Assembly (NCBI RefSeq): GCF_900113045.1
Contig: NZ_FONY01000024.1
Coordinates: 1-64,000 of the forward strand
Length of the DNA: 64,000 nt
Direction of reading: 5' to 3'
From: Thermoflexibacter ruber
Lineage (GTDB): Bacteria > Bacteroidota > Bacteroidia > Cytophagales > Thermoflexibacteraceae
The notes under the pieces were generated by a model. The model saw nothing but the letters and a program-made list of their open reading frames with translations, was not told the DNA's origin and searched no databases. Every line of letters begins with the position of its first letter. Within the stretch, counting starts at the first letter, position 1. A program made the position numbers and the translations under genes. Below, piece after piece: positions 1 through 64,000 of this stretch.

Positions 1-1
1 T

Positions 2-349
2 TGGAAACTCTATGAGCAATTGCAAGCATGTCACCCTGACAAGGAAAAGATTTATGTGATTTGTGATAATGCACGATATTACAAAAATAAGCACTTACAA
101 GAAAAATTGGCAAGTAGCAGGATAAAACAGCTTTTCTTGCCTGCTTACTCGCCTAATCTTAATCTAATTGAAAGATTATGGAAATTTATGCGTAAAAAGG
201 TCATTGATACTTGTTTTTATAGGAAGTTTCAAGATTTCAAGGAAAAGGTCTGTGAGTTTTTTACCCATATTGCCCAATATAAGCAGGAATTAGAAACCTT
301 AATTTCTTGGAATTTTCATATCCCTAAAACCAAAACCAATTTTTATTGA
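2..349 (+). mobile_element. IS630-type transposase, C-terminal part (cut by window edge)
   Basis: The reading frame is open from the first bases of the window, so the gene begins upstream and only about 115 codons are visible. They match the end of the DDE_3 catalytic domain of IS630/Tc1-like transposases: ICDNARYYKN contains the second acidic catalytic residue, and PAYSPNLNLIERLWKFMRKK contains the final glutamate in the typical NLIERLW setting. The enzyme cuts and joins transposon ends. Whether the missing N-terminal half is intact cannot be told. The 79 bases between its stop and the next gene hold an AT-rich stretch and presumably the right end of the element, but no terminal inverted repeat can be assigned without the left end. 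Confidence 0.85.
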
Positions 350-428
350 GTATAAACTATACGCCTATGCAAATAGATTAACTGATGACGAAAAGTATTT
401 TTAAAAATTAAAAAAAAAAAGCAAGCCA

Positions 429-2225
429 ATGAAGTCTATGCTTATCAGATATATTCGTGTATCCCTGCCTTTATTTGTTTTTTTGATAATCAGTACAATA
501 GCCATAAAAGCTACTTTTGCCCAAAAAAAAGATAAGCCTGAGAAAAAAGAGGAGCAGAAACAGGAGCAGGAAGCAGATAACGGAGAAGTATTTGGGCAAG
601 AACTGTCCAATGAAAACTATATTTTTGGAGATGCTATGCAAGCCTATCTACTTGAAAAAATGATGGACCAAAACTTTGCTAAGTCCCTTCCGCTTTTCCA
701 AACTTGCATTAAAATCTATCCCAAAAATGCCGCCGCACACTTTAAAATAGCTGAAATCTATGTAAAAAAAGATAGCTTGGACAAGGCTGTCCCTTACGTA
801 AAAAAAGCCATAGAACTTAACCCACAAAATAAGTTTTATTACACACTGCTGGCAGAAATTTACCACAAGCAAAACCGCTTTACCGCTGCCGTAGAGGTCT
901 ATGAAAATCTGATAAAAAACATTCCCAAATCAGAAAACTACTATTACAATATCGCCACCATTTATACTTACCAAGAGCGTTATAAAGAAGCCATAGAGGT
1001 TTATGACAAACTGGAAAAGAAATTTGGCATAGATGAGGAAATTATCAAGCGAAAGCAAAAGATTTACCTCCAACTTAAAGATGTAAATAGTGCCTTAAAA
1101 GAAGGACAAAAGTTGATAGATACTTACCCTGATGTGGTGGAGTACAAAGAAGCACAAGCCGAAATATTGATTAATCAAAAAAAATACGAAGAAGCCAAAA
1201 AACTTTTGCTTTCTGTCATAGAACACTCCCCTGATAATTCTTACGCAAGGCTTTTGCTATCAGATATTTACCAAATTCAAGGAGATACCCCAAACCAACT
1301 CAAAGAAATAGAGATTGCTTTTAACAATCCTGATTTGGATTTAGAGGCAAAGATAAGAGTGCTGACAGGCTACTACATGGTCATTGAGAACGAAAACAAG
1401 CGAAAAACAGCGATAAAATTGGCTGAGATGACCTTGAAAAATAATCCTGAAAGTAGTAAACTTCATTTCTATTACGGAGATTTTCTTAGATTTGACAACA
1501 GATTTAAAGAAGCCAGAGAGGCTTATACCAAAGCCGTAGAGTTGGACGGGAACAACTACCAAGCATGGACAAGTTTATTGGATACTGATATACAACTGCA
1601 AGACTATGAGGCTTTAATAAAACACAGTGAAGAAGGTTTGGAACTTTTCCCCAACCATGCCATTTTTTGGTACATGAATGGCGTGGGGCATTTTTTCAAA
1701 AAGAAATATGACAATGCCATAGAATCCTTAGAACAAGCCAAAATGCTTGCCTCAGAAAATAAGGAAATCCTAACGGAAGTGCATAAATATTTGGGAGAAG
1801 TCTATCAGGCAACTAAAGAATACGCCAAGTCTGACATTGCTTTTGAGGAAGCCTTGAGCCTAAATCCACATGATGTTTTTATTTTGAATAATTATAGTTA
1901 CTACTTGACATTGAGGAAAGATAAACTCAATCGAGCAAAAGAACTTTCTACCAAACTTGTGCAAATTTCTCCTAATCAGCCTACTTACATGGATACGCAT
2001 GGTTGGGTACTTTTCACTATGGGAGATTACAAAAATGCCAAAACGTGGATAGAAAAAGCCGCACAACTCAGTAACGACGGGACTATTATCGAGCATTACG
2101 GAGATGTGCTTTACAAACTTGGGCAAGTCCAAGAGGCACTTATTCAGTGGCAAAAAGCCAAAACAGCAGGAGGCACAAGCAACATGATAGATAAAAAAAT
2201 AGCAGATAAAAAACTATATGAATAA
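429..2225 (+). CDS. Exported TPR-repeat protein
   Basis: This 598-residue protein has an N-terminal signal peptide (basic MKSMLIRYIR, a hydrophobic stretch, then a likely cleavage at TFAQ) followed by a lysine/glutamate-rich linker. From about residue 65 to the end it is a run of tetratricopeptide repeats, seen as recurring AAAHFKIAEIY-, A-x-E-x-Y- and NP-type positions. TPR arrays are protein-binding scaffolds, so a periplasmic or outer-membrane assembly role is likely. The stop overlaps the start of the DUF4292 lipoprotein gene by 8 bases, so the two are translationally coupled. This TPR/DUF4292 pairing suggests a shared role in the outer envelope, but the exact function is unknown. Confidence 0.85.
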   Translation: MKSMLIRYIRVSLPLFVFLIISTIAIKATFAQKKDKPEKKEEQKQEQEADNGEVFGQELSNENYIFGDAMQAYLLEKMMDQNFAKSLPLFQTCIKIYPKNAAAHFKIAEIYVKKDSLDKAVPYVKKAIELNPQNKFYYTLLAEIYHKQNRFTAAVEVYENLIKNIPKSENYYYNIATIYTYQERYKEAIEVYDKLEKKFGIDEEIIKRKQKIYLQLKDVNSALKEGQKLIDTYPDVVEYKEAQAEILINQKKYEEAKKLLLSVIEHSPDNSYARLLLSDIYQIQGDTPNQLKEIEIAFNNPDLDLEAKIRVLTGYYMVIENENKRKTAIKLAEMTLKNNPESSKLHFYYGDFLRFDNRFKEAREAYTKAVELDGNNYQAWTSLLDTDIQLQDYEALIKHSEEGLELFPNHAIFWYMNGVGHFFKKKYDNAIESLEQAKMLASENKEILTEVHKYLGEVYQATKEYAKSDIAFEEALSLNPHDVFILNNYSYYLTLRKDKLNRAKELSTKLVQISPNQPTYMDTHGWVLFTMGDYKNAKTWIEKAAQLSNDGTIIEHYGDVLYKLGQVQEALIQWQKAKTAGGTSNMIDKKIADKKLYE

Positions 2226-2982
2226 CATGAAAAACTTCTTTCTGTACTTATTGATACTCATGATAGGGCTTAGTGCCTGCGGCAAAAAAAATGTAGTAAG
2301 AAATAAAAAATTAAGCAATGAGTTCAGGGTAGAAGAACTCAAATTTGACTACTTGACTTCGCGGGGAAAAATTACCTACAAAGACCCTGCCCAAGAGTTT
2401 ACCTCGCCTGTAGATATTCGAATGAAAAGAGATAGCGTGATTTGGATGTCGGTAAAACCCATGTTAGGCATAGAGGCAGCACGCATCATGATTACCAAAG
2501 ACTCTGTACTGATAGTAGATAGATACAATAAAAGTATGATGCTTTTTAGCTTTGATTCTCTTAGTCGGAAAGTAAATTTCCCACTTGACTTCAAAATGGT
2601 AGAAGCGATGATGATTGGCAACTTGCCCATGAGTGTAGAAAATGCCAGAGCAAAAATTGCTATTGAATCAGACTATTTTAAAATCAGGCAAAAACAAGGA
2701 GATTTTGAGTTGGTAAGTTTAGTAAGTAGGGAGCATCACAAACTCCAACGCATAGATGTAGAGCAGGATAATAGCCATAACGAACTCATACTCAAATACG
2801 AGGACTTCAAGGTAGTTCAGTCCCAAGTAGTACCTTTTATTGGTACAGCAGTCCTGAACTACAAGGATAAAGTTACCAAAACAGGCAATCAGATAGAAAT
2901 AAATGTTTTTCATAACAAGATTGACTTGCCTAAAGAACCCTTGACTTTTCCTTTCCAAAGACTTAAATTAGATGAAAAATAA
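2218..2982 (+). CDS. DUF4292-type lipoprotein
   Basis: A 254-residue protein with a type II signal peptide: a hydrophobic stretch ending in the lipobox LSAC, so the mature protein would start at Cys21 and be lipid-anchored. The body is a beta-rich domain (ITYKDPAQEFTSPVDIRMKR, VIWMSVKPMLGIEAARIMIT) resembling the Bacteroidota DUF4292 family, which is related in fold to outer-membrane lipoprotein carriers such as LolA/LolB. That relation is family knowledge and was not tested here. It starts 8 bases inside the preceding TPR gene; an alternative ATG lies three codons on. Role inferred: lipoprotein or hydrophobic cargo handling together with the TPR partner. Confidence 0.75.
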   Translation: MNNMKNFFLYLLILMIGLSACGKKNVVRNKKLSNEFRVEELKFDYLTSRGKITYKDPAQEFTSPVDIRMKRDSVIWMSVKPMLGIEAARIMITKDSVLIVDRYNKSMMLFSFDSLSRKVNFPLDFKMVEAMMIGNLPMSVENARAKIAIESDYFKIRQKQGDFELVSLVSREHHKLQRIDVEQDNSHNELILKYEDFKVVQSQVVPFIGTAVLNYKDKVTKTGNQIEINVFHNKIDLPKEPLTFPFQRLKLDEK

Positions 2983-3051
2983 ACTTTGGGAGTGAAATAA
3001 ATCTTATATATTGCAACATTTTTATTACGGAATCTTTTAGCCCTTTGCTCT

Positions 3052-5457
3052 ATGCAAGAAGGTAAAGTCAAATTATATCAAATTTACCTGCAAAAACTGA
3101 CTACTTTTCTCAAACAAGTCTATCATTGGTTGCTCAACAGCCAAGGAGTACGGTTTTTTATTCCCAAACCCAATGAAAGTCGCAAGAGGAAGTGGATTCG
3201 TAGAGGCTGGACTTGCGTAGTAGGTTTTTTTCTTGTCTTGTGGCTATATTTTAAAGCCGTAGAATACAATTTTTTATACCTTTTTGGCGAAATCCCAAGT
3301 GTAGAATCTTTGGAAAGACCCAAAATCCCTGCTGCTTCTGAGCTATATACTGCCGATGGTGTGCTTTTAGGGCGATATTTCAAAGAAAATCGAACTCCCG
3401 TAACCTACGACCAACTTTCTCCTTACTTAATCGAGGCTTTGCTTGCCACAGAGGATATTCGCTTTCACGAACATACGGGAGTAGATTTAAAGGCATTGAT
3501 GGCAGTAGTAGCCTCTGTTTTCAGTGGAGACCCCAGAGGTGGCAGTACCCTCACCCAGCAAACGGTCAAAAATCTTTTTCAGATGCGTGGCAAAGATTCA
3601 CAAGGTTTGTTAGGCAAGATTCCCGTGGTGAGTGGTATCATCATCAAAACCAAAGAATGGATTACGGCAATTAATTTGGAAAAACACTTCACCAAAGAGG
3701 AAATCATGACCATGTACCTCAATACAGTGGAGTTTGGCAATGGAGCATTTGGCATTTACATCGCCTCTAAGACATTTTTTAATACTACTCCGCAACGCCT
3801 GAACGTGCAGCAAGCCGCCCTTTTGGTTGGAATGCTCAAAGCCACAACTTACTACAATCCTATCAGAAATTATAAAAACGCTTTTACAAGGCGAAACATC
3901 GTCTTGCAACAAATGCTCAAATACAATTATCTCACGCAAAGTGAATATGATTCCCTCAGCCAACTTCCTTTGAAAGCCAAGCTATACTTAGAAAACCCAG
4001 AAGAAGGGGCAGGAACATATTTTAGGAATGTGATGAACAGCTACTTAGAAAAATGGTGTGAAGAAAATGGCTATGACTTGTATGCTGACGGTTTGCGGAT
4101 TTATACCACCATAGATTCGCGTATGCAACAGTTAGCCGAGGAGGCAGTAGCTGAGGAAATGAAAAAAAACCAAGCCAAGTTCAACGAGCAGTGGAGAGGT
4201 TTAGAACCTTGGACGACTAAAAGAGGCGAACCTATCCCTAACTACATAGAGAATGTAGCCAAAAGCACTTCTTGGTACAAAGACTTAGAAAAAAAATACA
4301 AGAAAAGACCAGACTCTATTGATATTTACCTGAAAACGCCAAAGAAAATGAAAGTTTTTTCTTGGAAAGGAGATATTGATACTTTATTAAGTCCCTTAGA
4401 TTCTATTCGTTATTGCAAAAAATTTCTTCATGCAGGGCTAATGACGCTTGACCCATTTTCAGGACATATCAAAACTTGGGTGGGAGGCATCAATTACAAA
4501 TATTTCAAGTATGATCACGTGATGCAAGCCAAAAGGCAACCGGGTTCTACTTTTAAACCTATTTTATACGCTGCCGCTATAGATTCTATGGGCTACTCTC
4601 CTTGCAGTAAATTGATAGATGCCCCTATTTACATTAGGTACAAAGAAGATGGAGAAGATAAAGTTTGGGCACCGCACAATGCCGATTGGATTTTTTCTTA
4701 CGATACGATGACCTTGCGCCATGCCATGGGACGCTCTATCAACTCCGTAGCGGCAAGACTAACAGAACTCATCGGTTGGACTACGGTGGCTCACTATGCT
4801 CGTAAAATGGGCATTACCAGCAAGTTAAAAGAAGTTCCCTCTATTAGCTTAGGCTCTAACGATGTAACCCTTTACGAAATGACAGGGGCTTTTGGTACTT
4901 TTTTGAACGAAGGAGTGTGGACGGAGCCTATTTTTATTACTCGCATAGAGGACAAAAATGGTCGCATTTTGCATAGATTTACGCCTAAAAGATACGCCGC
5001 ATTAAAGCAAGAATCCGCTTTCCTAATGCTGGAGATGCTCAAAGGAACTTTACAAGAACCAGGGGGAACATCAGGGGGATTGTACTCATTCCCTAAACTC
5101 TTTGGAGGAAATGACATTGGGGGGAAAACAGGCACTTCCTCAGGTCATGCTGACGGCTGGTACTTTGGAGTAACCAAAGACTTAGTAACAGGCGTTTGGG
5201 TAGGCGGCGATGACCGTAGTATCCACTTCCGAAGTGGAGAAGTAGGCGAAGGAGGGAAAACTGCCCTGCCTATTTATGGCAGATTCATGGAAAAAGTCTA
5301 TGATACTCCTGAACTCAATATCACCAAAGGCACTTTCCCAACGCCTACTATCAAAATTAATAAACCGTATTTTTGTCCTACGCCTCGCAAACCTAAGCCC
5401 GATAGCTTGAATGTGAACTTGGATTCTCTGCAATTCTTAGAAGACATGGAGCGATAA
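3052..5457 (+). CDS. Penicillin-binding protein 1A, bifunctional transglycosylase/transpeptidase
   Basis: This 801-residue class A PBP polymerises and cross-links peptidoglycan in the periplasm. After a basic cytoplasmic tail there is one membrane segment near residues 53-72. The glycosyltransferase (GT51) domain shows the catalytic ATEDIRFHEH motif (Glu134) and GGSTLTQQTVKN. The transpeptidase domain shows the nucleophile motif GSTFKP (Ser499, Lys502), the SIN triad near residue 563 and KTGTSS near residue 691. All active-site motifs are present. Length and order fit the PBP1a family. It lies 69 bases after the DUF4292 gene and may be cotranscribed with it. Its stop is only 2 bases from the convergent head-GIN gene, with no terminator between. 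Confidence 0.95.
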   Translation: MQEGKVKLYQIYLQKLTTFLKQVYHWLLNSQGVRFFIPKPNESRKRKWIRRGWTCVVGFFLVLWLYFKAVEYNFLYLFGEIPSVESLERPKIPAASELYTADGVLLGRYFKENRTPVTYDQLSPYLIEALLATEDIRFHEHTGVDLKALMAVVASVFSGDPRGGSTLTQQTVKNLFQMRGKDSQGLLGKIPVVSGIIIKTKEWITAINLEKHFTKEEIMTMYLNTVEFGNGAFGIYIASKTFFNTTPQRLNVQQAALLVGMLKATTYYNPIRNYKNAFTRRNIVLQQMLKYNYLTQSEYDSLSQLPLKAKLYLENPEEGAGTYFRNVMNSYLEKWCEENGYDLYADGLRIYTTIDSRMQQLAEEAVAEEMKKNQAKFNEQWRGLEPWTTKRGEPIPNYIENVAKSTSWYKDLEKKYKKRPDSIDIYLKTPKKMKVFSWKGDIDTLLSPLDSIRYCKKFLHAGLMTLDPFSGHIKTWVGGINYKYFKYDHVMQAKRQPGSTFKPILYAAAIDSMGYSPCSKLIDAPIYIRYKEDGEDKVWAPHNADWIFSYDTMTLRHAMGRSINSVAARLTELIGWTTVAHYARKMGITSKLKEVPSISLGSNDVTLYEMTGAFGTFLNEGVWTEPIFITRIEDKNGRILHRFTPKRYAALKQESAFLMLEMLKGTLQEPGGTSGGLYSFPKLFGGNDIGGKTGTSSGHADGWYFGVTKDLVTGVWVGGDDRSIHFRSGEVGEGGKTALPIYGRFMEKVYDTPELNITKGTFPTPTIKINKPYFCPTPRKPKPDSLNVNLDSLQFLEDMER

Positions 5458-5459
5458 AA

Positions 5460-6176
5460 CTATCGCAAAATGTCTATATCCCCACCCAAACTCGTGTTGA
5501 TGATTTGCCTACTTGGGTTGCCTTTCAAAGAAATAGCCCCTCCTATGCTGGCAGAGGCTTCTATCAAAGAAGTTACATGGAGTTTGGCTACTCCACCCGT
5601 ATTGGCTTTGGCGTATGCTTCCTTGCAAATCAAGTCATAAGCTCTCAGCACTCCTCCTGTATGTACTTTGACTTCCTCAATATCTGCCTTACCTGAAACG
5701 AGCAGTTCGCCTCCTGTATGAGCTTCTAACCATATTTGCCCAACTTCCACTTCCATTTTTAGCGTACTTCCTGTATTTACTTCTGCCTCAAAAGTTTCTC
5801 CTTTTACTAAAGAATTAATTTTGACCTCAGCCCCACCGCTTGTTTGGATTTTTCTAAGTACTTTGTAAGAAATTTTGATATGTGCCTTTGCACCATCGCA
5901 GTTGCGTTCTCTAAAAAGCCCATCCTCATAACGTAAACTTACTTTCAGCGTTCTGCCTGAAACACTTATCTTCACATCTTCTTTGTAAACTCGCTTGCTT
6001 TTTAGCTCTACTTCTACCGTTTCTTTATCGCTCTCTACCAACTCTACGCTAAGACACCCAAAAATTTTTACTTCCTTAAAAGGTTCAACTTCTTGCTTAT
6101 CTACACTTTGAGCAAAAACATTAAAAGCTAAAAATAGTCCTATCAAGACTAAAAAATAAGTATGTATCTTTTTCAT
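5460..6176 (-). CDS. Head-GIN domain (DUF2807-type) exported protein
   Basis: A 238-residue protein with a signal peptide (cleavage near NVFAQ) and a repetitive right-handed beta-type body rich in short repeats such as TSGGAEVKI, VHTGGVLRAY and ANTGGVAKL. This matches the putative auto-transporter adhesin head GIN domain family (DUF2807), common in Bacteroidota. The GG-containing repeat rungs are seen directly; an adhesive role is only the family's label. It is convergent with the PBP gene (2-base gap), so the two transcripts must overlap or share a terminator embedded in coding sequence. Confidence 0.75.
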   Translation of the reverse strand: MKKIHTYFLVLIGLFLAFNVFAQSVDKQEVEPFKEVKIFGCLSVELVESDKETVEVELKSKRVYKEDVKISVSGRTLKVSLRYEDGLFRERNCDGAKAHIKISYKVLRKIQTSGGAEVKINSLVKGETFEAEVNTGSTLKMEVEVGQIWLEAHTGGELLVSGKADIEEVKVHTGGVLRAYDLICKEAYAKANTGGVAKLHVTSLIEASASIGGAISLKGNPSRQIINTSLGGDIDILR

Positions 6177-6261
6177 GTTGCTACCTGCTTTGTTTGATTA
6201 CATAGATGCAAGTACAAGCACAAAGGTTGCTTAGGGAAACATACTTATTTGATTTATTTTT

Positions 6262-7755
6262 TTAACTCAATACTTGCGAATACGTCTTTCCTGTATTGCT
6301 AATTGCCTCTATGCGAATCTCTTTGGCATCTTTGGCGAAGGGAGCATAGTAAAGATGCGAGGTTTGCTGAGGCTCTACCCAAGTATGCTTTTGAGGTAGT
6401 TTGTTGCCAAAATGTTTTTCTACAGAAAGAGGGTCAGAACCTATGCGTTGTGCCATCATGCCCTTTTTCATTCCGTCTTCGTACCAAAATACCTTCCAAG
6501 TATTGTCTGCGTCCCAAATATTGGCGATAAACTCATTAGGAGCAGATTTGTCGCTCCCCGCACTGTAAAGACGCATTTGGTGGTCTATAGATTTTCCTGT
6601 GGTTTTATAAGAAGCGGTAAACTGACTGCCATCTACCTCATAAACTGCATAGCCATTGGGGGTGCCATCGTAGCAAATATCTCCTGTCCACCACGCCCCA
6701 CAAGCCGCTCCTGCTACATAAATAGATACATTGCTGTCTGTAAGGCGTTCAGAAAAGTGCATGTGTCCTGCAATAATGTGTGCCTTATAGCCCTCTAATA
6801 GACGATACAACATTTGGCGGTTTGTAATTATGCTCGAGTTAGAGGGTCTTGCCTCGCCTGCTCTTGCAAACTGTAAAGTATAAGGAGGGATATGAGTAAA
6901 AACAACTACTGTTTTACCTTTTTCTACGGCGGCTAAGTCTGCTTTGAGCCAATCCAATTGGGTCTGGTCTAAGTAGCCCATATAACCGTTACCATGATAG
7001 AAAACATCATCTAAAACTATATAATGCACTTCGCCTCGATTAAAAGAATAATAATTAGGACCGAAAAATTTTTGAAAAGTCTTGACTGAATTTTCGTCTG
7101 TGGTTTGAAAATCCAAGTCGTGATTGCCCACTACTTGGAAAGCAGGTATGCCCATTTGCTTTACCGCTTTTTCATATTCCGAATATAGACTGAGGTTGTC
7201 AAACATAATATCACCACAAGCCACATTGAAAAAAGCACGATTGGAAGCACCTTTTAAGAAATTCTGAACATCTACGGCAGTTTCATTCTGAAAGCGGCGA
7301 ATATCGTCCATATCTAAGGTTTGAGGGTCAGCCAAAACCAAAAAGCCATGCTTGCTGTCGCTTTGACTTACAGGGGCTAAATCCCACTCTACTTTCATCT
7401 GCTCGCTATTTGCTAAAATTGGTTTATAAAATAAGGCTGTTCCTGTAGGATTTGTAGGGATTTCATAGCCAGAAGGCACTGAAATAAAGGCAAAAGGCTG
7501 GTTACTATCAGCAATTAAAGTAAATGTGCCGTCTTTGGCAGTTTGCACGACAGAGCGACCGTCAGAAATAGCCACACCTGCGATTCCCTTGCCTTTTGAA
7601 CGCACTATACCCTGAATTTTTACAGGTTTCCCTTGTGGTTTCCACATAGGCAGCGGCTGATAGGGATTGGCGTAAAGCATATCAGCCAGCCACAAACTTG
7701 CAGAAACTGCGACAGTTTGTTTTAAAAAACGACGACGAGAAGTAGAATTTTCCAT
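6262..7755 (-). CDS. Tat-exported calcineurin-like metallophosphoesterase
   Basis: The start is set at the ATG giving MENSTSRRRFLKQ, which has a twin-arginine signal (SRRRFLK) and a hydrophobic stretch; a longer frame adds 16 unlikely residues. The 497-residue protein has an N-terminal carboxypeptidase-regulatory-like beta domain (about 40-115), then the metallophosphoesterase core with its metal-binding blocks: ADPQ, CGDIMFD, VGNHDLDF, FTHIPPY and AGHMHFSE. The C-terminal beta domain (from about 370) resembles the calcineurin-like phosphoesterase C-terminal family. It probably hydrolyses a phosphoester in the periplasm; the substrate is unknown. A near-consensus -7 box (TACCTTCG) lies 36-43 bases upstream. 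Confidence 0.85.
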   Translation of the reverse strand: MENSTSRRRFLKQTVAVSASLWLADMLYANPYQPLPMWKPQGKPVKIQGIVRSKGKGIAGVAISDGRSVVQTAKDGTFTLIADSNQPFAFISVPSGYEIPTNPTGTALFYKPILANSEQMKVEWDLAPVSQSDSKHGFLVLADPQTLDMDDIRRFQNETAVDVQNFLKGASNRAFFNVACGDIMFDNLSLYSEYEKAVKQMGIPAFQVVGNHDLDFQTTDENSVKTFQKFFGPNYYSFNRGEVHYIVLDDVFYHGNGYMGYLDQTQLDWLKADLAAVEKGKTVVVFTHIPPYTLQFARAGEARPSNSSIITNRQMLYRLLEGYKAHIIAGHMHFSERLTDSNVSIYVAGAACGAWWTGDICYDGTPNGYAVYEVDGSQFTASYKTTGKSIDHQMRLYSAGSDKSAPNEFIANIWDADNTWKVFWYEDGMKKGMMAQRIGSDPLSVEKHFGNKLPQKHTWVEPQQTSHLYYAPFAKDAKEIRIEAISNTGKTYSQVLS

Positions 7756-7790
7756 ATATTTACTTTTTATGGTGTTATAGTTTTTAAAAA

Positions 7791-7798
7791 CGAAGGTA
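7791..7798 (-). promoter_or_regulatory. Possible -7 box of the phosphoesterase gene
   Basis: On the minus strand this reads TACCTTCG, one base away from the Bacteroidota -7 consensus TAnnTTTG, and it sits 36 bases before the chosen ATG. It supports the shorter start. No clear -33 TTG was seen at the expected distance. Confidence 0.35.
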
Positions 7799-8090
7799 AG
7801 CAAAAGATGTAAATTGGGTATGAATAATTCTTGATATTGTGTTTAAGTTTTTCAGGTAGCCTTATAGCCATGCGTATTTTACAGTTTGGAGAAACCACTC
7901 TGCTAATTCTAAGGGCTGACTGCATATTAGAGAATTAAAAAAAATCTTAATTTTAAACACTCAATCCAAATTATGCTTATATTACGAAAAATTTAAGACT
8001 ATTGACCTTCTTTGAATAAGATAGTATTACTAAACGATGTCTCATTGAATTGACTTACTGTCAGTGAATTAAAACTTCTAAAACTTACGA
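7799..8090. other. AT-rich intergenic region between divergent genes
   Basis: About 290 bases separate the phosphoesterase promoter from moxR. The region is AT-rich and has no open frame of useful length, no repeat and no hairpin that stands out. It must contain the promoter of the moxR/kinase pair, but no TAnnTTTG box could be assigned. Confidence 0.5.
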
Positions 8091-9059
8091 ATGACTGCCA
8101 AATTTAACTCTGACGTAGAAGCGGCTCAAGCCCTTTACGATGCTTACAAAAAACTCAACAGCGAAATCTCAAAAGTAATTATTGGTCAAGATGAAGTAGT
8201 TCGCTTGCTTCTGACTGCTATTTTTTGTCAAGGGCATTGCCTTTTAGTAGGGGTGCCTGGCTTGGCAAAGACTTTATTGATACAAACTATTTCCAAAGTG
8301 CTTGATTTGCACTTTAATAGGATTCAGTTTACGCCAGACCTCATGCCTTCGGATATTTTGGGTTCTGAAACCTTAGACAAAGACCGCAATTTCCGATTTA
8401 TCAAAGGTCCTATTTTTGCCAATATCATTTTAGCAGATGAGATAAACCGTACTCCTCCTAAAACCCAAGCAGCACTCTTGGAATCTATGCAAGAATACTC
8501 TGTAACGATTGCAGGAGAGTTACACCACTTAGACCGTCCTTTCTTTGTTTTGGCTACCCAAAACCCTATAGAGCAAGAGGGCACCTATCCACTTCCAGAA
8601 GCACAACTTGACCGCTTCATGTTCAATATCTGGTTGGATTATCCTTCCTATCAGTCTGAGGTAGAAATAGTTAAAAGCACCACAACGGACAAAAAGCCAA
8701 ACCTTAGCAAAATCATCAGTGCGCAGGAGATTATCTATTTCCAACATTTGGTCAGGAGAGTGCCTATCGCTGACAATGTAGTGGAGTATGCGGTCAAATT
8801 GGTACACAAAACACGTCCTAATAAAGAATCTGCTACTCAATTGGCTAACAACTACTTGGAATGGGGAGCAGGACCGAGAGCTTCTCAGTATTTGGTCTTA
8901 GGTGCAAAATGCAATGCCCTGTTGAATGGCAAGTATTCTCCTGACATTGAAGATATTAAAGCTGTAGCAGAGCCAATTTTACGCCACCGAATTGTTCGCA
9001 ATTTCAAGGCAGAGGCAGAGGGAATGACTGTAGAGCAGATTATCAAGCAACTATTATAG
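8091..9059 (+). CDS. MoxR-family AAA+ ATPase
   Basis: A 322-residue AAA+ ATPase of the MoxR type. It has the family's Walker A variant GVPGLAKT, Walker B with downstream extension ILADEINRTPPKTQAALLESMQE-like (seen at about residues 111-131), and the sensor region ATQNPIEQEGTYPLPEAQLD followed by RFMF. MoxR proteins act as chaperones that activate metal- or cofactor-dependent complexes, often together with VWA-domain proteins. Here the usual DUF58/VWA/BatA partners are absent; the next gene, 11 bases downstream on the same strand, is a hybrid histidine kinase. That pairing is unusual and suggests cotranscription. Confidence 0.93.
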   Translation: MTAKFNSDVEAAQALYDAYKKLNSEISKVIIGQDEVVRLLLTAIFCQGHCLLVGVPGLAKTLLIQTISKVLDLHFNRIQFTPDLMPSDILGSETLDKDRNFRFIKGPIFANIILADEINRTPPKTQAALLESMQEYSVTIAGELHHLDRPFFVLATQNPIEQEGTYPLPEAQLDRFMFNIWLDYPSYQSEVEIVKSTTTDKKPNLSKIISAQEIIYFQHLVRRVPIADNVVEYAVKLVHKTRPNKESATQLANNYLEWGAGPRASQYLVLGAKCNALLNGKYSPDIEDIKAVAEPILRHRIVRNFKAEAEGMTVEQIIKQLL

Positions 9060-9070
9060 CTTTTGCTGAA

Positions 9071-10987
9071 ATGCAAATAGATGATATACAAATAGATGAC
9101 AAAAAGTTTAAATTAATTATTGAGAACAGCTACGATGGCATCTTGTTCTTTGACAGAGAACTCAAAATCATCTATGCCAGCCCCTCAGCGAACCAATTGC
9201 TTGGTTATGCTCCGCATCATCTCATTGGTAAGTACAATTACGAACTTACTCATGTAGATGATGCCCACGCCAATATCTTCCTTTTCAATTATTTACTTAG
9301 CAAAAAAGGAGGAAAAATTACTATTATTCAAAGACTTTTGCATCAAAAAGGCTATTACATTTGGACGGAAACTTCTCTGACCAATTTTTTAGAAGAAGCG
9401 GGAATCAATGCTATTGTTTCGCATTTTAGGGACGTTACAGAGAGAGTAGTTGCAGAAAGTAAACTTAAAAATCTGAATGAAACTCTCGAGAACAAGGTAG
9501 CAGAACGCACTCAGGCATTGGAAAAGGAGATAGAGCATAGAAAAAAACTTGCCACAGAGCTGCAAATAGCCAAAGAAAGTGCAGATAAGTCCAATCAAGC
9601 TAAAGCTGAGTTTTTAGCCAATATGAGCCACGAAATTCGCTCACCGCTCAATGCCATTGTGGGTTTTACTCAACTCATGCTTTTGCAAAGCAAAGAAACT
9701 GCTCTTTCTGAGGATTTTAGTTATTACTTAGAAAACATAAAAATCAGCGGAGAGAATCTCTCTGACTTGATTAACAACATTTTAGACCTTTCAAAAATTG
9801 AGGCAGGAAAAATGGAGGTAGTGCATGAAGTCCTGAGCCTGCGCCAACTCTTTCAAGGAATTTATCATATCAACAAAAGCATAGCCTCAGAAAAAGGCAT
9901 CAAATTTTCCTATTACTTTGATAGCCAAGTACCTAATACAGTAGAAGCTGACCGCACTAAACTCAATCAAATTTTGATGAATTTAGTTTCCAATGCCCTT
10001 AAGTTTACTCCCAAAGGAAAAAATGTGTATCTGAGAGCATACAAAGAGAACGAATATACAGTGCTTCAAGTCATAGACGAGGGCGTAGGTATCCCTGTCA
10101 ATCGCATAGAGGCGATTTTCAAACCCTTTGAGCAAGCAGATAACTCCATTACACGCCGATTTGGGGGAACTGGCTTAGGTTTGGCAATCACCAAAAAAAT
10201 GGTGGAAATGCTCAATGGAATCATAGAAGTAACAAGTACAGAAGGCAAGGGAAGCACTTTTACAGTTAAACTTCCTTTAAAATCTGTTGAAAATCAGTAT
10301 GCTTTTAAGCGAGATTTACAATTTGATTATGCTTACTTTTCTAAAGATAATGTCATTTTATTGGTGGAAGACAACCCAATGAACCAGCAAATCATCAAAG
10401 ATTTTTTGCATCACTTCGATTTAGATGTGTACGTAGTAGAAGATGGCAAACAAGCTATTGAGCAGGCTAAAAGGCTACTTCCCCACTTGATTCTTATGGA
10501 TTTACACATGCCAGAAATGGACGGATTACAAGCTACACAAATTTTGCGGAGCTTGCCTGAACTTGCCCAGACCCCCATCGTAGCAATTTCTGCCGATGCC
10601 TTCATAGAGCAACAGGAAAGGGCTTTTGCCAAAGGCGTAAACTACTATCTAACTAAACCTATAGACTTGCGAAAACTATTTGATATTTTAACACAATGTT
10701 TGAAAATAGAGCAAGTAGAAAATAAGATAGATGAGAAACAAAATGACACTATTTCGTACCCATCTCAGAAAATCCTTACTCAGGGTATCCATCAGCTTTT
10801 AAAAATACCTATCTATCATACTGAGGAATTAGAAAATCAGCTTTATCAGATTCGTTATGGCTTAGGTAAGTATCCTATTGGTTTAGAGGAAAAATTGGCA
10901 AGAATAGAAGATGCTATTTTTGAAGGCGATGAGGAAAAAATAAAAGCTGTTTCAAAAGAAATCTATGAGCGATACATAGAAATATAA
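9071..10987 (+). CDS. PAS-domain hybrid sensor histidine kinase with receiver domain
   Basis: A 638-residue soluble kinase with no membrane segment. It has a PAS domain (about 12-125, FKLIIENSYDGILFFDREL), a coiled coil (about 130-175), a HisKA dimerisation domain with phospho-accepting His187 in NMSHEIRSPLNA, an HATPase domain (N box NLVSNALKFTP, G boxes DEGVGIP and GGTGLGLAITKK), and a receiver domain with Asp477 in LILMDLHMPEMDG. About 80 residues after the receiver do not show a clear HPt histidine motif. A separate phosphotransfer protein and output regulator are therefore expected elsewhere. It lies 11 bases after moxR, so the two are probably one operon. Confidence 0.92.
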   Translation: MQIDDIQIDDKKFKLIIENSYDGILFFDRELKIIYASPSANQLLGYAPHHLIGKYNYELTHVDDAHANIFLFNYLLSKKGGKITIIQRLLHQKGYYIWTETSLTNFLEEAGINAIVSHFRDVTERVVAESKLKNLNETLENKVAERTQALEKEIEHRKKLATELQIAKESADKSNQAKAEFLANMSHEIRSPLNAIVGFTQLMLLQSKETALSEDFSYYLENIKISGENLSDLINNILDLSKIEAGKMEVVHEVLSLRQLFQGIYHINKSIASEKGIKFSYYFDSQVPNTVEADRTKLNQILMNLVSNALKFTPKGKNVYLRAYKENEYTVLQVIDEGVGIPVNRIEAIFKPFEQADNSITRRFGGTGLGLAITKKMVEMLNGIIEVTSTEGKGSTFTVKLPLKSVENQYAFKRDLQFDYAYFSKDNVILLVEDNPMNQQIIKDFLHHFDLDVYVVEDGKQAIEQAKRLLPHLILMDLHMPEMDGLQATQILRSLPELAQTPIVAISADAFIEQQERAFAKGVNYYLTKPIDLRKLFDILTQCLKIEQVENKIDEKQNDTISYPSQKILTQGIHQLLKIPIYHTEELENQLYQIRYGLGKYPIGLEEKLARIEDAIFEGDEEKIKAVSKEIYERYIEI

Positions 10988-11066
10988 CTATCTATTCCAT
11001 TTTCTTGCATTTCACATTTTTACAATAAATTTTCATTATTTTTATTTCTTTTTAACATATATTATC

Positions 11067-11074
11067 TACTTTTG
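11067..11074 (+). promoter_or_regulatory. -7 box TACTTTTG
   Basis: This is an exact match to the Bacteroidota TAnnTTTG element, 67 bases before the ATG of the small exported protein that follows. It implies a 5' leader of about 60 bases. No convincing -33 TTG was seen. Confidence 0.5.
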
Positions 11075-11141
11075 TTAGAGTACGAAAGGGAAAGCCGAAA
11101 CCCTCAAATCGTAGGCAATACTAAAAACAAAAAACATCTTT

Positions 11142-11594
11142 ATGAAAGCAAAAATTTTTTCAATCTTGGTAGTATTCTTTGCCATGACATTGATGTCTGC
11201 CACTGCTCCTAATGCTGACCTAAAAACTGTTTCAGCAATTGATACAGAACAACTTACCAATAAACTAAACCTACAACCAGTTGCTACTACTGCTCAACCT
11301 ACTTGGGAAAAAGTAATGAGCGAGATAGAAGCTAAAAAAGGAAGCAAACTCAATTGGAAAGAAAAGTTAGCCTTCAAACTTCTCAAAAAGAAAGCCGAAA
11401 GCAAGATGAAGCCCGAAGGCAAAAAGAAAGCTAAAGCCATTGATGCCATAGGTTTTATTTTAGGCTTTCTTTTAGGATTATTAGGCGTTTTACTTGCGTA
11501 TATTATTGATAAAGAGAAGTTTATCCCTTCTGCATGGTACGGATTACTTGCGGCTGTAGTGCTTTACATCATTATATTTGCTCTTGTGCTGTAA
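11142..11594 (+). CDS. Small exported protein with C-terminal membrane segments
   Basis: A 150-residue protein of a type common in Bacteroidota but without an assigned role. It starts with a hydrophobic signal-like segment (about 5-24). A lysine-rich soluble middle follows (KKGSKLNWKEKLAFKLLKKK), then two hydrophobic segments near residues 101-122 and 129-149. The glycine/leucine pattern FILGFLLGLLGVLLAYI recalls the small Pmp3/YqaE membrane proteins, but this is only a resemblance. It has its own -7 box upstream. Confidence 0.7.
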   Translation: MKAKIFSILVVFFAMTLMSATAPNADLKTVSAIDTEQLTNKLNLQPVATTAQPTWEKVMSEIEAKKGSKLNWKEKLAFKLLKKKAESKMKPEGKKKAKAIDAIGFILGFLLGLLGVLLAYIIDKEKFIPSAWYGLLAAVVLYIIIFALVL

Positions 11595-11870
11595 TGAATA
11601 TCTGATTACATTTTCTTATAAATTGAAATTTAGAACACAGATTTTGCTAATAATACAGCTGAGATATGTAAAAATTCTCCTCTGTCTGTAATTTCTGTGT
11701 TCTAATCATAATGTAAAACCTTTTGAAAGAAATGTGAGTAGCTAACCTAATTTTAAATATTCCTCTATTTTTTTGTACTATTTTTCTTTTCTTATCCTAA
11801 CTTTCTATGTAGATTTGATAGCATTACAAAATAGCTTCCCAAGTATAAAAACTCCTAATTTATAAAATAT

Positions 11871-12299
11871 ATGAAAATGAAAATCTTTTTAATGACCATT
11901 TTTTGCTTCATTACTTGTGCTTGTTTTGCTCAAAGTAAAGAAGAAAAACAAGTTTCAGAAGCGGTAGAAGCTTTAAAGAAAGCATTGATTGACCCTACCT
12001 CGGCAAATCTGGAGGCTATAGTCGCTGAAGAGTTAAGCTATGGACACTCCAGCGGGAAAATAGAGGACAAAAAAGCCTTTATGGAAGCGTTGCTTAGTGG
12101 TAAATCCGATTTTATTAGTATTGAATTGACCGACCAGAAAATTACACTTTCAAAAGAGGTAGCTTTGGTACGACACCAACTCACAGCCCAAATTACTGAC
12201 AATGGACAAAGTTCAAATATTAAGCTACACGTATTATTAGTTTGGCAAAAACAGAAAGGTAAGTGGAAACTGCTGGCACGACAAGCTGTTAGGGTATAA
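11871..12299 (+). CDS. Exported NTF2-like (DUF4440-type) protein
   Basis: A 142-residue protein with a signal peptide (cleavage near CFAQ) and an NTF2-like fold signature: a helical start (VSEAVEALKKALIDPTSANLEAIVAEELSYG, residues about 29-59), then HSSGKIEDKKAFMEALLSG and strands ending KGKWKLLARQAVRV. This layout matches the nuclear transport factor 2 / DUF4440 family, which covers small-ligand-binding and isomerase-like proteins. The ligand is unknown. A hairpin terminator follows its stop. Confidence 0.78.
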   Translation: MKMKIFLMTIFCFITCACFAQSKEEKQVSEAVEALKKALIDPTSANLEAIVAEELSYGHSSGKIEDKKAFMEALLSGKSDFISIELTDQKITLSKEVALVRHQLTAQITDNGQSSNIKLHVLLVWQKQKGKWKLLARQAVRV

Positions 12300-12304
12300 A
12301 AAAA

Positions 12305-12331
12305 GGAAACTACTTTTTACAAGTAGCTTCC
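12305..12331. terminator. Hairpin between convergent genes
   Basis: The sequence GGAAACTACTT, a short loop and AAGTAGCTTCC form a stem with one internal mismatch. It is flanked by A-rich sequence on the left and T-rich sequence on the right, so it could end both the NTF2-like gene and rpsA transcripts. Confidence 0.65.
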
Positions 12332-12356
12332 TTACTTTTCTTAACGTATTAAAAAA

Positions 12357-14135
12357 TTACTCAGCTTTTGCCATTTCATCTTTCAATTGAGAAAGTGCCT
12401 CTAAGTCCCCTAAAGTAGATTTTGATGAAACCTCCTCTACTTTATCTTCTTTAGAAGCATTGGAAGTTTCTTTTTCTTTAGATTCCTTAAATGTATTGGT
12501 ATGAGATAAGATGATGCGTTTGTCGTCTTTAGTGAACTCTAATACCTTGAAATCTAAGGTTTCACCTACTTCCGCTTTTGAGCCGTCTTCTTTGGTCAAA
12601 TGTTTAGTATTGGCAAAACCCTCGATGCCGTAAGGCAGTTCTAACAAAGCACCTTTATCATTCTTGCTGATAATAGTAGCTTTATGCACAGAACCCACAG
12701 TAAATACGGTTTCAAAAGTATCCCAAGGGTTTTCTTCTAATTGCTTGTGTCCAAGTGCTAAACGACGTTGCTCTACATCTAATTCAAGTACTTGTACTTC
12801 TAATTTTTCTCCTATTTTGATAAATTCAGAAGGGTGCTTGATTTTCTTTGTCCAAGAGAGGTCAGAGATGTGTACTAAACCGTCGATACCTTCTTCCAAT
12901 TCTAAGAAAAGACCGAAGTTAGTCAGGTTGCGGACTATGCCTACATGCTTAGAGCCAATTGCATATTTCTCTTTGAGGTCAGGTCTTGTCCAAGGGTCAG
13001 AAGAAAGTTGTTTCAATCCTAAAGACATTTTGCGTTCTTCTCTGTCTAAGGTCAATACTACAGCTTCTAATTCATCTCCAATTTTGATGAAATCTTGTGG
13101 ATTTCTTAGGTGTTGGGACCAAGACATTTCTGATACGTGGATAAGTCCTTCTACTCCTTGTTTTATTTCTAAGAATGCACCGTAGTCTGCCACATTCACT
13201 ATCTTACCTTTGACTACAGAGCCAACTACGACATCTTCTCCTAAAGTTTCCCAAGGATGTGGGTCTAACTGCTTCATACCTAAAGAAATACGCTTTTTCT
13301 CTTCGTCAAAGTCTAATACCACTACGCGTACTCTTTGGTCTAATTTGAGTTTTTCTTCTGGGTGGTTGATTCTTCCCCAAGAAATATCTGTGATATGCAA
13401 TAAGCCATCTACCCCACCAAGGTCAATAAATACCCCAAAGTTGGTCATGTTCTTTATCACGCCCTCGAGGACTTGACCTTTTTCCAAATTGCTCAGAATC
13501 TCTGCCTTTTGTGCTTCTAAGTCTTTTTCTATCAATACTTTGTGTGAAACAACTACGTTATCATTCGCATAGTTGATTTTCACTACTTTTACTTCCATTT
13601 TCTTACCCACAAAGATATCGAAATCTCTGATAGGCTTTACATCTATCTGAGAACCAGGTAAGAACGCCTCAATTCCATAAATATCTACTATCAAACCTCC
13701 TTTTGTACGACGCTTTACAATTCCCTCAATCACGGTATCATTTTGCAGTGCTAACTCAATGTTTTCCCATGCTTTGACCACCTTAGCTTTTTTGCGAGAA
13801 AGTACTAACTGCCCCAACGGATTTTCTTTGTTCTCGACATATACATCAATGACTTCGCCAATTCTCAAGTCGTTCATGTCCCTAAACTCTGAAAGAGGGA
13901 TAAGACCGTCAGACTTGAACCCAATGTTTACTACCACATCTCTGTCTGTAATACTAACAATAGTACCACTAACTACTTGCGTTTCTTTAACATCTGTAAG
14001 AGTTCCATCGTAAAGAGCGGCTAATTTTGCTTTCTCATCTGAGCTATAGCCTGTACCAAATTTGTTTTTCTTTGAGGTTTGAAAACTGCTCCAATCAAAG
14101 TCTTCTACCTGAGTTTCTATTCGATTATTTGCCAT
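12357..14135 (-). CDS. rpsA: 30S ribosomal protein S1
   Basis: A 592-residue protein made of repeated S1 RNA-binding domains, visible as the recurring pattern GxVxxxxxFGxFxxLxxGxxGLxHxSxxSW (for example around residues 220-290, 305-375, 390-460). S1 binds mRNA and helps the 30S subunit recruit structured or weak ribosome-binding sites. This matters in Bacteroidota, which largely lack Shine-Dalgarno signals. The start is placed at the ATG giving MANNRIETQ; an upstream GTG would add six residues. The C-terminus is a charged Ser/Glu/Lys tail. A good promoter lies 118-144 bases upstream, leaving a leader long enough for autoregulation by S1 itself (inference). Confidence 0.95.
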   Translation of the reverse strand: MANNRIETQVEDFDWSSFQTSKKNKFGTGYSSDEKAKLAALYDGTLTDVKETQVVSGTIVSITDRDVVVNIGFKSDGLIPLSEFRDMNDLRIGEVIDVYVENKENPLGQLVLSRKKAKVVKAWENIELALQNDTVIEGIVKRRTKGGLIVDIYGIEAFLPGSQIDVKPIRDFDIFVGKKMEVKVVKINYANDNVVVSHKVLIEKDLEAQKAEILSNLEKGQVLEGVIKNMTNFGVFIDLGGVDGLLHITDISWGRINHPEEKLKLDQRVRVVVLDFDEEKKRISLGMKQLDPHPWETLGEDVVVGSVVKGKIVNVADYGAFLEIKQGVEGLIHVSEMSWSQHLRNPQDFIKIGDELEAVVLTLDREERKMSLGLKQLSSDPWTRPDLKEKYAIGSKHVGIVRNLTNFGLFLELEEGIDGLVHISDLSWTKKIKHPSEFIKIGEKLEVQVLELDVEQRRLALGHKQLEENPWDTFETVFTVGSVHKATIISKNDKGALLELPYGIEGFANTKHLTKEDGSKAEVGETLDFKVLEFTKDDKRIILSHTNTFKESKEKETSNASKEDKVEEVSSKSTLGDLEALSQLKDEMAKAE

Positions 14136-14252
14136 TAGATTTATTTTTTGCACCTTTATACACTTTCGCTTGGTGCAAGGGGCGAAAGTATTTAGATTTT
14201 ATTAACTACCTCACAAATAAACTTTTGTGAGCCTTTCACCTTGAAAGGACTG

Positions 14253-14279
14253 CAAATTTAGTTAAACTTTCTTAATCAA
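14253..14279 (-). promoter_or_regulatory. rpsA promoter (TTG-N16/17-TAAATTTG)
   Basis: On the minus strand an exact -7 box TAAATTTG (14253-14260) is preceded by TTG (14277-14279) at 16 bases, close to the spacing of Bacteroidota sigma-A promoters. The resulting rpsA leader is about 110 bases. Confidence 0.6.
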
Positions 14280-14407
14280 GCGAAAAACACGTAATTTTTT
14301 TTTAAATGTATTAGGTAATCAATGAGCCAGAGAAACTGCATAAAAGTATCGATTTCTTAGGCTATAGGTCGCTTTACGAGAATCAAATATCATCTCAAAA
14401 GTTGTGC

Positions 14408-14659
14408 TTACCACCTACGCCAGCCCCAGCCTCTGTGGCGATAAAGTTTCCTTTGGAATTTGCGACCTCCCCAAAAATGTCTTGGATTTCTAAATCCTCT
14501 TGGGGTGGTGATTATCACTCTTGGAGGCACTACAATCACTTGTGGCATTCTTGGCTGTATAATGATTACCTGAGCAGTGCTATGGTGTGTACCGAAAACT
14601 AAGGATAAAAAAAGCAACAACAAAGCTTTTACGAACAGTAGGTGTAATTTTTTCATCAT
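14408..14659 (-). CDS. Small exported basic protein, unknown
   Basis: An 83-residue frame with a clear signal peptide (MMKKLHLLFVKALLLLFLSL, cleavage near STAQ). The mature part is only about 53 residues, starts with alternating Val/Ile/Pro strands (VIIIQPRMPQVIVVPPRVII) and ends in a Trp/Arg-rich tail (RGWGWRRW). It lies alone between rpsA and the DUF1611 gene on the minus strand. The export signal and the biased composition argue that it is translated; I do not recognise a family. It could be a short envelope or cationic peptide. Confidence 0.6.
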   Translation of the reverse strand: MMKKLHLLFVKALLLLFLSLVFGTHHSTAQVIIIQPRMPQVIVVPPRVIITTPRGFRNPRHFWGGRKFQRKLYRHRGWGWRRW

Positions 14660-14767
14660 CTTTTTTCATTTTTTGTAATATTATATGACAAGAGAAAAAA
14701 GACAAGGTTGCTTTGGCTTTGTGTTTCTAAATTTATCTGCAAAAAAAATTTCTTATTGATTTGATTT

Positions 14768-15808
14768 TTACCTGTATAAATCTTGAATGATAGGAACTAT
14801 TCTATCCACTCCCTGCTCCAAAGGTAGCAAGACAGGAATGTTAAATTTATCCTCATAAAACTTTTGATAGGTCATCATTTCTTCTTGTGAGCAGTTTTCT
14901 GTATTCATCGCCAAGGCGATTACTTTTGCACCATAACATGCTATCAGATGAATTTCAGATTCTACAGAGGGAATTTCTCCCCAAGCAGGGTCATTTTCAA
15001 AATACTTACGCTTAGGAGAAAACATCAAAATCACGTATCTTGCATTGCCACAAATCAAATACTCCGAACCACATGTACCACTTGGATTGCGGAGTGCCGC
15101 TTGCCCTTCTATAAAAATAGCCTCTGCTTGGGTTTCTTGATAGCAAGTCAAAATCGCATTTTCCAACTCACCCCCCACAAAATCATTGAGCGTAGAGTCC
15201 AGAATGAATCCATACTTTCCCCCTTGCAACCAGCCTGTTTGTCCTGTATAAATCATCTGTGCATTGATTCCTGCCTTCTGGCAAGCATTGACCACCAAAC
15301 GAGTAGTAGTACGCTTACCCATGGCACAGTCCATGCCTAATACAGCAATGATAGGAGCTTTGACCTCTCCAATTCTATTCTGCCAAAAATGTAAGTCTTT
15401 GAATTTCTTTGGCTTGCGAATATCTATGAGTTGTACGCCATATTCTTTGGCTAATGCTTGAATTTCAGGTCTTTCACTCAAATAATCATGTAATCCATTG
15501 ATGATAGAAAGCCCGTATTGGATAGCCACTTTGATACTGTCTATCATGTTTTCAGGGAAAATGCCGCCAACAGTAGCTACCCCTACGATACAATAGCTTG
15601 GCTGAGTAATCATCGCTCCTTTTACATCTCCGAAAATAGGTATATTCCTATGTTTACCGTCCAATACTACTCCTGCATCTCTGCCTGCATGTGTTTCATC
15701 TACTACTCCTACTATTTCAAATCGTTCACTTTCTCTTATCAGTCCGTGTGCTGTTTTGGCATTGGTAGTGGCTAATAAGCCATTAGTGAGAAGAATTGCT
15801 TTGTCCAT
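14768..15808 (-). CDS. DUF1611 P-loop protein (DgcN-like)
   Basis: A 346-residue protein of the COG3367/DUF1611 type. The N-terminal part has a Rossmann-like domain (GVVDETHAGRDAGVVLDG). The C-terminal half is a P-loop domain with an atypical Walker A, GMDCAMGKRTT, near residue 157, and FIEGQAALRNP further on. Members of this family described as DgcN take part in D-glutamate catabolism as N-acetyltransferases, and others are linked to dipeptide epimerase clusters. No dgcA-like or epimerase gene is nearby here, so the substrate is uncertain. It appears to be a single-gene unit. Confidence 0.8.
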   Translation of the reverse strand: MDKAILLTNGLLATTNAKTAHGLIRESERFEIVGVVDETHAGRDAGVVLDGKHRNIPIFGDVKGAMITQPSYCIVGVATVGGIFPENMIDSIKVAIQYGLSIINGLHDYLSERPEIQALAKEYGVQLIDIRKPKKFKDLHFWQNRIGEVKAPIIAVLGMDCAMGKRTTTRLVVNACQKAGINAQMIYTGQTGWLQGGKYGFILDSTLNDFVGGELENAILTCYQETQAEAIFIEGQAALRNPSGTCGSEYLICGNARYVILMFSPKRKYFENDPAWGEIPSVESEIHLIACYGAKVIALAMNTENCSQEEMMTYQKFYEDKFNIPVLLPLEQGVDRIVPIIQDLYR

Positions 15809-15998
15809 TGTATTGCTATTAAAAAATATGAATGGCTACAAGTGTATAAAATAGAAAACCATTTCTCATAGAACAATAACTACTTTAACACATTATCTAC
15901 AGCTATTAAAATAGTTATATAATCAATTCAAAATCAAACCTTTAACAAAGTTTGGAAACACATATAAAAATGATTGAGTCAAAGGATTTTTCAAGTAG

Positions 15999-16346
15999 CT
16001 AATTAAGCCCAAAGATGAGTTCCAAAACATAAGTTACCACTGAAACAATTAATCCAAAGGCAAAGGCTACAATAAAGTTGCTTATTTGAAAGTCGGCTAC
16101 ATAATGGTCTGCTATCATAATGACAATGGTATTGATGACCAAAAGAGAAAGCCCAAAAGTCATCAACGTAATAGGAAAGGTCAGCAACTTGAAAATAGGC
16201 TTGATGAATGTGTTGAGCAAACCTAATACTACAGCTACTTTCAAGGAAGTAATAAAATCTTTTACATATACGCCGTAGTCCTCCAATAAACCTGTGGTTA
16301 TCAAGATAGCTACTGCCGAGACTACAATTTTGAGAATCAATTTCAT
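15999..16346 (-). CDS. Phage-holin-4-2-type small membrane protein
   Basis: The start is set at MKLILKIVVSAV, because an upstream -7 box would lie inside a longer version. The 115-residue product has about four hydrophobic segments and the pattern GLLNTFIKPIFKLLTFPIT plus LGLSLLVINTIVIMIADHYV-like, typical of the PF04020 family (mycobacterial Rv1337/YvlD-like proteins, named after holins). These are bacterial housekeeping membrane proteins of uncertain role, not evidence of a prophage. No phage genes are present around it. Confidence 0.82.
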   Translation of the reverse strand: MKLILKIVVSAVAILITTGLLEDYGVYVKDFITSLKVAVVLGLLNTFIKPIFKLLTFPITLMTFGLSLLVINTIVIMIADHYVADFQISNFIVAFAFGLIVSVVTYVLELIFGLN

Positions 16347-16371
16347 GTCTATATGGATTATGCTTATTAAG

Positions 16372-16379
16372 CAAAGGTA
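16372..16379 (-). promoter_or_regulatory. -7 box TACCTTTG upstream of the holin-like gene
   Basis: On the minus strand this is an exact TAnnTTTG match, 26 bases before the chosen ATG. It supports the short start and a very short leader. Confidence 0.55.
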
Positions 16380-16467
16380 GTTTTTTTTTTCAAAATTATG
16401 TCGCATAAAATACATTAATTAAGAGAAAGATAAGTTATTTTTACCTAAAAAAATAAGCATATCATCT

Positions 16468-16572
16468 TTGTGCGAAGGTTATGAGTATCTTGTTCTTCTC
16501 TCTCAGACAGCTATTGAACTTGATGCGGTCATTCGCAATATCGTCAGAAGAATCAATGAAATAGAAATTTAA
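16468..16572 (+). other. 34-codon open frame just before mazG-like gene, possible remnant
   Basis: From a TTG, 34 sense codons run to a TAA six bases before the next ATG. The product ends TAIELDAVIRNIVRRINEIEI, which looks like an amphipathic helical protein end rather than random translation. There is no ATG and no room for a complete gene, so it may be the tail of a decayed gene, a short leader peptide or chance. A near -7 element (CATCTTTG) overlaps its first codon. Confidence 0.25.
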
Positions 16573-16577
16573 TCATC

Positions 16578-16904
16578 ATGACTATTCAGGAAGCACAACA
16601 AACAGTAGATAAATGGATTAATTCCATAGGAGTAAGGTATTACAGCGAGCTTACCAATACGGCAATTCTCATGGAGGAGGTAGGGGAAGTAGCCCGCATC
16701 ATGGCACGCAAATACGGCGACCAATCCTTTAAAGCATCTGATAAAGAAATAGATTTGGCTGATGAAATGGCTGATGTGCTATTTGTGCTGATTTGCTTGG
16801 CAAACCAAACAGGAGTAGATTTGACGGAAGCCTTACAAAAAAATTTAGATAAAAAAACTAAAAGAGACGCAGAAAGACACCAAAACAATGAAAAGTTAAA
16901 ATGA
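16578..16904 (+). CDS. MazG-type nucleotide pyrophosphohydrolase
   Basis: A 108-residue all-helical protein with the MazG/dUTPase-like metal-binding motif: LMEEVGEVARIM (EExxE) and, 37 residues further, DLADEMADVLFVL (ExxD). These enzymes hydrolyse (d)NTPs or related nucleotides to monophosphate and pyrophosphate. The length fits the small single-domain class. Its TGA overlaps the ATG of the next gene (ATGA), so the two are translationally coupled. In other Bacteroidota this family often follows the D-aminoacyl-tRNA deacylase gene, which is not visible here. Confidence 0.88.
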   Translation: MTIQEAQQTVDKWINSIGVRYYSELTNTAILMEEVGEVARIMARKYGDQSFKASDKEIDLADEMADVLFVLICLANQTGVDLTEALQKNLDKKTKRDAERHQNNEKLK

Positions 16905-17371
16905 CTAAATCTATGATTTTCAAAAGAATCTTACTTTTTTTCTTGCTTGGATTACACTTTATTTTGGGAATCCTCCGAGAAAAAATAGTTTTAGTCTTAG
17001 ATTCTTTTTTTGAGGTGTCTATTATAAAAAACGAAAATTTTATACTCAGACCTTTATTAGTATTTTTCCAACAAAAAATCCCTGTATTTTTAGCTAATTT
17101 TGGTATTCTATTTTCTGCTCCTTTTTTTCTTTTGCTTACTCTGCTCTGCCTTAGTATATATTTTCATTGGAAGGGTAGTTTTTTTTTCAAAGTATTTGTT
17201 GTCATTATTCTGTTTTACTTCTTTACTGCTATTGTGCTGATTTTCACTTTTACAGCCCACCCTCCTTTGGTGCGTTTGTGGCATGACTTTACAGATATTT
17301 ATTTCTCTCCTTTATTGCTGATTTTTTTATTTTTTATTTTTAAAATTGGAAAAACAAAAAAGGCTATCTAA
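16901..17371 (+). CDS. Unknown four-helix membrane protein
   Basis: A 156-residue, very hydrophobic protein rich in Phe and Leu, with about four membrane segments (near residues 4-22, 57-83, 88-118 and 133-150). It starts inside the stop of the MazG-type gene (4-base overlap), so it is translated with it. I do not recognise the family. The hydrophobic profile and coupling are the only evidence; a nucleotide-related role is not implied by sequence. Confidence 0.65.
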   Translation: MTKSMIFKRILLFFLLGLHFILGILREKIVLVLDSFFEVSIIKNENFILRPLLVFFQQKIPVFLANFGILFSAPFFLLLTLLCLSIYFHWKGSFFFKVFVVIILFYFFTAIVLIFTFTAHPPLVRLWHDFTDIYFSPLLLIFLFFIFKIGKTKKAI

Positions 17372-17393
17372 ACTAATAGACAGCCTTTGACTA
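17360..17393. terminator. Hairpin terminator, best for the minus strand
   Basis: AAAGGCT and AGCCTTT form a perfect outer stem, with TCTA/TAGA inside and one mismatch. On the minus strand the stem is followed by a T-rich run, so it should end the transcript of the gene at 17412-18080. It overlaps the last codons of the convergent membrane-protein gene, so it may also act on that side. Confidence 0.65.
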
Positions 17394-17411
17394 ATTTCAG
17401 AGGGTTTATCT

Positions 17412-18080
17412 TTACTCTCCCAAAGTAATCCTACTTTTAATAGAAAATTTCTTGGTATAGATACTGTAATAGGTAATCATATTCATAAAGTCATTGCGTT
17501 TTGTCATATTGACTTTATTATTTTTAATATACTGCTTCAAGTCAGCAGAAGGAACATCAAGCAAACCCGCCAAGTCATTGATTTTTCCGCACTGTTTCAC
17601 TATGCCATCTTTGTCCAAGTAATAAAAATTATCTTCCAACACCCAGTCATATTTTCCTGTGCCTTTGAGTTCTCTGCCTTTGTTGTGTGGCTTCATTACT
17701 ACTTTTTCACGAGTAAGTATGGCAAAATCCCCTTCTCCTATGACTTCGTATAGATGGTAGGCTTTATAATCTGTTTGTGTCCTTGTTGGCAGAGAGTAAA
17801 ACACTCGCTCTACTTTGGTAAGTGTGTCCATGAAAGAAAAACTTTCTAATAGCGCACTTCCAAAAGTTTTAGTAGTATTTTCAACTTGCAACTCTATCAA
17901 GTCATGTTCCAAGTGATATTTTACCAGCCCTTTCAAATTCTCACCTGTTTTGAGTGTAATCTCACCTTGATGCCAGTGGTTTTTTGAAAAAATGAATTTT
18001 TGTGCGGGGAGAATATGTAATGGGATAAACAAGAGCACCAATCCCAAGAAGTGCCTCCATACATTTGCCTTAGGTTTCAT
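17412..18080 (-). CDS. Exported protein of unknown function
   Basis: A 222-residue protein with a signal peptide (hydrophobic HFLGLVLLFIPLHILPAQ). The mature part starts with a strand-rich segment (HQGEITLKTGENLKGLVKYH, about 37-56) that resembles the short beta repeats seen in several Bacteroidota exported proteins, and ends in a helical, lysine-rich stretch. I do not recognise the family. It stands alone on the minus strand with a terminator just beyond its stop. Confidence 0.7.
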   Translation of the reverse strand: MKPKANVWRHFLGLVLLFIPLHILPAQKFIFSKNHWHQGEITLKTGENLKGLVKYHLEHDLIELQVENTTKTFGSALLESFSFMDTLTKVERVFYSLPTRTQTDYKAYHLYEVIGEGDFAILTREKVVMKPHNKGRELKGTGKYDWVLEDNFYYLDKDGIVKQCGKINDLAGLLDVPSADLKQYIKNNKVNMTKRNDFMNMITYYSIYTKKFSIKSRITLGE

Positions 18081-18494
18081 ATTTTATGCGTTGTTTATTG
18101 TGAGTTAAAAAAACATGAACACTGCTCTCACTTTAGATGAAGTTTGAACAATATTTCAATCAAAAAAATAACTCTAAAAAAATCTCTGTAAGGTTGATTC
18201 TTTTAAAATTTATCTATTTGATTTTAACAAAATAAACGAAAATAGAAGAAAAATGTTAATATTTTTACAAAAATTAACTGATTAAGAGGCAGTTACGAAT
18301 TTAGTAAGAAATTAAATTTTTTAAAAAATTAGTCAAAATAAAACGCGTACTTTCCAAAGAAAGGAGAGTTTATTTCAAAAATGCTTAAATATTTACCCTA
18401 TCAATAGGCAGTAGATAGGTATAAAGTAAAAAATAGGTTTTTAGTAAAAAAATTTAGAAAAATCGTAGAACTCGTTAATTTTACTCCAAATCCA
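18081..18494. other. Long AT-rich intergenic region
   Basis: More than 400 bases, strongly AT-rich, between divergent genes. Two weak structures are visible: an A/T-only inverted repeat near 18312-18334 and CCTATC...GATAGG near 18398-18418. No coding frame, tRNA or known regulatory RNA could be supported. It contains promoters for both flanking genes, of which only the right one was located. Confidence 0.5.
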
Positions 18495-18502
18495 TATCTT
18501 TG
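18495..18502 (+). promoter_or_regulatory. -7 box TATCTTTG of the cNMP-binding gene
   Basis: An exact TAnnTTTG match 22 bases before the ATG at 18524. A TTG codon that would extend the gene upstream overlaps this box, so it cannot be the start if the promoter is real. Confidence 0.6.
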
Positions 18503-18523
18503 CAAAAACGAACTGCTTTTATT

Positions 18524-19084
18524 ATGTTCTGGAATCTTTTTGCCAAGCGTTACTCTGCCAAAGAAAAAGTACTTTTTCGCTTTTTGCGACAGTCCAAGTT
18601 ATTTGAGAAACTGACAGATGACGAATTGGCAGAGTTTGTACCTTTCCTGCATTTGCGAAAGTATGTAAAAAATGAAGCCATTTTCTTTCGCAATGACCCA
18701 AGCCAAGCACTTTATATCATTAAGTCTGGCGAAATCATGCTTAATTTAGATGTGCAGGACAAATTTGAGGAACTTATCATCATCAAAAAAGGAGAATCCT
18801 TTGGCGATAACGCACTTTTGGAAGGAGCCAGACGTAACTACAACGCCATTTGCTATTCGGAATATTGCGATTTGTACGTACTTCCTCAAACTAACATTTT
18901 GACTATTTTTGAGGAAAATATAGAAATCAAAGCCAAAATCCTACATGCCTTCGCTTACTATTACGACCAGTATCTTTCCAACGTTTTCAAAGCCTATAGA
19001 GATACTTTTACTTTCTTTGACCTAAGCGAAGCCTATCTGCTCGCCAAACGCAATATGAGCAAAATTCAAAATGAAGACGATTAG
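18524..19084 (+). CDS. Cyclic-nucleotide-binding domain protein
   Basis: A 186-residue protein whose core (about residues 22-140) is a cNMP-binding beta roll: LFEKLTDDELAEFVPFLHLR, AIFFRNDPSQALYIIKSGEI and the phosphate-binding-cassette region KGESFGDNALLEGARR. No helix-turn-helix is evident in the roughly 45 residues after it, so unlike CRP/FNR proteins it probably does not bind DNA directly. It may sense a nucleotide and act through a partner. The start was chosen by the -7 box just upstream. The following SDR gene lies 89 bases downstream. Confidence 0.85.
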   Translation: MFWNLFAKRYSAKEKVLFRFLRQSKLFEKLTDDELAEFVPFLHLRKYVKNEAIFFRNDPSQALYIIKSGEIMLNLDVQDKFEELIIIKKGESFGDNALLEGARRNYNAICYSEYCDLYVLPQTNILTIFEENIEIKAKILHAFAYYYDQYLSNVFKAYRDTFTFFDLSEAYLLAKRNMSKIQNEDD

Positions 19085-19173
19085 GCTGATAATGGTAGCA
19101 AAACTGATGCTCTAAGTCAGCATATAGTTTTATTTAGCACGGTTACTTATTTTTTTACCCAATATACTTACTT

Positions 19174-19974
19174 ATGAAAGACAAAGTAGTGATTATTACA
19201 GGGGGAAACTCTGGCATAGGAAAAGCCTTAGCTTTTGAGTTTGGCTCAAAAGGTTCTAAGGTAGTTATTACAGGACGCAACCTCGAGGCTCTCCAAGAAA
19301 CAGAAAATGAACTCAAAGCCAAAGGTATAGAAGTTTTGGCTCTGCAAGCAGACGTAACTTCTAAGGAAGATAACCAACGCATGGCGGAAGAAACCTTAAA
19401 GCGTTTTGGAAAAATAGACATACTCATCAACAATGCAGGAATGTCTATGCGAGCCTACTTTGAGGACGTAGATGTCAAGGTCATAGAGCAACTCATGAAC
19501 ATCAACTTTTTCGGAGCGATTTACGCTACGAAGAGTTGCTTGCCCTATATCATACAGCAGAAAGGTTCTGTGATTGGTATTTCTTCTATTGCGGGTTTTC
19601 GCGGGCTGCCTGCAAGGGTAGGTTACTCCGCTTCTAAGTTTGCCTTGCAGGGGTTTTTAGAGTCTTTAAGAACCGAGATGATAGATAAAGGAGTACACGT
19701 CATGACGGTTTGCCCTTATTATACCACTTCTAACATTCGGTTTCGCTCATTTACCAAAGACGGAAGTATGCAAAATGACTCGCCCAGAAATGAGAAAGAC
19801 ATGATGAGTGCAGAGGAGTGTGCCGCACATATCTACAAGGCTACTATTAAGCGAAAAAAATTCCTTATCCTGACATTGATGGGCAAACTGACCGTTTGGC
19901 TTAACAAACTTTTCCCTGGTTGGGTAGATGGCTTGGTACTAAACTTTATCAAAAAAGAAGGCAGACCCAAATAA
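19174..19974 (+). CDS. Short-chain dehydrogenase/reductase
   Basis: A 266-residue SDR. The NAD(P)-binding motif is TGGNSGIGKA near residues 9-18, NNAG is present at about 89-92, and the catalytic Ser/Tyr/Lys are seen in ISSIAGFRG and VGYSASKFA. The C-terminal region (FLILTLMGKLTVWLNKLFPG) is hydrophobic and may associate with membrane, as in DHRS7/YqjQ-like SDRs that act on lipids or steroids in other organisms. The substrate is unknown. A spacer of 65 bases leads to kynureninase, which has its own -7 box. Confidence 0.9.
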   Translation: MKDKVVIITGGNSGIGKALAFEFGSKGSKVVITGRNLEALQETENELKAKGIEVLALQADVTSKEDNQRMAEETLKRFGKIDILINNAGMSMRAYFEDVDVKVIEQLMNINFFGAIYATKSCLPYIIQQKGSVIGISSIAGFRGLPARVGYSASKFALQGFLESLRTEMIDKGVHVMTVCPYYTTSNIRFRSFTKDGSMQNDSPRNEKDMMSAEECAAHIYKATIKRKKFLILTLMGKLTVWLNKLFPGWVDGLVLNFIKKEGRPK

Positions 19975-19996
19975 GTATAGGCATATATAGTTTTAC

Positions 19997-20004
19997 TATT
20001 TTTG
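19997..20004 (+). promoter_or_regulatory. -7 box TATTTTTG upstream of kynU
   Basis: An exact TAnnTTTG match 35 bases before the kynureninase ATG. It suggests that kynU can be transcribed separately from the SDR gene. Confidence 0.5.
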
Positions 20005-20039
20005 AAAAATTTTAAGCCATTAGAAAAATTAAAACATCT

Positions 20040-21311
20040 ATGTACTTGGAAAACTCTCTTGCTTTTGCTCAATCTTTAGATGCCCAAGACGAATTAAAAA
20101 ATTTTCGCTCTTTGTTTCATATTCCTAAAACTTCGTCAGGAAAAGAAGTGATTTATTTTACAGGAAATTCGCTTGGCTTACAACCAACTACCGCCAAAGA
20201 AGCCATTTTACAAGAGTTAGATGACTGGGCAAATCTTGGGGTAGAAGGACATTTTCACGGAAGGAATCCATGGTTTTCCTACCATAAGCTACTGACTGCC
20301 CCCTCAGCTAACTTAGTAGGGGCAAAACCCGTAGAAGTAGTGGTTATGAATAACTTAACTGTAAACTTGCATTTGCTTATGGTTTCTTTCTACCGCCCTA
20401 CTTCTAAGCGATTCAAGATATTAATGGAAGGAGGGGCTTTCCCTTCAGACCAATATGCCGTAGAAAGTCAAGTGCGGTTTCATGGATTTGACCCTGAGCA
20501 AGCCATCGTGGAGATTTTTCCAAAAGCCAATGAATACTACTTACATACACCAGATATTGTCCAGAAAATCAAAGATATAGGCGAGGAACTTGCTTTGGTG
20601 CTGTTTGGGGGAGTAAACTACTATACAGGGCAAGCATTTGACATGCAAGCGATTACCCAAGCCGCCCATGAGGTAGGCGCAGTTGCAGGTTTTGATTTAG
20701 CCCATGCCGCAGGTAATATTCCTTTGCGACTGCACGAGTGGAACGTCGACTTTGCTACTTGGTGTACTTACAAGTACTTAAACTCTGGGGCAGGAGGCAC
20801 TTCGGGAGTTTTTATCCACGAAAAATATGCTGATGCTACCTCTTTACCTCGTTTTGCAGGGTGGTGGGGACATGAGGAAAAAGAGCGTTTTTTGATGAAA
20901 AAAGGATTCAAACCTATGCGAGGGGCAGAAGGCTGGCAACTCAGCAACGCACAAATCTTGCCTATGGCTGTGCATAGAGCCTCGCTACAGATTTTTGAGG
21001 AGGCGGGCATGCAAAGACTTTGGAATAAGCACTTACAAATGCAAAAATATATCTATTTTTTGCTTGACGAGTTCAATCAAAAAACAAATAAGTTCAATAT
21101 TGAAGTCATTACTCCCAGAGATGAGAGGCAGAGTGGCTGCCAACTTTCCTTAGTCATCAAAAAAATAGGCAAGCAAGTATATGAATTTCTGACTAAAAAT
21201 GGAGTCATTGTAGATTGGCGAGAGCCAGAGGTAATCCGCATAGCCCCTGTACCCTTGTACAATACCTTTGAGGAATTGTATTTATTTTTCAATATACTGA
21301 GTAAATTTTGA
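20040..21311 (+). CDS. kynU: Kynureninase
   Basis: A 423-residue PLP enzyme of aminotransferase fold class I. It cleaves kynurenine or 3-hydroxykynurenine to (hydroxy)anthranilate and alanine. Evidence is the family opening YFTGNSLGLQPTTA, the pyridine-contacting GFDLAHAAGNIPL, and the Schiff-base Lys245 in TWCTYKYLNSGAGG, plus GWWGHEEKERFLM and the C-terminal REPEVIRIAPVPLYN. The length is normal for KynU. No tryptophan dioxygenase, kynurenine monooxygenase or formamidase gene is in the window, so the pathway, whether catabolic or for NAD synthesis, is encoded elsewhere or incomplete. Confidence 0.95.
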   Translation: MYLENSLAFAQSLDAQDELKNFRSLFHIPKTSSGKEVIYFTGNSLGLQPTTAKEAILQELDDWANLGVEGHFHGRNPWFSYHKLLTAPSANLVGAKPVEVVVMNNLTVNLHLLMVSFYRPTSKRFKILMEGGAFPSDQYAVESQVRFHGFDPEQAIVEIFPKANEYYLHTPDIVQKIKDIGEELALVLFGGVNYYTGQAFDMQAITQAAHEVGAVAGFDLAHAAGNIPLRLHEWNVDFATWCTYKYLNSGAGGTSGVFIHEKYADATSLPRFAGWWGHEEKERFLMKKGFKPMRGAEGWQLSNAQILPMAVHRASLQIFEEAGMQRLWNKHLQMQKYIYFLLDEFNQKTNKFNIEVITPRDERQSGCQLSLVIKKIGKQVYEFLTKNGVIVDWREPEVIRIAPVPLYNTFEELYLFFNILSKF

Positions 21312-21365
21312 TACTACTTCTGTGGACTTTTCCTAATCTTTTTATTCGGGTAGTATTTCTCAAAG

Positions 21366-23552
21366 CTAACTTAATTTAAGCCCTACGACAACGATGTCAT
21401 CTCGCTGAGGAGCATTTCCTTGGTAGATTTGTAGGCTATCCTCTAAGTAGGTCTGCTGTAAGTACATAGGTCTTTCCGCACATTCGCTAATCAGGTTCAA
21501 GAAGCGGTTTGTCCCTAATCTTTCGTGCCTCACATTGTCTTGGTCAGCATAGCCGTCGCTACTAAGGTAAATTTGACTTCCTTTTTCCAAATAGATTTCG
21601 TGGTTAATAAAGTCTTTTTCTTTCTTGCTCACAAAGCCAATGCTACGGTTCACTGCTTGGATCTGTTCCACTTCTCTATTTCCTTTTCTTATAAATCTAA
21701 AAGGAATCTTTGCTCCTGAGAATATCACCCTTTTCCATTCTATATCATTCTTTTCCAAGCAGATAATACCTACATCCATGCCATTATCGCTCTGTTCCCT
21801 TTCTTTGCGGAGTATGGTTTTTAATTCTTGGTCTAAGTTTGTTAATATCAAAGACGGGTCGCAGATTTTCTTCAGTCGCACAATACGGTCTAACAAGGTA
21901 CTCCCAATGATGCTCATAAAAGCTCCAGGAACTCCATGTCCCGTACAATCTCCTACTGCCAATACTATCCTATTTTCCAACTGCCCAATCCAATAAAAAT
22001 CCCCAGAAACGATATTGCGAGGGTGGAATATCACAAAATTATCACTTCCCAATAGGGAATCTAATTTTTGCTTGTTAGGCAAAATACCCTGTTGAATATA
22101 TAGTGCGGCTTCTATACTTTTGCTAATCTGTGAGTTACGCTCTTTGAGGTCATGGTTTTGATGCTCGATAAGATTTCTTTGGTTGGATATTTCTTCTTTC
22201 TGCAATCTTAACTCATGATTTACACTTGCCAAACGGTTGTTGTGCTGTTGTCTAAGTAAGTAGTTTCTATAGACCAATACCCCAAAAATAAGTAAGAACA
22301 AGATGATAATTCCTACCCCAATGTTCAGGTACCGTTGTCTTTTTTGCTGTTCTTCTGCGGCGGCTTGGAGTTTTTTCATTAGTTCCATTTCTTGCTTTTG
22401 CTCTTTTACGAGGATTTCATTTTGTTCCAAACGAAATCTGGCTTCTAACTCCGCATATACATTGTCATTGGTTTGTTTGGCAATGCTGTCTTTAATAGTT
22501 GCAAACATTTCATGATAAAGCAGTGCTTTGGGAATATCTTGCTTTTGCTTATAAGCCTGATAGAGAATATTGCTTGAGTTGAGTATGCGTTCCTTATTTT
22601 TTACTTGTTGGGCAATAGAAAGACTTTGAGAGGCATTTTCTATGGCTTTGTCCAAGTCGCCTTGCGCCAAGTAAATATCTGCCATGATTTGCATAATTTC
22701 TGCTTTGGCTTCCTGCACATTCATTTCTCTTGCTTTCTCCATTGCTTTATTCAGGTAATCAAAGGCAATAGGGTATTTCTTCTGCTCTTTGTAAGTATTC
22801 CCTAAGTTGATGAAGTTATTAATTATCATGTAATTATCACTGTTCTTCTCAGAAATATTCAGAGAGCGAAGCATATAATCAGTAGCAAATACAAAGTTTT
22901 TTTTGAGCATATAGCTATAGCCCAAGTTACCCAAATAAGTAGCTTCCTGTGCCTCATCGTTGATTTCTTGATTGATTTTTAATGCTCTTTCGTAGTTATC
23001 GATGGCTAAATCATAGTTCTTTTGTTGGATATAGATGTTGCCAATATTGTTGTAAGAAGAAGCCATGCCTCTCTTATCTCCTAATTTTTCTCTGATATTG
23101 AGGGACTTGAGGTGAAAGCCCAAGGCTTTGGCATAATTACCTTTTTGAGCCTCTATCAAGGCTATGCTATTGAAAGAAGAAGCTATACCTTTTTGGTCAT
23201 CTATCTTCTGCCTGATTTCTAAGGCTTCTTCGTGATAAATGATTGCCGTATCGTATTTTGCTTGTCTGTAATAAATAGCACCTAAATTCCAAAGTGCATT
23301 GGCTCTGCCTTTTTTAGAATTATTTTTATCAGCAATTACTAAAGCCCTTTGAGCATAGTCATAAGATTTTTTGATGTCATTGTTGCGATAAGCTACACTT
23401 AATTCATTAAAAATTCTGATACGTGCCGTATCAGCGCGGGCTACTTTGAGTTCGTCCAGCAAGTAATTAATCTTTCCTTGTTGGGCAAGGATAGAAGTAA
23501 AATTACAGAAAAATATACAAAATAAAATAGGTAAAAATATGCCCCGCTTCAT
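21366..23552 (-). CDS. TPR-containing PP2C/SpoIIE-type serine phosphatase
   Basis: A 728-residue protein: signal peptide (1-23), about seven TPRs of the longer type (residues about 30-345, for example KYDTAIIYHEEALEIRQK), a coiled coil, one membrane segment (about 408-430, IGVGIIILFLLIFGVLVY), a second coiled coil, and a cytoplasmic SpoIIE domain (about 500-727). The metal-binding Asp motifs SGDFYWIG, VGDCTGHGVPGAFMS, SSDGYADQDN and RDDIVVVGL are all present. Such proteins dephosphorylate anti-sigma antagonists or similar targets in response to a periplasmic TPR sensor. No antagonist or anti-sigma kinase gene is adjacent. Confidence 0.9.
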   Translation of the reverse strand: MKRGIFLPILFCIFFCNFTSILAQQGKINYLLDELKVARADTARIRIFNELSVAYRNNDIKKSYDYAQRALVIADKNNSKKGRANALWNLGAIYYRQAKYDTAIIYHEEALEIRQKIDDQKGIASSFNSIALIEAQKGNYAKALGFHLKSLNIREKLGDKRGMASSYNNIGNIYIQQKNYDLAIDNYERALKINQEINDEAQEATYLGNLGYSYMLKKNFVFATDYMLRSLNISEKNSDNYMIINNFINLGNTYKEQKKYPIAFDYLNKAMEKAREMNVQEAKAEIMQIMADIYLAQGDLDKAIENASQSLSIAQQVKNKERILNSSNILYQAYKQKQDIPKALLYHEMFATIKDSIAKQTNDNVYAELEARFRLEQNEILVKEQKQEMELMKKLQAAAEEQQKRQRYLNIGVGIIILFLLIFGVLVYRNYLLRQQHNNRLASVNHELRLQKEEISNQRNLIEHQNHDLKERNSQISKSIEAALYIQQGILPNKQKLDSLLGSDNFVIFHPRNIVSGDFYWIGQLENRIVLAVGDCTGHGVPGAFMSIIGSTLLDRIVRLKKICDPSLILTNLDQELKTILRKEREQSDNGMDVGIICLEKNDIEWKRVIFSGAKIPFRFIRKGNREVEQIQAVNRSIGFVSKKEKDFINHEIYLEKGSQIYLSSDGYADQDNVRHERLGTNRFLNLISECAERPMYLQQTYLEDSLQIYQGNAPQRDDIVVVGLKLS

Positions 23553-23899
23553 TTTCAGACTCTTGTTTGCTGAAATATAGGATATAACTTTATAAAGAAA
23601 AAATTGTATGTTTCTTATTCAGTGAGGTAAATCGATAGCTTTTTAAGCTATTGTTGCCAAATTAAGAAAAAAATTCTATTTAGTAAATAAAAGTTAATAA
23701 TTTTTTAAAGACAATCAGTCGTTTTTTTGCAAAAACATGACTAAACACAAGCAGCCTAATGTAAGGTTTATTAAAAAAATCAACAAGAATTTTTAGTATT
23801 TGGACAGCATTTTTTTTTAAGTAAATTTGATATAAGCTAATTTTACATGGCTTTACGATTACTGCTTTTACTGATGATTCATTATTAACCTCTTATCAC
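23553..23899. other. Intergenic region with small hairpin
   Basis: About 350 AT-rich bases between the divergent phosphatase and recG genes. A short palindrome, ATAGCTTTTTAAGCTAT, lies at 23635-23651. No convincing gene or -7 box was found. The recG frame is open through the last 70 bases but has no ATG there. Confidence 0.45.
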
Positions 23900-26008
23900 T
23901 TGCAAACTTATTTCTTCGATACCAAATTAGAATACCTCAAAGGTGTAGGAACGCAAAAGGCAAACCTGCTCGGTTTGGAATTGCAGCTATTTACCTTCGC
24001 AGACCTGCTTACACACTACCCTTTTCGGCACGAAGACCGCACCAAGTTTTACAATATTGGAGAGATTACCGAAGACTATCCTTATGTGCAGTTAAAAGGA
24101 AAAATCATTGAAGTACAGTTAGTTGGCAGTGGAGAGAAAAAGAAAAGACTGACCGCTAAACTCCAAGACGATACAGGAATTGTTGAATTGGTTTGGTTTC
24201 AAGGAATCCAGTGGGTGCAGCCTAAACTGAAAAAGGGTTATGAATACATTGTTTTTGGCAAGCCTCAACTTTTTGGGAGAATTTTCAATATTGCACACCC
24301 AGAAATTGAATTATTTTTGGAGCATAAAACGCCAGAAACTGCCCTTTCGCCCGTGTACTCGACTACTGAAAAACTGAAAAAAAGAGGCTTAGACAGTAAG
24401 GGTATTGGTATTTTAGTAAAAAATCTTTTGGAAATTGGCTATGATAAAATCCCTGAAACGCTATCTAATGAAATCATAGCAAAGTATAAGTTTATCCCTA
24501 AAAATGAAGCAATTAAGCAGATGCACTTTCCTCAAAACCCCAAGAAATTGCATCAAGCAGTTCGTAGGCTCAAATTTGAGGAATTTTTCTTCATTCAGCT
24601 AAAATTGCTTTGGCAGAAAACAGTGCGCCAGCATACACATCAAGGACAAATCCTCAAATCAACTGCTTTACTCACACAGTTTTACAACAATCACCTGCCT
24701 TTTGACCTGACCAATGCCCAAAAGCGAGTAATTAAGGAAATTTATAAGGATTTGTGCAGTGGGAAGCAGATGAACCGCCTGTTGCAAGGAGATGTGGGGA
24801 GCGGAAAAACGATGGTAGCTTTTATTTGTATGCTCATTGCTATTGATAACGGCACGCAGGCTTGCTTGATGGCTCCTACAGAAATTTTGGCTGAGCAACA
24901 TTATAACGGCTTAAAGGAGTATGCTGATAAACTCAAAATTACTATTGCCAAACTCACAGGCTCGTCCAAAACTTCTGAGCGAAAAATCATCCATCAGATG
25001 CTCAGGCAGGGAGATTTGAAAATCATCATAGGAACTCATGCCTTGATAGAGGAAGATGTCGTTTTTCATAATTTAGGGCTTTGCGTCATAGATGAGCAAC
25101 ATCGCTTTGGCGTGGCGCAAAGAGCGGCTTTATGGAAAAAAAATGAAAGCAAAGAACTGCCTCCTCCTCATGTCTTGGTTATGACGGCTACGCCTATCCC
25201 TCGTACTTTGGCAATGACGCTGTACGGAGATTTGGACGTTTCTACGATTGACGAGTTGCCTGCGGGCAGAAAACCTATCCAAACCATGCACTTTTACGAC
25301 GCTAATCGCCTGAAAGTCTTTGGTTTTCTGAGAAAACAAATACAGTTAGGAAGGCAGGTATATATCGTCTATCCACTCATAGAGGAATCAGAAGCACTCG
25401 ACTATAAAAACCTCATGGACGGTTACGAGAGCATTGCAAGAGCATTTCCAGAATACCCGATTAGTATAGTGCATGGGCAGATGAAGCCACAAGACAAAGA
25501 TTTTGAGATGCAACGCTTTGTAAAAAATGAAACCAAAATCATGGTAGCAACTACAGTAATAGAGGTAGGCGTGAACGTTCCCAATGCTTCTGTGATGGTC
25601 ATAGAAGATGCTCAACGCTTTGGGCTATCGCAACTGCACCAACTTCGCGGGCGAGTAGGGAGAGGGGCAGAACAGTCTTATTGTATCCTGATAACCAACT
25701 ACAAACTCAGCAAGGAAGGTAAAATTCGCATAGATACGATGGTTCGCACCAGCAACGGCTTTGAGATTGCTGACATAGACCTCAAACTGCGCGGACCCGG
25801 GGACTTGGACGGTACGCAACAAAGCGGAGTACTTGACCTCCGACTTGGCGACATTGCCAAAGACCAAATCATTCTCCAAGAGGCTCGCAAAACTGCTGAG
25901 GAACTTTTAGACAAAGACCCTAATTTGGCTCTCCCTGAAAATGTATTTATCAAGCGGCACCTAACTTCTATTCAACAAGGAGGCAAGGTGTGGAGTAGGA
26001 TAAGTTAG
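23900..26008 (+). CDS. recG: ATP-dependent DNA helicase RecG
   Basis: A 702-residue superfamily 2 helicase that remodels stalled forks and Holliday junctions. It has the N-terminal wedge/OB domain (residues about 1-240; FFDTKLEYLKGVGTQKA is the usual opening), Walker A GDVGSGKT at 297-304, the DEQH box in CVIDEQHRFGVAQR, motif III MTATPIPRTLA, and the C-terminal helicase lobe with VIEVGVNVPNASVM and QLRGRVGRG. The start is a TTG: no in-frame ATG exists upstream, and residue 1 aligns with the normal beginning of the family. TTG could limit expression. Confidence 0.95.
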   Translation: MQTYFFDTKLEYLKGVGTQKANLLGLELQLFTFADLLTHYPFRHEDRTKFYNIGEITEDYPYVQLKGKIIEVQLVGSGEKKKRLTAKLQDDTGIVELVWFQGIQWVQPKLKKGYEYIVFGKPQLFGRIFNIAHPEIELFLEHKTPETALSPVYSTTEKLKKRGLDSKGIGILVKNLLEIGYDKIPETLSNEIIAKYKFIPKNEAIKQMHFPQNPKKLHQAVRRLKFEEFFFIQLKLLWQKTVRQHTHQGQILKSTALLTQFYNNHLPFDLTNAQKRVIKEIYKDLCSGKQMNRLLQGDVGSGKTMVAFICMLIAIDNGTQACLMAPTEILAEQHYNGLKEYADKLKITIAKLTGSSKTSERKIIHQMLRQGDLKIIIGTHALIEEDVVFHNLGLCVIDEQHRFGVAQRAALWKKNESKELPPPHVLVMTATPIPRTLAMTLYGDLDVSTIDELPAGRKPIQTMHFYDANRLKVFGFLRKQIQLGRQVYIVYPLIEESEALDYKNLMDGYESIARAFPEYPISIVHGQMKPQDKDFEMQRFVKNETKIMVATTVIEVGVNVPNASVMVIEDAQRFGLSQLHQLRGRVGRGAEQSYCILITNYKLSKEGKIRIDTMVRTSNGFEIADIDLKLRGPGDLDGTQQSGVLDLRLGDIAKDQIILQEARKTAEELLDKDPNLALPENVFIKRHLTSIQQGGKVWSRIS

Positions 26009-26239
26009 ATGTCCTCCCCAATTTAGAAAGTTTATCTTTTTAATCTATAAAAATATCTATTTTGTAAAAATATCTATCTTGTATGTAATTATCTATAAAA
26101 CATTTGCCTCAAACTACTAATTAAGTTAAAAAATCCTATCTTTATATTTTCTTTCGTAAAATGAAAGTACAGCAGCAATCGTATATCAATCATAATCCAT
26201 TTACAATTAATAATTTATAACTCATAACTAAAAGTAAGT

Positions 26240-29200
26240 ATGAAAAAGTGGACTTTAAAACTCCTGATGCTGGGGTTATTCTTGCCCTTCATCATGGCTT
26301 GGAAACCAGCCGACACGCCAAGAATCTTGGTTTTTTCCAAAACTAAGGGGTTCAGGCATAGCAGTATCCCCTACGGACAAAAGGCTATCATGGAATTGGG
26401 AAAGCAGCACGGCTTTGCGGTGGATACCACCGAAGATGCCAGCAAGTTCAATGAAGCTAATTTAAAGCGATATAACGCAATCGTTTTCCTATCGACTACA
26501 ATGGACGTATTGGATAAGTTTCAACAAGCTGATTTTGAACGCTATATCCAAGCTGGTGGTGGCTATGTAGGGATTCACGCCGCCGCAGATACTGAGTACG
26601 ATTGGGCTTGGTACAACAAACTTGTAGGAGGGCAGTTTAGCGGGCACCCTGGTAATCCTAATGTGCGTTGGGGGGAGATGAAGGTAGTAGATAGAAAACA
26701 TAGTTCTACGGCACATTTACCCAAAACATGGAAACGCAACGACGAGTGGTATAGCTACAAGAACTTCAATAACAATGTGAAGGTGTTGATTGACTTAGAT
26801 GAAAAATCTTACCTGAAAGACAACGAGAAAGGACTTTCTATGGGCAAATCTCACCCTATTGCGTGGTATCATGAGTACGACGGCGGTAGGGCTTGGTACA
26901 CAGGCGGCGGGCATACCAACGAGAGTTTTTCCGAACCAGAGTTTTTAAAACATATTTTAGAAGGTATCAAGTATGCTATGGCTACCAAACCTCTGGACTA
27001 TTCAAAAGCCTACAGCAAACGCCCCCCGGAAGATAACCGCTTTGAAATGAAGGTTTTAGGACAGAATTTCAATGAACCTACTGAAATGGCTGTTTTCAAA
27101 GACGGTAGAGTAATGTTTTTGCAAAGAAAAGGCGAAATCATGTTGTATGAACCTAAAACCAACAAAATCAGACAAATTAACAAGTTTAATGTCTGGACAA
27201 AACACGAAGATGGCATGATGGGTTTGGCGCTTGACCCTAACTTTGAGCAAAATAAATGGGTGTACATCTACTATTCGCACCCTACGGAAAGCCATAATCA
27301 ACTTTCTCGCTTTGAGTTCAATGGAGATAGTATTTTGACCTCTACTGAAAAAGTAATGCTCAAAGTTCCTACCCAACGCCAAGAGTGCTGCCATACAGGC
27401 GGTTCTATCGCTTTTGATGCTAAGGGTTTGCTCTATCTTTCCACAGGCGACAATACTAACCCTTTTGCTTCCGATGGATTCAGTCCAAGCGATGAGAGAG
27501 AAGGACGCAGACCTTGGGACGCACAAGGCTCCTCTGCCAATACCAATGATTTGAGAGGTAAAATTTTGAGAATCAAGCCCGAGCCAGACGGGACTTATTC
27601 TATCCCAGACGGCAATCTATTCCCCAAAGGCGATGAGTTGGGCAGACCAGAAATTTATGTCATGGGCTGCCGAAATCCTTACAGAATTTCTGTAGATAAG
27701 AAAACAGGCTTTGTGTATTGGGGGGAAGTAGGTCCCGATGCAGGTCAGGATAGCGTAGGCAGAGGTCCCAAAGGACATGATGAAGTAAACCAAGCAAAAA
27801 AACCTGGGTTCTTTGGCTGGCCTATGTTTGTGGGAAACAACAAAGCATATATTAAGTATGATTTTGCCGCTAAAAAATCAGGCGAACCGTTTAATGCAGA
27901 AAAACCCATGAACACCTCGCCTAATAATACAGGACACAAGCAACTACCTCCCGCTCAGAAAGCATTTATTTGGTATCCTTACGGACCTTCGCCAGAGTTC
28001 CCTATAGTCAATGTGCCTTCGGGCAGTGGTGGCAGAAATGCTATGGCAGGGCAAGTTTTCTACTCTGACGAGTACCAAAAAACGGAAAATACCTTCCCTG
28101 ATTATTACGATGGTAAGTTATTTATCTATGAATGGATGAGAGGCTGGGTGTTAGTAGTTACTATGGACAAAAATGGCGACTTAGTGTCTATAGAGCCTTT
28201 TATGGGCAATACTCGCTTTAACAATCCTATGGACATGCAGTTTGGAGCAGACGGTAGTTTGTATATCCTCGAGTATGGTTCAAAATGGTTTGCCGCCAAC
28301 GAAGAAGCTCGTCTTATTAAAATTAACTTCAATGCAGGAAATCGTAAGCCTTTGGTGAAACTTTCTGCCAGTAAAACAGTGGGGGCTTTGCCCTTACAAG
28401 TGAAATTTTCTTCTGAGGGAACATTGGACTATGATGAAGATGCCCTGAAGTATGAGTGGGACTTTGACGGCAAAGGAGCGAAATCTACTGAAGCCAATCC
28501 TACTTTTACCTATGAAAAAGCAGGTATTTACACCGCTACCTTAACTGTTACAGATAGCAAAGGAGCAAGCACTACACAAAGCATAGAAATCAAAGCTGGC
28601 AATGACGTCCCTGAGGTAGAAATTGCTATGGAGGGCAATTCCTCTTTTTACTTTGAGAACAAACCTATTAAGTACGAAGTAAAAGTAAAAGATAAGGAAG
28701 ATGGAAGCACCGCAGACGGAAAAATTAAACCTGAAGAGGTAGCCGTTACAGTCAATTTCTTACAACAAGGCTACGACTTAACCAAAGTAGCACAAGGACA
28801 TCAAGTTGCCAGCGAAATTACAGGCTTCATCGTAGGGAAAAGATTGATGGACGAAAGCACTTGCAAGTCTTGTCATCAACTCAATAGCAAGTCTATAGGA
28901 CCCTCTTATATGCAAGTGGCAGAACGCTACAAAAAAGCTGATGCTAAGGTAATCAGTATGTTAGCTACCAAAATTATCAAAGGTGGTGGTGGTAGCTGGG
29001 GCGAGCAAGCTATGTCTGCCCATCCTAACTTCAGCGAGGAGCAGGCTGGCGAAATGGTCAAGTACATCTTGTCCTTAGGAGATGAGAAGAAAAAAGACAT
29101 CAAACCCTCAAAAGGGGAACTTACCTTGAATGAGCATGTTGGCAAAGGCGACCAAGGAGTATATTTTGTCAGTGCTGCTTATACGGATAGAGGGGCTAAT

Positions 29201-29623
29201 GGCATCGCTCCAATTACTAATCAGAAAGTAGTAGTACTAAGAAACCCCAAGCTAAGAGCAAGTAAAGCAGATATACTTAAAATCCTGATGAAATATTCCG
29301 TCCCTCAAATTGGCGAATTAGCCGTTGTAAATGAGGGTTCTCTTATAGGTTTCAAAGACATTGACCTTACAGGGATTGAACAGATTACGGTTTACTCAGG
29401 AAGCCAAGGAGCTGGTGGCACAGTAGAAGTAAGACAAGGAAGCCCTGATGGAAAACTCGTAGGAAGTATAATCGTAGAGGGAACGATGATGGGGCAGGCA
29501 AGTACCAAACTTAATGATATTGAATCAGGGAAAAAAGACCTTTATTTTGTGGTAAAAAATATCACTAATGGAGGTAATCAGCCTGCTTTTGGTATTAATA
29601 TCATAGAGTTCAAAGCAAAGTAA
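26240..29623 (+). CDS. ThuA / PQQ-dependent dehydrogenase / PKD / cytochrome c multidomain exported protein
   Basis: A 1127-residue periplasmic or surface protein. After a signal peptide come a ThuA-like domain (about 27-245; RILVFSKTKGFRHSSIPYG, GGGYVGIHAAADTEY), a glucose/sorbosone dehydrogenase-type six-bladed propeller (about 265-690; LALDPNF, CCHTGGSIAFDAKG, GCRNPYRISVD), a PKD domain (about 705-790; YEWDFDGKG, VTDSKG), a class I cytochrome c domain with heme motif Cys875-His879 (CKSCH), and a C-terminal CBM6-like beta domain (about 1000-1127). The dehydrogenase could pass electrons to the attached heme, making this a one-chain carbohydrate-oxidising module. The substrate is unknown. This architecture occurs in Bacteroidota and Planctomycetes. 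Possible -7 TATCTTTA lies at 26137-26144. Confidence 0.88.
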   Translation: MKKWTLKLLMLGLFLPFIMAWKPADTPRILVFSKTKGFRHSSIPYGQKAIMELGKQHGFAVDTTEDASKFNEANLKRYNAIVFLSTTMDVLDKFQQADFERYIQAGGGYVGIHAAADTEYDWAWYNKLVGGQFSGHPGNPNVRWGEMKVVDRKHSSTAHLPKTWKRNDEWYSYKNFNNNVKVLIDLDEKSYLKDNEKGLSMGKSHPIAWYHEYDGGRAWYTGGGHTNESFSEPEFLKHILEGIKYAMATKPLDYSKAYSKRPPEDNRFEMKVLGQNFNEPTEMAVFKDGRVMFLQRKGEIMLYEPKTNKIRQINKFNVWTKHEDGMMGLALDPNFEQNKWVYIYYSHPTESHNQLSRFEFNGDSILTSTEKVMLKVPTQRQECCHTGGSIAFDAKGLLYLSTGDNTNPFASDGFSPSDEREGRRPWDAQGSSANTNDLRGKILRIKPEPDGTYSIPDGNLFPKGDELGRPEIYVMGCRNPYRISVDKKTGFVYWGEVGPDAGQDSVGRGPKGHDEVNQAKKPGFFGWPMFVGNNKAYIKYDFAAKKSGEPFNAEKPMNTSPNNTGHKQLPPAQKAFIWYPYGPSPEFPIVNVPSGSGGRNAMAGQVFYSDEYQKTENTFPDYYDGKLFIYEWMRGWVLVVTMDKNGDLVSIEPFMGNTRFNNPMDMQFGADGSLYILEYGSKWFAANEEARLIKINFNAGNRKPLVKLSASKTVGALPLQVKFSSEGTLDYDEDALKYEWDFDGKGAKSTEANPTFTYEKAGIYTATLTVTDSKGASTTQSIEIKAGNDVPEVEIAMEGNSSFYFENKPIKYEVKVKDKEDGSTADGKIKPEEVAVTVNFLQQGYDLTKVAQGHQVASEITGFIVGKRLMDESTCKSCHQLNSKSIGPSYMQVAERYKKADAKVISMLATKIIKGGGGSWGEQAMSAHPNFSEEQAGEMVKYILSLGDEKKKDIKPSKGELTLNEHVGKGDQGVYFVSAAYTDRGANGIAPITNQKVVVLRNPKLRASKADILKILMKYSVPQIGELAVVNEGSLIGFKDIDLTGIEQITVYSGSQGAGGTVEVRQGSPDGKLVGSIIVEGTMMGQASTKLNDIESGKKDLYFVVKNITNGGNQPAFGINIIEFKAK

Positions 29624-29690
29624 AAAAGTTTATCCTTGTAGCACCACAAATAATTTCATTTTTTTAGATTGTTTTGTAGCTGAAGTAAAA

Positions 29691-29728
29691 GAGGCTATCC
29701 AATTTTTTGGGTAGCCTCTCCTTTTTTT
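29691..29728 (+). terminator. Rho-independent terminator
   Basis: GAGGCTATCCA, a T-rich loop and TGGGTAGCCTC form an 11-bp stem with one wobble pair, directly followed by TCCTTTTTTT. It ends the transcript of the large ThuA/PQQ gene. This is the most canonical terminator in the window. Confidence 0.85.
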
Positions 29729-29817
29729 GAACTTTGTTGTCTTTTTAAACGTAAATAAATTAGACTGTTCTATTTACCCCCTCAGATACTATTTTATTCT
29801 TGTAGATTTATCTTGAT

Positions 29818-30369
29818 ATGAAATTAACACTGAATGTAACTGCACCTTCTTTTCACTTAGAAGATGTTTTTGAAAGGAGCATTAATTTAGCTGAATATAA
29901 AGGTAAAAAAGTAATGATAGCATTTTTTAGGCATGTGGGCTGTCCTTTCTGCAACTTTCGAGTACATACCTTGACCAAGGCTCACGAAATATTAAAAGCA
30001 AAAAATCTGGAAATGATTTTCTTTTTTGAGTCAAGTAAAACGCTGATTCTCAAAAGTTCTTTTCACAAAGACGTTTCCCCCATTCCTATCATTGCCGACC
30101 CTGAGAAAAAGTGGTACAGCATCTATGGCTTAGAGCAATCTGCTCTCAAGTCTGCTTATAGCCACTTGACTATGTTTATCCAAACAGCTATCAAAGCTAA
30201 ACTCAAAGGACTTCCTGTACATGCCATGGCAGGAGGCGAATCTATCAATACCATGCCTGCGGAGTTTTTATTAGATGAAAACTTAATCATCAGGAAATTG
30301 CATTACGCCCAGCACCTCAACGACCGCATGTCCATAGATGCTGTTATGGAATTTGCAGAAAATAGATAG
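29818..30369 (+). CDS. AhpC/TSA-type peroxiredoxin-like protein
   Basis: A 183-residue thioredoxin-fold protein. The opening LNVTAPSFHLEDVFERSINL and KKVMIAFFRHVGCPFCNFRV follow the redoxin/AhpC-TSA pattern. Cys42 and Cys45 make a CPFC motif, which resembles the PRXL2/FAM213-like branch (redox-active CxxC) rather than classical 2-Cys peroxiredoxins. It lacks a signal peptide, so it should act in the cytoplasm, reducing peroxides or protein disulfides. It is convergent with the TPR kinase gene with a gap of only 7 bases. Confidence 0.82.
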   Translation: MKLTLNVTAPSFHLEDVFERSINLAEYKGKKVMIAFFRHVGCPFCNFRVHTLTKAHEILKAKNLEMIFFFESSKTLILKSSFHKDVSPIPIIADPEKKWYSIYGLEQSALKSAYSHLTMFIQTAIKAKLKGLPVHAMAGGESINTMPAEFLLDENLIIRKLHYAQHLNDRMSIDAVMEFAENR

Positions 30370-30376
30370 GCTTAAT

Positions 30377-32341
30377 TTACTTAGGCAAAGTGAAGTAAAA
30401 AGTGCTTCCTTTGCCTACTTGACTCTCCACCCAAATCTGTCCTCCGTTTTTCTCTACAAAATCTTTGCAAAGCATTAGCCCTAAGCCTGTGCCTTTCTCC
30501 TCGTCTGTACCTTTGGTGCTTGTAACCGCAGGGGTAAATAGTTTATGGAGTTTCTCCTCTGCCATGCCTACGCCTGTATCGCTTACAGCTATTTTTACAA
30601 AATCTTGCCCTGCTTCTGCTTTTATACTTACTTTCCCTTCTTGTGAAGTAAATTTTAAGGCATTACTCAGCAGATTTCTTAAAATCAGCTTTACATGGTC
30701 TATGTCAGCGTTTACTTTGGTAAGTGCCATTACTTGATTGGACAAGTCAATATTTTTATTTTTAGCAATTTCTGATAATAGATTTACATTTTCCTGAGCA
30801 ATTTCTTGCAAATCAAAAACTTGGGGAGTAGCTTTTATTCCCTGCATCTGACTATTTGCCCATACTAAGAGATTATGTAAAGTAAAGTGCAAACTCTCGA
30901 CACTTGCTTTGAGCTTGTTGGAGTAAAGCAAAAATTCTTCTTGGCTGATATTGCCGTATTCCAATAGTTGTAAGAGGCTAATCAATGCTCCAATAGGATT
31001 GCGGAGGTCATGCCCTATGATAGCAAAAAGTTTGTCTTTGGTAGCGTTCAGTGCTTTTAGGTCTTGGCTTTGTTGGTCTAACTTAATATTAGTTTGGGTA
31101 AGGGTTTCGTTAATCTGCTCTATCTCTTCTTTTTGCTGGAGAATTTCCTCAGTTTTTTCTCTGATTTCTTGGTGAGCAATTTTTAACTTGCCAAGTGCTT
31201 TTCTGATTTTACGCTTACTCCTTTGTATTAAAAAAGCAATAATGGCTAAGGCAACAAGCCCACCTAAAGCAGAAAAAATCCATAGCCTATCTTCTTTTAC
31301 TTTGGCTTTGAGCAATTGGATTTCTTTTTCTTTGCGTTCTGCCTCAAAAGTGCTTTCTAACTGATTGAGTTTCTTGGTTGTATTTTCGTTAAAAAGAGAA
31401 TCATGTAGAGCAAAGAATTTTTTGTGAAACTCTATGGCAAGGTAGGGCTTTTCTAAACGCTCTGCTACTTTTGCCATGAGTTGGTAGGCTTGGCGAAGTT
31501 CAGAACGCAAGCGGAAGACCTCAGCCGTTTTAATAGATTCAGATAGAGCTACTTGTGCCTGCACAAAATCTTCTTGGTCTATGTACGCATTGCTTATCCG
31601 ATTCAAGCAGGCTACTATCAAGGCTCTGCTATTGGTTTCTTTACCCAAGTCTAAGGCAGTTCTCCAAGCCTCAATAGCTTCTTTGTATTTTTTCTGTGCA
31701 TACCACAAATCTCCTTGATTCCGATAAGCAAAACCTGCGTAGTACTGATTACCCAAATTTTTGTTTGCTTCTAAGGCTTTCTCGATATAACCTTGTGCAA
31801 GTGCATAGTCCTTTGCTTTTAGACTGGTAAAAGCCAAATTGTTGTAGCATCTGACTATGCCAGAGAGATTATTTTCTGAAATCTGTATGGCTAAGGCTTT
31901 TTCAAAATACTCTAAGGAAAGTTTGTATTTCTCCTGCTCGTTGTAGATAGCGGCAATATTATTAAGCACCTCTGCCTTAGTCTGAATACTGCCTATTTTA
32001 TCTAATAAGTTAAGTGCTTCTTGGCTGATGGTGAAAGCTTTATCTATGTCGCCTTGTCGATAATACAGCCAGCCCAAGCTGGCTTGCAGATTTGCATATC
32101 CTTGCTCATAGCCTATTTTCTTGGCTACTTCTAAGGCATCAGAGGCAAGAGATAGGGCTTTGGTAGGATTGCTTTCAAATATCTCTTTGATAGTTTTATT
32201 CGTCAAATTGACAAAAGCTGTATCTTTAGGAATACTCGCTAAAGCATTTAAAAGGCTATCCGTTTCACTTCTTCCATAGCTTAGAGTAGAGGAAAAAAGG
32301 AAAATTGTTGATATGAATGTTGCAATAATAGAAAATCTCAT
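30377..32341 (-). CDS. TPR-domain sensor histidine kinase
   Basis: A 654-residue membrane kinase: signal peptide (1-23), about seven TPRs facing the periplasm (residues about 30-330), one membrane segment (about 350-372, IFSALGGLVALAIIAFLI), a coiled coil, HisKA with His444 in IIGHDLRNPIGA, and an HATPase domain (NLLSNALKFTS, DTGVGMAEEKL, GTGLGLMLCKDFV). It is a common Bacteroidota sensor layout, detecting a periplasmic protein or peptide through TPRs. There is no receiver domain and no response regulator next to it, so it is an orphan kinase. Confidence 0.92.
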   Translation of the reverse strand: MRFSIIATFISTIFLFSSTLSYGRSETDSLLNALASIPKDTAFVNLTNKTIKEIFESNPTKALSLASDALEVAKKIGYEQGYANLQASLGWLYYRQGDIDKAFTISQEALNLLDKIGSIQTKAEVLNNIAAIYNEQEKYKLSLEYFEKALAIQISENNLSGIVRCYNNLAFTSLKAKDYALAQGYIEKALEANKNLGNQYYAGFAYRNQGDLWYAQKKYKEAIEAWRTALDLGKETNSRALIVACLNRISNAYIDQEDFVQAQVALSESIKTAEVFRLRSELRQAYQLMAKVAERLEKPYLAIEFHKKFFALHDSLFNENTTKKLNQLESTFEAERKEKEIQLLKAKVKEDRLWIFSALGGLVALAIIAFLIQRSKRKIRKALGKLKIAHQEIREKTEEILQQKEEIEQINETLTQTNIKLDQQSQDLKALNATKDKLFAIIGHDLRNPIGALISLLQLLEYGNISQEEFLLYSNKLKASVESLHFTLHNLLVWANSQMQGIKATPQVFDLQEIAQENVNLLSEIAKNKNIDLSNQVMALTKVNADIDHVKLILRNLLSNALKFTSQEGKVSIKAEAGQDFVKIAVSDTGVGMAEEKLHKLFTPAVTSTKGTDEEKGTGLGLMLCKDFVEKNGGQIWVESQVGKGSTFYFTLPK

Positions 32342-32572
32342 TGGAAAGTTCAGTTCTCAGAAGGCAATATAGTAAAAAACGCATTACTTAGTAAAAAAGT
32401 GTAAAAAAATATCCTAACAGTAAAATTTTTGTAGCTGATAATTGGTTATATTTTACTTTTCTCCTCTTTTATGTACTTAGGAAAGTTAGTTTCAAAAAAT
32501 CATCAAGTACTGACATTCAAGAAAAAAACTGTTCTTTGACTGTAGTTCCTAATTTTTTCCAATTTCACAGAT
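32342..32572. other. AT-rich flank left of the MITE-like element
   Basis: This is the upstream region of the minus-strand TPR kinase gene. It holds no open frame or repeat that I can support, and no exact TAnnTTTG on the minus strand. Confidence 0.4.
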
Positions 32573-32852
32573 AAAACTAATTGGTTCTTTGACGCTTTTT
32601 GTCGAGTTAGCCAATGAACAATACTATATGTAACTTTAAGCCCGTAGGGCTATCATCTTTGTAGAAAAGAGTAAGCTCAAGCAACACAGAGCAACACCGT
32701 AGGCGTGAAATATGCCACCGCTATACGGTTTTATATGGGTATATTCATTATTTGCTACAAAAATAGCACACCTACGGTATTAGTCAATGGCAGACTAAAG
32801 TCCACTGCTTACATAGTTTTATACAGAAAGCGTCAGAGAACCAACTAATTTT
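32573..32852. mobile_element. MITE-like element with 30-bp terminal inverted repeats
   Basis: The left end (32573-32602) and right end (32823-32852) are inverted repeats of 30 bases with about five mismatches; the shared core includes TTGGTTCT and TGACGCTTT. The 280-bp body has nested inverted repeats: AGCCCGTAGGGCT (32639-32651), TTTGTAG/CTACAAA (32658-32664 and 32755-32761) and ACCGTAGGCGTG/CACACCTACGGT (32696-32707 and 32767-32778). No protein is encoded. This is what a miniature inverted-repeat element mobilised in trans would look like. The element fills half of the gap before the cellulase gene. No clear target duplication was found. Confidence 0.65.
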
Positions 32853-32901
32853 CTCAGCTAAAAGATAAAATAGATGTTAAAAAAATTAAGCTATCTAAAA
32901 T

Positions 32902-34629
32902 ATGAAAACTACTTTTTTTTACTCATTTGTATTGTTTTTACTGCTGCATTGTTCGTGTGGCTCGCAGGTACTCAGTCAAAATTTTGAAGTGCAAGGCACA
33001 AAAATCTTAGACCCAGAAGGCAAAGAGTTTGTTATCAAAGGGATTAATGTCAATGGACCGCACTGGCCTTGGAGCCGCCCTACTGTACCTGATGCAGATT
33101 TGATGACTAAGGTTTGGAAATTTAACACGGTAAGAATCAACTTTTTCCCAAGTTTGGCTACTAACGGCTGCTGCCGCAATAACAATACTAATACCGACCA
33201 AATCATTACTACTTTTACTTCCCGCAAGGTCGTGGCTATCCTTGAAAACCATGATTTTACAGGAAAATATCCCAACGATGCCGAGTTAGAAAACTTGAAA
33301 AATTGGTGGACAGACTTAGCCAATAAATACAAAAATAATACCTATGTGTGGTTCAACATTATGAACGAACCTGGGAGCGGGGGTGTAGCCCCTGAGCGTT
33401 GGAAAGAAACCCACGAAGCAGTAGTGAAAGCCATCAGAGCCACAGGAGCAAACAACATCATCGTCCTTGACGGGCATCAGTTTGGGCAAGAAAGCGGATA
33501 CAAAGACCCTAAAAATAGTGCTATTCTGACCTTCGGGCAGTATTTTGTCCAAAATTATAAAAACATTACCTTCTCTCTGCATCTCTACGGTGAGTGGATT
33601 TACGGACAAGAAAGATTAACAAGATATATAGACGATGTTTTGGCAAAAGGGCTTTCCATTCACTTAGGCGAGTACGGTACAGCAGATAACTACTCTAAGG
33701 CTGTGGCAGTAGATATTTTTAAGGTTGCCCCACCAAAGAAGATAGGGCGAATTGCTTGGCAGTGGACAGGGGAGGATGCGCACAAACTTACCCAGAACTC
33801 TGGGGCTTGGGCAATCAATAAAACCGACGGAAGCAAGCCCACAAACTTGTCTTTTGTAGGAAACTTGATTTGGAAAGACAATCACGAGCTGGCTTTTACC
33901 AATGAGGATTTTACCCTTTCTGCCCCTTGGCTATCCAATGGAAGTTTTGAAAGCAACTTAGATGAGTGGATAAATTTTGGCGGGGCAGAGGTAGAAAATA
34001 GCCCTCCTCACTTGGTCAGAGGACAAAAATCGGTGCGGATTAATAGCGGTAGCGCAAGCGGATGCGGGCAACCTATTTATTTACACCCAGATACAGAGTA
34101 TGTCTTTACTGCTTGGGGAAAAAATAACCGCACTCCTACTACTTCTTCGGATATTGCAGTACGCTACAAGACCCCCACAGGCACAGAAACCGTACAAGTC
34201 CTTAATTTTACTGAAACAAGTTTTACACAAAAGAAAAGAGAATTTAAAACTCCACCTCAGCTTGTAGAGGCATTTTTATTCATCTACAAAAACGACCCCA
34301 ATGTTATCTTTTATGCAGATGAAATTCAGCTACTTACTACGGCAGAAGCGAGCCAAGTTACTTCGATAGAGGACGAACGCTTTGCTCAGTTTTTTCAGGC
34401 ATTTCCCAATCCCGCTACCGATATGTTGCATATCAAATATTCCTTGCCCTCTACATCTATTGAGCAGGTCTATCTCATGGATTCTGTTGGAAAAATCATT
34501 TTCCCAAGCATGGAAAAAGCTGACCAACAGGAGATAAACATCAAACTTGACCAAGTAGGCAAAGGTGCATACATTTTGCTAATTAGGACTGATAAAGCCG
34601 TATTTAGGAAAAAAGTAATCATACAATGA
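32902..34629 (+). CDS. GH5 family glycoside hydrolase (cellulase-like) with T9SS sorting domain
   Basis: A 575-residue secreted enzyme. After a signal peptide the (beta/alpha)8 domain (about 25-330) shows the GH5 landmarks: GINVNGPHWPW, acid/base Glu156 in FNIMNEPG, SLHLYGEW and nucleophile Glu257 in LGEYG. A carbohydrate-binding, CBM4/9-like jelly roll follows (about 350-478, LSNGSFESNLDEWINFGG). The last ~85 residues are a type A T9SS sorting domain (FPNPATDMLHIKYSLP ... GKGAYILLIRTDKAVFRKK). It should be exported by the Sec pathway, then moved across the outer membrane by T9SS. It likely hydrolyses a beta-glucan or mannan. A cysteine after the hydrophobic segment makes a lipoprotein signal conceivable but less likely. 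Confidence 0.92.
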   Translation: MKTTFFYSFVLFLLLHCSCGSQVLSQNFEVQGTKILDPEGKEFVIKGINVNGPHWPWSRPTVPDADLMTKVWKFNTVRINFFPSLATNGCCRNNNTNTDQIITTFTSRKVVAILENHDFTGKYPNDAELENLKNWWTDLANKYKNNTYVWFNIMNEPGSGGVAPERWKETHEAVVKAIRATGANNIIVLDGHQFGQESGYKDPKNSAILTFGQYFVQNYKNITFSLHLYGEWIYGQERLTRYIDDVLAKGLSIHLGEYGTADNYSKAVAVDIFKVAPPKKIGRIAWQWTGEDAHKLTQNSGAWAINKTDGSKPTNLSFVGNLIWKDNHELAFTNEDFTLSAPWLSNGSFESNLDEWINFGGAEVENSPPHLVRGQKSVRINSGSASGCGQPIYLHPDTEYVFTAWGKNNRTPTTSSDIAVRYKTPTGTETVQVLNFTETSFTQKKREFKTPPQLVEAFLFIYKNDPNVIFYADEIQLLTTAEASQVTSIEDERFAQFFQAFPNPATDMLHIKYSLPSTSIEQVYLMDSVGKIIFPSMEKADQQEINIKLDQVGKGAYILLIRTDKAVFRKKVIIQ

Positions 34630-34643
34630 CCGACTCAATTTAC

Positions 34644-34672
34644 ACCTGACAGGTTTGCGAAACCTGTCGGGT
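34644..34672. repeat. CCTGACAGGTTT-type palindrome
   Basis: ACCTGACAGGTTT and AAACCTGTCGGGT are separated by three bases and pair with one wobble. It lies 15 bases after the cellulase stop and may serve as its terminator. The same sequence family recurs at 52853, 54862 and 55866. Confidence 0.75.
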
Positions 34673-34748
34673 ATGAGTATAAACAAAATTTTACTGAAAT
34701 AAAACCTCAAAATTTGATAACAATTTGAAAAAAGAGTAGTTAATTTAA

Positions 34749-34854
34749 AGGTCAATTGAAAACCAAGGCAAAGTTGTTGCATTTTAAATTTGTAGCTACC
34801 AATTCTGCATAGACGAGCAACTTTTTGTAACTTTGCAGGTCAATTCTAAACCAA
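34749..34854 (+). promoter_or_regulatory. Promoter region of the GHMP kinase with paired direct repeats
   Basis: Two exact -7 matches lie here, TAAATTTG (34785-34792) and TAACTTTG (34828-34835). An 18-base direct repeat with two mismatches, AGGTCAATT-NN-AAACCAA, occurs at 34749-34766 and again at 34837-34854, the second copy right over the expected start site of the second promoter. The repeats may be operators. Confidence 0.5.
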
Positions 34855-34921
34855 ACAAATATAACTTCTTGATAATAAGTTATTTTTAGGCATTGATACT
34901 ATCAATTTACTCATTTAAAAA

Positions 34922-35851
34922 ATGCAAGATTATTACGGCAATGGTAAACTGCTTTTAAGCGGTGAATATTACGTGTTAGATGGTGCATTGGCTTTGGCAC
35001 TCCCAACAAACAAAGGTCAAAGATTACATGTAACTTACTTTCCCTCAGAACATAAGGTACTGCATTGGAAAAGTTATGATGACAAAGGCAATTTATGGTT
35101 TGAAGCAAGATTTGATGTGGAAAACTTCGAGTGCCTTGACCGTTTTGTATCTCAGAGGTCTATTCTTTTACAAAAAATTCTTCGCAAAGCCCGCAAGTTA
35201 GCATCTAATTTCTTGAAAGGTAGGGAGTATGTATTGGTAGAAACTTTTTTAGAGTTTCCTATCGTTTGGGGCTTAGGCAGTAGCTCAACCCTCATTCACA
35301 ATATAGCCACTTGGGCAGGTATTAATCCGTTTGAGTTGCTTTTTACTACGGTAGGTGGCTCAGGGTATGATGTAGCCTGCGCCCAAGCCAACAAGCCCAT
35401 TTTGTATCAAAAAGCAGGAGATATGCCTAAGACACAAGTAGTTGAGTTTAATCCTCCTTTCAAAGATAAGTTATATTTTGTTTACTTAGGTAAAAAGCAA
35501 AGCTCTCAAGAAGGCATAGAATACTATCGTTCCCTAATTCACCAGCAAAAAGAAACATTGGTCAAACAGCTAAGTGAAATTACACAAGAGATGCTAAAGA
35601 CACAAAGTTTAGATGAATTTGATGCGCTACTTCGTAAACATGAGGAGTTAATTTCCGAAAGTTTGAAGATGGAGAGAGTAAAAAATTTGTATTTTTCAGA
35701 CTTTTGGGGCGAGGTAAAGTCCTTAGGAGCATGGGGAGGCGACTTTGTGCTGGCAACAAGTAAAAAAACGAAGGAAGAAACCCAAAATTATTTTAAAAAT
35801 AAAGGTTTTGAGGTTGTTATTCCTTACAATGAGTTGATTAAGAATGAGTAA
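34922..35851 (+). CDS. GYDIA-family GHMP kinase (mevalonate kinase-like)
   Basis: A 309-residue small-molecule kinase of the GHMP superfamily. It shows the substrate/opening motif GKLLLSGEYYVLDGALALA, the glycine-rich ATP loop WGLGSSSTLIHNIA, and GGSGYDVACAQA, the signature after which the Bacteroidota GYDIA subfamily is named (here GYDVA). Mevalonate-kinase or phosphomevalonate-kinase activity has been assumed for the family because it replaces known enzymes in Bacteroidota with a mevalonate pathway; this is not proven by sequence. Its stop overlaps the next gene by 8 bases. Confidence 0.88.
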   Translation: MQDYYGNGKLLLSGEYYVLDGALALALPTNKGQRLHVTYFPSEHKVLHWKSYDDKGNLWFEARFDVENFECLDRFVSQRSILLQKILRKARKLASNFLKGREYVLVETFLEFPIVWGLGSSSTLIHNIATWAGINPFELLFTTVGGSGYDVACAQANKPILYQKAGDMPKTQVVEFNPPFKDKLYFVYLGKKQSSQEGIEYYRSLIHQQKETLVKQLSEITQEMLKTQSLDEFDALLRKHEELISESLKMERVKNLYFSDFWGEVKSLGAWGGDFVLATSKKTKEETQNYFKNKGFEVVIPYNELIKNE

Positions 35852-36854
35852 AAAATTGCTTATTCCCTTTTTAGTATTGTTATTTTTTGTTTTTATTCTT
35901 TTTTTGCGGAAACAAAATGAGTTATACCGCCTTCATCAATCTATGAGGCAAGGAAAAATAACTCAGCGTCAAGGAGTGATAGATAGTATTGATTTTCTTT
36001 TTAAAAAAAATTACATCATCTTAAAACTTATTGATACTTGTTTTTCCAAAGCTACCTCTCTTTCAAAACCCAATTCCTATTACTACTTTATTTTTGATAC
36101 GGGAAGTCCGACTTATTTTTCTAAAAGTCTTATTACCAAATTAGGCTTAGAACAAATAAGTAATTTTACTATCCAAGACGACAGAGGGGCTAAGAGAAAC
36201 TTACCTTTTTACATTACAAATATTGCACTACAAAACTCAGATTTTCAAGATATTGTGGTTGGAGAAATGTCCCAAAATATTACTTTGGATAGCATGCTCA
36301 TCAGCGGTATTATTGGGGCTAATCTCATGCAACATTGTGCTTGGCAAATAGACTACAAGCAACAAAAAATTTATTTTGCCAATAAAGTAGAAGCGTTTTC
36401 TATGCCAACAGAAAACTATCCTATTCCATTCATTCGCAATATTTTTAGAATTCCTTGTATCTATCTTATGCTCAACCAGTTCCCAAGACGTCCTGTGGCT
36501 TTGCTAAGTACAGGAAGTCCCCAAGCAATCAGTTTGAACTATATTTTCAAAAGTTTGCATCGCTCTATGAAATATTTAGGAAGGGAAGTAGATACTGTGC
36601 TTGTCAATGTGGCTCATCAAGGAAATATCTTGCCTTCCATCTACGAGTTTGCCAATACCAATGATACACTCATTGTAGGAAAGGCAAGGGAGTTGGCTAT
36701 CAGTGACTTAACTGCCAATGGTGTTCCTACTATCTTCCAATCGACTTTGCAAAACCGCTTAGGAAATGAATTTTTAAAGTTTTATATCCTAACGATAGAC
36801 TGGCAAAATCGCAAACTTTGGCTGGGCAAAAAGAAAAGCGAGATGAGTCCTTAA
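35844..36854 (+). CDS. Membrane-anchored retropepsin-like aspartic protease
   Basis: A 336-residue protein with an N-terminal membrane anchor (residues about 5-22). The first lobe carries FIFDTGSPTYFSKSLITKLGL with Asp85, the DTG(S) motif of retropepsin/pepsin-like proteases, and further on IIGANLMQHCAWQIDYKQQKIYF. A second lobe repeats the layout but has LLSTGSPQAISLNYIF, where serine (about residue 222) replaces the aspartate. A classic two-lobe aspartic protease needs both, so it either works as a dimer of first lobes, or is inactive. It is translationally coupled to the GHMP kinase (8-base overlap), an odd partner. Confidence 0.75.
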   Translation: MSKKLLIPFLVLLFFVFILFLRKQNELYRLHQSMRQGKITQRQGVIDSIDFLFKKNYIILKLIDTCFSKATSLSKPNSYYYFIFDTGSPTYFSKSLITKLGLEQISNFTIQDDRGAKRNLPFYITNIALQNSDFQDIVVGEMSQNITLDSMLISGIIGANLMQHCAWQIDYKQQKIYFANKVEAFSMPTENYPIPFIRNIFRIPCIYLMLNQFPRRPVALLSTGSPQAISLNYIFKSLHRSMKYLGREVDTVLVNVAHQGNILPSIYEFANTNDTLIVGKARELAISDLTANGVPTIFQSTLQNRLGNEFLKFYILTIDWQNRKLWLGKKKSEMSP

Positions 36855-36868
36855 CAGAACATCTCACT

Positions 36869-36876
36869 TAACTTTG
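36869..36876 (+). promoter_or_regulatory. -7 box TAACTTTG before the lipoprotein/T9SS plug pair
   Basis: An exact TAnnTTTG match just after the protease stop. If used, it gives a leader of about 185 bases before the small lipoprotein gene at 37067. Confidence 0.35.
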
Positions 36877-37066
36877 CGACTAACCCTCTGTGAAAATATA
36901 CTCTTCTTAGAAAGCTAAATTTATAGCAATATACAAAATTTATTTCAAAATGTTAGCTATTTAAGCTACTTTTTATACGATAGATTCTTATGTTTTAGCC
37001 AACTGCTAATAGAATGGTTCAAACTTTGTGCTTTGTCTTTCTGCTCACATTAAAAAGAAATATCTT

Positions 37067-37405
37067 ATGAAACACAATCAAATCAAAAAATTACTCAAAT
37101 ATATTTCACTTTTTTTATTATTATTTATTGCTATTCAGTCTTTTAGCTCTTGTGGCAGTAGCAAGCCACAGGCACAGGCAAGCGAAGAGGGAGGAAAAAA
37201 GAAGAAGAAAAAGAAAGCCCCCCGTTGTAAAATGCTTTCCTGTCATGTACGCATGACCCACCTGCACGATGATGTAGAGTTTAGAGGCAAAAGAACTTGG
37301 TTCTTAAAAGATTGGTTCTACTTTGGTAGAGAACCTAAAGTGGGAGAAGGTTTGCGAAAAGCTAAACGTGACCCACATCAGTGGAATACCAGAAAAAAGA
37401 AATAA
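37067..37405 (+). CDS. Small lysine-rich lipoprotein
   Basis: The start is chosen at MKHNQIKKLLKYISL, which gives a clean type II signal peptide with lipobox FSSC; an upstream ATG would only add 13 residues. The 112-residue product has a poly-lysine stretch after the anchor and then a conserved-looking Cys/His/Trp-rich region (CKMLSCHVRMTHLHDD, TWFLKDWFYFGREPKVG). It precedes the T9SS plug gene by 20 bases, so the pair is probably one operon. The function is unknown; a part in T9SS or gliding is inferred only from position. Confidence 0.75.
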   Translation: MKHNQIKKLLKYISLFLLLFIAIQSFSSCGSSKPQAQASEEGGKKKKKKKAPRCKMLSCHVRMTHLHDDVEFRGKRTWFLKDWFYFGREPKVGEGLRKAKRDPHQWNTRKKK

Positions 37406-37425
37406 ACTAAAAATGTTTTAATAAA

Positions 37426-38691
37426 ATGTTAAAAAAAATTTGTATAGCAATTAATATTTTGCTTATCAGCTATTTATCTTTTGGACAGGAGTTAAAAAAT
37501 ATTAACTACACCTATGACCCCGATATAAAAACAGTTTTGCTTTATCCTGCTTCCTTGTTTGCGCCTAACATTCCTCTCCCGCCTCCTATCTTAGCTATCA
37601 ATGACCCACTGCCTTTGATATTGGAGTTTGATAAGTTTGGTTCTGATATTGAGCGGTTTGCAGTAAAAATTATCAACTGCAATGCAGACTGGACAGTATC
37701 AGAGCTGAATCCTGTAGAGTATTTAGACGATTACAACGAGTTCTATATCAGAGATAGAGAGTTTTCTATGAACACCAAAGTACGTTACGTACATTACCGA
37801 TTTGCCGTGCCAAGAGTAAAAGTAGCAGGAAATTATTTGCTCAAAGTCTATGAAGAAAACAATGAGAGCAGACTTATTTTGACGTGTCGCTTCATGGTAT
37901 ATGAAAATAGTGCTATTATTTCCTCTACTTTGGCGACGGTAGTTGGCGTAGAAGCTTCTTTCAGGAATCAACAAATTGACTTTTCGGTGGGCTATGCGGG
38001 CTATCAAGTCTATAATCCACAAGAGCAAATCCAAGTAGTACTCAGGCAAAATTTCCGCTGGGACAAGCAAATTACAGGCTTGAAGCCCACCTTCGTCAAT
38101 GATTTTGACCGAAGATTAGATTATAAGCATTTTAATTTTGAAAATGTGTTCAAGGGTGGTAATGAGTTCAGAATGTTTGACTTGCGAAATCTTATGGCGC
38201 GTAACCTCAACATAGAACACATAGAATACAACGCTTCTTTGAATAATGCTTGGGTGTATGTGGACAAGTCCCGCAATGGCTGGGCTTATTCTAAAATCAT
38301 GGACGACATGAACGGTAGATTTTTTATTCAAAATCTCCTCATGCCCAATGCAGGTACAGATGCAGACTATCTGAATGTAACCTTCACCTTAAAAACTGAA
38401 AACGAGGAGCTGGGAGGGGTGTATGTAACAGGGGCATTTTCAGATTGGCAATTGACAGAAGATTATCGCATGAGCTATGTACCTGAAAAACAAGCCTATC
38501 AAAAAACCATTTTGCTTAAACAAGGCTTTTACAATTACCAATACTCTTTTACTAAAAACTTTGGTACGGAACGCGACGATGTGTACTTTGAGGGTACACA
38601 CAGTCGAACAGAAAACAACTATGAAATTTTTGTCTATTTCCGCCCCTTAGGTTTTCGCACTGATTTATTGATAGGGTATAAATTATTTTAA
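37426..38691 (+). CDS. Type IX secretion system plug protein (DUF5103)
   Basis: A 421-residue exported protein with a signal peptide (cleavage near SYLSFGQ). The body matches the DUF5103 family: KTVLLYPASLFAPNIPLPPP, LEFDKFGSDIERFAVKIINCN, FMVYENSAII and a C-terminal Ig-like/glycogen-binding-like domain with VYVTGAFSDWQLTEDY. Members of this family include the Plug protein that closes the SprA translocon channel on the periplasmic side in Flavobacterium. It fits the T9SS-sorted glycosidase encoded 3 kb upstream. No other T9SS core genes (sprA, porV, gldKLMN) are in the window. Confidence 0.88.
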   Translation: MLKKICIAINILLISYLSFGQELKNINYTYDPDIKTVLLYPASLFAPNIPLPPPILAINDPLPLILEFDKFGSDIERFAVKIINCNADWTVSELNPVEYLDDYNEFYIRDREFSMNTKVRYVHYRFAVPRVKVAGNYLLKVYEENNESRLILTCRFMVYENSAIISSTLATVVGVEASFRNQQIDFSVGYAGYQVYNPQEQIQVVLRQNFRWDKQITGLKPTFVNDFDRRLDYKHFNFENVFKGGNEFRMFDLRNLMARNLNIEHIEYNASLNNAWVYVDKSRNGWAYSKIMDDMNGRFFIQNLLMPNAGTDADYLNVTFTLKTENEELGGVYVTGAFSDWQLTEDYRMSYVPEKQAYQKTILLKQGFYNYQYSFTKNFGTERDDVYFEGTHSRTENNYEIFVYFRPLGFRTDLLIGYKLF

Positions 38692-38694
38692 AGC

Positions 38695-39942
38695 CTACTC
38701 ACTCAATTTCATTCTCAAAAAGTTCAATAAAAAGTTGGTAGTCAAGGTGATATTAAGCATGCGTTCTTGAGTGAGCGTAAGTTTTTTGGCAAAAGTTTCT
38801 CTCTCATCAGCATAAGCCACCCATATCGTTCCCACGGGTTTCTCTGGAGAACCTCCGTCGGGTCCTGCTACGCCAGAAGTAGCCAACCCTATGGAAGTAC
38901 CAAACTTTTTGCGGATACCCTCAGCCATAGCGATAACCGTAGGCTCGCTCACAGCTCCATACGCCTCTAAAATGGCTGGGGAAACATCTAACTCATTCAT
39001 TTTGATTTGGTTGCTGTATGCTACTATGCTACCAATAAAATAATGGCTCGAACCCGCTACCGAAGTTAGTAGATGTGCCAAGTATCCACCCGTACAACTT
39101 TCCGCTGTACTGACGGTTTTATTTTTTTCCCTTAGCAAACTACCCACTACTTTTTCTATCTCATCGTCTTCATAGCCGTAGATATGGTCTTTGATAAGAG
39201 GTATCAGTTGGGCTACCTGTGCCTCTAATTCTGCATTTAGCACCCCTGCATCATCTCCTTTTCCTGTCAATCTTAGCCTGACCTGCCCCATTTTGGGCAA
39301 ATAAGCTAATTTGAGGTGAGCAGGAAGGGCATCTTCCCACTTTTCTATTTTCTCTGCCAAAGTTGATTCTGGAATATTGATAGTTTTTATCCATTTATGA
39401 ATAATTGCGGGAGTTTGGAAGTGATGACGCAGTTTAGGCACTATCAACTCTTCCATCATCTTCTTCATCTCATGAGGGACGCCAGGCATGGAAATAAATA
39501 CCTTCCCTTGATGCTCTATCCACATACCGGGAGCAGTCCCTACTGCATTATGAATAACCTGTGCATTAGCAGGGATAAGAGCTTGGGTTTTGTTCAAATC
39601 GTTCATCACCCTTCCTCGCGAAGCAAACAAGTTTTCAACATGGGATAAAACTGCCTCGTTCATTACCAAAGTAGTTTGAAAATAGTCTGCTAACGTTTTT
39701 TTGGTAATGTCATCTTTGGTAGGACCTAAGCCACCTGTGATAATAATAATATCTGCTACTGCCTCGGCAGACTTTAAGCCATTGATAATCGCCTCTCGGT
39801 TATCGCCTACTGAGGTTTTGCGAATGACCTGAATCCCTGCTTTGTCCAAAGCAGTGCTAATGAATTGTGAATTGGTATCAGTGATGTGTCCATAAAGGAT
39901 TTCATCTCCAATGGTAAGTATCTCTGCGTAAACGCTTTTCAT
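38695..39942 (-). CDS. cinA: CinA-family protein (NMN deamidase / ADP-ribose pyrophosphatase type)
   Basis: A 415-residue two-domain CinA. The N-terminal molybdopterin-binding-like domain shows GDEILYGHITDTNSQFIS and TGGLGPTKDDITKK. The C-terminal CinA domain shows STAESCTGGYLAHLLTSVAG, KFGTSIGLATSGVAGPDGG and KPVGTIWVAY. The C-terminal domain is an NMN amidohydrolase in characterised members, recycling the NMN made by DNA ligase. The name derives from competence-damage-inducible genes. It converges on the T9SS plug gene with a 3-base gap. It is a single gene on the minus strand. Confidence 0.93.
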   Translation of the reverse strand: MKSVYAEILTIGDEILYGHITDTNSQFISTALDKAGIQVIRKTSVGDNREAIINGLKSAEAVADIIIITGGLGPTKDDITKKTLADYFQTTLVMNEAVLSHVENLFASRGRVMNDLNKTQALIPANAQVIHNAVGTAPGMWIEHQGKVFISMPGVPHEMKKMMEELIVPKLRHHFQTPAIIHKWIKTINIPESTLAEKIEKWEDALPAHLKLAYLPKMGQVRLRLTGKGDDAGVLNAELEAQVAQLIPLIKDHIYGYEDDEIEKVVGSLLREKNKTVSTAESCTGGYLAHLLTSVAGSSHYFIGSIVAYSNQIKMNELDVSPAILEAYGAVSEPTVIAMAEGIRKKFGTSIGLATSGVAGPDGGSPEKPVGTIWVAYADERETFAKKLTLTQERMLNITLTTNFLLNFLRMKLSE

Positions 39943-40206
39943 GGGTGTAATGATAATTGAGAGAGTGATATTTTAATGATTTTGAATAATGCTAAGATTT
40001 TAAGGTGAATCTGTCTGCAATTTAGGAAAATTAGTGTTGTTTCTCACAATCATTCAAGCACTTTGAATTTTTGTAATTATTTACCACAAGGCTCACAATA
40101 AAAGTCTTCAGACTTGTACTGTTGGTGCTCTTGTGGCAAAATAATATTTCTGAAACAAATATTTTACCTTCTCGTGCTAAAACACACCTAAATAATTACC
40201 ACTTTT
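39943..40206. other. Gap upstream of the MarR-type gene
   Basis: About 260 AT-rich bases. On the minus strand near 40080-40150 a 24-codon open stretch ends in YKSEDFYCEPCGK, which looks like the tail of a Cys-pair protein, but it has no start and a stop just before it. It may be gene debris. No promoter was assigned. Confidence 0.25.
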
Positions 40207-40557
40207 TTGACCTTACGTAATAGCAAGCTCAATGTATTGCGGATTTTGCGGGGGGCATACCCCACATCTATTAGCACAGCCGACATCAGAGAGCAAATGT
40301 TGGACAAAAATAGAGATGCCTTGCGTTTGGTAGATTGGCTGTGTGCTAAGAGCTTAGTTGCCAAGAAAATTTGTACAGAAGATAGAAGACTGGTAAACGT
40401 GCTGATTTCGGAAGAAGGGCAGGAACTACTAAGGAAAATAGATGAGAAAATGGAAGAGTTAGACAAAATTTTGCAAGTAATAAGCATAGAGGAAGCACAA
40501 AAGCTGAACGAAATATTAGACAAAATAGAGAATATAAGCGGATTAAGTACAAAATAA
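40207..40557 (+). CDS. MarR-type winged-helix regulator, apparently short at the N-terminus
   Basis: A 116-residue frame from a TTG codon. It opens directly in the winged helix (LNVLRILRGAYPTSISTADI, then MLDKNRDALRLVDWLCAKSLV, and the wing TEDRRLVNVLISEEGQELL) and ends in the dimerisation helix. Bacteroidota MarR proteins normally carry about 35-40 further residues with the first dimerisation helix before this point. A stop lies five codons upstream in frame, so the helix is absent here. The gene is either truncated or a small family variant. Confidence 0.6.
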   Translation: MTLRNSKLNVLRILRGAYPTSISTADIREQMLDKNRDALRLVDWLCAKSLVAKKICTEDRRLVNVLISEEGQELLRKIDEKMEELDKILQVISIEEAQKLNEILDKIENISGLSTK

Positions 40558-40721
40558 ATAGGGGCTATGGCGGAGAATAAGGTATTTTTTTGTTTATTTG
40601 TATTTATAGAGATGTTGCCTCGAGATGCCTATGCTATGCTTCTATACTCTCACCCAACAAGGATTACATCTCTTTTAGTAGCAATTGTAAAAGACCAACA
40701 ATAAACAGAAAATACAACTGT

Positions 40722-41663
40722 ATGAACTTTTTAGAATTGGCAGAACAAGTAATAAGGCAAGCAAATCAACCCTTGACTCCCAACGAAATCTGGGAGAAAG
40801 CCGTTGAACTTGGGCTTGACCAAAAACTAAATTCAAAAGGGAAAACACCTTGGGCTACGCTTGCGGCAAGGCTTTATGTTGATATTCGGGATAATGCACA
40901 GACTAAATTTGAACCTATTGGGAAAAGACCCACTAAGTTCGGACTTAAAAATATTACGCAGGATACCATAATCAACGAAAACTCAACAATAGTTCAAATA
41001 CTGAAACCTGAGAAATTCACTGAACGAGATTTGCACCCTTTGCTTGTGAAATTTGCCGACACGTACTACCATTTTAGAGGAGCAAAACTTAAAACGATTT
41101 TTCACGAAAATTCAAACAAAACCAAAAAGGGCTATAATAAGTGGTTACACCCTGATTTGGTAGGGGTTTATTTTTCTTTTAACGACCGAATTAGTAATTA
41201 TGAGAAAGTAATTATTGACTTTCAAAACGATTTTTCTATTGTAGCGACCAAACTGTTTTCGTTTGAGTTGAAAATCAAGATAGATATTTCCAATTTGAGA
41301 GAGTATTATTTTCAGGCTGTATCTAATTCAAGCTGGGCAAATGAAGGTTATTTGGTTGCGTTGAAAATTGATGAAGAAGTAATAGAAGAAATAAGGCGTT
41401 TGGCAAACTCTTTTGGTATTGGGCTGATTAAACTTGACGCAGAGAATATCGAAGAAGGACAGATAATCGTGCCAGCAACCTATAAAAAACAGTTAGACAT
41501 TGATGCAATGGACAGGTTAGCAAGCGAAAACAAGGACTTTGCCGACTTCTTACAGAATATCATAGATGACAACAAAATTAAGAAAGTAAATAGCATATAC
41601 GACAAGGTTTTAGACGAAAATGAATTTGCTAAACATTTGAAAGACAAAGGTATCGTAAAATAG
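40722..41663 (+). CDS. HARE-HTH / PD-(D/E)XK nuclease-like protein (HrgA-type)
   Basis: The start is chosen at MNFLELAEQVI, where the domain begins. The 313-residue protein opens with a HARE winged-helix domain (about 1-80: ANQPLTPNEIWEKAVELGLD, KTPWATLAARLYVDI), a module that may recognise modified DNA. The second part fits a PD-(D/E)XK nuclease core: HPDLVGVYF with Pro144-Asp145, and ExK at Glu182-Lys184 in FELKIKID, then NSSWANEGYLVALKID. This is the layout of COG2958/HrgA proteins, found near restriction systems. Here no methyltransferase or other restriction subunit is present. Cleavage activity is inferred. Confidence 0.8.
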   Translation: MNFLELAEQVIRQANQPLTPNEIWEKAVELGLDQKLNSKGKTPWATLAARLYVDIRDNAQTKFEPIGKRPTKFGLKNITQDTIINENSTIVQILKPEKFTERDLHPLLVKFADTYYHFRGAKLKTIFHENSNKTKKGYNKWLHPDLVGVYFSFNDRISNYEKVIIDFQNDFSIVATKLFSFELKIKIDISNLREYYFQAVSNSSWANEGYLVALKIDEEVIEEIRRLANSFGIGLIKLDAENIEEGQIIVPATYKKQLDIDAMDRLASENKDFADFLQNIIDDNKIKKVNSIYDKVLDENEFAKHLKDKGIVK

Positions 41664-41686
41664 AAATACAGCCACGTACTAAATGA

Positions 41687-42352
41687 ATGATGCTAAAAAA
41701 GCTATTTCATAAGCCAATTACCGATGAGGAACTCATCAGGCGTTATCAGGAAACAGGCGAACTCGTCTGGGTAGCTGACCTGTACCAACGCTATGTGAGT
41801 ATGATTTTTGGGGTGTGCATGAAATACTTAAAAGAAGAAGAGGAAAGCAAGGACTTGGCGATGCAGATTTTTGAAAAATTAGCTGATAAGCTAAAGAATA
41901 GCGAAGTACACCATTTTAAAAGCTGGCTTCATGTAATTGTAAAAAATCACTGCTTGATGTATCTGAGGTCGCAAAAAAACAAGAATGAGAAAACAGTTCC
42001 TCTCCATGAGCGTTTTCAATCAGAGGAGGACAGTGAAGAAGATAACTTTGGAGAAAATCTTACATCCACTATGGAAAATACACTATCTTGGAATCCTTCT
42101 GATGAAGATTTGTTGGAACAGAACCTATCCTTATTAGAAAAAGGAATTGCTCACTTACCAGTGGAACAGAAAGTCTGTATAGAACTTTTTTACTTGAAAG
42201 AAAAGTGCTATAAGGAAGTAAGTGAAATAACGGGCTATGAACTTAGTAAGGTAAAAAGCTACATACAAAACGGAAAAAGAAACTTGAAAATTTACTTGGA
42301 AAAGTTAATAGTTGCTTGTTTTGGGCTTGTAGCGTATTACTTTTGGCTGTAG
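41687..42352 (+). CDS. ECF-type RNA polymerase sigma factor
   Basis: A 221-residue sigma-70 family protein. Region 2 shows DLYQRYVSMIFGVCMKYL and DLAMQIFEKLADKL; region 4 shows LPVEQKVCIELFYLKEKCYKEVSEITGYELSKVKSYIQNGKRNL-type HTH (residues about 152-200). It ends in an unusual hydrophobic tail, LIVACFGLVAYYFWL, that could hold it at the membrane. A possible membrane-bound anti-sigma-like protein follows 68 bases downstream. The acidic linker between regions 2 and 4 is long. Sigma factors of this type typically drive their own operon. Confidence 0.9.
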   Translation: MMLKKLFHKPITDEELIRRYQETGELVWVADLYQRYVSMIFGVCMKYLKEEEESKDLAMQIFEKLADKLKNSEVHHFKSWLHVIVKNHCLMYLRSQKNKNEKTVPLHERFQSEEDSEEDNFGENLTSTMENTLSWNPSDEDLLEQNLSLLEKGIAHLPVEQKVCIELFYLKEKCYKEVSEITGYELSKVKSYIQNGKRNLKIYLEKLIVACFGLVAYYFWL

Positions 42353-42420
42353 TTTCAGTTTTCTAACTTGGGAAAAAATACTTTTACAAACCAATTTCTA
42401 TTGACGATTAAAAGAAAAAC

Positions 42421-43509
42421 TTGAAAGATAAAAAAGAGTATATTGATAAAGAATACCTTTCCGAACATCAGCTCAAACTGTATAGAGAAGGTAAAATGAC
42501 TCCTCTGGAAATGCGGCGTGTGGAGAGCTTATTGGAAAAGTATCCCTTGTATGCAGAAGCATTGGAGGGGCTTGGCTTGCTTAATGAGAAGCAAGCAGAG
42601 AAGCATATTGCTTTCTTGCAGGAAAATATACAAGCAAAAATAGGAAAAAATAACCAGACTAAGACTGTTTTTTTATCTCGCTCCAACCTAAGACGAATTG
42701 CCGCTGCTGTAATTGTGCTAATTGTATTTTCTTTTGGCTTATACTTTATTAGTAGTCAGATAAATAAAGAAATACTCACGAGTAAAGAAATGGCAATAGA
42801 AGAAAACACAGCTACTGAGGCTAACACGTATTTAGCGGATTCTGCCCAAGTTTATTCCCCTTTGCTCTCAGAAGAATCAGCTACAGAAATGCCCGCAGAA
42901 CAAAGCATAAAAGACGCTAAAGAAACACAGCGAAAAGAGTTGGCTTTAAAAAATGAAAGTAAAAAACACATCGAAGGAAAGCCCGACTATGCCCCTTTGG
43001 TTACAGAAATAACACCACCCGCACCCATAAGCAACCAAACAGCAGTCCAAGATTCTTCCTTGACTGTCCTTAAAAAAGTAGAAAGCCCAGCAGATGACGA
43101 CTTGCCAAAGTCAGTCCCTGCAAAAGTAGGAGAAGAAAAAACTGTACAAAAAGAAAGCGAACCCGACAAGACAGCAATTGAAAAAGAGCGAAAAAAAACT
43201 GAGGCAAATAAAACGAGCCATGAGATTATTGGCAGAATATTGCCTCCATTTGATAATAATAAAAAAAGTGATTATACCGACTCATTAAAAATACATCTTC
43301 AGAACTTTGCCAAAGAAAAAAATGTAATCCTGAAAGGTAAATTGTCGGTAACTTTTTATTTGAATCACCTTTATCAAGTACAAAATATCACTGTCAAAGA
43401 GAGTCCATGCCCCTCTTGTGAAAGTGAAACGATTAGGTGGATTCAAGAGTATAAGCATTGGCAAAAGTACCACACAGGACTGCAAAGCATAGAAATAGTT
43501 TTTGACTAA
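42421..43509 (+). CDS. Anti-sigma-like membrane protein with TonB-like C-terminal domain
   Basis: A 362-residue protein read from a TTG, the first possible start after an in-frame stop. The first ~85 residues resemble the short cytoplasmic part of Bacteroidota anti-sigma factors (LKLYREGKMTPLEMRRVESLLEKYPLYAEALEGL). One membrane segment follows (about 92-112). Next is a long charged Glu/Lys/Pro-rich region (about 120-280) and a C-terminal TonB-like domain (about 290-362, LKGKLSVTFYLNHLYQVQN, with CPSC). It probably restrains the upstream sigma factor and contacts a periplasmic or outer-membrane partner. Its stop shares a base with the next start (TAATG). Confidence 0.78.
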   Translation: MKDKKEYIDKEYLSEHQLKLYREGKMTPLEMRRVESLLEKYPLYAEALEGLGLLNEKQAEKHIAFLQENIQAKIGKNNQTKTVFLSRSNLRRIAAAVIVLIVFSFGLYFISSQINKEILTSKEMAIEENTATEANTYLADSAQVYSPLLSEESATEMPAEQSIKDAKETQRKELALKNESKKHIEGKPDYAPLVTEITPPAPISNQTAVQDSSLTVLKKVESPADDDLPKSVPAKVGEEKTVQKESEPDKTAIEKERKKTEANKTSHEIIGRILPPFDNNKKSDYTDSLKIHLQNFAKEKNVILKGKLSVTFYLNHLYQVQNITVKESPCPSCESETIRWIQEYKHWQKYHTGLQSIEIVFD

Positions 43510-43739
43510 TGAATACTTATACACTTTCCCAATTAGCCCTGCGCAATGGTCAGGATAAAGAAGAAATTTGGATTGCTTATCAAGGGCTTATCTATGATGT
43601 AAGTGCCTCTCGCCTGTGGAGGAATGGGAAACATTACGAGCATTGGGCGGGGCAGGACCTGACCGAAGAGCTCAAAGATGCTCCGCATACGGCTCATGTT
43701 TTTGACAAGTTGGTGGTAGTAGGGAAACTAAAAGCATAA
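43509..43739 (+). CDS. Small cytochrome b5-like heme-binding protein
   Basis: A 76-residue protein made of one cytochrome b5-like/steroid-binding domain: SQLALRNGQDKEEIWIAYQG, IYDVSASRLWRNGKHYEHWAG and an HTAHVFDKL end. Axial heme histidines in b5 are usually in HPGG; here the loop is GKHYEHWAGQD, so binding of heme or another ligand resembles the MAPR/b5-like group. It is the last gene of the sigma/anti-sigma-like operon (TAATG overlap). It is followed by a strong hairpin. Confidence 0.85.
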   Translation: MNTYTLSQLALRNGQDKEEIWIAYQGLIYDVSASRLWRNGKHYEHWAGQDLTEELKDAPHTAHVFDKLVVVGKLKA

Positions 43740-43772
43740 AGCCGCGCTATTGTGATAAAACAGCACGGCTTT
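43738..43772. terminator. Bidirectional hairpin terminator
   Basis: AAAGCCG and CGGCTTT pair perfectly, with GCT/AGC inside after one mismatch. T- and A-rich flanks on either side allow it to end the cytochrome b5 operon and the convergent trigger factor gene. Confidence 0.75.
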
Positions 43773-43790
43773 ATAAAATTATATATTACT

Positions 43791-45161
43791 CTATTTCAAA
43801 ATCTTATCAAACTCTGCTCCGGACAAAGTTACTTTTTCTATGCTAATTTTATCCTTGAAAGTATCCAATAACTTTGCTGCCCTGATATTTCGCTCAAAAG
43901 TCATCAAAGTATTTTCATTTTGCTCATTTTCAAAGAATCTATCCACAAATAAGTTCAATATATTTTCGTCTAAAATTCCTTGTAAGAAGCCCATAGAGAA
44001 CAGGTTAAGTATCTGTACTTCTTTGGTATATTCTCTCAAATCCTCCTCGCTTACACTTACCTCGTTCTGTTTGCTCAGCTGGTCTATGAGAATTTGCGTA
44101 TGTAAACCTTTCTGGAAAGTTTCATAGCTCTCATCGTCCATAGTTTGGTTATTTTGCGAAGCAAGCCACCTTTTTAAGAAACCATCGGGCAGGGCAAACT
44201 TTATTTTCTCATTTAACTCTTGGATAAAGCTAAACAAAGTTTCTAAGCGCGCGGAAATCTCATATCTTTTTTGCACTACCTCTCTTATTTTGGCAGTAAA
44301 ATCTTCTGCTGTTGTTATTTCTACTTTCTCTCCAAAAATCTTTTTAAAGATTTCCTCATTCAGTTCTGCTTCCTTTTTCGTAGAAACCGAATTAATAGTG
44401 AAGTTTACCTCGCCTTGGATATGGGTAAGTTCCTCAGCAGGATAGCGAAAAAGTTTAGATAAGTCCTCATCGGTGGGAAATACTGTGCGTAAATCAAAAG
44501 TAACCACCTCTCCCACTTTTTTCCCTAAAAATAAGCTCTGATGCGTTTCCATTAAGGTATCAACATCTATGATACCAAAAAATTCTTTACCTTTGGTGAA
44601 CTCTCTTTCATCTAACATCAATACCTCCTCGCTGGTAGGCGATAACCTGCCCCAAATGTCCGTATCGAGTTCCACCTCTTCTTTCTCATCATACTCCGCA
44701 AATCTTTCCAAGAGGTTTTTAGTGAAGTTATCTACATCTGTATCATTAATAATAACTTCATATTCTTTGATAGAAAAGTCCTTGTCAAACTCAAAAACTA
44801 CTTCTGGTTGTAAACCTATTTCGTAAACAAACTCGAACTCATTTTGATAGTCCCAATCTATCTTACCCATTTTCTCTAAGGCAATAAGAGGGCTACCAAA
44901 GATTTGCAAGTTTTCATCTCTAAGGTAGTTATACAAAGACTCATAAGCTACTTGATTAACTTCCTCTACCTTAATTGCTTTACCATACAGTTTTTTGATA
45001 ACAGTAGGAGGCACTTTTCCTTGTCGGAAGCCTTTTACAAAGGCTTTTTTGGCGTATTCTTTGATTTTTTTCTCAAACTGCTCTTGATAGTCGTCAGCAT
45101 TCACTTTCACTCTGACATACGCCTCGAGTACTTCGGGATTTTTTTCTACTACTACTTCCAA
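43791..45161 (-). CDS. tig: Trigger factor
   Basis: A 456-residue ribosome-associated chaperone. The N-terminal ribosome-binding domain carries the signature AFVKGFRQGKVPPTVIKKLYG (near residue 39-58). A divergent PPIase-like middle region follows (about 150-260, EVVTFDLRTVFPTDEDLSKLF) and then a long helical C-terminal chaperone domain. The PPIase catalytic region is weakly conserved, as is usual in Bacteroidota trigger factors. The tRNA-Leu gene lies 81 bases upstream on the same strand. In many bacteria clpP and clpX follow tig; here they do not. Confidence 0.94.
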   Translation of the reverse strand: MEVVVEKNPEVLEAYVRVKVNADDYQEQFEKKIKEYAKKAFVKGFRQGKVPPTVIKKLYGKAIKVEEVNQVAYESLYNYLRDENLQIFGSPLIALEKMGKIDWDYQNEFEFVYEIGLQPEVVFEFDKDFSIKEYEVIINDTDVDNFTKNLLERFAEYDEKEEVELDTDIWGRLSPTSEEVLMLDEREFTKGKEFFGIIDVDTLMETHQSLFLGKKVGEVVTFDLRTVFPTDEDLSKLFRYPAEELTHIQGEVNFTINSVSTKKEAELNEEIFKKIFGEKVEITTAEDFTAKIREVVQKRYEISARLETLFSFIQELNEKIKFALPDGFLKRWLASQNNQTMDDESYETFQKGLHTQILIDQLSKQNEVSVSEEDLREYTKEVQILNLFSMGFLQGILDENILNLFVDRFFENEQNENTLMTFERNIRAAKLLDTFKDKISIEKVTLSGAEFDKILK

Positions 45162-45242
45162 TGTTGTACTGTTTTAAAAAAATGAAATTCTTTAAGAAGA
45201 AAAAGCCTCAACCTTAGACAAGGTGAGGACTTCATGATTAAG

Positions 45243-45322
45243 TACGGGCGGAGGGACTTGAACCCCCATGGTTTCCCGCTAGATCCTAAGTCTAGTGCGT
45301 CTGCCAATTTCGCCACGCCCGC
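45243..45322 (-). tRNA. tRNA-Leu (anticodon TAG)
   Basis: On the minus strand the sequence folds as a class II tRNA. The acceptor stem is GCGGGCG with CGCCCGT. The D-arm contains AAATTGGCAGACGC. The anticodon stem CTAGA/TCTAG holds the loop CTTAGGA, giving anticodon TAG (reads CTA/CTN Leu codons). A variable arm follows, and then a T-arm with the TTCAAGT loop. CCA is not encoded. A -7 box lies 16 bases upstream. Confidence 0.93.
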
Positions 45323-45337
45323 AAATAAAAAGCGGTG

Positions 45338-45345
45338 CAAAGGTA
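45338..45345 (-). promoter_or_regulatory. -7 box TACCTTTG of tRNA-Leu
   Basis: On the minus strand this is an exact TAnnTTTG match 16 bases before the tRNA 5' end. A TTG occurs at 45366-45368, 20 bases further upstream. Confidence 0.6.
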
Positions 45346-45481
45346 AGACATATTTTTTAGAAAAACAACCTCTAAGATAAAAAATAGAAAATTTTTAGGC
45401 ATCAACTCTCTTTTATTCATGCCGCTAAAACTTTGGACGAAGTGAGGCAAAATAAACCTTAATTTATTCAACTAATTTCTT

Positions 45482-45489
45482 TAACTTTG
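45482..45489 (+). promoter_or_regulatory. -7 box TAACTTTG upstream of the CBS-type gene
   Basis: An exact TAnnTTTG match 71 bases before the ATG of the cystathionine beta-synthase-like gene. Confidence 0.5.
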
Positions 45490-45560
45490 TTGGCATCTTG
45501 CTCAGAAGTTGATTATAAATATGTAACATTCTCATTTTCACAACATAGATATAATATCTT

Positions 45561-46937
45561 ATGAAATACTATAATTCTATTATCGAAACCATTGGCAATA
45601 CTCCTTTAGTAAAACTCAATAAAGTAACCAAAGGAGTCAAAGGGACTATACTTGCAAAAGTAGAATATTTTAATCCCGGAAATTCGGTCAAAGACCGCAT
45701 CGCTCTCAAGATGATAGAAGATGCAGAGAAAAAAGGATTGCTTAAACCCGGAGGGACTATCATAGAGGGAACATCGGGTAATACAGGCATGGGGTTGGCT
45801 TTGGCAGCAGTTTCTAAAGGTTACAGGTGTATTTTCACTATGGCAGACAAACAGTCTAAAGAAAAAATAGACATTTTGCGTGCTGTGGGGGCTGAGGTAG
45901 TGGTTTGCCCAACCAATGTAGAACCCGAAGACCCACGTTCTTACTATTCAGTGGCTAAAAGACTAAACAGCGAAATTCCTAATTCATTCTACCCAAATCA
46001 ATACGATAACCTTTCCAATAGCCAAGCTCACTACGAAACCACAGGCCCTGAGATTTGGGAACAGACCGAAGGGAAAATTACTCACTATGTCGCTACAGTA
46101 GGCACAGGAGGAACGATGAGCGGTACAGCAAAATATCTTAAAGAAAGAAAGCCCGATATTGTAACCGTAGGTATAGATACTTATGGCTCTGTATTTAAAA
46201 AGTATAAAGAAACGGGCATTTTTGACCCAAATGAAATTTATCCGTACTTAACAGAGGGGTTTGGAGAGGATATTCTCCCTCAAAATGTGGCTTTTGACTT
46301 GATTGACCTTTTTATCAAGGTTACAGACAAAGATGCCGCTATCATGGCAAGGCGTTTAGCAAGAGAAGAAGGGCTATTTGTTGGCTGGTCTTGTGGCTCC
46401 GCTGTTTATGGGGCATTGGAATATATCAAGCAGCATCCTCTGAAAGAAGATGATGTGATGGTTATTATTCTCCCTGACCATGGGACAAGGTATATCGCCA
46501 AGATTTATAATGACTTATGGATGAAAGACCATGGGTTCTTGGAGCAGAGGAGTTTTGCCACTGCTAAAGATATTATTGCAAAACGCAACGGCTCAGCTCG
46601 CTTAATTGCCGTAGATAAAAATGAAACGGTGGGTAATGCAGTAAAAATACTTAGCAGAGCAGGCATTTCTCAAGTACCTGTCTTTGAAGGAGAAAGCATC
46701 GTGGGAAGTTTAGATGATACTAAGGTTTTACACCAACTTATAGAAAATCCTCAACTCAAAGAGCAACCCGTATCAGAAATCATGGATAAGCCGTTTCGTT
46801 TTGTTGGCTTAGATAACACTGTAGATGCACTGTCTTCGCTGATAGATAAGAATAACAAAGCACTACTAGTAAGAGATGAGTACAATCAAGTACACATCAT
46901 TACACAACACGATTTACTTATGGCTTTGGCAAACTAA
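45561..46937 (+). CDS. Cystathionine beta-synthase / cysteine synthase-type PLP enzyme
   Basis: A 458-residue PLP enzyme of fold type II. The catalytic Lys44 lies in NPGNSVKDRIAL, and the phosphate-binding loops are EGTSGNTGMGLALA and TVGTGGTMSGTAKYL. Two CBS modules occupy about residues 340-458 (RLIAVDKNETVGNAVKILSRAG; VDALSSLIDKNNKALLV). This is the domain order of eukaryotic and bacterial cystathionine beta-synthases, which condense serine and homocysteine; a cysteine synthase activity is also possible. The CBS pair may sense adenosyl ligands. It has its own promoter and no neighbouring sulfur-amino-acid genes. Confidence 0.9.
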   Translation: MKYYNSIIETIGNTPLVKLNKVTKGVKGTILAKVEYFNPGNSVKDRIALKMIEDAEKKGLLKPGGTIIEGTSGNTGMGLALAAVSKGYRCIFTMADKQSKEKIDILRAVGAEVVVCPTNVEPEDPRSYYSVAKRLNSEIPNSFYPNQYDNLSNSQAHYETTGPEIWEQTEGKITHYVATVGTGGTMSGTAKYLKERKPDIVTVGIDTYGSVFKKYKETGIFDPNEIYPYLTEGFGEDILPQNVAFDLIDLFIKVTDKDAAIMARRLAREEGLFVGWSCGSAVYGALEYIKQHPLKEDDVMVIILPDHGTRYIAKIYNDLWMKDHGFLEQRSFATAKDIIAKRNGSARLIAVDKNETVGNAVKILSRAGISQVPVFEGESIVGSLDDTKVLHQLIENPQLKEQPVSEIMDKPFRFVGLDNTVDALSSLIDKNNKALLVRDEYNQVHIITQHDLLMALAN

Positions 46938-47044
46938 CTATTAGTAAATTACACATTAGCAAATATTCAAACCTATAAATAAAAAAAATTTATAGGCTTT
47001 ACTTAGTTTTTGAATAAAACAAAGCAAGTATCTATTTACTCATT

Positions 47045-47299
47045 ATGCAAAAAGAAACCAAAGATTTTTTGAAAAAAGAACTCAGAATTACTATAGTATT
47101 TTTCTTTATTATCTTCGCAGCAAAGTTTTTACCTGCCCTTTTTTCCTTTAGTGGAAAATCCCCATTTTACGAAACCTACTATCACGAGTCTGTACCCATA
47201 GGCTTTTTAAACTTGCTGATTATTTTATTTGCCGTTAGGCTGGTAGTGAGGTTTCTCATTTTCTTTATACAAAATTTTAAGATATTAAAGAAAAAGTAA
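47045..47299 (+). CDS. Small two-helix membrane protein, unknown
   Basis: An 84-residue protein with a charged cytoplasmic start (MQKETKDFLKKELR) and two hydrophobic segments (about 15-33 and 52-75) and a lysine-rich end. It sits between the CBS-type gene and the convergent nuoL. The composition and the clean start argue for a real gene. I do not recognise a family. Confidence 0.6.
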   Translation: MQKETKDFLKKELRITIVFFFIIFAAKFLPALFSFSGKSPFYETYYHESVPIGFLNLLIILFAVRLVVRFLIFFIQNFKILKKK

Positions 47300-47321
47300 A
47301 CAACTAATAATCAAAGTCTTA

Positions 47322-49403
47322 CTATAAAGCGAGCAAAATATATACTATCAAAACGCCTACTATCGCCCATGCAAAATACAATTGTACTTTGCCTCCTTGC
47401 ATGGACTTGACCACCCAACCTATCCTCAAAGCCAAAATGGTAAGTATTTTTACAAAGCTGTCTATCAAATACTTATCTATCCAAGCAGTAACATAGCCAA
47501 TGCTCACCCAAAAAATACCTAATAAATTGACCAGTCTGTCTAAACGGCGATTGTCAAATGTGGCTAATCTTTTTGCCCAACCTACTGCTACAAAACCAAG
47601 TACAGTCAAATCAAATATTTTTCGCAATTTATTGATTCTTAGATTTTCATTATGCTTAGTCAAATCCAAACCTTCATCTATAATATATTTTTCGTATAGA
47701 TGGTCAAGAAAAGAAATATGAGTAATTTTTTGACTAAACCAAGTCCAAGACCGATAAAAGAGTTTGGTGTAAAAAGCATCTAAATAGAAAAAGTGGTAAG
47801 AAAAACGATAAAGTGGTGAGTTTAAAACTACCCTCATTACTGCGTTTTGTCTAACATTTTCACAGCTATACAAGCACCAAGCGAAAAATAAACCAAAGAC
47901 CGCCATAGAAGCAGAAAGCATACTAAGCCAATGATTTACCTCATATCCTTCTAAAACCAATATCCATGAGTTTTCAGGTATAAATGGATTAGATGAATAA
48001 AAGAAGCCCACTGAAAAAATAGCCAAGACTATCAAGGGGAAGAAAGAGATAAAAGATTCACTCAGTTTGGTAGGAGTATTTTCTGAAGGAGTTTTGATAA
48101 ATACTAAACTCCACTGCCTTCCTATGTAAATAGCTGTAAGCAAGGAGGTTAAAACTAAAATAATTAATATTCCCCATTTCCACCCACTCGCACCTGCCCA
48201 CAGCTGTACTTGACTTAGTATCAAATCTTTGGAAAGAAAGCCAGAAAATAAAGGCAAACCCGCTAAAGAAAAGGCACAAATAGAATAACATACAAAAGTA
48301 ATAGGCATAGCTTTTCGCAAACCACCCATTTTATTCATGTCTTGTTCATGGAGCGCATGGATAATAGCACCTGCACAAAGGAATAAGCCCGCCTTAAAAA
48401 AAGCATGGGTAAGTAAATGAAAGAGAGCTATTTGAGTAGCACCTATTCCAAGAGCAACGGTCATGTAACCCAGTTGGGAAATGGTAGAATAGGCAAGCAC
48501 TTTTTTGATGTCAGTTTGGCTAAGGGCAGAAAAAGCAGAAAAAAATGCAGTAGCAGTGCCGATGATGACAAGAAAAGATAAAATTTCCGCAGGAAGCAGA
48601 AAATATACTCTGATGAGCAAATATATCCCTGCCGCTACCATAGTGGCGGCATGAATAAGTGCCGAAACAGGAGTAGGACCTTCCATTGCAGAGGGAAGCC
48701 ACACAGAAAGGGGTAGTTGAGCAGACTTAGCGCACAAAGCCAAAACAAACCCTATGCCTATAAAAAATGCGAAGTGAAGATTGCCAAAGTTTTGATGACT
48801 AATAACTTGTAGGTCTAAACTGTTAAATGAAAACCATACTAAGACGATGGCAAGCAAAAATCCTGTATCTCCTACTCTATTGACCAAAAATGCTTTTTTG
48901 GCGGCATGAGCAGCGGCAGGTTTTTCGTGCCAAAACCCAATGAGTAAATAAGAGCAAAAGCCAACTAATTCCCAGAAAATATAGATAATCAATAAGTTAC
49001 TGCTGAGTAAAAGGGATTGCATAGCAAAAGTAAATACGCCTAACAAAGCAAAGTATCTTCCCAAATGCTTTTCTTTTTCCATATAACTTATGGAGAACAA
49101 GTGTACTAAAAAAGACACGAGGCTTACTACCCAAAGCAACAAAGCAGAGGTTTTGTCAATCCAAATACTTATTTCAAAACTCTTTCCTTTGAGGCTAAAC
49201 CATTGAAAGACATCAGTATAAGTATTTTCATTTATCCATATATCTTTAAAAAGCAAGGAAGAACTAATGATAGAGAGAAAAACTAAGCCTGTGCCTATCC
49301 AAGCGGCTTGCTTGAAGAAATGCTTACTTAGTACGAGGCATAATAGAAAAGAAAAAAAAGGTAACAGCGCAGTGCTGTAAATGAGTATGTTAGTTTGGTT
49401 CAC
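47322..49403 (-). CDS. nuoL: NADH-quinone oxidoreductase subunit L
   Basis: A 693-residue, very hydrophobic proton-pumping subunit of complex I (or a related antiporter-like subunit). It has the conserved core of the family: KAFLVNRVGDTGFLLAIVL, PLSVWLPSAMEGPTPVSALI, HAATMVAAGIYLL, DIKKVLAYSTISQLGYMTVAL and HLLTHAFFKAGLFLCAGAII. The long lateral helix region and a distinctive C-terminus are present. It stands alone, with no other nuo gene nearby and with its own -7 box 24 bases upstream, so it is transcribed separately from any main nuo operon. Confidence 0.92.
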   Translation of the reverse strand: MNQTNILIYSTALLPFFSFLLCLVLSKHFFKQAAWIGTGLVFLSIISSSLLFKDIWINENTYTDVFQWFSLKGKSFEISIWIDKTSALLLWVVSLVSFLVHLFSISYMEKEKHLGRYFALLGVFTFAMQSLLLSSNLLIIYIFWELVGFCSYLLIGFWHEKPAAAHAAKKAFLVNRVGDTGFLLAIVLVWFSFNSLDLQVISHQNFGNLHFAFFIGIGFVLALCAKSAQLPLSVWLPSAMEGPTPVSALIHAATMVAAGIYLLIRVYFLLPAEILSFLVIIGTATAFFSAFSALSQTDIKKVLAYSTISQLGYMTVALGIGATQIALFHLLTHAFFKAGLFLCAGAIIHALHEQDMNKMGGLRKAMPITFVCYSICAFSLAGLPLFSGFLSKDLILSQVQLWAGASGWKWGILIILVLTSLLTAIYIGRQWSLVFIKTPSENTPTKLSESFISFFPLIVLAIFSVGFFYSSNPFIPENSWILVLEGYEVNHWLSMLSASMAVFGLFFAWCLYSCENVRQNAVMRVVLNSPLYRFSYHFFYLDAFYTKLFYRSWTWFSQKITHISFLDHLYEKYIIDEGLDLTKHNENLRINKLRKIFDLTVLGFVAVGWAKRLATFDNRRLDRLVNLLGIFWVSIGYVTAWIDKYLIDSFVKILTILALRIGWVVKSMQGGKVQLYFAWAIVGVLIVYILLAL

Positions 49404-49426
49404 TGACTTTTAAATTTTTGAAAAAG

Positions 49427-49434
49427 CAAAATTA
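49427..49434 (-). promoter_or_regulatory. -7 box TAATTTTG of nuoL
   Basis: On the minus strand this is an exact TAnnTTTG match 24 bases before the nuoL ATG. It indicates a monocistronic transcript with a very short leader. Confidence 0.5.
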
Positions 49435-49494
49435 GTCTTTTTCTTTTATTGGAATCTTTATTTTTTCTTCTTCTTTGATACTGATTTTAATTCA

Positions 49495-49569
49495 TCAGTT
49501 TTTGAATGTAGAGTCAAAGCTAACTTTGTTTCCACAATGAGGGCAAGAGTATTTTGATGTTTTTTCCAT
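49495..49569 (-). CDS. Possible 24-residue zinc-knuckle microprotein
   Basis: An ATG frame of 24 codons encodes a peptide with one CPHC knuckle (KYSCPHCGNKVSFDS) and ends in two consecutive TGA codons. It lies 35 bases downstream of the zinc-ribbon/TPR gene on the same strand. It could be a real microprotein, or the stub of a longer zinc-ribbon protein now cut off. The frame continues open for about 20 codons after the double stop. Support is only the motif and the position. Confidence 0.35.
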   Translation of the reverse strand: MEKTSKYSCPHCGNKVSFDSTFKN

Positions 49570-49604
49570 GAGATTATTAATTAAAGTAAGAAAAATATGC
49601 TATT

Positions 49605-50630
49605 TTATTCATTGACTATTACTGTCCAAGAAAGACTCTTGTAGAAAGCTAAGAAGTCAATGGTTGGTTGATAATTACTGCACATTTCTAAGGATTTTTC
49701 AAAGTAGCGATACGACTTTTCAAGATAAGCAGTCCTATTTTCTATGTCTTCGTGGGCGGCTTTAAAAAAGGCTTGTCCTAAGTTAAAATAGATGCCAGGG
49801 TGCATCTCATTGCGTATGAGCAATGAACCGTAGATAATGTCTGCTTCTCTGATATTGCCATCCTGAGCCAATCTATTAGCTTCTGTAAGTCCTGCATAGA
49901 GTTGGTTTGTTCCTTTTGAGATTTTATTTTTTAGGTAAATATTAAAAGGAATGCCGATGAGGTACAATCCATTGCGCCAAGCAGTTTGCTCATGATAGCG
50001 TTGGGCGCATGTATCACAGCAGTAATGATTTTGATATTTCGCTTTGACATTTTTAGGTAAAGCGTAAAAATGAAACTCAGGATAGTACTGCACACGATTG
50101 TAATAGTTGCACTCAGGGCAAACTTTATAGTTTTCAGAGTTGGGCAAGAGGTCGTTATGCTTATCAAAAAGTACTTCGCAATATTTGCAATACACAAAGA
50201 GCGTTTCTTTCAATCCTGTTACATCTATGAGTGCGTTGCAGTTAGGACATTGTTTGGCTTTGAAGGTATAGCCTTTGCCTTCTTTACTCAACTGATTTTT
50301 TCTTGCGTAAACGAGCAGAGCTGACCTGTGCTGGTCTATGGCACTCTTGACATCGCCTGCCAAATTATCCGCTACTTCTATGATAATGCTGGAAGTATTA
50401 GGAAGCACATTTTCAGCAATATTTTTACTTAAAGAAATAAATGGTCGTAAAATAATAGCAATTCGGTTGTTATAGAGAAAAACCTCATGAATATCTGAAA
50501 TCAGGATATAATCATTATCTAATATAATACCCGTGTCATCATCGATACGTGCTTGATAATACCTAATAGAAGTAGGTTTACCTTGCTCATTGAGGTATCT
50601 GAAACGGAAGTTGAGATAGGAAGAGGGCAT
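49605..50630 (-). CDS. Zinc-ribbon / TPR protein, unknown
   Basis: A 341-residue cytoplasmic protein. Residues 1-110 form a strand-rich domain of unknown type (YYQARIDDDTGIILDNDYI). The middle has several Cys pairs typical of zinc ribbons: CPNC and CKYC (about 128-155), then CPEC and CCDTC (about 174-213). The C-terminal ~100 residues are TPR-like helices (GNIREADIIYGSLLIRNEMH, YFNLGQAFFKAAHED). I do not recognise a named family. Zinc ribbons plus TPRs suggest an adaptor. It is followed by the possible zinc-knuckle microprotein. Confidence 0.72.
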   Translation of the reverse strand: MPSSYLNFRFRYLNEQGKPTSIRYYQARIDDDTGIILDNDYILISDIHEVFLYNNRIAIILRPFISLSKNIAENVLPNTSSIIIEVADNLAGDVKSAIDQHRSALLVYARKNQLSKEGKGYTFKAKQCPNCNALIDVTGLKETLFVYCKYCEVLFDKHNDLLPNSENYKVCPECNYYNRVQYYPEFHFYALPKNVKAKYQNHYCCDTCAQRYHEQTAWRNGLYLIGIPFNIYLKNKISKGTNQLYAGLTEANRLAQDGNIREADIIYGSLLIRNEMHPGIYFNLGQAFFKAAHEDIENRTAYLEKSYRYFEKSLEMCSNYQPTIDFLAFYKSLSWTVIVNE

Positions 50631-50972
50631 AACAATAAATTTATTGTCTTACATTTGACTTTATTTTACGAATTTGAGTATTTTTTCTCGTAAATTCAAA
50701 TTCATAGTGAATAAGTATATTTTTTGCCCTATCACACCTATTTATGTCGCCTTTGGTTAGGGCAGAGATAACAAAATCAATTTCTTTTTTGTCAAATGTG
50801 AATAAAAACAAGATTTGTTAAAACCAATCGCCCCTATGTAATATCTTTCCACGTAGGCGAAAGACCATTTGATAATCAATATCTTCACTCCCTCACTAGA
50901 AAGTGACGCAATTGCATCGGCAAACTGTGCAATTGAAGGAGTGGTACGGCTATTTTTGCTTACGTACTCAGC
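50631..50972. other. Intergenic gap at the end of the exported-protein cluster
   Basis: About 340 AT-rich bases. There is a short inverted repeat TTTACGA/TCGTAAA at about 50674-50700. No gene could be supported on either strand. It should hold the promoter of the zinc-ribbon gene and the terminator of the exported-protein cluster, but neither is recognisable. Confidence 0.45.
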
Positions 50973-51512
50973 CTACAAATTAGAAAATACCACCACTCTG
51001 GCTTGCATACGTGGTCTTTCCCCCTCAGGAACTATAATAATCATATTCTCGGCAATCGTTTCGCCATTGCGAAGAATGAAACCTGCGTGTGTATTGACAG
51101 TACGTATGGTTTCTTTGCCGTCTGCTCCTCTTTCTGGGATACGCACAGGAATAAAGAACTGATTTGCTCTTACTGAAGCACTTTTGGAGGTAAGTCGCTT
51201 GCCTGTGGCATTTTGGCAATCAAAAATGGCAAAAATAGCAGGGTCATTCAAAATACCAAAAGAGTTACGGAAGGTATCGTTTAATAAAACGATTTTAGGG
51301 CAACCGCTTTGATTAGTTATATAAACCGTAACTTCAAATCTGTTAAAGTTTTCTTTGCCAATTTCCATAACTCGCTCATTGCGAATATTAAAACCGCACA
51401 CTAAGCCATCATAATTAGCAGGTTGATTTTCTTCTATGCTAACTGCTTGTTGAGCAAGACAAGAAAACATGATACCTTGAAAAAACAGGCAAAAGAATAA
51501 AAGTTGTTTCAT
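50973..51512 (-). CDS. Exported protein, unknown (cluster gene 9)
   Basis: A 179-residue protein with a signal peptide (cleavage near CLAQ) and a mature beta-rich domain: FNRFEVTVYITNQSGCPKIV, KIVLLNDTFRNSFG, FFIPVRIPERGADGKET and a strand-rich end MQARVVVFSNL. It has the look of an Ig-like or C2-like beta sandwich with a Cys pair that could form a disulfide (GLVCGF/SGCPK/FDCQN). It is the last gene of the block of nine on the minus strand. No family was recognised. Confidence 0.72.
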   Translation of the reverse strand: MKQLLFFCLFFQGIMFSCLAQQAVSIEENQPANYDGLVCGFNIRNERVMEIGKENFNRFEVTVYITNQSGCPKIVLLNDTFRNSFGILNDPAIFAIFDCQNATGKRLTSKSASVRANQFFIPVRIPERGADGKETIRTVNTHAGFILRNGETIAENMIIIVPEGERPRMQARVVVFSNL

Positions 51513-51584
51513 AGAGATTTTGTGTGTTTTAGTATGTTTTAAGTATATTTTTATAAGCTATTTTCAATAAATGAGCCAAAATAA

Positions 51585-52193
51585 TTATTCTACCTTAATA
51601 AAAGCTTTTTTGGTTTTGTCGAATCGATAGACTTTGGTCGTTACGGTTGGCTTTCCTTGCTGTTCTGTATCGATGTCGTACTCGCTTACGATTTCTTTTA
51701 TGGTGAGGCTGCCATCTGCACCGAGCAAGGACTCGAAATCTCCCTGAACACCCATGTGCGAGTAGCCACCGCCAAGAATAATATGATGTTCTCCGCCAAG
51801 CTGCTCGCCTGTTTGGGCATCAATAGCATAAAGCTCTATGCCGTTGTAATGGTTGGTGGATACATCAGCCTTCAAAAAAATGATGTTTCCGTCTTGGTAT
51901 TTGCCCAATAAGGTAGCCATTGCATTAGCATCTTCTCTGATGTCCTTCATGGGGACATAGTCTTTGGAGATACCCTCTCCCCCAACAAATACTCCTTCGC
52001 TGACTTTAGCTTTTACCAAATCCTTCAAAGAGGAGTAGGCTTTCACAGTGTCCAGTACTTGAATAAAATACTGGCGATTCTGCTCAGTTTCGACAATAGC
52101 TTTCATAGTAGCACTGCCTTCGTGTTGGGCGTTCTTGCCTCCGCAAGCGGCAAAGGCAAGAGCAATAAACAATAGAATGATGTTGGTTTTCAT
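51585..52193 (-). CDS. Lipoprotein, unknown (cluster gene 8)
   Basis: A 202-residue lipoprotein with lipobox FAAC after a short hydrophobic stretch. The mature part contains KAIVETEQNRQYFIQVLDTV, then a strand-rich stretch with YNGIELYAIDAQTGEQLGGE and a glycine-rich HIILGGGYSHMG. It ends KVYRFDKTKKAFIKVE, a pattern of calycin-like or WD-like hairpins. No family was recognised. It is separated from the next upstream gene by 32 bases and is probably cotranscribed. Confidence 0.72.
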   Translation of the reverse strand: MKTNIILLFIALAFAACGGKNAQHEGSATMKAIVETEQNRQYFIQVLDTVKAYSSLKDLVKAKVSEGVFVGGEGISKDYVPMKDIREDANAMATLLGKYQDGNIIFLKADVSTNHYNGIELYAIDAQTGEQLGGEHHIILGGGYSHMGVQGDFESLLGADGSLTIKEIVSEYDIDTEQQGKPTVTTKVYRFDKTKKAFIKVE

Positions 52194-52225
52194 GGTAATT
52201 AATTTTTAAGCTATTTTATACAACC

Positions 52226-52834
52226 TTAAAGTTCTTCAGTAGGCATCTGCTGGCATGGCACTTGCAGAAAGTTCGCCATTTCTGCTGCGATGTAGTTCAA
52301 GCTAAACCCCTCACCTGTAGCGTATTTTGTAGTGATGAGTTTATGCACCTTGCCCTGCTTGTCTATCAAAGATAAAATAAAATACGTGCTTTGGACACTG
52401 CCCCCCGAACGAGTTTGATAAGAAAGATGCCTATCTGATACTACAAATTGCTCGATTTCACGACTTGGAATTTTCAAGCCACCGCGCATCGGCAAGGGAC
52501 CAAAACGAAGCTGTAGCTCGCTTGGCGTAAGTGTAATATACGACTTATTGACAACGCCATACAGTATCCGAACGAAGTCTATCGAGCTAAGAACACTTGC
52601 TACAATGAACGCAGTCCTCACACTTCCATAGGCTTCATTTACCTCATCGGAAAAATAGAATGCTGCTATTACAAAGAGATAAATCGCAGTTATACGCATT
52701 ATTAGCACTTGATGGTAGGCACAATAAAAGTTGAGCCGAATAGACAACTCAGAGGCACGCCGCTCTATTTTTAGCTTGCCTTGTGCCATTATTTTGTTTA
52801 CATCAGTAGCAATAAATCGATTGTAATTACCCAT
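52226..52834 (-). CDS. Two-helix membrane protein with bacterial PH-like domain (cluster gene 7)
   Basis: A 202-residue protein without a signal peptide. It has a soluble start, two membrane segments (about 41-62 and 72-93) and then a strand-rich domain (SYITLTPSELQLRFGPLPMR, IPSREIEQFVVSDRHLSYQT) that resembles bacterial PH-like (DUF304-type) membrane proteins. It is the only member of the block that is not exported, so it could be its inner-membrane component. Position 32 bases before the next lipoprotein gene suggests one operon. Confidence 0.68.
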   Translation of the reverse strand: MGNYNRFIATDVNKIMAQGKLKIERRASELSIRLNFYCAYHQVLIMRITAIYLFVIAAFYFSDEVNEAYGSVRTAFIVASVLSSIDFVRILYGVVNKSYITLTPSELQLRFGPLPMRGGLKIPSREIEQFVVSDRHLSYQTRSGGSVQSTYFILSLIDKQGKVHKLITTKYATGEGFSLNYIAAEMANFLQVPCQQMPTEEL

Positions 52835-52852
52835 TTTCTTTGCTTTTTTAAG

Positions 52853-52873
52853 CCCTGTCAGGGTCTATAGACC
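52853..52873. repeat. CCCTGTCAGGG / GGTCTATAGACC palindromes
   Basis: Two overlapping perfect palindromes lie between cluster genes 6 and 7. They match the two arms of the more complex copy at 55866, so this is a second, compact member of the CCTGTCAGG family. Confidence 0.65.
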
Positions 52874-52896
52874 GCTAACAGAGATTCGGTTTTAAA

Positions 52897-53946
52897 TTAT
52901 TCTTTTATTCTATGGCATACTGTTTTTTCGCCAGAGTCGCCGTGAATATATACGAAATGCCCCTGTCCTGCTCTGAGGATTTTCAGTTGGTCTTGCCCAT
53001 ACACAGAGTGCTTGCGACTAAGGATATTGCCTTTGATGCTGATTTTGGCGGCACCGCCTTCGCTTTCGGCATAGCTTACGTCATTCCACTCGTTGCCTTT
53101 TATCTCAAAGCGGTAGGATTCGTCCCCACTTCCTGCTTCCCACCACCCCTGCAAGACTTTGAGTGTGAAGGCATCATCACTAAGGTTAGAAAAGACGTAT
53201 GCTTTATCGTCTATGTAGCCTATACCTATCTTAGAAATGTCTTGGGGTTCTACCCATACGTATTTTTCCGCATTGTATTGCTTGGTAGCATAGGCAATGC
53301 CCGATGCGCTGGGGCTATCTGCCAAGCTGATGATTTTATAGGGAACATAGTAAGACAAATAGAAGCCGTCTTCTTCCGTTTCGCTCATGCCTTGCGAGAG
53401 GTTTTCAGAGATGACGATGCTCGGCTCTGTGCCTGTGTCCATATAGGTAATGCGGGCTTCTACAAGCAAGCCATTTTGGTCGTAAACAATTTTGGTAGCT
53501 TCAGCCGACTTGCCTAAGCGAATGATGGTATTATGCTCCGAACTCTCGACCGATACACCAAAAAGGAACAAAAACTTTTCTTGGAACAGGCTTGCGTGCT
53601 GAAAATAACCCACATACTGCGAGGTTTTGCTCTCAAACTTATCGGTGAGTTTATCTTCTCCGAAAAACTCCTTTCTGATGCATATGTAGCCGTACTTATT
53701 GGTGTGGCTAAACCTGCCCCCTTTGGAAAAGACAACTTCTACGGTGGTATAGGCTTCTCCATTGTCGTTTTCGGGCGGAGGGTTGGTCAGGAATAGGGTT
53801 TCGGACTTTTTGTCGCCATCAAGGTCGGGCAGAGGTAGCGTTTCTACGACTTGCCCACTTGCTTGGGCGGTTTCATCGCTGCTTTTCCCTTTGCAGCCAA
53901 AGACTGCAGCAAGAGAAAAGGCAAAAATGATGAGTTTTATGCTCAT
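52897..53946 (-). CDS. Lipoprotein with FG-GAP-like segment (cluster gene 6)
   Basis: A 349-residue lipoprotein with lipobox VFGC. Near the start the mature protein has LPLPDLDGDKKSETLFLT, a calcium-loop-like motif resembling FG-GAP/VCBS repeats. The rest is beta-rich with an end region that looks like a lipocalin-type or META-like domain (LQGWWEAGSGDESYRFEIKG, ISIKGNILSRKHS). The DNA of this gene is visibly richer in GC than the genes outside the block. No family was recognised. Confidence 0.72.
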   Translation of the reverse strand: MSIKLIIFAFSLAAVFGCKGKSSDETAQASGQVVETLPLPDLDGDKKSETLFLTNPPPENDNGEAYTTVEVVFSKGGRFSHTNKYGYICIRKEFFGEDKLTDKFESKTSQYVGYFQHASLFQEKFLFLFGVSVESSEHNTIIRLGKSAEATKIVYDQNGLLVEARITYMDTGTEPSIVISENLSQGMSETEEDGFYLSYYVPYKIISLADSPSASGIAYATKQYNAEKYVWVEPQDISKIGIGYIDDKAYVFSNLSDDAFTLKVLQGWWEAGSGDESYRFEIKGNEWNDVSYAESEGGAAKISIKGNILSRKHSVYGQDQLKILRAGQGHFVYIHGDSGEKTVCHRIKE

Positions 53947-53991
53947 AGTGATTTTGTTTTATAAATGATAAAAAGTCTAACGATATTAAAG

Positions 53992-54831
53992 CTATCTTGG
54001 GCTTATCAAGGTCATGATTGCCTCGCCTGTGGGAGCATCAAATTGCAGTTCCCATGCTGTTCCATAACCCATTTTTACTTTGATAGAAAAATCTTCAAAG
54101 CCTTGCGTAGCGCAGCGGATAGTATTGTCCTTTTGCACTTCGCAGGTAAAAGTAGCTTTTGTGCTGCCCTCTGTAAGGGTGAGTATAACCCAATTGCCTT
54201 GTTGCTTGGCACTCACGCTCGTGGTCGTAGAACCCTGAAAAGTTTGGGGGTCGCGCACTTGCCATTTAATACCAACAAGGGCTTCGGCTATGTGCTGGTT
54301 AAAAGGCTGGCTCTCGGTAATAGGCACAGTGGAGGCATCGGCAAGCAGAACAGAAACTTGTTGTTCTGCACTGCTGATAAACCTCGTAACTCCTTTTACA
54401 CCCTCATTTTCTTTAGTGATGATGAGTTTCAAGGGCTGATTCTGATACGTAACTTCTACGGTCTGCTCGGCTTCCTGATATTCATAAAAATTCGAGGGCT
54501 TTTGTGAGCGGATAGTAGCTTTTTGCCATTTGCCTTGCGAGTCGCTCAGATAAACGGAGGTAGCTTCGCCTTTTTGCGTATCCCAATAGAGATAGCAGCC
54601 GAGATTGTTGTTTATATCATAGTATAGCCCACTAAAATTGATATGCGAAGGCACTTGTTCGGGCTGCCTGTCGTCACCTAATAACTGCTCGAAATCAGTT
54701 TCTGTATCAGCAGGCACTACTTCGCTGGCAGTCTTCTCAGCAGTTTCTTTGTCTTTTTTCCCTCCGCAAGCCGCCAATAGGCTCAGACTGACAAGGAAAA
54801 TTATGGAAAGAAATAGGTTTTTGTTTTTCAT
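53992..54831 (-). CDS. Lipoprotein, unknown (cluster gene 5)
   Basis: A 279-residue lipoprotein with lipobox LAAC. The mature part opens with an acidic, low-complexity linker, then INFSGLYYDINNNLGCYLYW and repeated strands, and ends WELQFDAPTGEAIMTLISPR. The segment APTGE also occurs near the end of cluster gene 4 (LYLAAPTGEILD), a hint of distant relation between the two. No family was recognised. A palindrome of the CCTGTTAGG type lies just upstream of its start. Confidence 0.7.
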   Translation of the reverse strand: MKNKNLFLSIIFLVSLSLLAACGGKKDKETAEKTASEVVPADTETDFEQLLGDDRQPEQVPSHINFSGLYYDINNNLGCYLYWDTQKGEATSVYLSDSQGKWQKATIRSQKPSNFYEYQEAEQTVEVTYQNQPLKLIITKENEGVKGVTRFISSAEQQVSVLLADASTVPITESQPFNQHIAEALVGIKWQVRDPQTFQGSTTTSVSAKQQGNWVILTLTEGSTKATFTCEVQKDNTIRCATQGFEDFSIKVKMGYGTAWELQFDAPTGEAIMTLISPR

Positions 54832-54861
54832 GGGGATTTAATCGTTTAAGTTATTTTCTTT

Positions 54862-54894
54862 AAACCTGTTAGGTTTTGAAAACCTGACAGGCTT
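54862..54894. repeat. AACCTGTTAGGTTTT palindrome
   Basis: AAACCTGTTAGGTTTT and AAAACCTGACAGGCTT pair over about 16 bases with two wobbles. It lies between cluster genes 4 and 5 and belongs to the same family as the copy at 34644. Confidence 0.75.
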
Positions 54895-54904
54895 GTGTAG
54901 TTGC

Positions 54905-55813
54905 TTACTTAGCCATGTACCACTTCACAATTCGGTCAAACATAATAGCCATAGGTGCGTTGGGCGTTTCGGCGGTGGCGGCTTCTGCATCTAAAATCTC
55001 CCCTGTAGGAGCTGCTAAATAGAGGTGGCGGAAGTTGGTCGACTGCCTGCTATAGGTAGAAATAAGGTAGGTATTGGTAGCAGGATTTTTTACATAGCAC
55101 ATATACGTATTGCCTTTCCAGTAGTCGGTTGCGTTTTCCCCTTTGCAGATGCCTGTTTCAAAGCCCTCTTCTACCTTGTCGATTCGGCAGTCGCACACTA
55201 CTCTTTCATTTTTGGCAAAGTCAAAGTATGAAACTCTGAAAGATTTGCCGTCTGCTGCTGGTCTAATACGCATTTCTACTTTATTGCTCACATCTAAAGT
55301 GGCAAGCTCATAGCCTACGAAATTTTCAGGTTTGCTTGCTTTTGCTCTTGGGCGGTTTTTAGGATAGTAGGTAAAGCGTTCGTTATTTGCTGTATTAATG
55401 GTAATCAAGGTATTCTCATTGATGCTTTCAATGGAGTAAGTAGTCTGTTCCATAGCATTTGCCATAACGAGGGTTTTGCCTCCGTTTTGCACTTGCCACT
55501 GTCCTGCGTCTTGGTCTGTGCCTCTTACCCTAATTGCATACTGACCATTAGGGCTAAACTGCACCTCTACCAACTGGTAAACTTTTACCAAAGCATAGTC
55601 TTCTTCTCTCTTGCTAAAAAGTTCCCTTTTCTGCTGGTCAGAGAGCCTGTTTACGTCTATATGGGCATACTTTGCTTCTATCGAGGCTTCTAACTCCTCA
55701 GTATCTACGAGCCAAATGTCGCTGGTGAGTATTTGCTGTACTCGGGCTTGCTGTGCGAAAGTAGTGAATACGCAAGCTAATAGAAATGAGCATAAAAGAA
55801 ATAAGCGTTTCAT
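54905..55813 (-). CDS. Exported protein with lipocalin-like hints (cluster gene 4)
   Basis: A 302-residue protein with a signal peptide (cleavage near TTFAQ). The mature region opens with VQQILTSDIWLVDTEELEAS and QYAIRVRGTDQDAGQWQVQN, which recalls the 'GKWxxxx...GxWxxxGxxL' pattern of bacterial lipocalin-like domains. A second half from about residue 165 (YELATLDVSNKVEMRIRP) could be another such barrel. Several cysteines (CDCRID, GICKGE, YMCYV) may form disulfides. Function unknown. Confidence 0.7.
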   Translation of the reverse strand: MKRLFLLCSFLLACVFTTFAQQARVQQILTSDIWLVDTEELEASIEAKYAHIDVNRLSDQQKRELFSKREEDYALVKVYQLVEVQFSPNGQYAIRVRGTDQDAGQWQVQNGGKTLVMANAMEQTTYSIESINENTLITINTANNERFTYYPKNRPRAKASKPENFVGYELATLDVSNKVEMRIRPAADGKSFRVSYFDFAKNERVVCDCRIDKVEEGFETGICKGENATDYWKGNTYMCYVKNPATNTYLISTYSRQSTNFRHLYLAAPTGEILDAEAATAETPNAPMAIMFDRIVKWYMAK

Positions 55814-55865
55814 ATAATTTTTATGGTTTAAAATTGGAATAAATAAGTTTTTGAGGTTGCTTCCA

Positions 55866-55908
55866 CACCTGTCAGCAGTTCCACTGCGGGTCTAAGACCT
55901 AACAGGTG
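55866..55908. repeat. CACCTGTCAG...CTAACAGGTG palindrome
   Basis: The outer arms CACCTGT and ACAGGTG pair, and an inner GGTCTAAGACC palindrome is present. In between, CAGTTCCACTGC forms a further small stem. It sits between cluster genes 3 and 4. Confidence 0.7.
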
Positions 55909-55920
55909 TACTGTTTTACT

Positions 55921-56676
55921 CTACTCGAGATTAGCAAAAGAAGAAATAAAATTTCCCTGCTTGTCGTAAAGGCTCAGGCACCAACGCTCTTTGGAGAGTA
56001 TGGAGAGCTTACCTACGATTTCACCTTTGTTAAAAGGCACATTATCAGTCCCTATGAGTATGTTGAGGTCTTTGTCAAAGCCGCAGTATAAGTGCGAAGT
56101 TTCTCCCTGCGAGGCAAGAATAATCTCAAACATGGCAGGGTCTTCCAAAGCAGAGAAAGACACGCCTACCGCATCGGTATAAATATTGTTTTTGATGTCG
56201 TAGAACTGCATATATTGGTGCTGCATCGCTGAGGCAAAGGACTGAGCAGGCGAGTCGTCAGGAGAAAAATAAATATTTTCTTCTCCCGATAAGCGAAGCA
56301 GCACTCTGGAGTCATTGCGCCGAGCAGTTTCAAAAATCATTTTGTAGTCGCCATAGCCACGCGTAATGATTCTCATGTAATAGACTACATTAGGAGCTTT
56401 TTCGTGGTAGAGTTTCAAGACCTTGTGAATGGTGGCTGTACTGTTATCCACGATTTCCTCTTGGCTCATGATTTCATAGCGAACGAACTTTCTGCCGCCT
56501 TGCGAATGTAATACCTCACTGACCAAGCCGTCTTCGGGGTTGCATCGCACCATAAGTAGTTCTTTGGTATCTGGGTGCAAATAAAGCCCACCTGCAAGGG
56601 TTACATCAAAGGCAAAGAGAGGAGCTGCCACACTCACCAGAAGGAGTGTGGAAAGCAAAAACATTACTTTCTTCAT
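55921..56676 (-). CDS. Exported protein, unknown (cluster gene 3)
   Basis: A 251-residue protein with a signal peptide (cleavage near PLFAF). The mature part is beta-rich: LAGGLYLHPDTKELLMVRCN, YEIMSQEEIVDNSTATIHKV and IIGT-type hairpins at the end (DKDLNILIGTDNVPFNKGEI, RWCLSLYDKQGNFISS). The final segment resembles a repeat unit of beta-propeller proteins. I do not recognise a family. GC content is raised as in its neighbours. Confidence 0.7.
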   Translation of the reverse strand: MKKVMFLLSTLLLVSVAAPLFAFDVTLAGGLYLHPDTKELLMVRCNPEDGLVSEVLHSQGGRKFVRYEIMSQEEIVDNSTATIHKVLKLYHEKAPNVVYYMRIITRGYGDYKMIFETARRNDSRVLLRLSGEENIYFSPDDSPAQSFASAMQHQYMQFYDIKNNIYTDAVGVSFSALEDPAMFEIILASQGETSHLYCGFDKDLNILIGTDNVPFNKGEIVGKLSILSKERWCLSLYDKQGNFISSFANLE

Positions 56677-56786
56677 AAAGATTATGGAATGGTTAAAACT
56701 ATTGGATTATTTTTTTAAAATTTTTTGATAAAAGATTACTTTTCAGTTCCTATGGAAAACCTCCCCGTTCCTTATCCCAAAGTAAC

Positions 56787-57395
56787 TCAATACTGCTTGC
56801 CCATAAGGGCGCAGGCTTTTTTGCTATCTGGGTGGTCTTTTTGGTAGTTACAGAGCATATTCATATACATCGTGCCTATCGTAGCCTTTGCCATAGTACC
56901 AAAGCGGAGTAGGTCTATGACCACAGGGCTATTGCTAAGGATTTCTTCATGTTGCTTTGTGTCTATTCGCTCTTTGAGTAAAGAAGCATGGTTTAGCTGA
57001 GGCATCACGTCCTTCAGTTTGCTGTATTGCTTATTGTTATACTCAAAGAAATCCACTTTGAAAGTTTCCATGACTCCATCGTGGGTGTAGTCGCTTACGG
57101 CAATTACTGCGTCTTTATTAGCTTTGCGGTAAAGCACCACAGTAACTTCATGTGTACCTCCGTTTGTGCCTTTGTCAGTAATTCTGATAAAGCCATTTTG
57201 GGTATCTACTACCGTTTGAACTTCCTCCTTAGTAGTTGGGCTAAGAGAAATCCACTTGCCCGCCTTTTGGGGAAGGGAGAAAGTACACACCTCCTCGGGT
57301 AGCAGTCGGAAGTAGTCGACTACTCCTTGCGGGGCATTTTGGGCAAAAGCCTCCATACTGATTGTTAATAGTAAAGAAATAATGATTTTTTTCAT
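56787..57395 (-). CDS. Exported protein, unknown (cluster gene 2)
   Basis: A 202-residue protein with a short signal peptide (cleavage near EAFAQ). It continues GVVDYFRLLPEEVCTFSLPQ, then a strand-rich middle (THEVTVVLYRKANKDAVIAVSD) and a helical C-terminus with the cysteine pattern MLCNYQKDHPDSKKACALMG. Its start lies 5 bases after the stop of cluster gene 1, so the two are cotranscribed. No family was recognised. Confidence 0.72.
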   Translation of the reverse strand: MKKIIISLLLTISMEAFAQNAPQGVVDYFRLLPEEVCTFSLPQKAGKWISLSPTTKEEVQTVVDTQNGFIRITDKGTNGGTHEVTVVLYRKANKDAVIAVSDYTHDGVMETFKVDFFEYNNKQYSKLKDVMPQLNHASLLKERIDTKQHEEILSNSPVVIDLLRFGTMAKATIGTMYMNMLCNYQKDHPDSKKACALMGKQY

Positions 57396-57400
57396 GATTT

Positions 57401-58336
57401 TTATTTGAATCTATTGTTGATAATGCGAATGACTTTGGTTTGTTGTCCTGCTTCTTTCCTGCCCATATCCATCACATAATCAGTTGTTTTAATAGTAATT
57501 TGAGTAGCGGTAACGGTAATGTCATAGCCTACGTACTGCCAGCCTAAGCCTTGAGATACCGCAAACAAGGCGTGATTGTCTGTGAGTTTATTATTTGCAT
57601 CAAAAATCGCTACCCCCAGTACATTTGCTTCTTCTCCGTCCTCCCCGTTCTCATTTTTTTCTATATCATTGAAGTAAAAAATCAGCAAATTACCTCCCGT
57701 ACTAAGTGGAACTTTGCCCAAAACTGTACCATTATAGAGCTTATGCTCCCAAAGACCGTTTATAGAACCTATATATTGGCTTAAACTCGACTGCATTGCC
57801 GCATAGTTTTTGCCTTGCCAATTGCTTTTGAAAAGTTCATCAACAAAAAAATCTTTGTCTGTAAACTTAAAGGGCAATCCTAAAGTACACGCATTAGCAA
57901 TAATCTCCCCAATACTAAAATTCATAGGGGTAGCAGATTTGAGCGTAAAAGAAAAACTTTTTGTCTTGTTTTTCCAAGTCCCTTTGATGATGCTTTCGTT
58001 GAACATATCTGTTATTTGCCCTTCAAAGGTTTCTAAGATTTCATCAGTATATTGCTTTTTGTGATGAAGCACTAAGCGATTTTCTGCTATGTCGTAATAT
58101 CCGTCTAAATGAAGAGAGTTCCCTTTCTGCGAATTGTATCCGTAATAAGCCGAGAGCATACGCTTGTTGCTGTTATTCTCATAATATTGACTTGTAAAAT
58201 ACAGCCAAATAGGAAAGCGGTCTATACTCCCTGCAAACCATACACCTGCCTCTGGGCTATTTATATGCACTTGTTGGGCATGGGTAGATGCTGTTACCAA
58301 CAAGAAAAGGAATAGTGCAATCAAAACTTTTTTCAT
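57401..58336 (-). CDS. Exported protein, unknown (cluster gene 1)
   Basis: A 311-residue protein with a signal peptide (cleavage near THAQ). The first half is beta-rich with an apparent repeat (WLYFTSQYYENNSNKRMLSA, GYYDIAENRLVLHHKKQY, GQITDMFNESIIKGTWKN), like lipid- or glycan-binding beta barrels. The second half has NLLIFYFNDIEKNENGEDGE and ends in strand-rich QYVGYDITVTATQITIKTTD. It is the first gene of the minus-strand block, 104 bases after a -7 box, and divergent from the LytS-like kinase. Confidence 0.72.
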   Translation of the reverse strand: MKKVLIALFLFLLVTASTHAQQVHINSPEAGVWFAGSIDRFPIWLYFTSQYYENNSNKRMLSAYYGYNSQKGNSLHLDGYYDIAENRLVLHHKKQYTDEILETFEGQITDMFNESIIKGTWKNKTKSFSFTLKSATPMNFSIGEIIANACTLGLPFKFTDKDFFVDELFKSNWQGKNYAAMQSSLSQYIGSINGLWEHKLYNGTVLGKVPLSTGGNLLIFYFNDIEKNENGEDGEEANVLGVAIFDANNKLTDNHALFAVSQGLGWQYVGYDITVTATQITIKTTDYVMDMGRKEAGQQTKVIRIINNRFK

Positions 58337-58439
58337 CTGTCTTTTTTAGATATTGGGTTGTACTCTGTTTATCGGACTTTAATTGATATTTTTTATTTTA
58401 CTAATAAAAAGTTTATCAGTGATTTATTGATTGACCTTG

Positions 58440-58447
58440 CAAACTTA
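58440..58447 (-). promoter_or_regulatory. -7 box TAAGTTTG of the exported-protein cluster
   Basis: On the minus strand this is an exact TAnnTTTG match 104 bases upstream of cluster gene 1. It is the natural promoter for at least genes 1 and 2. Confidence 0.55.
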
Positions 58448-58492
58448 CAGCAAGTTTTGTTAGCATTTTTGACAGATGAGTAGCCTACGGTA

Positions 58493-58524
58493 TTTGTCGA
58501 GAAAGTGATTGGGTTTGTTGAGAA
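58493..58524. promoter_or_regulatory. Paired direct repeats, candidate LytTR operator
   Basis: TTTGTCGAGAA (58493-58503) and TTTGTTGAGAA (58514-58524) are direct repeats with one mismatch, 21 bases from start to start. LytTR regulators bind paired 9-bp half sites about two helical turns apart, so the spacing fits. The site lies between the promoters of the exported-protein cluster and the kinase/LytTR pair. Confidence 0.5.
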
Positions 58525-58572
58525 TTTGAAATAGAGAAGTGTGCATTCATTGGTGATATGAAAGGTTTAGTG

Positions 58573-58580
58573 TATTTTTG
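58573..58580 (+). promoter_or_regulatory. -7 box TATTTTTG of the kinase/LytTR operon
   Basis: An exact TAnnTTTG match 26 bases before the ATG at 58606, with TTG at 58550-58552 20 bases upstream. Its position supports the shorter start of the kinase gene. Confidence 0.55.
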
Positions 58581-58605
58581 TTTTATATCCACCATTGCAA
58601 ACACC

Positions 58606-60408
58606 ATGAAAAACACACTTTACCTATTCATCTTCCTTTTTCTTTGCTTAGCAGAGGGACTTTTTGCCCAGCAAAATAGTGAAGACAGTCTTTGGGTAGC
58701 CTTAGAGAGAGAAGATTTGGCGGATTCTGTAAAAATGAGCAAGCAAATAGAATTAGCCAACCTCTATTTCCAGAAAGGAAATTACAAACGAGCTATCGAG
58801 ATTTGTGAAAATGTGCTTGCTGATGCCCAAAAAAACAATTACAAAGGCATAGAAGCTGATGCGGCGCATCGATTAGGCTCCTTGCTTACCGATGAGGGCA
58901 AGTTCCCCCAAGCCCTTGATTTGCTTTTGAAAGCCGTACAACTACGAAAGGATTTAGGCGACAAACTTAATGTAGCGAGGTCATTGAACAATATTGGAGC
59001 TATTTATATAGAGCTAAAAAACTATTCCAAGGCGTTGGAGTTTATGCAAGAGGCTTTGCAAATTCTAAAAAAAGCGGAAAACTTAGGTGGAGTGGCACTT
59101 ATTAGCGGGAATATTGGGAATGTGTATAACAATATGCACCAATACGATTCTGCCTTGTGGTACGTGCAACAATCTTTGCAAATTCGCAAAAAGATGCAAG
59201 ACAAACAAGGGGAAGCCTACACCCTCAACTACTTAGGAGGCATTTATGAAAAACAAAACAAGCCCAATCTGGCAATCCAATACTACTTAGAAGCCTTGAA
59301 AATAGAGAAGGAGGTCAAGGATTATTATTTGATGTGTTTTTCTTATCAAAATATTGGTTATCTGTATCTAATGCTCAAAAATGCAAGTTTAGCAAGAGAT
59401 TATTTCCAAAAAGCTGAGGCAGTAGCCCGCCAAATCGGTGCGTCCAAAGAGCTTTCCAAAGTCTATCGACTCTATGCCCAAGTAGATTCGGCGGAAAACA
59501 ATTTCCAGCGCGCTTACCAATGGCAAATACTGCATCAACAACTCAAAGACAGTATTTTTAATGTAGAAAAAAGCAAGCAAATTGCAGAGTTGCAAACTTC
59601 TTTTGAGGTTGCCCAAAAAGAAAGTCAAATCAAAGACCTCTCTCAAAAAGCACAAATCCAAGAATTAGAAATAGAAAGACGCAATTGGCTTTTAGGAGGT
59701 TCTTTGGTACTCTTACTAATTTTAGGCTTTGCGGTTTACGAATTTGCCCATAATCGCCGCATTGAGGCACGTTACCAACTTTTGCAAAGCGAACTTAGGT
59801 GGCGCAGAAGCCAAATGAACCCACATTTTTTCTTTAATGCTATGGGAGCTATCCAAGATGTAGTTTCTCGCTCTGAAACTTCTACCGCCATCGCCTACAT
59901 CGCCAAGTTTGCCAAGCTCATGCGCCAAACCTTAGAGTAGTCCCAAGAAGAATTTATAGTATTAAGCACTGAAATAGAGATGCTTCGCTATTATTTGGAC
60001 TTGCAAAAACTTCGCTTCCCCCAAAAATTTACTTACCAACTCACCCATGATGAAAATTTGGAAACTGATGAAATCCTGATTCCTGTTATGCTTCTTCAGC
60101 CTATCATAGAAAATGCCATAGAGCATGGATTCAAAGAAAAGCAAGAGGGTGGTGAGCTTCTTATTTATTTTCAAAAATCTGATAATCAGCTTGCTATCTC
60201 AATCAAAGACAATGGCGTAGGTATGCCTACTTGTGAAGAAAAAACGGAAATTCAGCATGGAAAACATCGCTCTATGTCAGGACAGATTTTGCAAGACCGC
60301 ATTCGCCTACTTTCTAAGCAAAGTAGCTTTCCCGTTGGAATAGAATTTGATAGTAAGCCAAATGTAGGCACAGATGTAAGCCTTCGTATGCTCTTAAAAT
60401 ACGCCTAA
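58606..60408 (+). pseudogene. TPR-containing LytS-like histidine kinase interrupted by in-frame TAG
   Basis: The frame runs 600 codons but is broken by TAG at 59938-59940. The first part has a signal peptide, about seven TPRs (residues about 35-330), a coiled coil, a membrane segment (about 366-385) and the start of the LytS-type kinase domain with phospho-acceptor SQMNPHFFFNAM. After the TAG the same frame continues without shift: SQEEFIVLSTEIEMLRYYLD, N box MLLQPIIENAIEHGF and G box SIKDNGVGMP, to the natural stop. So the phospho-acceptor and ATP-binding halves lie on opposite sides of a single stop codon. It may be a nonsense mutation, a sequencing error or readthrough. The ATG chosen follows the -7 box. 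Confidence 0.88.
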
Positions 60409-60409
60409 A

Positions 60410-61150
60410 ATGAAGTTTGTTATCATAGATGACGAAGAGAAACACCGCAATTTGATTAAAAGCATTTTGAAAGAGGAGAAAAACCTCCTTTGCTCAGGGG
60501 AAGCTACTTGCGTAGCTGAAGGATTGGCTTTGATAGAGGAAACCTCTCCCGATTTGGTGCTTTTGGACATAGATATGCCTGACGGCACAGGTTTTGACTT
60601 ACTAAAAAGCATTTCCCCTATTGATTTTCAGGTAGTTTTTATTACTGCTCATGACGAGTTTGCAGTAAAAGCCTTTAAATTCAGTGCTTTAGACTATTTG
60701 CTCAAACCCATAGACCCTGAAGAGTTGCTTTTAGCAGTACAAAAAGCCCCAAAAGTCCAACAGCAATCCCAAAACCAATTGCAGTTAGCCACGCTTCTGA
60801 GCAATGTAGAAAGTTTCAGCCAGCAAGTAAAAAAGCTGGTCTTAAAAGACAGCGACAATATCTACATAGTAAGCACGCAAGAAATTTTGTACCTACAAGC
60901 CCATAACAACTATACCAGTTTTTTCCTTACAGAAAACCGTAAAATTGTTGTTTCCAAGACCTTAAAAGAATACGAGCAGTTACTGGAAAACAGTGGTTTT
61001 TTCCGCACTCATCAGTCTTACCTCATTAACTTGGCGTACCTGCAACGCATAGACAAGCGCGAAGGAGGCTCTATAGTATTACAAGAAAAAATCTACCTCC
61101 CTCTTGCCCAAAGGCGTAAGGATAGCCTCTTAAAAATGTTAGAAAAATAA
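60410..61150 (+). CDS. LytTR-family response regulator
   Basis: A 246-residue regulator. The receiver domain (about 1-118) shows FVIIDDEEKHRN, phospho-acceptor Asp53 in LVLLDIDMPDGTG, and the Lys of DYLLKPIDPEEL. The LytTR DNA-binding domain (about 145-245) shows ILYLQAHNNYTSFFL, FFRTHQSYLINLAYLQRID and LPLAQRRKDSLLKML. It starts one base after the stop of the LytS-like kinase gene and is its cognate partner. The domains are intact. The paired repeats near 58493-58524 are a likely binding site. Confidence 0.93.
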   Translation: MKFVIIDDEEKHRNLIKSILKEEKNLLCSGEATCVAEGLALIEETSPDLVLLDIDMPDGTGFDLLKSISPIDFQVVFITAHDEFAVKAFKFSALDYLLKPIDPEELLLAVQKAPKVQQQSQNQLQLATLLSNVESFSQQVKKLVLKDSDNIYIVSTQEILYLQAHNNYTSFFLTENRKIVVSKTLKEYEQLLENSGFFRTHQSYLINLAYLQRIDKREGGSIVLQEKIYLPLAQRRKDSLLKMLEK

Positions 61151-61180
61151 AAGAATAGAGAAAATTTTAATTTTTAGGAA

Positions 61181-61188
61181 TAAATTTG
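61181..61188 (+). promoter_or_regulatory. -7 box TAAATTTG
   Basis: An exact TAnnTTTG match 39 bases before the ATG of the small gene at 61227. Confidence 0.5.
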
Positions 61189-61226
61189 CAGGTAAGTTTT
61201 ATCTGCATTTCCAAATCAAAAATCTT

Positions 61227-61589
61227 ATGCACAACGACCCTGAGTTGAATGGCAAATATCTTGGTACGATTAGTAGTGATTTTATCAAAGTAGCTGATAT
61301 ACTGAAAGAAACCTCTTATATGATTCGCAAAAGAGGATACTCTGATTACCCTATTTTCCCTATTTGTAAGGAGGAGATAGCTATTGGCTCGCTGTTGGCA
61401 GGAAGGAGAGAATTTGGCACAGAATGGAACTATTATGCCTCTTTTTTAAACGAGTTTATTGATAGGCAATTAGTTACAGATGAGGAATTGTTCAGGTCTG
61501 CATGGAAATCGCCTGATGAGTTTGCTTGCCTTTTTGTTGTGGATATGGACTTTATGAACTTTGTTTTTATTCCTTTCCCAGAGGACTAA
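61227..61589 (+). CDS. Small conserved cytoplasmic protein, unknown
   Basis: A 120-residue soluble protein. It begins MHNDPELNGKYLGTISSDFI and has a helical segment (VADILKETSYMIRKRG), IFPICKEEIAIGSLLAG and ends in a strand-rich LFVVDMDFMNFVFIPFPED. It has the look of a conserved Bacteroidota protein of unknown function. It has its own -7 box and is not part of the kinase/LytTR operon. Its stop codon is within the first unit of a short tandem repeat. Confidence 0.72.
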   Translation: MHNDPELNGKYLGTISSDFIKVADILKETSYMIRKRGYSDYPIFPICKEEIAIGSLLAGRREFGTEWNYYASFLNEFIDRQLVTDEELFRSAWKSPDEFACLFVVDMDFMNFVFIPFPED

Positions 61590-61624
61590 GCGACTTATTT
61601 CTAAGCGACTTATTTCTAAGCGAC
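61586..61624. repeat. 15-bp tandem repeat at convergent gene ends
   Basis: The unit CTAAGCGACTTATTT occurs twice in full and once in part (2.6 copies). The first copy holds the stop codon (TAA) of the plus-strand gene, and the third holds the stop (TAG on the minus strand) of the convergent gene. Copy-number change would only shift the space between genes. Confidence 0.8.
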
Positions 61625-62311
61625 CTCTATTTTTTGTTGGATTTCATCTAAAGCATTCATATATTGAATCTTATTAAAAGCAAAGGCAAGGGAGTGGTAA
61701 CGATTGTCTGGTTTTTGATTACGCTGAAAACTATGCCAAACGATGTATTTGCGATGAATTTCTATCTTTGCCATTAAGGCACTTCTAAAATAAGTATCTG
61801 ATTTACAAATCAATAGGGCAGCTCTCTTTTCGTTATCTCCATAGCCTGCTTCTGGTTCTCCAAGCAAGTGCAAAGAAGTAGTACGGAAAAGGGACAGAGG
61901 TATGCCCTCATAAATATTTGCATCTGTTTTTTCTGCTTGGTGAATGATGTGCTTTAGATTGACTCCATTGATGAAGATTTCTACTACTTTTTTTTGTCTA
62001 AGTTCTTTGATTTCAAAATGTATTTTTTGTCTGGGCTTTTTCAATAATTTATTGATTTGAGCATTATTAGTTTTATCAGATTTAATTCCTGCAATACCAT
62101 ACTGTAAGCGAATCTCCTCCAATTCTTTTTCAAACTCGTTGGTTTGATTAGGTAAAAACAGTAAAATTACATGAGAGATGATAGGTAGGAATGTCCCCAT
62201 AGCAAACCAAAACCAGAATGACCTACCGCGAGAATAGGCGTAGTAACCACATACCGCAGGAATAGTGAGCCAAAACAAGGTCATAATGATAATAAAATCT
62301 ACAAATAGCAT
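61616..62311 (-). CDS. Membrane protein with soluble C-terminal domain, unknown
   Basis: A 231-residue protein with two N-terminal membrane segments (about 4-25 and 30-53), a short charged helix (EFEKELEEIRLQYGIAGI) and a soluble C-terminal domain of mixed strands (IHFEIKELRQKKVVEIFING, TTSLHLLGEPEAGYG, KIEIHRKYIVWHSFQRNQKP). The family is not recognised. It is convergent with the small gene upstream across a tandem repeat. Confidence 0.68.
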   Translation of the reverse strand: MLFVDFIIIMTLFWLTIPAVCGYYAYSRGRSFWFWFAMGTFLPIISHVILLFLPNQTNEFEKELEEIRLQYGIAGIKSDKTNNAQINKLLKKPRQKIHFEIKELRQKKVVEIFINGVNLKHIIHQAEKTDANIYEGIPLSLFRTTSLHLLGEPEAGYGDNEKRAALLICKSDTYFRSALMAKIEIHRKYIVWHSFQRNQKPDNRYHSLAFAFNKIQYMNALDEIQQKIEVA

Positions 62312-62422
62312 TAGATAAATACAATTTTGCTATGAAAATATGATAAAAATAATCAATAATGAGTAAATAACAAAGCCTTTATCTTTAAAGTTTTAAAAGC
62401 TGCTTAAAAAGTATTTGTTTTT

Positions 62423-62463
62423 GCAGCAAGAAGGCTTCCTGTCTTAGGAAGCCTTCTTGCTGC
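62423..62463. terminator. Perfect 18-bp hairpin
   Basis: GCAGCAAGAAGGCTTCCT and AGGAAGCCTTCTTGCTGC pair without mismatch around a five-base loop. It lies 56 bases after the stop of the oligopeptide-binding protein gene, read on the minus strand. There is no long T run on either strand, so it may stabilise mRNA ends rather than act as a classic intrinsic terminator. Confidence 0.7.
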
Positions 62464-62518
62464 TATTTATCTCTATGAAAACTGTTTGTACTTCTACAAT
62501 TTATCAAGAATTACGTTA

Positions 62519-64000
62519 TTAATTATCTCCTTCTTTTTCAGATGCATTAGAAGTTTCAGGCTCGAAATATACTTCACTGAAATCTCTATATTGCATAGGA
62601 TTATTTTGGAAGTTTTTTACACGAGAACTAAGCAAGCGATAACACTCATCGTACCAAAGCACTATGATAGGAGCATCTCTCATCGCCAGATTCTCAGCGT
62701 CCATGAAAAGTTTATTGGCTTCGACTGAGGAGGTAGAAGCAATAGCTTTTTCATAAAGCCTGTCAAATTTCTCATTTTTGTATCTTGGAATGTTTGGATA
62801 GGAGTTTTCCCCTAATGGAGTAACGTACTTGCTATAAAACATCCAAAGGAAGTTTTGAGGGCTTGGATAGTCTGCCACCCAAGAAAGACGAATCAAGGAG
62901 AAATTACCTTTTAAGCATTTGTCCGTGATTTGGGCATGTGGTAGGATATTGATTTCTAACTGTACGTTCAAGACATCTCTTAGCTGCTTTTGTACTTCCA
63001 ATGCCACGTTAGAGTGCCTATCTCCTTCTGGGTTAAGGTCAAGCGTGATTTTTGGGAAACCTTGTCCTTTGGGAAAACCTGCTTTTGCCAAATAATATTG
63101 GGCAGAGTCTATGTTGAAATCGTATCCATGTATTTTTGTGATGTCATAGTCAGGGAAAGAAGGAGGAGTCAGACCGTGCATACCCGGCTCGTAGCCTTCT
63201 CCATTAAGCACAAAATCTAAAATCTTCTTTCGGTCAATCGCAAATGAAAAAGCCTTACGTACATTTACATCTTTGAAAACTCCGTCCATGCTCATAAAAG
63301 AGAATATCTGTGTTTGCATTTCAGGTTCTCTTTGTAACTCATATTTGCTCAATCCACCGTCTTCTACTTGTGTTTCTTCTAATATCTCGATGATGTAGTC
63401 AGTAGGTAGGCGATACATCATATCCAAATTCCCTTTGCGAAACTCAAACAATTCAGTCTTTTTATCTCTAATAAAGTTGATTTCTATGGCATCTATGAAA
63501 GGCAGTTGATTCCCGTGCTTATCTTTGCGATAATATTTATCATTTTTTACCAATTTGATTTTAATATCCTCGTCTATGCTTGCTACTTTGTAAGGACCCG
63601 TGCCTACTGCTTTCACTCTCATCTCATTGCCATACTTCTCATAGGCTTCCTTAGGGAAGATGAAGGTTTGAGGACGAGCCAAATGAGTGAGGAATAGCAC
63701 ATTGGGAGCTTCTAAAGTAATTTGTATAGTATATTTATCTATTACCTTTATCCCTTCAATTTCTGTACTTGGAGTTTTTCCACCTACCGTCGCATCGTAG
63801 TAAGCCCTTGCTCCTTTGACTACTCCATCAAAAATATCAAAAGCACGATTATTGCGGTCTTGCGTGCAAAGTCTTGTAAAGCAATATTTTACATCTTCTG
63901 CGGTTACTTCTCGTCCAGTTCCACCGGGGAAACAAGCATCATCGTGAAATAGTACTCCTTTGCGAAGTTTAAAAGTATAGACTGTATAAGAGTCATCTAC
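62519..64000 (-). CDS. Oligopeptide ABC transporter substrate-binding protein (cut by window edge)
   Basis: The frame is open to the right edge of the window, with about 493 codons visible and the start missing. The product is a family 5 solute-binding protein (DppA/OppA type): YTVYTFKLRKGVLFHDDACF, REVTAEDVKYCFTRL, VKAVGTGPYKVASIDED, RKAFSFAIDRKKILDFVLNG and the C-terminal LFMDAENLAMRDAPIIVLWY. It binds oligopeptides outside the inner membrane and delivers them to an ABC permease. No permease or ATPase gene is visible downstream, so these must lie beyond the edge or elsewhere. Confidence 0.92.
   Translation of the reverse strand, partial: VDDSYTVYTFKLRKGVLFHDDACFPGGTGREVTAEDVKYCFTRLCTQDRNNRAFDIFDGVVKGARAYYDATVGGKTPSTEIEGIKVIDKYTIQITLEAPNVLFLTHLARPQTFIFPKEAYEKYGNEMRVKAVGTGPYKVASIDEDIKIKLVKNDKYYRKDKHGNQLPFIDAIEINFIRDKKTELFEFRKGNLDMMYRLPTDYIIEILEETQVEDGGLSKYELQREPEMQTQIFSFMSMDGVFKDVNVRKAFSFAIDRKKILDFVLNGEGYEPGMHGLTPPSFPDYDITKIHGYDFNIDSAQYYLAKAGFPKGQGFPKITLDLNPEGDRHSNVALEVQKQLRDVLNVQLEINILPHAQITDKCLKGNFSLIRLSWVADYPSPQNFLWMFYSKYVTPLGENSYPNIPRYKNEKFDRLYEKAIASTSSVEANKLFMDAENLAMRDAPIIVLWYDECYRLLSSRVKNFQNNPMQYRDFSEVYFEPETSNASEKEGDN

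Follow-up and report, generated by a model that had tools for sequence, protein, structure and literature searches.

Nine genes for largely exported proteins lie side by side on one strand in the window, the 64,000-nucleotide stretch of Thermoflexibacter ruber DNA analysed here, next to a histidine kinase and a regulator with a LytTR DNA-binding domain. This raises the question of whether they form a set controlled by that pair or a run of unconnected neighbours. The reading developed below is that of exported envelope proteins, probably binders of a ligand, which are regulated as a set by LytTR; a probability of about one in two is given to it.

The block (50973-58336, minus strand) consists of nine open reading frames, all without an internal stop; signal peptides, lipoboxes and helices were assigned by eye. 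Exported proteins with a Sec-type signal peptide are encoded by g1 (50973-51512, 179 amino acids), g6 (54905-55813, 302), g7 (55921-56676, 251; a paralogue of g5, see below), g8 (56787-57395, 202) and g9 (57401-58336, 311). Lipoproteins are encoded by g2 (51585-52193, 202), g4 (52897-53946, 349) and g5 (53992-54831, 279), and g3 (52226-52834, 202) encodes a membrane protein with two helices and no signal peptide. From g1 to g9 the intergenic gaps are 72, 32, 62, 45, 73, 107, 110 and 5 bases. The initial annotation had described nine same-strand genes with gaps of 5-110 bases, eight of them with a signal peptide or lipobox and all pointing away from the kinase/LytTR pair, which lies on the plus strand; the coordinates and the inspection by eye bear this out. 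Its impression that the nine belong to no named family agrees with profile searches, in which none reached the cut-off in Pfam or NCBIfam. The PH-like domain that it had seen in g3 found no support from Pfam, either in g3 or in five relatives. None of the nine proteins matched a PADLOC-DB model of anti-phage defence at E≤0.01, and a comparison with PHROGs gave four marginal matches, all to entries of unknown function. No Rfam family was found in 49000-62000. Terminator-like sites number 12 against 7.6 expected, with one just after g1, while the gaps separating the nine genes contain none on the strand of the block; Sigma-70-like promoters are at chance level (16 against 16.4 expected).

Comparison with other genomes showed which of these genes belong together. 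In G006 (locus L022) and G010 (L021/L026), which represent another genus of the family, homologues of the core genes are consecutive on one strand in the order g6, g7, g4, g5 paralogue, g5, g3, g2 and a small lipoprotein, so that g5, g3 and g2 keep the relative order that they have in the window. In G006 the block is preceded by a kinase/LytTR pair in the same orientation; in G010 the block has been kept although the pair on its side is largely missing. In another family (G099 and G125), g6 is paired with a g5/g7-type gene. A membrane protein that follows the g5/g7-type gene in G099 was considered as g3-like and dropped, as it reads as another protein, presumably phosphatidylserine decarboxylase. 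Recurrence as a unit, put forward in the initial annotation, was found for six of the nine genes (g2-g7) in one other genus, represented by two genomes, and, at a second level, for the pair of g6 and a g5/g7-type gene only, in two genomes of another family; it does not extend to g1, g8 and g9.

The distribution of the single genes is uneven. Homologues of g2, which was sought only in the retrieved loci, are 28-30% identical in L021 and L022 and lie near the corresponding end of the block; g3 is 70% identical in L022, and its copy in G010 has an in-frame stop. A scan of genome contigs for the g5 family with a peptide pattern gave one locus, and g5 is 69-70% identical in L021/L022. Counting the own genome, g6 was found in 6 of 59 genomes and g7 in 6 of 291; a match to g7 in G071 (E 7.5e-5) lies in an unrelated neighbourhood and was not taken as an instance of the block. 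For g8 the count is 2 of 59 (the own genome and G047, whose two copies are unlinked) and for g9 it is 1 of 291 (own only), and neither gene was found in any of the 12 other genomes of the family that were searched. The protein g1 occurs in 10 of 59 genomes, own included, with 67% identity in G002; its contig differs from that of the block in G006 and G010, and its neighbours in G002, G013 and G006 are unrelated genes. We take g2-g7 as the core, g8 and g9 as additions of this lineage and g1 as probably a neighbour of separate origin.

Relations inside the block were sought with hhalign in 171 pairs of 19 profiles, some of them nested versions of one family and three of them controls. Only two pairs were convincing. 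Judged by their profiles, g5 and g7 are paralogous (probability 93.3% over 207 columns), and the C-terminal domain of g4 (residues 256-349) matches the small lipoprotein (91.7% over 71 columns), which is a separate gene in G006 and G010 and is fused in g4. The N-terminal part of g4 carries a conserved DxDGDxxxE stretch. A match of g2 with g5 reached 86.2% over 45 columns. That of g4 with g5 (93.8% over 33 columns) was rejected as a match between signal peptides, of a kind that a control protein gave as well (51.7% and 32.6%). The APTGE segment that the initial annotation saw in two members is indeed present in g5 and g6; it is not conserved in the relatives of g6, and hhalign gave no match of domain length between the two (62% over 18 columns with a wider profile, 3.9% over 29 with the g5 profile), so it was discarded as a sign of homology.

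Structure prediction suggests small beta-barrels for g5. Its model has two tandem eight-stranded domains at moderate confidence, with pLDDT mostly of 70-90; a structural comparison ranked highest a designed barrel (Z 8.4), streptavidin (7.1) and an odorant-binding lipocalin (7.1), scores near the noise level given by the tool, which calls Z values of 7-8 common, and a Foldseek search of the model against the PDB gave no match at E≤0.001. For g6, whose structure model is poor (pLDDT 55.5), Lipocalin_4 appears in three of eight family members below the cut-off (best E 0.017), and positions 32-137 of its profile match the FABP chains 1kzw and 2mo5 in the PDB at E of about 0.1. The g5/g7 and g4 profiles, searched against PDB sequences likewise, yielded nothing useful. 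None of the nine window proteins reached the lipocalin family cut-off, nor did any of ten members of the g5/g7 family. The block may resemble Lipocalin_4 (PF13648) and the calycins in the predicted eight-stranded barrels of g5, in the weak matches of g6 relatives and in an exported protein encoded two genes away from the kinase of G001, which does score above the Lipocalin_4 cut-off; it differs from them in that no block protein does so and in the two tandem barrels predicted for g5 and, by homology, for g7. A barrel fold may be supposed for g7 and g6 too. Several block products may be built from calycin/lipocalin-like domains; going by the predicted fold, the most likely ligand of these in the envelope would be a small hydrophobic or lipid-like molecule. 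What the evidence supports is a set of linked genes whose products are exported and partly barrel-like; nothing found speaks for a physical assembly.

The neighbouring pair consists of a histidine kinase gene (58606-60408, plus strand) with TPR repeats, His_kinase and HATPase_c domains and a signal peptide seen by eye, and a response regulator gene (60410-61150, plus strand) in which Response_reg (2.7e-23) and LytTR (3.2e-20) both exceed the cut-off. In this assembly an in-frame TAG at 59938-59940 breaks the kinase gene within its His_kinase domain; its homologues in L022, L054, L057 and L058 have no corresponding stop. The regulator is 64% identical to that of G001, a genome of the same genus, and 54.5% and 52.8% identical to the block-side and the second regulator of G006, respectively; its placement relative to these two has a support of 0.39 in the regulator tree. 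The stop in the kinase, the near loss of the pair in G010 and a window regulator hardly closer to the block-side regulator of G006 than to the second one count against the main reading.

Between the block and this pair lies a putative LytTR operator (58475-58528, minus strand, read toward the block) of three imperfect direct repeats with a 21-bp period, each unit being about 9 bp with 12 bp between units. The same repeats precede the block in G006 and G010 and the kinase/LytTR pair in G001 (L022, L021 and L054), full sites coming from two genera only. Inspection of the window, L022 and L054 by eye gave the pattern GAGAANNNGN12GAGAATTTG; in the held-out L021 it was found with zero mismatches, 84-113 bases before the start of g6, which is assumed in L021 and L022 because the longest open frame extends across the repeats. 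With at most one mismatch, this two-repeat pattern occurs once each in the own genome (G000), G006 and G010, always at the block locus, and 24 times across 14 genomes against 4 for the reversed control; when the third repeat is included, the window holds one match against 0.01 expected. Unrelated matches include one with zero mismatches inside an open reading frame of G012, which has no block, and one with two mismatches in coding sequence at 17934 of the window. At up to three mismatches the pattern is absent from the second kinase/LytTR loci (L057, L058) and from an unlinked locus of G099 (L059).

The published LytTR operators consist of 9-bp repeats mostly 12 bp apart (PMC6193735, PMC4064291), and in AlgR sites this spacing is not always kept (PMC4064291). 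The window shares with HdrRM/BrsRM of Streptococcus mutans and with AgrA a LytTR-domain regulator and, ahead of targets or of the own operon, direct repeats with units of about 9 bp that are mostly separated by 12 bp. It differs from these systems in having three repeats rather than two, in its CAAATTCTC-like unit, in putative targets that are exported proteins of Cytophagales and in a TPR kinase as partner, as in two-component systems, where LytTR regulatory systems use a membrane protein. By this analogy the repeats look like the docking site of the neighbouring regulator. The kinase would be a periplasmic TPR sensor acting with the response regulator, which may bind the operator and so control the divergent run of exported proteins, probably as one transcript. 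Literature searches on LytTR in Cytophagales and on LytTR with TPR histidine kinases in Bacteroidetes listed no paper on such a regulon, and the targets of LytTR proteins in Cytophagales seem little described.

Control might instead be confined to the kinase and regulator genes, with the repeats serving autoregulation and the block as an uncontrolled neighbour. It is common for a LytTR regulator to act on its own operon (PMC6193735). Strict Bacteroidetes-type promoter matches number three in 50501-61200 against 0.78 in shuffles, and the sole one beside the operator (58550-58580) is directed at the kinase, its TTG about 21 bases past the repeats; there is none between the operator and g9 and none near the repeats in L054, L022 or L021. 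However, the repeats of L022 and L021 are flanked by g6 and another exported gene and adjoin no kinase start, and G099, with no kinase nearby, has a weaker site with two mismatches (L033) shortly before its g6; autoregulation alone is considered quite improbable. The block could also be a fortuitous run without common function or regulation, in which only pairs are truly linked. Envelope genes of Bacteroidota are often arranged in strings, and g1, g8 and g9 fall outside the recurring set. Three g6-like genes in G041 stand apart, the stretches read around them containing no further gene of the block, and G002 (98% complete, RecG 90% identical), a genome of the same genus, lacks g3, g4 and g6-g9. 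Against this, homologues of six genes stay together in another genus with the order of g5, g3 and g2 kept, a domain separate in G006 and G010 is fused to g4 in the window, and the pair of g6 and g5/g7 persists in another family; chance is rated as an unlikely explanation. That the nine proteins build one physical surface assembly, as the initial annotation had thought plausible, is highly improbable: lipoproteins, periplasmic proteins and one membrane protein are indeed co-localised, but no secretion or structural family was recognised in Pfam, NCBIfam or PHROGs, and the predicted paralogous barrels would fit binders acting in parallel better than components of one machine.

A further explanation, compatible with the main reading, is that g2-g8 came from a relative of higher G+C and landed beside a resident kinase/LytTR pair. 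The six ORFs richest in G+C among 53 picked in the window are g4, g5, g7, g2, g6 and g8. When compared with 96 ORFs of at least 150 amino acids from nine other 19-kb stretches of the same genome, the G+C of each of these six is reached by 0-6 of the 96, that of g3 by 12 (intermediate) and those of g1 and g9 by 55 and 60 (ordinary); the richness noted for several genes in the initial annotation holds for the six. The blocks of G006 and G010 match their surroundings (about 0.46-0.47), and in the same genus G001 has the pair and repeats beside different exported genes, while G002 is without the block. On the other side, g3 and g5 are about 70% identical between the genera and RecG is 71-72% identical, and therefore recent lateral transfer need not be assumed for them; a NuoL-like protein (39%) was dropped as a yardstick, being in our judgement probably not orthologous. 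Identities of only about 30% for g2, g4 and g6, the position of the only tRNA of the window (45242-45322, away from the block) and the chance-like appearance of the single long pair of repeats near the block (24 nt at 83%) likewise argue against an island. The comparison within the genus covered two genomes, one of them 62% complete. These data would allow a separate ancestry for the G+C-rich part, and the island as such is rated as improbable.

If the block is a LytTR-regulated set, as preferred here, its "hypothetical" envelope proteins become a candidate regulon of one operator, one regulator and a six-gene core. It may tentatively be suggested that the switch is conserved and its exported cargo exchangeable between species. 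The cargo beside pair and operator would possibly be g2-g9 in the window; in G001 it would be a Lipocalin_4 protein together with a second exported protein and, equally tentatively, in G006 the g6-g2 run and a further exported protein. If so, related bacteria would retain the signal and swap the surface proteins that they deploy. A comparison of intergenic regions between related pairs of kinase and LytTR regulator offers a route to the sites of other orphan LytTR regulators; this genome has ten LytTR matches.

The block of nine closely spaced ORFs on the minus strand (g1-g9, 50973-58336) was found exactly as the initial annotation had described it, without interruption, and its statement that none of the nine belongs to a named family was borne out, the cut-offs of Pfam and NCBIfam being reached by 0/9. 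The higher G+C that had been noted by eye for several genes of the block was confirmed. Among the 53 picked ORFs of the window, the six ranking highest in G+C are g4, g5, g7, g2, g6 and g8. The genome is 5.5 Mb in size (123 contigs, 99.64% complete), and 96 of its ORFs (150 aa or longer), taken from nine further stretches, served as background; the G+C of each of these six genes is equalled or exceeded by 0-6 of the 96, and their third-position G+C by 0-3. The value for g3 is intermediate, with 12 of the 96 as high, and g1 and g9 are ordinary.

In whole-genome searches, with the own genome counted each time, g1 was found in 10, g6 in 6, g4 in 3 and g8 in 2 of 59 genomes; among 291 Cytophagales genomes, g7 was present in 6, g3 also in 6 (three of these being strong matches) and g9 in its own genome only (1/291). 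Two relatives from one other genus of the family, G006 (locus L022) and G010 (locus L021), carry the block in the order g6, g7, g4, g5-paralogue, g5, g3, g2 and a small lipoprotein, while the order along transcription in the window is g9, g8, g7, g6, g5, g4, g3, g2, g1. Membership is thus retained, as is the order of g5, g3 and g2 relative to one another, with g6/g7 and g4/g5 swapped. In another family, G099 carries g6 and a g5/g7-type gene in the same orientation, separated by a YARHG lipoprotein gene, and in G125 such a pair is divergent. Searches with g3, g4, g6 and g7 gave no match in G002, of the same genus as the window, nor in G011 and G012, two other genomes of the genus labelled g5. 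The g1 homologues of G006 and G010 are on contigs different from that of the block, and g1 is surrounded by unrelated genes in all three neighbourhoods read. It was therefore concluded that the recurring core is g2-g7. Recurrence as a unit, in which the initial annotation had sought support, therefore holds for g2-g7 and fails for g1, g8 and g9. The envelope gene set is real and partly conserved, and probably co-regulated; it is shorter at the g1 end than originally described, and g8 and g9 are a lineage-specific extension at the other end. In G010, an in-frame TAA interrupts g3 (L021, 13180-13779).

Between the block and the kinase/LytTR pair on the plus strand (58606-61150) lie three imperfect direct repeats with a 21-bp period (58475-58528). 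A common repeated unit was read in three spacers, namely this one, that before g6 in L022 and that before a kinase/LytTR pair of G001, a same-genus genome whose regulator is 64% identical to that of the window. Written toward the exported genes, the unit is CAAATTCTC, which recurs 21 bases on and is followed by a weaker third copy. LytTR regulators are described as binding imperfect repeats that are spaced by about 12 bp, a rule to which AlgR is a partial exception (PMC4064291), and the operators as 9-bp repeats with mostly 12 bp and in a minority 11 or 13 bp between them (PMC6193735). The geometry of the window's repeats fits a LytTR regulator, which makes them a putative operator. Regulatory logic of this kind is known; the accessible portions of the literature searched, including PMC6193735, PMC4064291 and PMC8895600, yielded no description of these protein families or of the triple repeat.

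A search pattern built from the first two repeats was derived from the window, L022 and G001 and then applied to sequences outside this set. It matched L021 with 0 mismatches, 84-113 bases upstream of the assumed start of g6, and locus L033 of G099 with 2 mismatches, shortly upstream of g6; the L021 match is not fully independent, because it comes from the same genus as L022. For g6, the longest open frame extends across the repeats in both L021 and L022, and the start was assumed to be the later ATG preceding the signal peptide, as in the window. At up to 1 mismatch, whole genomes gave one match each in the own genome, G006 and G010, always at the block locus. Ten mononucleotide shuffles of the window gave a single match when up to 2 mismatches were allowed, and the window itself has one additional 2-mismatch match, inside a gene at 17934. 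At up to 1 mismatch, some match was present in 12 of 14 genomes, with 24 in total versus 4 for the reversed control; coding bias may be a partial cause of this excess, and a zero-mismatch match in G012 lies within an ORF. The three-repeat form occurs once in the window versus 0.01 expected.

The obvious candidate for binding the putative operator is the regulator adjoining the window's repeats. Both G010 and G006 also have a second kinase/LytTR pair (L057 and L058) with a regulator 53% identical to that of the window; the window's regulator, however, is hardly closer to the block-side regulator of G006 (54.5% identity) than to the second one (52.8%), with a tree support of 0.39. The repeats are absent from L057 and L058 at up to 3 mismatches, and hence the block-side pair is favoured. 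The window kinase gene contains an in-frame TAG (59938-59940) inside the His_kinase domain; at this position the reading frame stays open in four homologues, of which two belong to second pairs. In G010 the block-side kinase is truncated after its first 117 aa and the regulator is absent from this locus, with the second pair intact elsewhere; this block-side pair seems to have been removed by deletion (L021, 7806-8510). In the same interval the N-terminus of the kinase faces that of another exported protein, and the repeats and block are still present. The system may be decaying, another LytTR protein may serve it, or these defects may be assembly errors.

The most likely mechanism is that the kinase would sense an envelope signal via its TPR part, and the LytTR regulator would bind the triple repeat and adjust how the exported genes to one side are transcribed, and possibly also the kinase gene to the other. 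Both in the periplasm and on the outer membrane, the exported proteins would serve as small binders. The kinase gene may also be a target, since, beside the repeats of the window, the only strict match to a Bacteroidetes-type promoter (58550-58580) is directed to it; none was found near the repeats of L054 (G001), L022 or L021. In L022 and L021, however, the repeats have g6 on one side and another exported gene on the other, and no kinase start adjoins them. G001 has the same repeats with a related kinase/LytTR pair (L054, 4984-6717) next to two different exported proteins, of which one exceeds the Lipocalin_4 cut-off. These different neighbours and the exported protein on the far side of the repeats from g6 in G006 suggest that the switch may predate any single cargo.

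Profile comparison showed that g5 and g7 are paralogous across their mature length, with one further copy in both G006 and G010, and that the C-terminal domain of g4 corresponds to the small lipoprotein encoded separately in these genomes. A g5 model built from five sequences has eight strands in each of two domains (68-165 and 191-276), with a mean pLDDT of 70.1 and both domains mostly at 70-90. Structural comparison of the model returned barrels, namely a designed barrel (Z 8.4) and, both at 7.1, streptavidin and an odorant-binding protein; Z values of this size are called common by the tool, and Foldseek gave no match at E<=0.001. Lipocalin_4 matches the g6 family weakly (3/8 members, best E 0.017), the best PDB matches of the g6-family profile are intestinal fatty-acid-binding proteins (E about 0.1), and the model of g6 itself is poor. 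From these matches a lipocalin-like barrel is, with moderate to low confidence, the likeliest predicted fold for g5, g7 and part of g6.

Adjoining the block, a 341-aa protein (49605-50630) has zinc-ribbon-like cysteine pairs and matches no Pfam family at its cut-off. The block is flanked by a pair of inverted repeats of 24 nt with 83% complementarity (50397-50420 and 58801-58824); both arms lie inside genes, and the pair is probably due to chance. At 20-349 lies a fragment that we take, from its motif, to resemble the end of an IS630-type transposase.
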